Part shown: one piece after another, positions 1 to 22,260 of the stretch | Numbering within the stretch: the stretch's first letter is position 1 | How the letters are laid out: every line of letters starts with the position of its first letter | The notes under the pieces: generated by a model | The model's input: the letters and a program-made list of their open reading frames with translations, nothing else | The model's database searches: none | Told to the model about the DNA's origin: nothing | IMG/VR virus record: IMGVR_UViG_3300021085_000245 | Coordinates: 1-22,260 of that record | From: a virus | Strand: one strand, 5' to 3' | Length of the DNA: 22,260 nucleotides | Position numbers and translations under genes: made by a program

Positions 1-464
1 GAGTCAACTACAAACAATACCTTAGGTCTGTCTTCGTCTTCTGCTTCGGCGTATTCTGCCTTGTAATCCTTCATAAAGTCACTAATTGTTTTAGCAACAT
101 CATCAATCATACTCATGTTAAGTTTTAATAGTTTTTCTGGTGTAGTATCTACATTCAGTGCGTGTAGCCATTTCTCATCTAATGCATTTTCTGTGTCAAT
201 TAGAATAACAAATATGCCTTGTTCTTGTGCTGATCTAACTACATTACCTGCCGCGATAAACGATTTACCTGCGCCTGATTCTCCTGCTAGAACAGTTACC
301 TTACCTAGTGGAATTCCTTTGTCAAATTCGTTACTGATAAGTTTGTTTAGTGTGTAATTTCCTGTACTAATCCAAGTGTCAGGGTCATTAAAGCCTACGC
401 TTAACCCAGGAACACTTTTAGTAATAGCTTTTCGGAATTTACTTACGTCAAATGGTCTTGCCAT
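1..464 (-). CDS. uvsX: UvsX, RecA-like recombinase (C-terminal part outside window)
   Basis: The protein starts MARPFDVSKFRKAI and has a P-loop GESGAGKS (about residues 62-69), followed by FVILIDTENALDE and, near the window edge, a hydrophobic strand VLFVVDS, the Walker B strand. This order is that of the RecA/UvsX ATPase core. T4 UvsX coats gp32-covered single-stranded DNA and drives strand exchange for recombination-dependent replication and repair. I chose the ATG at 464 because TAGGAG lies about 10 bases upstream and the N-terminus matches the short T4-like form. About 154 codons are present and the rest lies beyond position 1. It directly follows gp32, its functional partner, and probably shares the sigma-70 promoter at 1662-1690. 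The hairpin between them may reduce read-through. Confidence 0.93.
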   Translation of the reverse strand, partial: MARPFDVSKFRKAITKSVPGLSVGFNDPDTWISTGNYTLNKLISNEFDKGIPLGKVTVLAGESGAGKSFIAAGNVVRSAQEQGIFVILIDTENALDEKWLHALNVDTTPEKLLKLNMSMIDDVAKTISDFMKDYKAEYAEAEDEDRPKVLFVVD

Positions 465-486
465 AATGTTTTTTCTCCTATGTTAA

Positions 487-511
487 AGTGAGGGCACTAA
501 GGACCCTCACT
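487..511 (-). terminator. Hairpin between gp32 and uvsX, possible attenuating terminator
   Basis: A perfect 8-bp stem, AGTGAGGG paired with CCCTCACT, encloses a 9-base loop. On the minus strand it is followed by TTTAACA, only a short U-run, so termination would be weak. It sits 14 bases after the gp32 stop and about 23 bases before the uvsX start. It could set the gp32:uvsX ratio or protect the 3' end of the gp32 message. The hairpin is seen; its role is inferred. Confidence 0.6.
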
Positions 512-524
512 CAATTTATATTAC

Positions 525-1538
525 TTATTGCTTACGATTTCTAATCTGTGCTAGAATATCTTGAGCACTCGGCTGATCACCTGCTGGTGCTGCCGCTGGC
601 GCCACTTCAGCCGTTGCCATTTCTGGCTCTGGTGCTGGCGCTGGTGCTACTGCTTCAGCAACTGGTGCCGCTGGTGCAGGTGCAGGTGCTGGTGTTGGTG
701 GTGGAGTAGTTGCCGCTGCTTCAGGTTTTGCTCCTGTAGTAGCTGGTGCATCTACACCATATGGACGATAGTACTGACCAAAACGTGCTGGATCATACAG
801 TTGTCCATCAACACTTGCTTCGAACATTTCGAAGATAGCATTTAGATGCTCTGCATCAGGCTTCTTAGGTAAGAAGTCATTTAGATTGTGCAGGTCGTGT
901 GTTGCAATTGCATCACGTTCTGTTTGATCTAAACTACGTTCTCTACGAGCCCAATTAGATGTTGAATAGTCAGCATATTGACCTTTGGTAGATTTTCTGA
1001 TTACGAAATCTGTACCAGCTTCATAGTCTGTAGGAATTTCCTGGAATTCAGGATCCATTAATGCTGAACTAATGATTTTATAAATTTGAGGTGAAATAAC
1101 AAAACGTCTAATAGGATTCTCAGGTACTGAGTCTTCCTGTAGATCACTTTGTGTTACAAAGCCTTGGAAAATGTAACTACGCTTTTTCCAATACTTACGA
1201 CCCATGTCTTCCATAGTAGGGTCTTTAAACCAAGGACGAATTTCTGCATGTACTGGACATGTATCTCCCCACATTTCAACACAAGGTACTTGTATTGTAA
1301 CTGGTTTGTTTTCGTCTCCGCCTTTTACACCTGGAAATGATAGACGGATCATTTGACGTTCTTTCCAAAAGAAAGTGTTGTCGGGATCTGCGTCTGGTAG
1401 GAATCGTAGTGTTGCACTACTGCCTTCTGGAATATTCCAGTGTGTGAAGATAGCGTTATCGCCGCCACCTTGTGATGAGCCTGAGCTCTTTGTTTCTTGT
1501 GCTTGTAATTTTGCACGGATTTCTGCTAAAGATGCCAT
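525..1538 (-). CDS. 32: gp32 single-stranded DNA-binding protein
   Basis: The protein coats single-stranded DNA at the replication fork and in recombination. The short basic N-terminus (MASLAEIRAKLQ), the aromatic-rich core with FFWKERQMIRL and the region around RKYWKKRSYIFQGFV (about 114-128) match the OB-fold core of T4-like gp32. The zinc-site region reads C86-x7-C94-x2-H97; T4 uses one His and three Cys, so the site appears altered. Residues about 263-320 form an Ala/Pro-rich linker and the tail ends DILAQIRNRKQ, which is basic, not the long acidic tail of T4 gp32 that recruits partner proteins. At 337 aa it is slightly longer than T4 gp32 (301). The start is supported by TAGGAG 9 bases upstream. 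Transcription probably begins at the sigma-70 promoter at 1662-1690, through a structured leader that may be an autoregulatory site. Confidence 0.93.
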   Translation of the reverse strand: MASLAEIRAKLQAQETKSSGSSQGGGDNAIFTHWNIPEGSSATLRFLPDADPDNTFFWKERQMIRLSFPGVKGGDENKPVTIQVPCVEMWGDTCPVHAEIRPWFKDPTMEDMGRKYWKKRSYIFQGFVTQSDLQEDSVPENPIRRFVISPQIYKIISSALMDPEFQEIPTDYEAGTDFVIRKSTKGQYADYSTSNWARRERSLDQTERDAIATHDLHNLNDFLPKKPDAEHLNAIFEMFEASVDGQLYDPARFGQYYRPYGVDAPATTGAKPEAAATTPPPTPAPAPAPAAPVAEAVAPAPAPEPEMATAEVAPAAAPAGDQPSAQDILAQIRNRKQ

Positions 1539-1594
1539 TATTAGTTTCTCCTATATTAGCCTTTATTTGTAACAAAACTTATAGTTCTGCTTTG

Positions 1595-1650
1595 TTTGTG
1601 TAGCTAGTGCTACTTTGCCTTTGTGTAGCTCTTAACTACTTTTGCCTTTA
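1595..1650 (-). promoter_or_regulatory. Repeated hairpins in the gp32 mRNA leader
   Basis: Two imperfect direct repeats with a 25-base offset occur here (TTTGTGTAGCT on the plus strand at 1595-1605 and 1620-1630, each followed by a CTACTTTTGCC-like segment). Each forms a small hairpin in the minus-strand RNA: GTAGC-ACTA-GCTAC (1600-1613) and GTAGTT-AAG-AGCTAC with one G-U pair (1625-1639). They lie in the leader between the promoter at 1662-1690 and gp32. T4 gp32 represses its own translation by binding a pseudoknot plus an unstructured stretch in its leader, so this is the natural place for an equivalent operator. The repeats and stems are seen; the regulatory role is inferred. Confidence 0.5.
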
Positions 1651-1661
1651 GTTGCCATTAC

Positions 1662-1690
1662 AGTATATAATAAATTGTGCCTACTGTCAA
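1662..1690 (-). promoter_or_regulatory. Sigma-70-type early promoter for gp32-uvsX
   Basis: On the minus strand a perfect -35 hexamer TTGACA (1685-1690) is separated by exactly 17 bases from TATACT (1662-1667), one mismatch from the consensus -10. The expected start is near 1655, giving a leader of about 117 bases before gp32. It is the only near-consensus host-type promoter I see in the window; the other gene groups carry late-type boxes. Confidence 0.8.
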
Positions 1691-1708
1691 GCACTTTTTG
1701 AAGAAAAA

Positions 1709-4531
1709 TTATGCAATCTTTCTTCTTAGACTATTTAACGTGGCTTCAGCAAGATCTTCCATTGCTGGTTCCTTTGCTGGAGCTTTGTTATTTTTGTCTA
1801 AATATTTTGCAATCTTGGCTAATAATATAACATGCTCTTTCGGCAAGCTATACATTTCGCCTGAAATTTGACTTAGTAAGTTAAATACTTCGTCATTTTT
1901 ACTGTTCATTGCTAGAAAAGATAAGTGTGATACTAACTTAGCCATTGCACCATTACCACCTGAGTATTTAATTGGATCTTCATTATCAGGATGTTCTGGA
2001 TCATTTGGATCAATGTTAAGTTTGAAATCTTCCTTGTTTTTAATCATATCGTATAAACGATTCATGTTACTTTTAGTTAGATCTGTCATACTGTCTCTCT
2101 CCTTTATAATACGGGCTACTGTTTCTAAGACTGAATCCATATTTGCAGTCTCGAATGTATTATACATGAACTTGTCAGTTAAGTCAACCGATTCTTTATC
2201 ATTATCTTCTACAATCGCAGTAGTAGGTGCTTGATAGGCGTTATAACCTCTTGAAGTCTGTAGACTCTTAACTGTATTCTTAAATTCTTTTAATTTTTGT
2301 TTAATTGTTTCAACAATGTTTTCATTGCCTTCATTTGTTAATTTGTTTGTACGCACATGTCTCAAAAACTGTGTACATTGTGCTACTTCTGTACATAAAT
2401 TAACTATTGATTCACCAATTGCATCATATGGCGTTCCGCCATTGCTTACATGGTTGGCCATAGCTTTAGCGCCTTGTAAATATTTATGTGGGAATCTAAA
2501 TCTTTCTCCTGCACTGTTTTCAATAAACAATGCTTTAATGTTACGTGATCTGCTACCACGCACTTCTTCATTAACACCTTTTGTATGCTTAATAATAAGT
2601 TTAGTGTTTTCTGGTAATTGAATATAACTTGTTTTCATACTACCTGTTGCAGGTGAATAACTTTCCATTTGTGGTTTAACTGTTCCAGTTTGTGGCTTTC
2701 TAAGGTCAGTAGTGAATTTAACTCCTTTTTTACCAAACTTAACTCCGCCGTGTCTAAGAGTATCAACACCTTTTTTAACTGCATTTTTAATGCCATCCCA
2801 ACTTTCGTAATATTCTTCTTCTGATTCGCCGGCTGCCATTTCTTTACAATCTGAACATCTACCATGTCCATCATTGTAGTCCATTAATTGAGCGCCACAG
2901 CAATTACTTACTACGCCATCTTCCATTTCATCACCTGGTGAATATGATTCAGTTTCTGCTTCAAGTAATTCGCCTGATGCTAAAACATCAATTGCATGTT
3001 TGATATCTGTGTTTTCCATATCCACATGTGGTATTGCTTTTAATATAGCTTGCACTTGTGGCATACTCATAAATTCTTCATCGTCTGTATCTATTTCATC
3101 TGTAAATTCGTAATATGAACTATCAGTCATTCTATAGTTATCTGCTTGAATTTCTTTAGCATGATCAACTACATGTGACATAAATGCCTCTACTGAATTT
3201 CCACCTGCTTCGCCTAAATTATCTGGGCGTAACTTTGGCTTAGTTTTTAGAAATTTCTTACCAAGATTTGCTGGACGTAACTTTGGCTTAGTTTTAATTC
3301 CTGGGCCTGTGCCCATTTGATTTTCTGGATGTGCCATTTGGTCTCTGTGTCCTGCATTTGGGTTAACTTCAAACGATTCAACAAATACTTCTACCATGTC
3401 ATCGCCATTACGCAATGCACCTTTTTTAACTTTTACGTTTTCTTTGCCGTATTTTGCTATTGCTTCTTCTGGAGACATACTAGTTTGTTTCCAACGCTTT
3501 TCTGCTTCAGTAACTTTTTTAGATTCAGTAGTATTCAAAGCGTCTAACTCAGCATCATTTCTTTCTACTTCACCTGAATTATATGCTGACTTTGGATTAG
3601 GTTTTGCGTTTGGTGGTAGAACGTCATTGTCTACTCCATAAATAGAAGTCTTTTTGCCTTTTAACTTGGCAATAGCTTCTCTGTATAAACCTCTATAATC
3701 ATCGTTTACTGCTGTATCAAAATAAGGTTCATGTTCGCCAATATCAACGGCTTCAATCATATCGTTAACATCACGTAATTCTGATGAAATCATGTTTGGA
3801 TCCATTTCTTCATTCTCAAGATACCACTTGTGTCTTAATAATGATTTTTTCATTATTTGAAATACTGGTGAACTTGCATCTTCTTTAATACCAGATAGTT
3901 CTCTTAATCTGCGAACATCTTCATTCTTTGATTCCAATTGAGCAATCATGTCATCAAATGTCATATCGTCTTTTTTGTTCCTCAATGCGTCAACTACTAT
4001 TGCTAATGTACGTTTTGCTAATTCATCTCTGTCTCTAGTGGCTGTTGTCATTTCAATCCAAGTCCACTCATAAATCATTTGCATCACTTCGTCAACACTT
4101 TTGTCCCACATCTGCGTGTGTTCTTTCCAGAAGTCTGTGATCTCGTAATAGCCTGTAACTGCACTTGGTTGCATGTCTTTCATTGCCTTTTCAGTACGGT
4201 CGTCTTCTTTTACTACATCGTGAGCGAAGTCTTTTGGTTCAATATTCTTATCAAATTTTCTAATGCTATATTCTGCCATGGCGTTGTGTCCTGCTTGTTT
4301 AATACTATCTAATACATCTTTGTGTTTATCAAAGTTGAAACTAGCTCCTGCTTGTACAACTAGCTCAACTTCGTCCTCTTCTTCTCTAATAGTGACAAGA
4401 AAATCATTATCATATGCGTAAAATCTCGCTGATAACTCAGGATCTAGTGTTTTATTTCCCATTGGATCAAACAGTTTTAATTTAACGTTTGCACCCTTTA
4501 GGATATTAAAAATCTCATTTGATAGTTGCAT
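1709..4531 (-). CDS. Large acidic protein with zinc ribbon and prohead-protease-like sites
   Basis: This 940-aa protein has no function I can name. Residues 1-110 form a compact segment (starting MQLSNEIFNILKGANVKLKL) that I believe recurs in marine T4-like phages. R207-E217 is RRLRELSGIKE followed by D218, a module shared with the 281-aa protein at 11687-12532. Residues 415-442 hold a tandem repeat TKPKLRP(A/D)NLG, the second copy ending LGE/A. Residues 542-564 look like a small zinc ribbon (SNCCGA, then CSDCKE). SEEEYYES (570-577) recurs in the 281-aa protein. (L/I)-x-E sites followed by a small or acidic residue (217, 441, 524) resemble T4 prohead protease cleavage signals. I infer a virion-internal polyprotein-like protein; a non-structural role is possible. 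A late-type box lies 18 bases upstream and AGGAATACTATA precedes the ATG. Confidence 0.75.
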   Translation of the reverse strand: MQLSNEIFNILKGANVKLKLFDPMGNKTLDPELSARFYAYDNDFLVTIREEEDEVELVVQAGASFNFDKHKDVLDSIKQAGHNAMAEYSIRKFDKNIEPKDFAHDVVKEDDRTEKAMKDMQPSAVTGYYEITDFWKEHTQMWDKSVDEVMQMIYEWTWIEMTTATRDRDELAKRTLAIVVDALRNKKDDMTFDDMIAQLESKNEDVRRLRELSGIKEDASSPVFQIMKKSLLRHKWYLENEEMDPNMISSELRDVNDMIEAVDIGEHEPYFDTAVNDDYRGLYREAIAKLKGKKTSIYGVDNDVLPPNAKPNPKSAYNSGEVERNDAELDALNTTESKKVTEAEKRWKQTSMSPEEAIAKYGKENVKVKKGALRNGDDMVEVFVESFEVNPNAGHRDQMAHPENQMGTGPGIKTKPKLRPANLGKKFLKTKPKLRPDNLGEAGGNSVEAFMSHVVDHAKEIQADNYRMTDSSYYEFTDEIDTDDEEFMSMPQVQAILKAIPHVDMENTDIKHAIDVLASGELLEAETESYSPGDEMEDGVVSNCCGAQLMDYNDGHGRCSDCKEMAAGESEEEYYESWDGIKNAVKKGVDTLRHGGVKFGKKGVKFTTDLRKPQTGTVKPQMESYSPATGSMKTSYIQLPENTKLIIKHTKGVNEEVRGSRSRNIKALFIENSAGERFRFPHKYLQGAKAMANHVSNGGTPYDAIGESIVNLCTEVAQCTQFLRHVRTNKLTNEGNENIVETIKQKLKEFKNTVKSLQTSRGYNAYQAPTTAIVEDNDKESVDLTDKFMYNTFETANMDSVLETVARIIKERDSMTDLTKSNMNRLYDMIKNKEDFKLNIDPNDPEHPDNEDPIKYSGGNGAMAKLVSHLSFLAMNSKNDEVFNLLSQISGEMYSLPKEHVILLAKIAKYLDKNNKAPAKEPAMEDLAEATLNSLRRKIA
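3228..3295 (-). repeat. 48-base tandem repeat inside the 940-aa gene
   Basis: CGTAACTTTGGCTTAGTTTT (plus strand) occurs at 3228-3247 and again at 3276-3295, an exact 20-base match with a 48-base period. It encodes the repeated TKPKLRP(A/D)NLG. Being in frame, it looks like a recent unit duplication in a linker. Confidence 0.85.
3880..3913 (-). repeat. Dispersed DNA repeat encoding RRLRELSGIKE, copy 1
   Basis: Bases 3891-3913 are identical over 23 bases to 11889-11911, and bases 3880-3902 are identical over 23 bases to 12481-12503. All three encode versions of R-x-x-(R/K)-E-L-S-G-I-x-E. Identity at third codon positions points to recent copying or gene conversion, not just selection on the peptide. 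Confidence 0.85.
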
Positions 4532-4549
4532 TATAGTATTCCTTTTATG

Positions 4550-4557
4550 TATTTATC
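4550..4557 (-). promoter_or_regulatory. Late-type promoter box GATAAATA ahead of the 940-aa gene
   Basis: GATAAATA on the minus strand lies in the 41-base gap between the TauD-like gene and the 940-aa gene, 18 bases before the ATG. It differs by one base from the T4 late consensus TATAAATA and matches boxes ahead of five other genes here. Confidence 0.6.
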
Positions 4558-4572
4558 TAATTGATGTAATTT

Positions 4573-5448
4573 TTACTTAAATATTACAGGTTTATAATTA
4601 TCTACTGCTTCTGAATAATCAAATGCAGTTCTCCATAACTGTCTATCTTTGTTTTTAACTGCTGATCTTCTATGACTTGTAGTTAATTGATCCATGAATA
4701 ATAAGTCGCCTTCGCGGAATACATGATGAAACATATATCTTGATTGTGTAATAACATCATATAATTTATCTTTAAATTCAGCAAAATTTTCTAATTCTGT
4801 GCCATCTTTGTACCATGCATTAAACAAATATATAAACATAGGATAAAAATATTCTCTGCCACTTACAGGGTGTTTAGCAATTAACGGTCGTCTGTCTATC
4901 TCTTCTTGGTAATGCTCTTGTCCTAATCTAAACTGATCTTCTTTACCTGCAGTTTGATATGCTTTAGAATAAACTCCATCATCTCTCCAAATTGATCGTG
5001 CAACTCCACGTGTATTATCCAAGTGAATATCTATGTTACGATAATAGTCTTTTTCTTCCTCTGGTAAGTCTTCAAACGCTTTGCACTGGTCAACTATTGA
5101 TAATACTGTATCAACACATTCTGTTTCACAATATAATCCTACACAAATTTCAGTAAAATTATATCTACCAGTACCATTTGCATGCCACTCTAGTTCAGTA
5201 GGACCAAACATACCAATAGCTTTACCGTTTTCATCAATTGCTCCTGATACAATACTAATTTGTGGACTATCTTTTGGATTCATAAAGTAATCTAGTTCTT
5301 CTACTTTACCCATTTTAGAACATGCATATGCTAATTCTTGTCTAGTTAAATTTTGATCATGTAATACTGCTGATCCATCGTTTACAATTTTATTTACTAA
5401 ATGAGCAAACTCTTCATCTGTGTATTCTAATATACTTTTATGTTTCAT
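4573..5448 (-). CDS. TauD-like 2OG/Fe(II) dioxygenase family protein with altered metal motif
   Basis: The C-terminal half is characteristic of the TauD/TfdA family, which hydroxylates or cleaves small molecules using 2OG, O2 and Fe(II): AKHPVSGREYFYP (191-203), then GDLLFMDQ (247-254), then TTSHRR (256-261, metal ligand H259) and R273 in LWRTAF for 2OG binding. At 291 aa it has the usual length. The first metal motif reads EWH89-A90-N91-G; the family has His-x-Asp/Glu, so the acidic iron ligand appears replaced by Asn. The codon is AAT on the minus strand. The protein may bind iron differently, do other chemistry, or be inactive. ATGA overlap with the upstream oxygenase-like gene and a GAGG ribosome site support the start and co-transcription. 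Its substrate cannot be told from sequence. Confidence 0.85.
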   Translation of the reverse strand: MKHKSILEYTDEEFAHLVNKIVNDGSAVLHDQNLTRQELAYACSKMGKVEELDYFMNPKDSPQISIVSGAIDENGKAIGMFGPTELEWHANGTGRYNFTEICVGLYCETECVDTVLSIVDQCKAFEDLPEEEKDYYRNIDIHLDNTRGVARSIWRDDGVYSKAYQTAGKEDQFRLGQEHYQEEIDRRPLIAKHPVSGREYFYPMFIYLFNAWYKDGTELENFAEFKDKLYDVITQSRYMFHHVFREGDLLFMDQLTTSHRRSAVKNKDRQLWRTAFDYSEAVDNYKPVIFK

Positions 5449-6185
5449 AGTTTTTCCTCAATCATATCTTTAAATGTATGTATATCTACCTCTTTTGGTA
5501 AATTTATCCACCTAGTTACCCAAGCCACTCTTGGTGCTTCCTGAACTGTAACTCTATGCATTGTGTTTGTATCTATTATTAATGGCCTATCTATTACAAA
5601 TTGAGCAATTAATCTTTCTTGTAAAAATTCTTCATAGCCTTCGTGTGTTCTGTTTTTAAATTCGTGATAGTAAAATTCGTTATGACAATTAACTTCTGGC
5701 ATTTGTACTTCATCTTCATTTGTTTGAAAATATTCAATTGTGCTTTTACCATGTACTGGTATTACTATATTAAAGTAATGTGGATGCTCTTGATCAAAAT
5801 CAAGATCTGAATGAGCATATAAATCATCTTCAGTACTTGTACTTAAATTAAATCCAGTTGAACGCTTTTGTATGTGTGGGTGAAATTCTCTGTGTGGAGC
5901 TAGTATTGGTTCAAAGTGTTCAAGATATTCAGTGTCGCCACCTTTTTTATGTTCTAGAGCAAAACTATGCCATTTTGTTTTACCAAATGAATTAAACTTT
6001 CCATCACAAAACTTGTATAATTCTTTAAGTAAATCTGTGTGCGGTTCTACATCAACATACACAGCTAAATCTTTTATACTATTTCTTGTAAATTCTTTCC
6101 ATATAGCTTCTTCTTTTATGCTATCTTTTTCAATGTCGTCTAATCCCAATCCTGCTCTACTGGTTTTTATTTTATTATCTATCAT
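5445..6185 (-). CDS. 2OG/Fe(II) oxygenase-like protein, paralogue 1
   Basis: This protein (246 aa from the chosen start) is a paralogue of the one at 8110-8808. They share HPH-x3-RSTGFN, then HSD (here) or HTD, then EFYYHEF or YYYYHEF, then MHRV...EAPR...VTRW. With this start H125-x-D127, H210 and R219 would be the Fe(II) triad and 2OG-binding Arg of a jelly-roll oxygenase. The family and substrate are unknown to me. An ATG four codons upstream (6197) also exists, but the ATG at 6185 has GGAG 6 bases upstream, whereas for the longer form that sequence lies inside the gene. It overlaps the PLP enzyme gene by 11 bases and the TauD-like gene by 4, so all three are probably translated together. 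It could instead be a non-catalytic cupin. Confidence 0.75.
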   Translation of the reverse strand: MIDNKIKTSRAGLGLDDIEKDSIKEEAIWKEFTRNSIKDLAVYVDVEPHTDLLKELYKFCDGKFNSFGKTKWHSFALEHKKGGDTEYLEHFEPILAPHREFHPHIQKRSTGFNLSTSTEDDLYAHSDLDFDQEHPHYFNIVIPVHGKSTIEYFQTNEDEVQMPEVNCHNEFYYHEFKNRTHEGYEEFLQERLIAQFVIDRPLIIDTNTMHRVTVQEAPRVAWVTRWINLPKEVDIHTFKDMIEEKL

Positions 6186-7092
6186 TTTCTTCTCCATTAC
6201 TATTTATTAAACTGGTTATACATATTCTAGCATCGTCATTCCAACGCATGCGTCTTCGTCTTCTATAAAACGAGTCTCTGGTTGTTGCTAAGAAAAAACA
6301 ATCCGATGGTTTAAAATTATATTCATTACAAATTTTTATTTGTTGTTCTCTGTGTTTTTTCCACATCTCATCCACTGCAAAATTCTTTATTATTAATTCT
6401 ATTGTTTTTACTCCACTGTAATTCCAATTTTCAAACTCTTTTAATAGTTGTAATGTTGGATGAGGTTCTTTAGTATATACTAATCCTAGACGTTGTCCTA
6501 CTAATCCAAAGCCTTTACTAAAACTAAAAAATACTTGCTCGGTATTTATTGGAACATCTATTTTTTGTATGTCAGTGGAACTAACATATGTACAGTCTAA
6601 TATAACAGGTGCTTGTATATTTCCTAAATTAAAATAATTTCCATCTGCGGCACTTGGTATACTAATGTAAAGAGGTTTGCTAGAATCAATATTTCCTGGT
6701 AACGCTGAACGCCCTGTTTCTTCGTTCATATACTGTCCTGGTACATCACAAGTAACAGATCCTTTAGAACCTATCATATCTCTATATTCATATTCACCAT
6801 AACATAATTTCTGCCATGGTCTTTTATCTGTCATTTCCCAATGATGTATGGCATCTGTTGCACCATTAACAAAATAACAATGCTTAAAATCTTTTAGATC
6901 TATAATTTCTTTAACCCATTCTCTATGAGCAGACTCAACTGCATCTAAATCACGTGTTGCTTCTCCGCTACCTCTTTTGTAATATGTATCTGATGTGCGT
7001 TGGCTTTTTAGTATGTTCATAACATCTTTGTGACAGGGCACATCTACCCATGCATTTTTTCTTAACTCTTTTTTTACTGAGTCTGATTGCAT
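6175..7092 (-). CDS. PLP-dependent fold-type-I enzyme (aminotransferase-like)
   Basis: Key motifs of the aspartate-aminotransferase fold are present: NGATDAIHHW (phosphate-binding turn), VILDCTYVSS (Asp contacting the PLP ring nitrogen, D166 from this start), then FFSFSKGFGLVGQRLG with K193 as the Schiff-base lysine, and a late Arg in DDARICITS as candidate carboxylate-binding residue. The protein is about 305 aa, shorter than typical aminotransferases (about 350-430), so the small domain is reduced. Residues just before the end contain five arginines in a row, unusual in this fold. The start is the ATG at 7092, with AGGA about 8 bases upstream and lying after the stop of the preceding gene; an ATG at 7125 would overlap that gene and lacks a site. 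Reaction unknown: transamination, decarboxylation or aldol chemistry are possible. Confidence 0.8.
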   Translation of the reverse strand: MQSDSVKKELRKNAWVDVPCHKDVMNILKSQRTSDTYYKRGSGEATRDLDAVESAHREWVKEIIDLKDFKHCYFVNGATDAIHHWEMTDKRPWQKLCYGEYEYRDMIGSKGSVTCDVPGQYMNEETGRSALPGNIDSSKPLYISIPSAADGNYFNLGNIQAPVILDCTYVSSTDIQKIDVPINTEQVFFSFSKGFGLVGQRLGLVYTKEPHPTLQLLKEFENWNYSGVKTIELIIKNFAVDEMWKKHREQQIKICNEYNFKPSDCFFLATTRDSFYRRRRRMRWNDDARICITSLINSNGEENDR

Positions 7093-7096
7093 TATT

Positions 7097-7564
7097 CTAT
7101 TTCCTAAAATATGTTTTTTCATCAAATGATTTATTTAAACCAAACACAACTAAATCACCTACTCCTTGTATATCATGCATAAATTCTGTATGATATAAAC
7201 ACATAGCATTTTTATTATTAAGAATACGAGATTCTAGTACTTCTTTGGTTTCTTTATCATGCATAGTAACGGTTAATTCTCCTCGAGGACAAAAGAACAC
7301 AACTGCATTTTCAATAGATCCAGTATCTACATGAGGGCCTAAATCATCAACAAATCCCTCATAGTAATCCCATACACCCATATATTCTATAGGACCAACA
7401 TATTCTTCTATTGCATTTCTTAGATCAAGTGTTTCTTTAGAGAATGTTTCTCTCTCATAAATTGCCCACCATTTTTCATTATTTTCTTTATTTGCATCAA
7501 GGAATGGTACTAGATTATATTGATCTACGTCCATGTCCCATGTACGACACCAGTTATATGTCAT
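7097..7564 (-). CDS. Small cupin/2OG-oxygenase-like protein, family B copy 1
   Basis: The protein of 155 aa carries GPH78-V-D80-TG and later FMH130-DIQGVGDLVVFGL, the His-x-Asp...His spacing of double-stranded beta-helix iron enzymes. Its C-terminal half aligns by eye with the 189-aa neighbour upstream: (P)H-x-D, then a strand with L-x-(V/L)-x-(M/L)-H, then H-(D/S)-x-(Q/E)-G-x-GDL-(V/I)-VF. No clear 2OG-binding Arg is obvious. GAGGAG about 8 bases upstream supports the start, and the gene overlaps the previous one by 11 bases. Membership of the cassette suggests it acts on the same substrate; it may equally be a non-enzymatic cupin. Confidence 0.65.
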   Translation of the reverse strand: MTYNWCRTWDMDVDQYNLVPFLDANKENNEKWWAIYERETFSKETLDLRNAIEEYVGPIEYMGVWDYYEGFVDDLGPHVDTGSIENAVVFFCPRGELTVTMHDKETKEVLESRILNNKNAMCLYHTEFMHDIQGVGDLVVFGLNKSFDEKTYFRK

Positions 7565-8123
7565 TAAAATACTCCTCTATGTTTAATTGTTTACTAGTTG
7601 TAAACACTATAAGATCACCTTGACCTTCTACTGAATGTGGAAATACAGTATTGTTTAATGCAACTAGTTTAGTATCATCTATATTTATTGTATTTATTAT
7701 AGGTGAATCAGCCTTATCTTCTTCATGTAAATGTAATTTAAAACTGCCAGATATACATGTAACTATAGAACCTGTATGTTCTCCGCCAACATCTATGTGT
7801 ACTGGACAATGTTTAAAGTTTTCATCATACCTCCATATAGCAAGAACAGGCGGGTTGTCTTCTAATTGTGACTTAGTAATATGTGTTACTAGCTCTCTAA
7901 CATTAGATAGTTTATCATTTGCTCCACCATCATCTAATCTTACTCTATTACTTCCAGTAGCCACAGCTTCATTTGATCCTAAAGGTGGAATAACCCACAT
8001 CTTAGAATCTACCACAGACTTATAAGTATTAAAGGGTTCGTAATCATATGTTTTAGTATAACGGTCAGCAACCAACTTTAGGTTTTCTGGCATACTAACT
8101 TTAAATTCTTTAGCCCAGATCAT
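7554..8123 (-). CDS. Small cupin/2OG-oxygenase-like protein, family B copy 2
   Basis: The protein is 189 aa. CPVH109-I-D111 and VFPH163-SVEGQGDLIVF are the candidate metal ligands, matching H78/D80 and H130 of the 155-aa paralogue. The N-terminal 90 residues differ between the two, so only the beta-helix core is shared. The gene overlaps both neighbours by 11-14 bases. Its ribosome site is weak (GAGAG about 10 bases upstream), consistent with translational coupling. A 12-base palindrome GAGAGTACTCTC lies over this start region. Confidence 0.65.
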   Translation of the reverse strand: MIWAKEFKVSMPENLKLVADRYTKTYDYEPFNTYKSVVDSKMWVIPPLGSNEAVATGSNRVRLDDGGANDKLSNVRELVTHITKSQLEDNPPVLAIWRYDENFKHCPVHIDVGGEHTGSIVTCISGSFKLHLHEEDKADSPIINTINIDDTKLVALNNTVFPHSVEGQGDLIVFTTSKQLNIEEYFNDI

Positions 8124-8808
8124 TGAGAGTACTCTCTACTTTGTTTTTAAATGTTTGAAAATCTGATAACTCTGGTGGAATATTAACCCACCTTGTTACA
8201 AACGCACACCTAGGTGCTTCTGTAATAACAACTCTATGCATTATTTCTGTATCAATAAAACATGGCTTATCAATTATAATTTCACCTATTTTTCTATCTG
8301 CAAGGAACTTTTCATATTCAGGAGATCCTTGTCCCATTTTTGCTTGAGCTTTAAATTCGTGATAGTAATAATATCCTTGAGCATTATGTTCTGGAAGAAA
8401 TACTTCATCTGGATTAGTTTCATAATAATCTAATCTACTGCTACCAAACACAGGATAGATAATATTATACCCTTGACTATATTTTTGATTTTGGTCAATA
8501 TCAGTATGTGGGAACACATCTTTCTCTGTAGTATTTGCCGTATTAAATCCTGTTGACCTAAATTGATAATGTGGATGAACTTTTCTATGTTGAGAAAGAA
8601 TTGGATCAAACACTTCTTCATATCCTGTTAATAAACTTTCTCTGCCTTCTTTGGGATATGCATATTCTAGAGAATAACTCTCAAATGGTGTTTTTCCAAA
8701 TACATTAAAATCTTCTCCAGGCAAACTACCTTTTACTTTTTTATATAACTCAAGTAAAAGGTCTATTTGTGGATTAACATCTAAATATTCAGCAATGTTA
8801 GGTATCAT
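8110..8808 (-). CDS. 2OG/Fe(II) oxygenase-like protein, paralogue 2
   Basis: This 232-aa paralogue of the protein at 5445-6185 has H101-T-D103, H191 in IMHRV and R200 in EAPRCAFVTRW as candidate iron ligands and 2OG-binding Arg. The shared segments cover most of the length, starting with (E/N)P(H/Q)-x-DLL-x-ELY near the N-terminus; it lacks about 40 leading residues of the other copy. Divergence is substantial, so duplication is old or the two were acquired separately. The start has AAGG about 9 bases upstream and overlaps the peroxiredoxin gene by 11 bases. Confidence 0.75.
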   Translation of the reverse strand: MIPNIAEYLDVNPQIDLLLELYKKVKGSLPGEDFNVFGKTPFESYSLEYAYPKEGRESLLTGYEEVFDPILSQHRKVHPHYQFRSTGFNTANTTEKDVFPHTDIDQNQKYSQGYNIIYPVFGSSRLDYYETNPDEVFLPEHNAQGYYYYHEFKAQAKMGQGSPEYEKFLADRKIGEIIIDKPCFIDTEIMHRVVITEAPRCAFVTRWVNIPPELSDFQTFKNKVESTLNDLG

Positions 8809-9211
8809 TTAATGCGCCTTCCACAAACGGATCTTTAAATTCTTTAACAAATTCTCCATCTTGTAAAAGTATCGCAAAACGCTTACAACGGATTCCCATT
8901 GTTTCGCCATAGTCTACATCTTTACCAATGCTTTTGCTAAAAACTGCTAACGGGTCTGCAACGGCATCAATGTCTTTATGTCCATGTAAGTTATTCCATG
9001 CATCCATTACGCTAGGATCATTTACTCCAACAAAAACAACTTTACAACCTAATTTTTCTAAATTATTTGCATAACCTGGCAAATGTTTGTTTGTACAACC
9101 AGATGTAAATGCACCCGGTACTCCACACACAATAACTTTACCTTGTGGTATTTCATATGGTTTATAATCATTATCTTTAAATATGTATAAACCTTTATTA
9201 TTAATTTCCAT
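8798..9211 (-). CDS. Peroxiredoxin, Prx5-like
   Basis: The family reduces H2O2 and organic peroxides through a peroxidatic Cys. The active-site loop is VPGAFTSGCTNKHLPGY, with T36 and C39 matching PGAFTPxC of Prx5-type enzymes. GCKVVFVGVNDPSVMDAW (55-72) and the later Arg residues in MGIRCKRFAILLQDG fit the same group. At 137 aa it is slightly shorter than cellular Prx5 (about 160). C56 and C109 are extra cysteines, either of which could serve in recycling. No export signal is visible, so it should act in the host cytoplasm. It is the first gene of the oxygenase cassette, preceded by AAGGAG, 19 bases after gp17. It may protect iron-dependent oxygenases or the infected cell from peroxide. Confidence 0.88.
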   Translation of the reverse strand: MEINNKGLYIFKDNDYKPYEIPQGKVIVCGVPGAFTSGCTNKHLPGYANNLEKLGCKVVFVGVNDPSVMDAWNNLHGHKDIDAVADPLAVFSKSIGKDVDYGETMGIRCKRFAILLQDGEFVKEFKDPFVEGALNDT

Positions 9212-9230
9212 AATTTACTCCTTTGTATTG

Positions 9231-10787
9231 TTATATTAAACTAAATGGCATTGGTTCCATACCATCATTGTCATCAAAATCTTCATTTAAATATTCAAAT
9301 GCATCTTCTTCGTATTTTGATACTTCTAAACTCATACGCACAATTAAGTTAAGCGCCATTACAAGATCATCATTTTCTCCATCTTTGGCTGCATAACTAT
9401 TACCACGTGCAATAAATGTTTTTAATTCTCTTAGCAATGGCTTACTTGCTACTTCTAATTTCTCTGTTTCAACCCAGTATTTTAGTTTACTACATGCATT
9501 TATTTTTGCTTTGTGTGTAGTTGTAAAGCCTCGTCTATAGCGTTTGGCATTTCCATGTTGTCTTGTTTCACTTAAAAACGTACCTGGAAAATTTTCTTCT
9601 CCAGTTTCTTCTACAACAACTAATGCTGCCTCACCAAGTGTATTGTTTTCCATACTGTAATATATTTCGCAATCACCTTGTGTTTCACTTTCTATAAACT
9701 GTGCTATTTCTCGCAAAATTTTTATCTGCCCTTGAACTGTTGTTCTATTGTGCATCCATTCTGCTACTTGTTTCATGCCTGGCATTTGATAAACTTGAAT
9801 AGCACTGTTATCTCCACCTGTACCTAAACTAGGATCTAATCCTATCATATATAATTTACCCTTAGCAACTGGTGTGTACCAACGTACTTGTCCTGATATA
9901 GCGTATGGATCCCGAGCTTCCATGTTACTTAGTTTAATACTATCAATAAGTGTTTCGTCAAACGCAATAAATTCACATTTGTGTTCACGCCTAAATCTTT
10001 CTTCACCAATTTTACCTTGTTCAACATCTGCCCATTCTTGATCTCTATCTGGATGTACTTCCCATGTAGCAAGATAATGTGCAAATCCATTAATACCTTC
10101 ATTTGTTTCATTACCAAATTCGTCTTGATTCTTTTGTGCATCTCTCCAAATTTGTGCAAATTGATCATCGTCCATATTTGGTGTTGATGTAATAATACAT
10201 TTACCACCTGTTGCTAATGTAGGTGAAAGTGAAGTCCAAAACTCTTTGGCTATGTTTGGTCTAACAAATGCAAACTCGTCTAAGTATGCTAACGATATAG
10301 ACAAACCACGTCCAGTATTTTCTGTTGTACTCTGTGCTACAATACGAGAACCGTTATCAAATTCCAACGATCCTTTGTTATATGCAGTAACACCAGCTCT
10401 AATAAAATCAGGTAGTGTTTCGTATGCAAAACGTATACGTTGCATAATTTCACTAGCACCTGAATATTTGTGTGCCGCTATAAGAATAGTTTGATCTGGA
10501 TTAAACATTGCATACCATAACAAATAACCTGCCGCACAGGTACTTTTACCTGTTTGTCGTGCAAGCATACTAATACTGTATCTGTTATTATGATATGTAT
10601 CAACTAGCTCTTCTTGGAAATCATATAGTGCAAACTTCATACGACCTTGTGTAGGATGCTGAATATAACAGTGTTCCTTCATAAAGTGTTTAGGATCTTG
10701 TGAACATAGTGCAAGTTCTAACAACTGCTCTTCAGTGTATTTTTCTTTTCTATATGGGGTTTTAGTTAATTTTGTATCTACTGCCAT
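9231..10787 (-). CDS. 17: gp17 large terminase subunit
   Basis: The motor packages DNA into proheads and cuts the concatemer. The ATPase domain has a Walker A LARQTGKST (75-83, K81) of the divergent form used by T4 gp17, Walker B LAYLDEF (D170, E171) and the coupling motif TSTPN (200-204). The nuclease domain follows, with GLDPS (D318), SMENN (E380) and NDDLVMAL (D473/D474) as the acidic triad equivalent to T4 D401, E458 and D542. At 518 aa it is shorter than T4 gp17 (610), mostly at the ends. TATAAATA lies 18 bases upstream. It is unusual that gp16 lies about 3.8 kb away, on the other side of four genes. Confidence 0.96.
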   Translation of the reverse strand: MAVDTKLTKTPYRKEKYTEEQLLELALCSQDPKHFMKEHCYIQHPTQGRMKFALYDFQEELVDTYHNNRYSISMLARQTGKSTCAAGYLLWYAMFNPDQTILIAAHKYSGASEIMQRIRFAYETLPDFIRAGVTAYNKGSLEFDNGSRIVAQSTTENTGRGLSISLAYLDEFAFVRPNIAKEFWTSLSPTLATGGKCIITSTPNMDDDQFAQIWRDAQKNQDEFGNETNEGINGFAHYLATWEVHPDRDQEWADVEQGKIGEERFRREHKCEFIAFDETLIDSIKLSNMEARDPYAISGQVRWYTPVAKGKLYMIGLDPSLGTGGDNSAIQVYQMPGMKQVAEWMHNRTTVQGQIKILREIAQFIESETQGDCEIYYSMENNTLGEAALVVVEETGEENFPGTFLSETRQHGNAKRYRRGFTTTHKAKINACSKLKYWVETEKLEVASKPLLRELKTFIARGNSYAAKDGENDDLVMALNLIVRMSLEVSKYEEDAFEYLNEDFDDNDGMEPMPFSLI

Positions 10788-10805
10788 TTGGGTTCCATTG
10801 TAATA

Positions 10806-10813
10806 TATTTATA
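10806..10813 (-). promoter_or_regulatory. T4-type late promoter TATAAATA ahead of gp17
   Basis: An exact TATAAATA on the minus strand, 18 bases before the gp17 ATG, in a 45-base gap. A second partial box, CATAAATA, lies slightly farther upstream in the same gap. The cassette 9211-4573 has no separate strong promoter I can see, so this is its likely source of transcription. Confidence 0.75.
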
Positions 10814-10832
10814 CATTACTATTTATGTATAG

Positions 10833-11534
10833 TTATAACTGCCCAAATGCCCATTTACGTTCTTGACACCACCAGCATTCGCCACAATGCTCATCTTTTG
10901 GATCAGTAAGTAATTCTCCATTAACTTCAAATCCTTCGTGCCATTCACAACTTCTTGTATGTGTAAACAAGGTATCTGTTAAATCAAAGTGCTTATACAA
11001 GTGTGCTATCATGCGTTTATCTACATTTATAAAAGGAACCCAAGTTGTAGTATCGTTATTATCATACATTACTGGTCTCCCATGTCCTGGATCACGTGGT
11101 TTATAACTTTCTAAACTAAATGCATCTCTAACTTCAAGTGGTGGGTTTTGTGTAGTTCCATGTAAAATAAATGTTATTCCAGATAAATCTTTTTGTATTT
11201 GTTCTGCTTCAGTAATCTCAGATCTAATCTGATCTGTACTATAAAATGTGTAATGATTTTTAATTAATGTTGTGCCTGTATCCTGGAGTACTTTGTTGAG
11301 TACCCTAGTACTCCAGGTAGCATTATACCAGCCCTTAATAGGATTAGCTGATGTTATAACATATATTTCAGCTTCTGGTATATGTTTTTCACAGTATTGT
11401 ATTAGCATCCATAATAGTATGGCACTATCTGCACCACCCGAGATGTTAATACAAATCTTTTTATGAGGGTCAGGAATTATAAATTCGATAGTTTGACCAA
11501 AACTATCTGTATACGTTTCTAATGGTCTTTCCAT
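10833..11534 (-). CDS. PP-loop ATP pyrophosphatase, QueC-like
   Basis: NISGGADSAIL (30-40) is the PP-loop that activates substrates by adenylation. HGTTQNPP (125-132) and PFINVDKRMIAHLYKHF (167-183) fit the QueC/ExsB architecture. The end has C196 in TRSCEW plus HCGECWWCQERKWAF (C217, C220, C223), the four-Cys zinc site seen in QueC. QueC makes 7-cyano-7-deazaguanine, a precursor used by some phages to modify DNA guanines. The other steps (QueD, QueE, GTP cyclohydrolase, a transglycosylase) are absent from the window. Residues 133-165 seem family-specific, so another adenylation reaction is possible. At 233 aa the length fits QueC. A strong terminator lies upstream; a weak sigma-like or late-like promoter in 11540-11620 is possible but not convincing. 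Confidence 0.78.
   Translation of the reverse strand: MERPLETYTDSFGQTIEFIIPDPHKKICINISGGADSAILLWMLIQYCEKHIPEAEIYVITSANPIKGWYNATWSTRVLNKVLQDTGTTLIKNHYTFYSTDQIRSEITEAEQIQKDLSGITFILHGTTQNPPLEVRDAFSLESYKPRDPGHGRPVMYDNNDTTTWVPFINVDKRMIAHLYKHFDLTDTLFTHTRSCEWHEGFEVNGELLTDPKDEHCGECWWCQERKWAFGQL
11282..11317. repeat. Perfect 11-base inverted repeat inside the PP-loop gene
   Basis: CCTGGAGTACT (11282-11292) is the exact reverse complement of AGTACTCCAGG (11307-11317), with a 14-base loop that contains another GAGTAC. In frame it encodes part of TWSTRVLNKVLQDTG. The mRNA could fold strongly here, in the middle of a gene. Confidence 0.8.
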
Positions 11535-11621
11535 TTTCTATACTCCATGTTAAATGTGTATAGTCTTTCTCAAGGATTCACATATACGTCTTGCTACTAT
11601 TATTTACTCAATTAAGTAACG

Positions 11622-11653
11622 AAAAAACGGTGCAGTTAATAAAAACTACACCG
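11622..11653 (-). terminator. Rho-independent terminator after the 281-aa gene
   Basis: On the minus strand a 10-bp stem, CGGTGTAGTT paired with AACTGCACCG with one G-U pair, encloses a 6-base loop TTTATT and is followed by six T residues (11622-11627). It lies 34 bases after the stop of the 281-aa gene and ends the gp16-region transcript before the PP-loop gene. It is the most canonical terminator in the window. Confidence 0.88.
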
Positions 11654-11686
11654 CTTTAGTTTCACCTGGGAGGAAACGTGAACTTT

Positions 11687-12532
11687 TTAAATTTTTAAAA
11701 CTGCTTCTTCTTCTACTGATTCATCTGTGTAAAGAGAATTTTCAATTTCGTCTGATACTTGCCTTGCAAGACCAGAGGCTTTTTGTATGCTTTTTACTGC
11801 ATCGTCCATACTATTTTGCACACCTGCCAATGCATCATGCATATCGCCTTTGTCTGACATATCGTATTGATATGGAGCTTCTGTAATGCCAGATAGTTCT
11901 CTTAATCTGCGTACTTCTGATTCGTAGTATTCTTCAGAATCTGCTTCAAGATCACTTATTTCAAAATCTTCTGGTTTTATTGTTGCTTCTGGCTTTACAT
12001 TGCCATTTTCGTCTTTGTGCCAATCGTTAATTTCCGGCCAATCAACTTCGCCGTCATTCATTGCATTGCCCATATAATCATAATCTGGCGAACCATCTGT
12101 AAATGTCATACCATCAAGTAATCCATGAGGCATATCGTCTACTAAATTCTCTTTAACTGGAGTTAGTGATTCAAACATGTCTGCGTATTCGCCCTGGGCA
12201 AATTTAATATCTTCACCTGGGAATAACATATTATATAATGCAGGATCTTGTGATATTGAAACTTGAAAATAAAATATTAAACTATCTCTTGCTTCAGTAT
12301 CCATATAGTCTGGTTGCATCATGTCTACAACCTCTACATCGCCAGCATCCATCATATCATCTAAATGTTCAATAAATTCTCTTGCTTCGCTAGGATCTTC
12401 TTGAGCGTGTCTCACCATTGCCGCTTTAACGTTTTTAATGTGGGGTAAAAGTTGAGCGTGTGTAACATCACTTCTATCTGCTTCTTTAATACCAGATAGT
12501 TCTTTTATTCTGCTAAGGTCCTTGTAATTCAT
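11687..12532 (-). CDS. Acidic protein with two RELSGI-x-E modules, possible capsid-internal protein
   Basis: This 281-aa protein is not one I recognise by function. It opens MNYKDLSRIKELSGIKE followed by A18; a second copy, RRLRELSGITE followed by A219, starts at 208. Both end in I-x-E/A, the T4 prohead protease signal, and an N-terminal copy is where T4 internal proteins carry their capsid-targeting sequence. Cleavage would give a middle fragment of about 201 residues and a C-terminal piece of about 63. The middle is acidic with Tyr/Asp-rich stretches, and EADSEEYYES precedes the second module. The C-terminal piece may form a helix. The start overlaps the stop of the preceding gene (TAATG). 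The gene is followed by a strong terminator. Confidence 0.75.
   Translation of the reverse strand: MNYKDLSRIKELSGIKEADRSDVTHAQLLPHIKNVKAAMVRHAQEDPSEAREFIEHLDDMMDAGDVEVVDMMQPDYMDTEARDSLIFYFQVSISQDPALYNMLFPGEDIKFAQGEYADMFESLTPVKENLVDDMPHGLLDGMTFTDGSPDYDYMGNAMNDGEVDWPEINDWHKDENGNVKPEATIKPEDFEISDLEADSEEYYESEVRRLRELSGITEAPYQYDMSDKGDMHDALAGVQNSMDDAVKSIQKASGLARQVSDEIENSLYTDESVEEEAVLKI
11889..11911 (-). repeat. Dispersed DNA repeat encoding RRLRELSGI, copy 2
   Basis: These 23 bases are identical to 3891-3913 and encode residues of the second module in the 281-aa protein. The flanks differ. Confidence 0.85.
12481..12503 (-). repeat. Dispersed DNA repeat encoding ELSGIKE, copy 3
   Basis: These 23 bases are identical to 3880-3902 and encode part of the N-terminal module of the 281-aa protein. 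Downstream bases on the plus strand diverge (TTTTATTCTGC against CTCTTAATCTGC). Confidence 0.85.
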
Positions 12533-14067
12533 TACTTTTCCCCTTTAGATTTCTTATATGCTTCTTTAATATCTTCAACTTTATGTTCTTTTAAGCCTAC
12601 TTTCATATCTTCTGCATCTAAGTATCTTTTTAAACTTAGGTTAACGCTTTGTGCAAAATTCTCGTATGGTTCACCATGTGATGTAGCTTCCTCTTCTGCT
12701 GCACCGTCTGGTGTGTTTGCCCATTCGTCTAATTTTGTTTTAATTTTTTCTTCGCTTAAACCTGCGTTCTTAAGTAATGTAATTAGTTGTGTAGTATCCA
12801 TTGTAGGAGCTTCTGAAATTTCTTCAGTTGGAGCACCCATTTTTGCTTGACGAATTAACATCTGTAATCCTTCTTGGTCCATAGTTTTCTCTACTTCATC
12901 ACCTGAATAGTTGTCTTGTGTGTCATCCATAGCACCCATTTCTGCTTTGTGTTCTTTGCCATTTTCGTCTTTAACGATATATGTATATTCGCCTACTTTT
13001 TTATATGACAATGGTCCGCCTTCTGGTGTTACCCAATTAGCATCAGAGGCATCAGGGATATTAAATGGGTCGCCACCAAGTTTTTCTAACTTGTTATATA
13101 GTGCCGTCATTTCACTTCCACGTTCAATAGCCATTGCCTTGTTAGGGTCATCATTTGCTCTGGCTTCATCTGCCATTTTGTCTAATTTTTGAATTCGTGC
13201 TATAACTTTTTCTTTATCGTTAGGAACATTAAGTTCATTAATGTTTTCTTCACCTATGTTGCCTGCAAGTTTTTTTAGTCTTGCTAATTCTGGATCACCT
13301 ACTTCTGGATTACCAATTTTCGTCCAACCTTCTTGGTCTGCCAGTTCGTCATCAAAATCAGCAAAATTTATGCCACTTCCAGGATCAAAATATGTAAATT
13401 CGCTTGCTGGAACCATGTGTGTAAACTTGTGAAGTTCGTCTTTGTCACAATATCCAAAAGCACCTGTGTCAATATTAATACATGCATATTCAGGAACATC
13501 GCCTTCAGTTACTGCTTCTTCAGATTCTACTTTGTATTTTTTGCCGTCAACTTCAAATTCTTTTTTACCGTCTTTTTTAGCTTGTGCTAATGCGCCTGAG
13601 AATTCATTGCCTTCATTTGGAGCTTCTTCTAATGAATCTGGAACACCGTTACCGTCTTTGTCAACCCACCAGTCACCTTTTTCATCATGTGAATCATGTG
13701 AACAATCTGTAGTTGGGCTGTGCATTGTGTCGCCACAGTCTTTACATTTATAGTCTGACGCTTTTAAATATGCTTCATCCATGTCACCATTCATATCATT
13801 GTGTCTACGGAAGTCTGCTACGAAATCTTTAATTGTATCGCCATCTAAATAACGAATTAATTCGTCAAGTACTGGATGATCTGAATCACATCCTAGTTCA
13901 TCGCATAAATCTAAAATTGGATCTGCAAATTCGCCAACTGCTTCTCTTGTTGTAGTTGGTTCTTCAACTACTGGTACGTCTTTTAATTCTCTTTCTGCTG
14001 GAGCCTGGCTGCGAGCATCTGCTGTGCCGTGGCTAGCAAGTTTTAGTATTCTGTCTAAATCACTCAT
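12532..14067 (-). CDS. Large acidic protein with EF-hand-like loop and Cys cluster, unknown function
   Basis: The protein is 511 aa and strongly acidic. The first residues, MSDLDRILKLASHG, resemble the short helical modules of its neighbours, and LARLKKLAGNIGEE (261-274) is a divergent module with I-G-E/E. Other possible (L/I)-x-E/A sites are SLEEA (145-149) and ISEA (417-420). A Cys/His cluster sits at KCKDCGDTMH...CSHDSH (107-127). It is followed by DKDGNGVPDSLE (136-147), whose positions 1, 3, 5, 9 and 12 match a calcium-binding EF-hand loop. The C-terminal 90 residues look helical. It overlaps the 164-aa gene by 8 bases and the 281-aa gene by 1; AAAGGGG precedes the latter start. I infer a processed virion component, with moderate support. 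Confidence 0.7.
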   Translation of the reverse strand: MSDLDRILKLASHGTADARSQAPAERELKDVPVVEEPTTTREAVGEFADPILDLCDELGCDSDHPVLDELIRYLDGDTIKDFVADFRRHNDMNGDMDEAYLKASDYKCKDCGDTMHSPTTDCSHDSHDEKGDWWVDKDGNGVPDSLEEAPNEGNEFSGALAQAKKDGKKEFEVDGKKYKVESEEAVTEGDVPEYACINIDTGAFGYCDKDELHKFTHMVPASEFTYFDPGSGINFADFDDELADQEGWTKIGNPEVGDPELARLKKLAGNIGEENINELNVPNDKEKVIARIQKLDKMADEARANDDPNKAMAIERGSEMTALYNKLEKLGGDPFNIPDASDANWVTPEGGPLSYKKVGEYTYIVKDENGKEHKAEMGAMDDTQDNYSGDEVEKTMDQEGLQMLIRQAKMGAPTEEISEAPTMDTTQLITLLKNAGLSEEKIKTKLDEWANTPDGAAEEEATSHGEPYENFAQSVNLSLKRYLDAEDMKVGLKEHKVEDIKEAYKKSKGEK

Positions 14068-14554
14068 CGCCTTTTTCCTTTTGTTTTTTTACTTTCATTA
14101 ATTCTTTAATGAAACTGGAGTTATACTCGTCACCGTAATGATCTCCTGCATTTACTTTTTCTGCATCTTTATATTCACCATCTGCTAACAGGCTTTCAGC
14201 ACGCTCACCCATAGGAGGGATTAAATCATCTGGTTCGTGTTCGCCTATAACTTTAAGTACACCGTCTGTTAGTCCAAGCATGTTACGAATATCATTTTGT
14301 ACTTGCCAACCGCTGGCAATAATGTTAGTTTCGAATTCATGTGTAAAGACTTCATATCCTTTGTGATTTGGAAAATCACGTGGTGCACTTTGTAAGATTG
14401 TTTTCTTTGCAGCACCGAGTCCTTTAGAGTCGTATTTTCCGAGGTGCTTCTCTATGCGATCACACTGTTCATCAGTTAAATCATGTATTGTTTTAATACT
14501 AAACTTCCACGATTTTTTTGATTCGTTTAAGTATGTTGAAAATGTTTTGTTCAT
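14060..14554 (-). CDS. Small protein with N-terminal capsid-targeting-like peptide
   Basis: The protein is 164 aa and starts MNKTFSTYLNE followed by S12. T4 internal proteins begin with short targeting peptides of this kind, an amphipathic stretch ending in (L/I)-x-E, cut by prohead protease. Here L9-N10-E11/S12 fits that rule. The mature part starts KKSWKFSIKTIHDLTDEQ and ends in a basic tail KELMKVKKQKEKG. No catalytic motif is recognised. The start is set by TAGGAG about 9 bases upstream. A late-type box overlaps the gp16 stop codon upstream, so the 164, 511 and 281-aa genes probably form a late unit ending at the terminator at 11622-11653. Confidence 0.72.
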   Translation of the reverse strand: MNKTFSTYLNESKKSWKFSIKTIHDLTDEQCDRIEKHLGKYDSKGLGAAKKTILQSAPRDFPNHKGYEVFTHEFETNIIASGWQVQNDIRNMLGLTDGVLKVIGEHEPDDLIPPMGERAESLLADGEYKDAEKVNAGDHYGDEYNSSFIKELMKVKKQKEKGDE

Positions 14555-14575
14555 TGCGGTTATCTCCTATTAATA

Positions 14576-15112
14576 CTATTTATCTTTTTCGGGCAAGTTT
14601 TTCATTATTTCGGCAAGCATAGCAGTTCTATCTCCTACTATACGCCCTTCTACTTCTTCTTCATCGCCCAATTCGTGCTTTTTGCCGGCTACATATGCAT
14701 CTATCTTCTCACTGTCTTTTTCAAGTCTAGCTTGACGCATTTGTAACTCAATCATTTTCATTTTCTTATCCATTTTGGCTTGTTTTGCCTGTAGAGCTGC
14801 GGATATCATTTTGCTTGCACTATCAAATATAGGTGCTGCATGTCTATCTTCTACATTCTTACCCAAGTCTATTAAATCTTCAAATGTTTCCATGGCTTTT
14901 TTTGCATATTCGTCCATTTCTCTATCTAACTGTTCTAAACCCTCAACAGTAGGCAATGCAATATTGGCACGTTCTACCATGCTCATTTCGCCTTCTATGT
15001 TTGCTATTTCTGTTTTAAGTTCTTCAGTAGTAGGTTCTTCCTGTATATCATTTTCAGGAAGTAATTGATCTAAATCTGGTAAATTTAATTCTTCTTCTAA
15101 TTTTTTTGTCAT
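14576..15112 (-). CDS. 16: gp16 small terminase subunit
   Basis: The small subunit recognises DNA and regulates gp17. After a variable acidic N-terminus of about 50 residues, the core is LDREMDEYAKKAMETFEDL, then DLGKNVEDRHAAPIFDSA, then AKQAKMDKKMKMIELQMRQA, which matches the coiled-coil oligomerisation region of T4 gp16 (T4 has DELAELATKTYEDLMDLGM and related segments). At 178 aa the length agrees with T4 gp16 (164). The start overlaps the gp4 stop as ATGA. The last codons GAT AAA TAG double as a late promoter box for the next gene. Confidence 0.85.
   Translation of the reverse strand: MTKKLEEELNLPDLDQLLPENDIQEEPTTEELKTEIANIEGEMSMVERANIALPTVEGLEQLDREMDEYAKKAMETFEDLIDLGKNVEDRHAAPIFDSASKMISAALQAKQAKMDKKMKMIELQMRQARLEKDSEKIDAYVAGKKHELGDEEEVEGRIVGDRTAMLAEIMKNLPEKDK
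14577..14584 (-). promoter_or_regulatory. Late-type box GATAAATA embedded in the gp16 stop codon
   Basis: The minus-strand sequence GATAAATA covers the last sense codons and stop of gp16 (GAT AAA TAG). It is 22 bases before the start of the 164-aa gene. Confidence 0.6.
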
Positions 15113-15555
15113 TTTCTTTTCTTTTTAGAGTTTTGAGGTTTATTAAATATCTGATGTTCAGTTATAACCCTAAACGCCATTCCTTGTTGTTTGCACCATG
15201 CATGTGCGGCAGACCATTTGGCTTGATTAACTACTGCTGCAGCCTTCTGAGCAGTTGTTCTTGCTTCAGCTAATGTTTGACTAGCTGGCTTAATCTCTAC
15301 CATTTCAGCATGGTTCTTTCCCTTCTTGTCTTTGTATACTAATAACAAGTCAGGAACATATGTGCTTTTCTTTCCAGTAAGTGGATTTTTGTATGGGATT
15401 CTGTGTGTTTCACTTCCCCAACCTAATATAGCTGGGTGATTATCGCACATGCGAAATACTGCTAATTCCCATCCACTTCTGTAATGTGGTGTTCTTTTAC
15501 CTAAGTATTTATCCGGGTTAGAAGGTATGAATTTTCCGTTTTGGAACTTCGGCAT
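15109..15555 (-). CDS. 4: gp4 head completion protein (nuclease-like fold)
   Basis: The 148-aa protein matches T4 gp4 (also called gp50/65), which finishes filled heads before tail joining. The recognisable core is YRSGWELAVFRMCDNHPAIL (25-44) with GWGSETHRIPY next. E30, D69 in YVPDLLLVYKD and E87-I-K89 in VEIKP form a PD-(D/E)xK-type nuclease arrangement. The end is basic (SKKKRK). The start codon follows the stop of the gp54-like gene without a gap, so translation is probably coupled. Confidence 0.88.
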   Translation of the reverse strand: MPKFQNGKFIPSNPDKYLGKRTPHYRSGWELAVFRMCDNHPAILGWGSETHRIPYKNPLTGKKSTYVPDLLLVYKDKKGKNHAEMVEIKPASQTLAEARTTAQKAAAVVNQAKWSAAHAWCKQQGMAFRVITEHQIFNKPQNSKKKRK

Positions 15556-16563
15556 TTATAATTCGCCTAATGTGTCTGGATCTGTATCTGTATAGTGAAT
15601 TTCTGATTCGGGTACTTGTGCTATATATCTAACACCGTCTTTTGTAACAATTTGATTTTTACCAGGAGCAAATTCAGTATCGCCTGCAAGTTGTCCACCT
15701 GCTACAATCTCATTTGCTCTTGCAAGTCTCTCTGACATATTCCCCCACACTCCCTGAACAGTTCCTCTAAAACTGCTAGTAGTGGTACTAGTAACCACTG
15801 CTTGATTATTGGTTTCAAGAACTGGTTGAATTTCTGGTTTATTTGATTTTATTTCTGGATGTCTTGTTGTGTGTATTGCAGATTGATCAACAAAGGTGTT
15901 TACTTCTGGTTGGATCGTTGGTGGATTTAATATACTAGGAGGAGCGAGACCAACAGGAATATTCATTGCTTCACTTAATATTCTGAATCCTTCATAACCA
16001 AATGTAATTCTGTATGTACTAGGCGCACTATCTGAATAGTCTAATGTATCAGCATCTATGTTTTGTATAAACGGATGAAATATTTCTGTTACATTTGAAT
16101 GTGTAACTGTATCGCCTACTGTTGCATCAACTCTTGTAATAATCATTGATGTTATATAATGATTATCGTCTGGTGTTTTTAAACCAAAGCTATTTTTTAC
16201 TGAACTATTAATCTTCCATTCTTCATAATCAGCTTGATTCATTGGACCTGTAATATAGTGGTTAGCATATTCCTTTAGAAACTTTTCAAATTCAGCATCT
16301 TTAGTGTCGTATGCTGTAAGTGTTATAGGAGTATAATCTATTCCTGTTTGAACTATGCTTTTACTATTATAATTATTAAGTGTTTGTGTTCTATATGTGA
16401 AAGTTGGTAACTGTACATTTGCAATTCGCGTAAGATCTACAACACCACCACCTGCTATGATTAACTTAACTGTAAAGGAAAACTTATTCCTAGGTATTGC
16501 AGTTAATGTACCCTTGGTGAGTGCTTGACCATATTTTACATACGCTGTATCGCCTAATGCCAT
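15556..16563 (-). CDS. 54: Tail tube-fold protein, gp54-like baseplate-tail tube initiator
   Basis: The protein is 335 aa (T4 gp54: 320), and in T4 gp54 starts polymerisation of the gp19 tube on the baseplate. Its N-terminal half shares features with the gp19 gene upstream: LPTFTYRTQTLNNYNSKSIV then YTPITLTAYD, compared with SYNSKMYLAG then WEPVTIVFRDD in gp19. This indicates a common tube fold. The C-terminal third, Pro/Gln/Thr-rich from about 206 on, has no recognised motif. Location after gp18-gp19 fits a tail role. It could be a different gp19 paralogue. AAGGAC lies about 9 bases before the ATG. Confidence 0.65.
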   Translation of the reverse strand: MALGDTAYVKYGQALTKGTLTAIPRNKFSFTVKLIIAGGGVVDLTRIANVQLPTFTYRTQTLNNYNSKSIVQTGIDYTPITLTAYDTKDAEFEKFLKEYANHYITGPMNQADYEEWKINSSVKNSFGLKTPDDNHYITSMIITRVDATVGDTVTHSNVTEIFHPFIQNIDADTLDYSDSAPSTYRITFGYEGFRILSEAMNIPVGLAPPSILNPPTIQPEVNTFVDQSAIHTTRHPEIKSNKPEIQPVLETNNQAVVTSTTTSSFRGTVQGVWGNMSERLARANEIVAGGQLAGDTEFAPGKNQIVTKDGVRYIAQVPESEIHYTDTDPDTLGEL

Positions 16564-16600
16564 TTGATGTGTCCTTTACTAGCAATTAACTTAAAGTTAA

Positions 16601-17221
16601 TTAAGAGCCAGTTCCGCCACCAGTAACAGTTTCGTCTGCAGCGCCTAAAGTGCCTGCCGATAATGCATCGCCTGTACCATCCAAGATGTGTGCGGCATGA
16701 TCGTAACGTACTGTTAATGTAACTTGAACCATATTTGAATCTGCGTAGTTTAAGTCGCCATATTGTACTTGACTAATAAAGCAACCTTCTAATTGCCATT
16801 CATCAAATGTAGTTGGTTTAGTTGCACCATTTTGTCCATCTAGTGTTTCAATTTTTACACCAAATTTATATGATCCACCTGCAATTGCACTTGATTGATC
16901 TGCGTGATCAACTTGTTTGTTTAATTGCTTACCAAGTTGTTTAATAACATTTGAATTCATGTCATCACGGAACACAATTGTTACTGGTTCCCATGTATGC
17001 TTACCTGCTAGGTACATTTTTGAGTTGTATGAATCAACTACAACTTCTTCGTGTGTTAAGTTTGGTCGTGATGCACTAACAACGTTTTGCGTCATTTCTG
17101 ATTTTTCGCCACCATCACCTATGTTAGTGAATGATACTCGGAATCTATATTGTAGCTTTGGCATTAATGTCGTGCCTGCCGCTGATGTTGTTGGTACTCC
17201 AAAATTTGTAATTACAGCCAT
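16601..17221 (-). CDS. 19: gp19 tail tube protein
   Basis: Subunit of the inner tail tube. The protein is 206 aa, with MPKLQYRFRVSF near residue 20, then SYNSKMYLAGKHTWEPVTIV and a C-terminal VQYGDLNYADSNMVQVTLTV, the order expected for T4-like gp19 (163 aa). The extra length is a Gly/Thr-rich tail (GAADETVTGGGTGS). It follows gp18 after a terminator and has its own late-type box, allowing expression at a different level from sheath. TAGGAG precedes the ATG. Confidence 0.9.
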   Translation of the reverse strand: MAVITNFGVPTTSAAGTTLMPKLQYRFRVSFTNIGDGGEKSEMTQNVVSASRPNLTHEEVVVDSYNSKMYLAGKHTWEPVTIVFRDDMNSNVIKQLGKQLNKQVDHADQSSAIAGGSYKFGVKIETLDGQNGATKPTTFDEWQLEGCFISQVQYGDLNYADSNMVQVTLTVRYDHAAHILDGTGDALSAGTLGAADETVTGGGTGS

Positions 17222-17266
17222 TTGTTTTCTCCTATAATACTATACTGTAGTATTTCTCTTATATTG

Positions 17267-17274
17267 TATTTATC
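17267..17274 (-). promoter_or_regulatory. Late-type box GATAAATA ahead of gp19
   Basis: GATAAATA on the minus strand, 46 bases before the gp19 start and downstream of the terminator at 17321-17344. Confidence 0.6.
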
Positions 17275-17320
17275 AAAACATTGGTCAAAAACTACAATAT
17301 TTAAAATTTGTCACATTAAA

Positions 17321-17344
17321 GGCTACTATATTTCTATAGTAGCC
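17321..17344 (-). terminator. Terminator between gp18 and gp19
   Basis: A perfect 10-bp stem, GGCTACTATA and TATAGTAGCC, encloses a GAAA tetraloop on the minus strand (GNRA type) and is followed by TTTAAT. It is 29 bases after the gp18 stop. The U-run is short, so termination is probably partial. Confidence 0.78.
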
Positions 17345-17372
17345 CTTATTTTAATTAAATTAAACTTTTAAC

Positions 17373-19796
17373 TTAAAGTTCGCCAGTATTTACGATTCTA
17401 ATTGGAATATAAATAAATTCTGCTGATTTTGTAGGCTCAATTGCTACATCAACATAAAATTCATTTGCATCAATTCTTGCTGGTGTGTTGTTTGTTTCAT
17501 CACATACAACAGCAAAGTCATAAACACCACGTTGTGCCATAATGTTTGCTAAGAAACCAGTAAACGTTGCTTTAGCGTTTGTACGAGTATCTTCATCATT
17601 TGGCTCAAACAAGTAAGGTCTTGCTATTACGGCAAAACGTTCTCTTAGATAAGCTGTAAGTCTTGCAACATTAACTCTATCTAATGCTGATGCACTTGGG
17701 TGTAAAGATTTTTGTCCAAATACTACAACGCCCTCTGTAGGGAATTTTGCGATTGGATTCATCTTTTGCTCATACATTGCATCTCTAGAACCTTGTGTCA
17801 ATGATAATGCTACAAACTCATCTTCTGAGTTTAAGTAACCAACATTAGTTGCATTTTGTACTTGTCCACGAGTTAAGCCTGCTGGTGCAAACCATTGGTA
17901 TGATGCGTTATCACTGTATGCATATGTGTATAATGCAATGTGTGATGCTGGAGCAACAACAGTGTCGCCTGATGAAGGGTTAGTTGTTAATGCATGTGGA
18001 TAATAAACCGCACTATAAGTATTTGATGTTACTAGTCCATCTTCACCATTTTCTGTAGCAGTTGTTCCTTGTTTCCAAGAAATTGCTTCAGTTTGATTTA
18101 AACGGAATGGAGCATCAACAATAATAAATGCTGTTTCATCTCTGTCACTGTTTAGTGTTACCATTTCATCATATAACTCTGGATAACCTGGAGTTGCCAT
18201 TAAGCGGAATGCTATTGTGTCTTCACGTAGTGTAGACATGCCTGCCGCTGCCTGCATTGCAGTTGTAACAACTTTACGCTGAGCTAATCTACCAAACGAA
18301 CCTTTGCCGTTTGCTTGATTGCCTGCTTTGTTACGCCATTTCCAATCTGTAGATAATGTTGCGTCATATTCTTTAACAGTGTTACCTGATCTACACATGT
18401 TAATACCTGTCATTCCAACTGGGTATAATAGTGGATCTGGAGAGCCTGCTAATAATGTTGCTTCAAATGTATCTGCAGTTGTGTCGTTAGCTGTAATATC
18501 GCCAAATTCAACACCTGCACTTGTACTTTGATCTGTAGCATCTTTGGCTACCCAAGCTGAGCCGTTGTGTCTGTAAATTACAGGATAACCGCTTGCATCT
18601 GTATCGATCCAATAGTCGCCATCTGTAAGTGCGTTACCGCTGCCATCTAACAATGGAGCTGATGTAACATATTGTACATCTGCTGCTCTTTTCCATTTTT
18701 GAGTAGAGCCGTCTAGTTTTACTTCGTAAACTGCTAATTCGTTTACATCTGGGTCATGCCATAATGTGCCAGTTACTGGATTACCAGTTGGTTGTGTAGT
18801 TGCTACTGATACTGGATAGTTACCAGTTGTACCAATGCTTGTCCATGTAGAACTTGCTGTTACATAACGTTTAAGTTCAATGCTAGATGTTGCATCATCA
18901 AAATCAAACCAAAGGTCGCCATCTGCTAATGTACGAGCTGAACCGGCGCCCGAACCGTCTGCATGTACATCACTTGTAGTTCCATCTGGAGCTGAATCTT
19001 GTGAGTATGTTACTGATTTATTAACAAAAGAACCTGCAGTTGTTGTAAACAAACTTGGTGTAAGTTTTAAACCTGTTTTTGCAGTTGTCTTAATCCAAAC
19101 CTTGCCTGCACCGTGTCCTGTTGGATCACTGTAGTGCGGAGCAAATGTAGTGTCGCCATCTGCTAATGCTGTCCAAACACTTGGAGATGCTGAGCTTCCT
19201 CTGTAGTAATTAAATTTAGTACTACCTGCATCGTTTACTATTTGAACTAGATAATCACCATCCACTGATGCAACGGCTGGTGCTGCTGCTGAAGAAATAA
19301 TTTCTATTGTTGGAGTTTTTTCAACCCATGCACTGCTTTCGCTTTCATAGATTCCCCAGCTAGCACCTGTTGGGTTTACCCAATAAGTATTGTTTGCTGG
19401 ATTACCTGCTGGTGCAGATGAACTTGGTCTAAGTTCTGTTAAATTTACATCAGCACGCACTATATACGCTGCTGAACTTTGACCTAAAAATGAATATGCT
19501 GCTAAAAGACCGTATTCGTTAGTTTCGTCACCTTGTTGAACTGTACCACTTACTTTACGGAAATCAATGTTTCCAAAGTATTGTGTAAGTTCTCTTTGTG
19601 AAGTAACTAAAATAGGTTTTTTTGATTGTGCAGACTTTGTGTATTTTGCAATGCCATCTGTTTCGGTTAAGGTAGGGTCCGCCTTGTCCTCACCAGTAGC
19701 AATGAATAACATAGGAACAGTTCCGGCTCCTGCTGGGCCGTATACTGATTCGTCTGTTACTGAAACCTGTACACCAGGTGAAGTAAGATTTGCCAT
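17373..19796 (-). CDS. 18: gp18 contractile tail sheath protein with repeated insertion modules
   Basis: The sheath contracts to drive the tube through the host envelope. The N-terminus (MANLTSPGVQVSVTDESVYG) and C-terminal domain (REDTIAFRLMATPGYPELYD, VVFGQKSLHPSASALDRVNV, RLTAYLRERFAVIARPYLFE) are typical of T4-like sheaths. At 807 aa it exceeds T4 gp18 (659). The extra length lies between residues about 125 and 425, where a motif DGDxW-x-D...Y...W recurs about five times (near 126-160, 178-212, 290-322, 340-371, 391-418). These modules probably form surface beta-domains on the sheath. AAGGAG precedes the ATG, and a small hairpin TAGGC-AATA-GCCTA lies just upstream of it. Confidence 0.95.
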   Translation of the reverse strand: MANLTSPGVQVSVTDESVYGPAGAGTVPMLFIATGEDKADPTLTETDGIAKYTKSAQSKKPILVTSQRELTQYFGNIDFRKVSGTVQQGDETNEYGLLAAYSFLGQSSAAYIVRADVNLTELRPSSSAPAGNPANNTYWVNPTGASWGIYESESSAWVEKTPTIEIISSAAAPAVASVDGDYLVQIVNDAGSTKFNYYRGSSASPSVWTALADGDTTFAPHYSDPTGHGAGKVWIKTTAKTGLKLTPSLFTTTAGSFVNKSVTYSQDSAPDGTTSDVHADGSGAGSARTLADGDLWFDFDDATSSIELKRYVTASSTWTSIGTTGNYPVSVATTQPTGNPVTGTLWHDPDVNELAVYEVKLDGSTQKWKRAADVQYVTSAPLLDGSGNALTDGDYWIDTDASGYPVIYRHNGSAWVAKDATDQSTSAGVEFGDITANDTTADTFEATLLAGSPDPLLYPVGMTGINMCRSGNTVKEYDATLSTDWKWRNKAGNQANGKGSFGRLAQRKVVTTAMQAAAGMSTLREDTIAFRLMATPGYPELYDEMVTLNSDRDETAFIIVDAPFRLNQTEAISWKQGTTATENGEDGLVTSNTYSAVYYPHALTTNPSSGDTVVAPASHIALYTYAYSDNASYQWFAPAGLTRGQVQNATNVGYLNSEDEFVALSLTQGSRDAMYEQKMNPIAKFPTEGVVVFGQKSLHPSASALDRVNVARLTAYLRERFAVIARPYLFEPNDEDTRTNAKATFTGFLANIMAQRGVYDFAVVCDETNNTPARIDANEFYVDVAIEPTKSAEFIYIPIRIVNTGEL

Positions 19797-19843
19797 GTTA
19801 AGCTCCTTTTTTAATAGGCTATTGCCTAAATTTACTATACATG

Positions 19844-19851
19844 TATTTATT
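19844..19851 (-). promoter_or_regulatory. Late-type box AATAAATA ahead of gp18
   Basis: AATAAATA on the minus strand, 48 bases before the gp18 start in the 90-base gap after the hydroxylase-like gene. It is one of two candidate boxes for gp18. Confidence 0.5.
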
Positions 19852-19886
19852 TAGATTTGTTTAAATCAGGGGTTTACAGAGTTAAC

Positions 19887-20654
19887 TTAGTTGTTATCTG
19901 AGGCTATATTTATCAAAAGAGCATCAAAACTTTCGCAAATGTGCCTTGGAAAGTCGTCGCCCCACAATCCATGTATAATCATATGGATTCTATTTTCTGT
20001 GCCTTTGTTATGTACTGCATGCAATCTACCTATATCAATAGCACGAGCATCTCCTGGTACCCATGGAATGAGTCCCGATTCTTCTAATGCAAATTCTACG
20101 CCCGGAGGATTACTTAACGCTACATTAAATGCCGCCAATGCTCTAGTATCATAATCATTATGAGGTTGTATATATCCGCCTGGTTCCAACAACATATATC
20201 TAACTCTATTATACTTTTTAAACGGCCAAACATTTTTTAACCATTCAACTGTTACTGGACATTGTTCTGCTATGTCTGTCCATCCCACTGGTGGACTTGT
20301 TTCTTCTGTATCATATCCTTCTTCAATATACCAATGAGGTGGTTGTGTTCTTTCTGCTGATTGTCCATGTATTGTAAGACTGCTCCATCCAGGATTCCAC
20401 TCACCTCTGTGTTTTACAAATCTATGAATAAGGCATTCTGCTTCAAGAGCCATTTGCTTATAGGGTACATCAATGTTCATTACTAAACTAGGACAATTAC
20501 TTTCTTTTGCAATCCATTTTGCGTAGTCTTGCATTAGTCCTTTATTGTCTTGCCAACCTTTAAATCTATCTCCAGGATTATTTAGATCCCAATAATGAGA
20601 CTTTTCTTTACATTTAGTTAAAAATTCTTCTAATTCTATTTCGTGTTGTTCCAT
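19887..20654 (-). CDS. Aspartyl/asparaginyl beta-hydroxylase-like 2OG oxygenase
   Basis: The C-terminal half carries MLLEPGGYIQPHNDYDTRAL, with H165 and D167, then GDARAIDIGRLHAVHNKGT (H212 or H215) and R222 in ENRIHMIIHGLW. This is the H-x-D...H...R arrangement of Asp/Asn beta-hydroxylase-type enzymes, which modify proteins or small molecules. The N-terminal 145 residues, rich in Trp and Cys, are not recognised. It is 255 aa, with TAGGAAAG about 10 bases upstream. It overlaps the 487-aa gene by 19 bases and precedes the sheath, so it may be expressed late and act on a virion protein or glycan. Confidence 0.8.
   Translation of the reverse strand: MEQHEIELEEFLTKCKEKSHYWDLNNPGDRFKGWQDNKGLMQDYAKWIAKESNCPSLVMNIDVPYKQMALEAECLIHRFVKHRGEWNPGWSSLTIHGQSAERTQPPHWYIEEGYDTEETSPPVGWTDIAEQCPVTVEWLKNVWPFKKYNRVRYMLLEPGGYIQPHNDYDTRALAAFNVALSNPPGVEFALEESGLIPWVPGDARAIDIGRLHAVHNKGTENRIHMIIHGLWGDDFPRHICESFDALLINIASDNN
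19907..19914 (-). promoter_or_regulatory. Late-type box GATAAATA at the 3' end of the hydroxylase-like gene
   Basis: GATAAATA on the minus strand overlaps codons near the hydroxylase-like gene's end, 111 bases before gp18. It is the better match of the two candidate gp18 boxes but farther away. Confidence 0.45.
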
Positions 20655-22099
20655 TTTAATAACTTTCCTATTGATTCTTCTGGAAGACTGGCAAAGTCAT
20701 CTGTGCCCCAATCGTCAATCCAATTTAGTTGGCCTCTAGTTCCACTAGGACACGCTGAGCATATTAATATATTATTTTTATTGTTTGAAACATTTTTGAA
20801 ATGATCTAATAATTCGTTATGTAACTGCCATCTTTGTTTAAGGCCATAATAAAACGAAGTAGGCATATAATGAAATATATTACTTAAATGTACATACGAT
20901 ACAAAATCGTCATGTTTAACTGAATTAGTAAATCTTTTCATTTTGTGCGGATCCATAATATTCATATGATGATATATTACTTCGCATGTTGGTAGAACTT
21001 CTTCTATCCACTTTTTAAATCCCTTTTCGTTTAACTTGTCTATTGTTTCTTCACTGTCTTTTAATTGAGCGGCGCCTCTGAATATATCTCGTCTTCTATT
21101 CATATCAGGAGCAGCATCTCTCATTATTTTTTCTGCAAATTCTCTGTAGTTAGTACCGTCCCAATTTTCTATTATTTGTTTTGTAATTGTTATAGCAAAT
21201 TTACTTATATCGTATACAAAGATTTTGCTATCCTTAGGCATGTCTAACATGAACGCATATATTAGTGGACTTAACCCTGCCGCAGGAACCATTAGTTTTC
21301 TAAATTCTCCGTTCCAGTCTGGGTTATTCTTTTTTCTATAATCAAACCAAGGTTTGTAATTTGGTAAAGTTTCTGTATTAGCAATAAAGAATATATCAAT
21401 ACCCAACTGATCTAATACGCCAGGAATATGTCTTGGACCATCATACTCAACCTCTGCATACGAATAATGTTTTGCATCTCTTATTCCTTCATTCCAGGAA
21501 AGTATTTTTTGACCATCTTCTATTAAGGCTCTTACTAAGTTCCAACCGCCTCTTTTACTTGAATAATTTTTTAAGTTTTTACTTGGTGCAATCCAATGAG
21601 GTGTGTATTCGTCATGCCAGTTTTCTTTACTTCTAATTGGCTCTATAGTTTCAAATGGCTCTGGTAATTCATATCTATGTTCGACGCCCCATTCTGGACA
21701 GCCAACACTTGCCCACCAATCAAGGTCAATAAAAAATGCTTGTGGGTGTATAGTATAATAACTCTCTCCTTGGTCTAATATGTGACCAACGAACTTAGCA
21801 TCTGGATTATTATCATAAAACTTTACAAATTCATCTTGGAAATTCCATAACAAGGTAGTGCCTTGCTTTAAAACTATTATTTTGGAAAAGCCTTCGTTGT
21901 GTGCCTTCTTTAATAAAGCATCAATTCTTTCATCTGCAAATTGGTTTTGTAAGTAAAAACTCATTTCAACTGACCAATAGTCAGTTAAATTTTTTGTGTA
22001 TCCTTTGGCAAAGTCATTTGTAATACCATCATTGTACAACCAACCTAATGTAAGTTCTTTTGATTCGTGTTTGGCTTCCCACCACTCTTTGTTAAACAT
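20636..22099 (-). CDS. Two-domain protein: possible glycosyltransferase-like N-half and SAM-methyltransferase-like C-half
   Basis: The protein is 487 aa and I do not know its function. The first 245 residues contain SKIIVLKQGTTLLW (72-85) and AFFIDLDWWASVG (121-133), with the hydrophobic-strand and Asp-x-Asp pattern of a nucleotide-sugar transferase, but a GT fold is only suggested. The second half has LMVPAAGLSPLIYAFML (269-285) and KIFVYDISKFAI (292-303), the glycine-rich loop and acidic strand end of a Rossmann methyltransferase, then FVSYVHLSNIFHYMP (399-413), like the post-motif IV region. No catalytic residue can be assigned. It overlaps the hydroxylase-like gene, suggesting joint modification of one target. 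AAGGGA lies about 11 bases upstream, and a late-type box lies 27 bases upstream. Confidence 0.72.
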   Translation of the reverse strand: MFNKEWWEAKHESKELTLGWLYNDGITNDFAKGYTKNLTDYWSVEMSFYLQNQFADERIDALLKKAHNEGFSKIIVLKQGTTLLWNFQDEFVKFYDNNPDAKFVGHILDQGESYYTIHPQAFFIDLDWWASVGCPEWGVEHRYELPEPFETIEPIRSKENWHDEYTPHWIAPSKNLKNYSSKRGGWNLVRALIEDGQKILSWNEGIRDAKHYSYAEVEYDGPRHIPGVLDQLGIDIFFIANTETLPNYKPWFDYRKKNNPDWNGEFRKLMVPAAGLSPLIYAFMLDMPKDSKIFVYDISKFAITITKQIIENWDGTNYREFAEKIMRDAAPDMNRRRDIFRGAAQLKDSEETIDKLNEKGFKKWIEEVLPTCEVIYHHMNIMDPHKMKRFTNSVKHDDFVSYVHLSNIFHYMPTSFYYGLKQRWQLHNELLDHFKNVSNNKNNILICSACPSGTRGQLNWIDDWGTDDFASLPEESIGKLLKWNNTK

Positions 22100-22126
22100 A
22101 ATATAATCCCTTAAAGTAATTAATTA

Positions 22127-22134
22127 TATTTATC
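22127..22134 (-). promoter_or_regulatory. Late-type box GATAAATA overlapping the preceding stop codon
   Basis: GATAAATA on the minus strand contains the TAA stop of the partial upstream gene (GGA TAA) and lies 27 bases before the 487-aa gene. Confidence 0.6.
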
Positions 22135-22260
22135 CTATGAGTTTATCTAGTGTTTGTTGTCTGAAATCTGTTAATGTGGAAGTATTATAAAGTTCAAGAT
22201 CAAATTCCCATCCTGCCCAACTCCATTCACTTTTATGTACATCAGGATATCTATTTGTCA
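22130..22260 (-). CDS. C-terminal end of an unknown gene (start outside window)
   Basis: An open frame entering from position 22260 encodes about 42 residues, including YPDVHKSEWSWAGWEFDLEL and ending QQTLDKLIG with a TAA at 22130-22132. It is the same orientation as all neighbours and ends 30 bases before the next gene. The fragment is too short to assign; the Trp-rich stretch shows it is probably real coding sequence. Confidence 0.6.
   Translation of the reverse strand, partial: TNRYPDVHKSEWSWAGWEFDLELYNTSTLTDFRQQTLDKLIG

Follow-up and report, generated by a model that had tools for sequence, protein, structure and literature searches.

Organization of the cassette and its enzymes

The window analyzed here is a whole virus record of 22,260 bp with structural genes of the T4 type. 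Behind gp17, which encodes the terminase large subunit (9231-10787, minus strand; tblastn matches to 2571 phage records), it carries a cassette of seven overlapping ORFs, all on the minus strand and in the order given in a preliminary description of this DNA: Prx, A′, B′, B, PLP, A, and TauD1, from position 9211 down to 4573. A 940-aa ORF (1709-4531) flanks the other side. Prx starts 19 nt past the gp17 stop codon, and the overlaps within the cassette span 4-26 nt, a range that depends on the choice of start codons. Prx and A′ share 11 nt, A′ and B′ 14 nt, B′ and B 11 nt, and A and TauD1 4 nt. Read from the ATG at 7122, PLP encodes 315 aa and overlaps B by 26 nt; if the ATG at 7092, which is preceded by AGGAAA, is the start, the protein has 305 aa and a 4-nt gap separates the two genes. 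The overlap of PLP with A is 23 nt, or 11 nt from an internal ATG at 6185.

An exact match to the T4-type late box, TATAAATA (10806-10813, minus strand), is a candidate promoter element for gp17 and the cassette, both downstream of it, with 19 nt between it and gp17; in the window as a whole, this octamer occurs no more often than by chance (2 copies vs. 3.0 expected). Promoter-like sites in the window do not exceed chance expectation either (34 vs. 40.7), and internal cassette promoters were therefore rejected, as the preliminary description had also held. Probably, gp17 and the cassette are co-transcribed, which would place cassette expression late and together with gp17. Elsewhere in the window, a QueC-like PP-loop protein with a C-terminal cysteine motif adjoins gp17 (10833-11534, minus strand), and its relatives occur in radical-SAM gene clusters next to fuller oxygenase clusters (L020, L022). 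A second Asp_Arg_Hydrox-family protein (9e-10; 19887-20654, minus strand) is encoded between gp18 and the contig end, where it overlaps the gene for a 487-aa protein without family match (20636-22099, minus strand).

The first cassette gene, Prx (8798-9211), encodes a Prx5/redoxin-type peroxiredoxin of 137 aa (PF08534, 2e-15; 57.3 bits vs. a Pfam cut-off of 26.6), whose peroxidatic Cys39 and Arg are invariant in 16 homologues, as in Prx5-like enzymes. PLP (6175-7122) encodes a divergent class-I aminotransferase-like enzyme, which scores below the Pfam cut-off for Aminotran_1_2 (PF00155, 13.5 vs. 19.7 bits; 18.3 bits for its homologue in Pelagibacter phage Mosig) and is also weakly matched in a profile search of solved structures. 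It carries the class-I aminotransferase lysine signature SFSKGFGLVGQRLG (SxSK…R), with K203 present in 38 of 39 homologues. R299, kept in as many, sits where class-I aminotransferases have the Arg that binds the carboxylate. Given this type of lysine signature, assignment as an alpha-oxoamine synthase (cf. AlaS reported from related phages) was set aside, and neither Pfam nor NCBIfam returned a match to the BesB-type PLP family. One homologue, located in a short B′-B-PLP-TauD1 cassette (L131:11077-11940), has Arg in place of the catalytic lysine (DFTRGFG).

Four further genes, A′ (8110-8808; 232 aa), B′ (7554-8123; 189 aa), B (7097-7564; 155 aa), and A (5445-6197; 250 aa), encode proteins without meaningful match in Pfam, PHROG, or NCBIfam, and A and B show no meaningful sequence relatives among solved structures. 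They form two paralogue pairs, as previously described: A and A′ share 47% identity, and B and B′ 27% over 94 aa (E=5e-12). Treating A and B as a single family was rejected, since no profile match connects them; the A profile does align with the Asp/Asn-hydroxylase of the larger cluster described below, with the ligands in register. Across 34 A-family proteins, the HxD…H residues are invariant (H101, D103, and H191 in A′), as is an Arg nine residues past the distal His (R200). HxD…H is likewise invariant across 18 B-family proteins (H109, D111, and H163 in B′); this family has no conserved Arg, and K178, present in 16 of 18, marks a candidate position for the basic residue binding 2OG. The AlphaFold model of A′ (pLDDT 88) matches JMJD5 and ALKBH2 (E about 1e-4 to 2e-4), and that of B′ (pLDDT 81) matches ALKBH2, AlkB, and a prolyl hydroxylase (ALKBH2/AlkB E 3e-6 to 3e-5). 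TM-scores are moderate, mostly 0.34-0.58, and thus support an Fe/2OG fold without indicating a substrate. Sequence and models together predict A and A′ to be Fe/2OG oxygenases, with HxD…H and a 2OG-binding Arg on a double-stranded beta-helix, and B and B′ to carry HxD…H on the same fold. The iron sites, whose absence would have spoken against the preliminary description, are hence present in all four proteins.

The AlkB-type resemblance of B′ brings to mind DNA or tRNA hypermodification, in which the oxygenases and the PLP enzyme would decorate nucleobases against host nucleases. Other phages hypermodify bases using PLP enzymes and GNATs, and the QueC-like gene adjoins gp17. We consider this reading very improbable, however, given that the set has no base-specific kinase or thymidylate-hydroxymethylase partner, that the membrane fatty-acid desaturase of fuller clusters fits poorly, and that the QueC-like gene is outside the core.

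The iron site of the cluster TauD proteins

TauD1 (4573-5448; 291 aa) belongs to the TauD/TfdA dioxygenases (PF02668, 6e-22; 79.2 bits vs. a cut-off of 27), with which it shares the distal His and Arg. The earlier TauD-like assignment thus stands, but it missed a replacement that bears on the chemistry. While TauD enzymes bind iron via HxD…H, TauD1 has HxN at this position (WHANG), and so does its cluster relative TauD2 (WHSNG), with distal His and Arg kept. The Asn is found in 20/20 aligned TauD1 proteins, forms an invariant column in 17 aligned TauD2 proteins, and occupies the site in 106 of 109 readable in-cluster phage TauDs; the remaining three are TauD3 proteins with HTD. TauD1, TauD2, and most TauD3 proteins therefore lack the HxD…H triad. 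A tree containing long branches and rooted at the midpoint places the HxN sequences together on one side of a branch whose support is 99/99. Among 30 PF02668 proteins from the bacterial phylum of the cellular cluster described below, HxN occurs in just two, both belonging to that cluster; HxD prevails in the others, HxE is found in a few, and for two the site could not be aligned. Outside the cluster, N is present in four out of five lone TauD1 proteins, the fifth having HGD. Lone TauD1-type genes of this sort (L234, L235, L238, L239, L242, L243, L249) include one kind with HxD (WHGDG), the others having HxN, and are possible intermediates in the change from D to N.

In the alignments, this replacement is the new point of the cluster TauDs and a sharply defined departure from the 2-His-1-carboxylate rule. 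It points to a changed iron site and hints at unusual chemistry, although HxN alone does not tell the type of reaction. We know of no characterized HxN TauD enzyme, and a search of open-licence papers returned none. The Fe/2OG halogenases SyrB2, WelO5, and BesD have Gly or Ala at the third iron-ligand position. In the beta-ethynylserine pathway, a PLP enzyme, BesB, is reportedly paired with the carboxylate-free Fe/2OG enzyme BesD on an amino acid. The cluster TauDs might accordingly be read as part of a halogenase-type route, with the HxN enzyme putting chloride or bromide on a substrate that the PLP enzyme would eliminate or cyclize. Like the halogenases, they lack Asp or Glu at the third ligand, a feature near-invariant in the cluster, and the pairing with a PLP enzyme recalls BesD/BesB. 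TauD1 carries Asn rather than the Gly or Ala of halogenases, and this Asn may itself bind iron. Moreover, human AspH, a natural 2OG enzyme without carboxylate ligand, hydroxylates and does not halogenate (PMC13168262), and we therefore hold the halogenase route to be improbable. AspH in turn differs from the HxN TauDs in that its iron site consists of two His and water, in that it acts on protein domains, and in that it is outside the TauD family.

A bolder, and in our judgment doubtful, proposal would be that the HxN TauDs form an unrecognized Fe/2OG subfamily whose iron site lacks a carboxylate and which catalyzes reactions other than hydroxylation, such as halide or pseudohalide transfer, desaturation, or cyclization. 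Together with the PLP enzyme, they might enable marine T4-like phages, including a SAR11 phage, to produce a dedicated small molecule while infecting their hosts, which would amount to a phage-encoded natural-product pathway.

Modular clusters in phages and bacteria

The seven genes represent a cut-down form of a larger modular cluster, which the preliminary description did not see when it treated them as a unit; an oxidative set with a PLP enzyme, as it proposed, is what they form. Viral loci were collected in scans that started from PLP and went on to profiles of PLP, A, B, TauD, and Prx; they number more than 200, many being overlapping pieces of shared contigs. After merging near-identical loci, the cluster was found in about 30 dereplicated phage loci, commonly in the order desaturase, PLP, TauD1, FMN reductase, Prx, A, TauD2, methyltransferase, GNAT, and AspH, with many rearrangements. 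The fuller form adds a fatty-acid desaturase, more TauDs, an FMN reductase, a methyltransferase, a GNAT, an Asp/Asn-hydroxylase, and an SDR. In 32 dereplicated PLP-selected loci, A, TauD2, FMN reductase, and methyltransferase are each present in 29, AspH in 28, desaturase in 27, Prx in 22, TauD1 in 20, and B in 9. With the reservation that the family scans overlap in their contigs and that some of the loci are short, 47 of the 53 loci retrieved by family A alone carry PLP and 47 carry Prx, and PLP is present in 67/79 TauD loci and 43/60 Prx loci; gp17, in comparison, is present in just 2 of 58 PLP loci. Co-occurrence of the cassette genes, proposed earlier as a check, is therefore far above chance, so that this condition, like that of the iron sites, did not refute the preliminary description.

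The module is located at differing genome positions in different phages, and four kinds of gene fusion join its parts (TauD1-MT, FMN-MT, MT-F1none, and SDR-F6ox). GNAT (13 loci) and F1none (16 loci) are mutually exclusive (Fisher p=3e-6, uncorrected for relatedness), as if they were two solutions to one step. Profile comparison did not support F1none as a divergent GNAT (probability 0.2%), leaving the mutual exclusivity alone. No credible acyl carrier protein (ACP) was found in the phages, where a single match with E=0.004 was discounted. A 121-kb contig with a near-identical cassette (G001) has no desaturase, FMN reductase, cluster-type AspH, or GNAT, and in its 120 kb the lone methyltransferase is of generic type; a location of the missing cluster genes elsewhere in the genome was rejected on this basis.

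Concerning gene history, the preliminary description had suggested a block duplication of an oxygenase set around PLP, which the trees do not bear out. B′ and B fall into separate old clades, and the tandem B′B pair recurs in several lineages; A′ is placed within the mainstream A clade, and A on a separate old branch. Local duplication was therefore rejected, and on these trees A/A′ and B/B′ are old paralogues. In comparison to the closest relative, six of the genes have dN/dS ratios of 0.04-0.30, while TauD1 is without amino-acid change; for Prx, A, and TauD1, which show very few substitutions, the ratios are weak. These values suggest purifying selection on the cassette, which we count in favor of a pathway. 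The window is 99.6-99.9% identical to the 121-kb contig over 1-12825 and about 70-89% over 12826-22260, with a sharp break, and in comparison to locus L004, dS is 0.45 for PLP and 0.02 for Prx, A, and TauD1. Recombination evidently reshuffles the cassette region.

Counterparts also exist in bacteria. A profile scan for HxN TauDs in 84,980 species, which relies on peptide patterns and can miss distant relatives, gave two loci, one on a short contig of phage-like character and one on a 118-kb Bacteriovoracaceae contig. The Bacteriovoracaceae contig encodes PLP, two desaturases, AspH, TauD2, TauD3, FMN reductase, A, methyltransferase, and F1none, as well as four B relatives, radical-SAM enzymes, and an ACP adjoining PLP. 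Four of the 291 genomes of its phylum match; besides the first cluster, those of two more of these genomes were read, and they are located on contigs of 350-505 kb with ordinary bacterial genes. HxN TauDs, desaturases, and AspH-type proteins occur in all three bacterial clusters, PLP in two, and the ACP in one; peroxiredoxin was not seen in the three. These loci (L155, L156, L157) encode multiple desaturases and several HxN TauDs alongside radical-SAM/SPASM proteins and membrane proteins of HTTM-like appearance, and apparently represent a bacterial gene cluster without prior description. Genes resembling Rha-type phage regulators lie nearby on the first contig, and the Bacteriovoracaceae cluster may therefore sit on a mobile island. 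Given its counterparts on bacterial contigs, function of the cluster needs no virion.

This last point bears on the possibility that the enzymes modify a macromolecule, either a virion protein (e.g. tail fibre residues) or a surface glycan or LPS, and thereby alter adsorption or superinfection. A search of 50,697 phage records found relatives of PLP, A, and TauD1 in Pelagibacter phage Mosig only, where they lie in such a cluster. Beside this cluster is a divergent operon (L026:10991-21306) with radical-SAM, DegT-type aminotransferase, nitroreductase, carbamoyltransferase, and methyltransferase genes. The position of the Mosig cluster between tail-fibre genes and this operon would suit macromolecule modification, as would the JMJD5, prolyl-hydroxylase, and AspH folds, which include protein hydroxylases, and the LPS O-chain genes often carried by pelagimyophages (PMC7029224). 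On the other hand, bacterial chromosomes have the same set without adjoining phage structural genes, the core set is devoid of a glycosyltransferase, and PLP enzymes, desaturases, and TauDs typically act on small molecules or lipids. Modification of a macromolecule is thus a tentative alternative, which we rate as unlikely and still ahead of the other readings that we weigh against a pathway.

A proposed tailoring pathway and its relation to known systems

We propose, with a probability of about one half, that phages carry in this cassette a pared-down version of a modular pathway for biosynthetic tailoring, which probably acts on a small amino-acid-type substrate, possibly acylated in fuller versions. 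The PLP enzyme and the HxN TauD would be the core pair, transforming an alpha-amino (or alpha-keto) acid, with further oxidations by the A and B oxygenases, which would use O2 and 2-oxoglutarate at a standard HxD…H iron site. Prx might clear peroxide from uncoupled turnover or handle a peroxide intermediate. In fuller versions, the membrane desaturase, FMN reductase, methyltransferase, and GNAT would tailor the product, with desaturase, GNAT, and methyltransferase acting on an acyl or methyl part. Here, it is the small-molecule substrate, the order of the steps, and the roles of Prx and PLP that we infer. Both the oxidative theme and the amino-acid-type substrate were anticipated in the preliminary description, and the data support the cassette as an oxidative enzyme set. 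An acyl link, which the ACP and the desaturases render plausible, concerns the full form alone; since the cassette version in the window has no desaturase, GNAT, methyltransferase, or FMN reductase, and the 121-kb contig none of these beyond the generic methyltransferase, the link to lipids is indirect. Against a pathway count the sub-threshold Pfam score of PLP, the locus that has lost the PLP lysine yet keeps B′-B-PLP-TauD1, and the search for a substrate-activating or product-defining enzyme (ligase, NRPS, or thioesterase), which identified none.

Alternatively, the cassette could serve auxiliary metabolism by diverting host catabolism of amino acids, amines, or sulfonates to phage production. 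TauD-family and aminotransferase-like genes are common in catabolism, and SAR11-type hosts live on small organic compounds. Yet, the HxN TauDs are unlike catabolic HxD enzymes, up to six oxygenases plus methyltransferase, GNAT, and desaturase exceed the needs of catabolism, and a transporter or dehydrogenase core was not seen in the set. We therefore find this explanation rather unlikely.

While phage metabolic genes have mostly been described singly, the tailoring pathway proposed here would involve a multi-enzyme module that is shuffled and nevertheless kept together in dozens of phage lineages. Its retention, together with the counterparts that a few bacterial chromosomes carry, implies a dedicated oxidative pathway that some phages operate in the cells they infect. 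Among open-licence papers, nothing relevant was found on this gene set or on phage 2OG halogenases, in line with the earlier statement that no phage system of this composition had been described.

Of the known systems, BesB/BesD has a PLP enzyme of a different family, a lysine halogenase with HxG instead of HxN, and no gene set in common with the cassette, so that the cassette does not contain a pair of this type. The bacterial clusters resemble the cassette in their HxN TauDs, and the first of them (Bacteriovoracaceae MAG JAFMBV010000002.1) also has relatives of A, B, FMN reductase, methyltransferase, and F1none; they differ from it, together with those of two genomes of the same phylum, by extra radical-SAM enzymes and desaturases, by the ACP of the first, and in that peroxiredoxin was not seen. 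The cluster of Mosig EXVC030M (MT647606.1, 54701-60954) shares with the cassette the PLP enzyme (33% identity), the A family (46%), the peroxiredoxin, an HxN TauD, and the arrangement in one operon. In contrast to the cassette, it has a desaturase, an FMN reductase, a methyltransferase, a GNAT, and two Asp_Arg_Hydrox proteins, and is without B/B′ and TauD1. This cluster has been annotated gene by gene and was not presented as a pathway (PMC7892664). Given that Mosig and Pelagibacter ubique HTCC1062 are a cultured phage-host pair and that the phage carries the fuller form, the product can be searched for by metabolomics.

Follow-up and report, generated by a model that had tools for sequence, protein, structure and literature searches.

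Layout of the locus

The window, the whole 22,260-nucleotide stretch of viral DNA that was analysed (IMG/VR record IMGVR_UViG_3300021085_000245), carries three consecutive minus-strand ORFs encoding proteins of 164, 511 and 281 aa, as a sequence-only reading of this DNA had described. The genes and features that we consider are as follows, with a slash marking a predicted cut.

1709-4531, minus strand: 940-aa virion structural protein (phrog_13484) with a conserved core (residues 1-109 and 623-940) and a module-filled middle
3881-3916, minus strand: predicted internal docking motif VRRLRELSGIKE/D, residues 206-217 of the 940-aa protein (HMM)
9231-10787, minus strand: large terminase gp17 (context)
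11625-11660, minus strand: intrinsic terminator-like hairpin after the 281-aa gene (folding against shuffles)
11687-12532, minus strand: 281-aa acidic modular protein, assigned to no family, with modules that recur in other proteins
11879-11914, minus strand: predicted internal docking motif VRRLRELSGITE/A, residues 207-218 of the 281-aa protein (HMM)
12482-12517, minus strand: predicted N-terminal docking motif LSRIKELSGIKE/A, residues 6-17 of the 281-aa protein (HMM)
12532-14067, minus strand: 511-aa protein with conserved ends (about 1-36 and 415-511) and a variable, shuffled middle; no Pfam or PHROG family
13261-13290, minus strand: weak internal docking motif LARLKKLAGN in the 511-aa protein (HMM E 0.002)
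14026-14067, minus strand: N-terminus of the 511-aa protein, MSDLDRILKLASHG, a degenerate docking motif (MSDLDRILKLSGL and MNELDRLKQLAGL in relatives)
14060-14554, minus strand: 164-aa protein with a T4 IP-like N-terminus, head/virion family phrog_14802; its PA5oct ortholog is an MS-flagged structural protein
14522-14554, minus strand: residues 1-11 of the 164-aa protein, MNKTFSTYLNE/S, predicted capsid targeting peptide and gp21-type site (ortholog conservation and T4 likeness)
14576-15112, minus strand: 178-aa protein, putative small terminase (context; phrog_16202, function unknown)

All three proteins had been called acidic, which applies to the 281-aa (pI 4.14) and 511-aa (pI 4.44) proteins but not to the 164-aa protein, whose pI of 5.56 is ordinary for the window. 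Their placement between two terminase genes is secure on one side, where the large terminase gp17 is certain, but gp16 is represented by a 178-aa gene whose best family has no known function. The terminator noted after the trio is supported by a strong hairpin and U-run 3' of the 281-aa gene (-18 kcal/mol, z -6.8; none of 200 shuffles was equally stable); a simple terminator scan of the window did not pick it up. A 233-aa PP-loop/QueC-like gene lies between this hairpin and gp17. In the window the T4 late promoter TATAAATA was not enriched (2 observed against 3.0 expected), and sigma-70-like sites were rarer than in shuffles.

The window record does not contain gp21-gp23, and these genes were taken from the same-species contig G001, in which gp22 is a separate gene. 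A gp21-type protease (PF03420) exceeded the cut-off in 7 of the 11 records, G001 among them, and was absent from the window fragment. The major capsid protein of G001 bears a matching site of the T4 type (YLSE/S; FLTE/A in T4).

Predicted T4-type targeting and virion evidence from relatives

We rejected the bare [LI]-x-E tripeptide as a cleavage signal, as it is too frequent by chance: of 14 window proteins examined, 13 contain between 2 and 14 copies and the tail tube protein contains none, so that the tripeptide alone is no signal. Two larger signals do exceed chance, namely a T4 IP-type N-terminus and a motif resembling the gp22 tail. Cleavage-like sites had been proposed in all three proteins, and these are present where expected in the 164- and 281-aa proteins, but the 511-aa protein has no L-x-E near its N-terminus.

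The 164-aa protein begins as had been read, and its orthologs and its likeness to T4 IPII/IPIII support a predicted T4-type targeting peptide. Y[LI]xE is kept in 37 of the 38 orthologs having an N-terminus (the family alignment took in 32 of 40 hits). The T4 IPII/IPIII N-terminus, MKTYQEFIAE/A when read directly, is of the same type, and the start of the 164-aa protein belongs with N-terminal peptides of about 10 residues of the MK[ST][FY]xx[FY][IL]xE/[AS] type; T4 IPI lacks an L/I-x-E site at the corresponding place. No other T4-type CTS was detected in five long contigs, the sole matches being the 164-aa genes, one per contig. PA5oct 0202, the ortholog in that phage, contains no L-x-E (MKSFRDYYDASK), which indicates that cleavage is not universal in the family. 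The structure model of the 164-aa protein is of moderate confidence (pLDDT 65.7; order beta-alpha-beta-beta-alpha-beta) and its best PDB matches are ribosomal protein S6-like with a TM of 0.33 on the query, so a ferredoxin-like topology, and nothing more, is suggested.

In PA5oct, the products of 0202, 0203, 0205, 0206 and 0235 are flagged as detected by ESI-MS/MS in the annotation, and 0202 and 0203, the latter being the positional counterpart of the 511- and 281-aa proteins, carry the annotation 'structural protein, ESI-MS/MS'. The gp22 of PA5oct has no MS flag, as expected for a scaffold that is removed. The accessible part of the RaK2 MS list does not name genes at corresponding positions. 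phAPEC6 gp267c, detected by MS with one peptide, may occupy the place of GAP32_207/RaK2_050; it was not counted because it was matched by order and mass only. The suggestion that the trio are capsid-internal, processed proteins fits well with the T4 IP-type start, the flags on PA5oct 0202 and 0203, and gp21 together with the capsid protein site in G001, but less well with the lack of L-x-E in PA5oct 0202.

A gp22 tail motif in scaffold and candidate cargo

Both sites proposed in the 281-aa protein are where they had been placed, at MNYKDLSRIKELSGIKE/A (cut before residue 18) and at the repeat RRLRELSGITE/A (cut before residue 219). The further claim that this protein follows the T4 rule held for the L/I-x-E site, IKE/A, behind the N-terminal peptide, but not for the type of peptide, which is a gp22-tail motif instead of a T4-type (MKTYQEF) targeting peptide. 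The 281-, 511- and 940-aa proteins have in common a helix-like consensus, [ED]-[ILV]-x-x-L-[KR]-x-L-[AS]-G-[ILV], that recurs as the C-terminal tail of gp22. The tail motif is all that these window proteins share with gp22, and none of them is a coiled-coil scaffold encoded between gp21 and gp23.

Tested with the pattern [LIVM]xx[LIVM]xx[LIM][AS]G[LIVM] at the C-terminus, all 13 aligned gp22 genes (7 marine, 6 from cultured jumbo phages) end in the motif, behind a variable linker. The same holds for gp22 in 80 of 80 marine loci (71 by ORF parse, 9 read individually), a count in which full-length genes are favoured because these loci were the best-scoring ones. T4 gp22 lacks the tail motif, and the gp22 of 121Q fits a looser pattern though the HMM has no match there.

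The motif is also more frequent than chance predicts. Among 1,606 distinct ORFs of the fetched loci, many of them related, [LIM]xx[LIM][AS]G[LIVM] had 134 occurrences where shuffled proteins gave 22.5; 25 matches lay within one residue of the C-terminus (0.1 in shuffles) and 31 started in the first 16 residues (0.9 in shuffles). A strict form gave 17 matches in five long marine contigs where shuffles gave 1.64; 4 of the 17 are gp22 tails, 10 lie in proteins of the 511/281/940 type, 1 in a fourth family and 2 in an unrelated-looking protein pair. Searching eight whole phage records with a 15-position HMM returned 9 matches, comprising 4 gp22 tails and 5 candidate cargo proteins; 7 of the 9 matched places had supplied training rows, while PA5oct 0235 and a NUDIX-domain protein of Atu_ph07 had not. 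Outside this set, two tentative HMM matches lay in ORFs of 177 aa belonging to G006 and G010.

In relatives the motif may stand at the N-terminus, where shuffled modules join, or exactly at the C-terminus, as in the 976-aa Phosso ortholog of the 940-aa protein, which ends in IARLRKLAGI. Direct relatives of the 281-aa protein (model pLDDT 51.8) were absent from 50,697 phage records, and the 511-aa protein gave one weak match (E 0.4). Several observations count against a docking signal shared by scaffold and cargo: the tail is missing from T4 gp22, the HMM found no match in T4, 121Q, GAP32 or RaK2, and the 511-type N-terminus in G002 and its relatives reads LASHG, which fails the strict motif.

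Predicted cleavage, module exchange and the proposed docking role

Taken together, we consider that the motif is probably a docking peptide common to the scaffold and to cargo destined for the head interior, and that gp21 probably removes it in the clade of the window. Within this clade, delimited by our own choice, all 7 N-terminal copies and 15 of the 17 internal ones are followed by x-E; E makes up 10.9% of residues. Outside it, the figures are 1 of 20 and 6 of 16, which counts against this reading, and the motif is also present where no cleavage site comes after. Separation of every docking peptide from its payload by L/I-x-E was unsupported for C-terminal cargo tails, since 6 of 20 have such a site upstream against 3.3 expected. 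All 13 gp22 proteins have L/I-x-E sites ahead of the tail, yet these sites are frequent over the whole of gp22.

The coupling to x-E within the clade would also fit if the motif were a gp21 recognition site or a core self-association helix and not a copy of a scaffold-to-shell contact, and T4 gp22 is itself a protease substrate according to the accessible text of PMC9026906. However, most copies outside the clade lack x-E and C-terminal copies cannot be cut behind, and we regard this alternative as rather unlikely, if the most serious one. Ordinary T4-type internal proteins, each with an N-terminal targeting peptide ending L/I-x-E and cut by gp21, with the likeness to gp22 incidental, would account for the 164-aa family, which resembles T4 IPII/IPIII in type; GIKE/A and GITE/A also obey the L/I-X-E rule given for the prohead protease in the accessible part of PMC9026906. 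This explanation is nevertheless unlikely, as the 281-type motif exceeds the length that the rule requires and equals the gp22 tail of the 80 best-scoring loci, and copies lie at C-termini and joints, where an N-terminal peptide could not act.

Between genomes, the three neighbouring genes have exchanged modules with one another, often with the peptide at the joint. In an analysis of loci L002-L081 and the window (58 + 51 + 8 proteins), 37 of 73 inter-class matches had their start no more than 12 residues from the motif, where random positions gave a mean of 10.4 and a maximum of 19, and the window's three copies are 65-80% identical in DNA over 51 bases. That the motif serves only as a joint for recombination or as a flexible linker, maintained through DNA homology and module exchange and having no part in binding, is improbable despite these figures, since its amino acids are kept across phages whose gp22 proteins are just 31-43% identical and it occupies the fixed gp22 C-terminus, where nothing is joined.

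In the docking reading, the 164-aa protein would enter the prohead by its T4 IP-type N-terminal peptide, which gp21 would remove, while the 281-, 511- and 940-aa proteins would bear one or more short amphipathic docking peptides. As the cargo peptide equals the gp22 C-terminal tail, cargo and scaffold would share one receptor, either in the prohead core or, on gp23, at the inner face of the shell. With x-E/[A/D/E] behind the peptide in the clade of the window, gp21 would cut just after it and free the cargo domain, and a peptide between domains would allow a single polypeptide to be cut into several pieces that may stay in the head or be injected. More tentatively, RaK2/PA5oct-like jumbo phages and their marine relatives may use a position-independent scaffold-tail tag to load changing cargo, including at least one enzyme (the Atu_ph07 NUDIX protein); in the clade of the window the tag would be fused to a protease site, such that modular cargo polyproteins would dock, be cut up and be set free inside the capsid, with new modules gained by recombination at the tag.

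In phage lambda (C/Nu3) and in herpesviruses (UL26/UL26.5), nested genes allow a protein to reach the procapsid via the shell-binding C-terminal part of the scaffold, whereas here a motif of 10-12 residues occurs in several unrelated genes and at any position. Encapsulin cargo-loading peptides are short tags that direct unrelated cargo into an HK97-fold shell; to our knowledge they involve neither a scaffold nor release by a protease, and we know of no case in which the tag copies a scaffold tail. The likeness to T4 IPI, IPII, IPIII and Alt, which carry a gp21-processed CTS, lies in a short N-terminal amphipathic peptide ending L/I-x-E, practically the T4 peptide in the 164-aa protein, and in the presence of the protease family. 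In contrast to T4, the signal of the 281-, 511- and 940-aa proteins is another, scaffold-tail-like peptide that may be N-terminal, internal or C-terminal. The accessible text of PMC9024508 describes an N-terminal signal that places the large DarB protein in the capsid of phage P1, which appears to have no separate scaffold; as described there, this signal is not a repeated gp22-type tail. In phiKZ and SPN3US, several internal head proteins with propeptides of at least 100 residues are cut by the prohead protease after a T4-like motif, but the accessible parts of PMC7411985 and PMC10052503 mention no short motif in common with a scaffold tail.

We found no description of the gp22-tail motif in cargo in the openly accessible literature that we searched, including the available portions of PMC9026906, PMC9024508, PMC10052503, PMC7411985, PMC7247149, PMC6950013, PMC6892783 and PMC3622015. 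According to the accessible text of PMC7247149, the RaK2-like phage phAPEC6 has a protein rod of 91 x 18 nm in its head, and no protein of this phage resembles the known phiKZ inner-body proteins. Some tagged cargo could build this rod-shaped inner body of phAPEC6/121Q.

The proposal bears on how giant phages select the proteins that they package along with their genome. If true, a cargo tag that copies the scaffold tail would explain how unrelated proteins enter the particle. Candidates for packaging in a widespread phage group could then be listed directly from genome sequences and tested in cultured members such as PA5oct, and foreign proteins might be directed into very large capsids with a short tag of this kind.

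Source of the window and its gene neighbourhood

The window, a complete virus record of 22,260 bases that is itself a fragment, comes from an uncultivated jumbo myovirus. The large terminase (gp17) has 100% amino acid identity to that of a 121 kb marine contig (G001, fetched as locus L002); among cultured phages the PA5oct group is nearest by this protein (54%), with Phosso, Atu_ph07, a Vibrio phage and RaK2-like phages coming next. The sequence-only reading had described three consecutive acidic proteins with prohead-protease-like sites, and the three open reading frames and their peptide signals were found where it had placed them, with a hairpin terminator after the 281-aa gene. These and a fourth gene considered below are:

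14060-14554, minus strand, 164-aa protein
12532-14067, minus strand, 511-aa protein
11687-12532, minus strand, 281-aa protein
1709-4531, minus strand, 940-aa structural protein, 7 kb away

Seven genes lie between gp17 and the 940-aa gene (4573-9211). One encodes a TauD-family dioxygenase (291 aa) and another a redoxin (137 aa); of the rest, several appear oxygenase-like by eye, and a Pfam search of these gave no match. Locus L066 has only a single, different gene (344 aa) in this interval, and most relatives inspected have none. An Asp/Arg-hydroxylase-like protein is encoded at 19887-20654, and a PP-loop/QueC-like 233-aa protein, retained in L066 and L068, directly before gp17 (10833-11534).

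Predicted cleavage signal of the 164-aa protein

The T4 protease rule is given as L/I-x-E in PMC9026906. This tripeptide alone proves nothing, since it occurs 2 to 14 times each in 13 of the 14 window proteins, and the evidence for processing signals rests in longer conserved signals. Among 40 homologous ORFs of the 164-aa family in the fetched loci, 38 retain the N-terminus, and 37 of these (the exception being L046) carry Y[LI]xE followed by S, A, N or T about 10 residues after the start. In the family alignment (32 rows), M1 and Y8 never vary, and conservation of L9 and E11 is at least 90%. This site resembles the N-terminus of T4 IPII and IPIII, MKTYQEFIAE↓A (arrow, cut; a predicted one in the present phages). 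The major capsid protein of G001, from the same species, has YLSE↓SANAG at the place of FLTE↓AEIGG in T4 gp23, and a pattern search found L/I-x-E followed by A, S, T or N in the capsid gene adjoining the scaffold gene gp22 in 65 of 80 gp22 loci. Taken together, these likenesses make the 164-aa protein look like a T4-type internal protein. In PA5oct, ortholog 0202 carries an MS flag in its annotation but contains no L-x-E. For the proteins in general, the earlier reading correctly named both their probable class and the putative cleavage positions.

A scaffold tail motif shared with candidate cargo

A second signal, [ED]-[ILV]-x-x-L-[KR]-x-L-[AS]-G-[ILV], has these copies or near-copies in the window:

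281-aa protein, N-terminal: RIKELSGIKE↓A
281-aa protein, internal: RLRELSGITE↓A
940-aa protein: RLRELSGIKE↓D
511-aa protein: LARLKKLAGN

In G001, gp22 lies between gp21 and gp23 and has the C-terminus EIINLKKLAGIN. This tail was present in all 80 best-scoring gp22 loci from IMG/VR, and also in gp22 of PA5oct (VEELRRLAGIK), Atu_ph07, Phosso, Vibrio 2.275.O, 121Q and Hallingskeid, where a variable linker precedes it, whereas aligned T4 gp22 is without it. Cargo genes at this locus in distant marine relatives have MNELDRLKQLAGL-type N-termini and the exact C-terminus ...LKKLAGI, and in Phosso the counterpart orthologous to the 940-aa protein has ...IARLRKLAGI as its C-terminus.

Five long marine contigs gave 17 strict motif matches, where shuffled sequences predict 1.64. 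Ten of the 17 lie in 511/281/940-type genes and 4 are gp22 tails; a fourth family accounts for 1 and a protein pair for the other 2. The pair (L095 4269-6689, 807 aa; L103 10095-11996, 634 aa), ending ...LLLP[KS]IIELSGV, fits the pattern without the motif's charged residues and is probably unrelated. Members of the fourth, cargo-like family are conserved at both ends and carry a gp22-like tail or tail remnant:

L122 11787-12587, G004 member, 267 aa
L099 10651-12864, G005 member, 738 aa, with about 500 residues gained mid-protein, including an internal motif copy
L113 9352-9858, G002 member, 169 aa

A 15-position motif HMM, run over eight whole phage records, matched 9 places, of which 4 are gp22 tails and the other 5 lie in candidate cargo; 7 of the 9 had contributed rows to the model. 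T4, 121Q, GAP32 and RaK2, among these records, had no match. The two places that had contributed no rows are in PA5oct 0235, which its MS annotation marks as a virion protein, and in an Atu_ph07 protein (L251 2074-2520; Atu_ph07 199073-199519) with the N-terminus MNIDKLKKLAGIKK followed by a NUDIX domain (Pfam E 6e-11), a predicted packaged enzyme. Applied to the window together with ten marine contigs, this HMM gave 38 matches, of which 4 fall in the window; two of the 38 are weak matches in 177-aa ORFs (G006:C1:23265-23297 and G010:C1:42503-42532; L269, L273).

Among motif copies from the window and its near relatives, all 7 at N-termini and 15 of the 17 at internal positions are directly followed by x-E, against 1 of 20 and 6 of 16 elsewhere, a split made after seeing the sequences. 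C-terminal copies showed no enrichment of upstream cleavage sites. From these counts and the lack of upstream enrichment, docking appears to be a general feature, and cleavage after the docking motif a particular trait of the window's clade.

Module exchange and virion content

The conserved core of the 940-aa protein comprises residues 1-109 and 623-940; many relatives consist of the core only (420-430 aa), and the window copy has about 500 additional residues. Residues 1-36 and 415-511 of the 511-aa protein are conserved. Modules are exchanged among the three larger genes: residues 5-123 of the 281-aa protein form part of the L066 ortholog of the 940-aa protein (215-333), its residues 124-222 recur in 511-type proteins of L006 and L007, and residues 203-338 of the 940-aa protein match the N-terminus of a 226-aa protein of L066. 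Of 73 between-class matches, which are non-independent, 37 begin within 12 residues of a motif, against 10.4 for random positions (maximum 19). Module turnover is fast. The window's 281-aa, 940-aa and gp17 proteins are 99-100% identical to those of G001, yet its 511-aa protein (12532-14067) matches the same-species 415-aa counterpart (L002 7009-8253) only in part, with differing middles, which indicates recent module replacement in this gene.

PA5oct 0202, 0203, 0205 and 0206, beside gp17, and 0235 are annotated in the public record, our source of virion evidence, as 'structural protein, ESI-MS/MS'; 0203 has the N-terminus MFNINDILRLAGV and an internal LDEISKLAGI. The head of the RaK2-like phage phAPEC6 is described in PMC7247149 as containing a rod-like inner body, the proteins of which are not known. 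The cargo tail would bind a receptor whose identity we infer, as we do the cutting and fate of the cargo. The sharing of the tail, its positions and its conservation are supported. What matters most beyond the earlier reading is that scaffold and cargo have this tail in common and that it serves as a joint between modules. The simplest single account would be that the cargo bears the very tail by which the scaffold docks.
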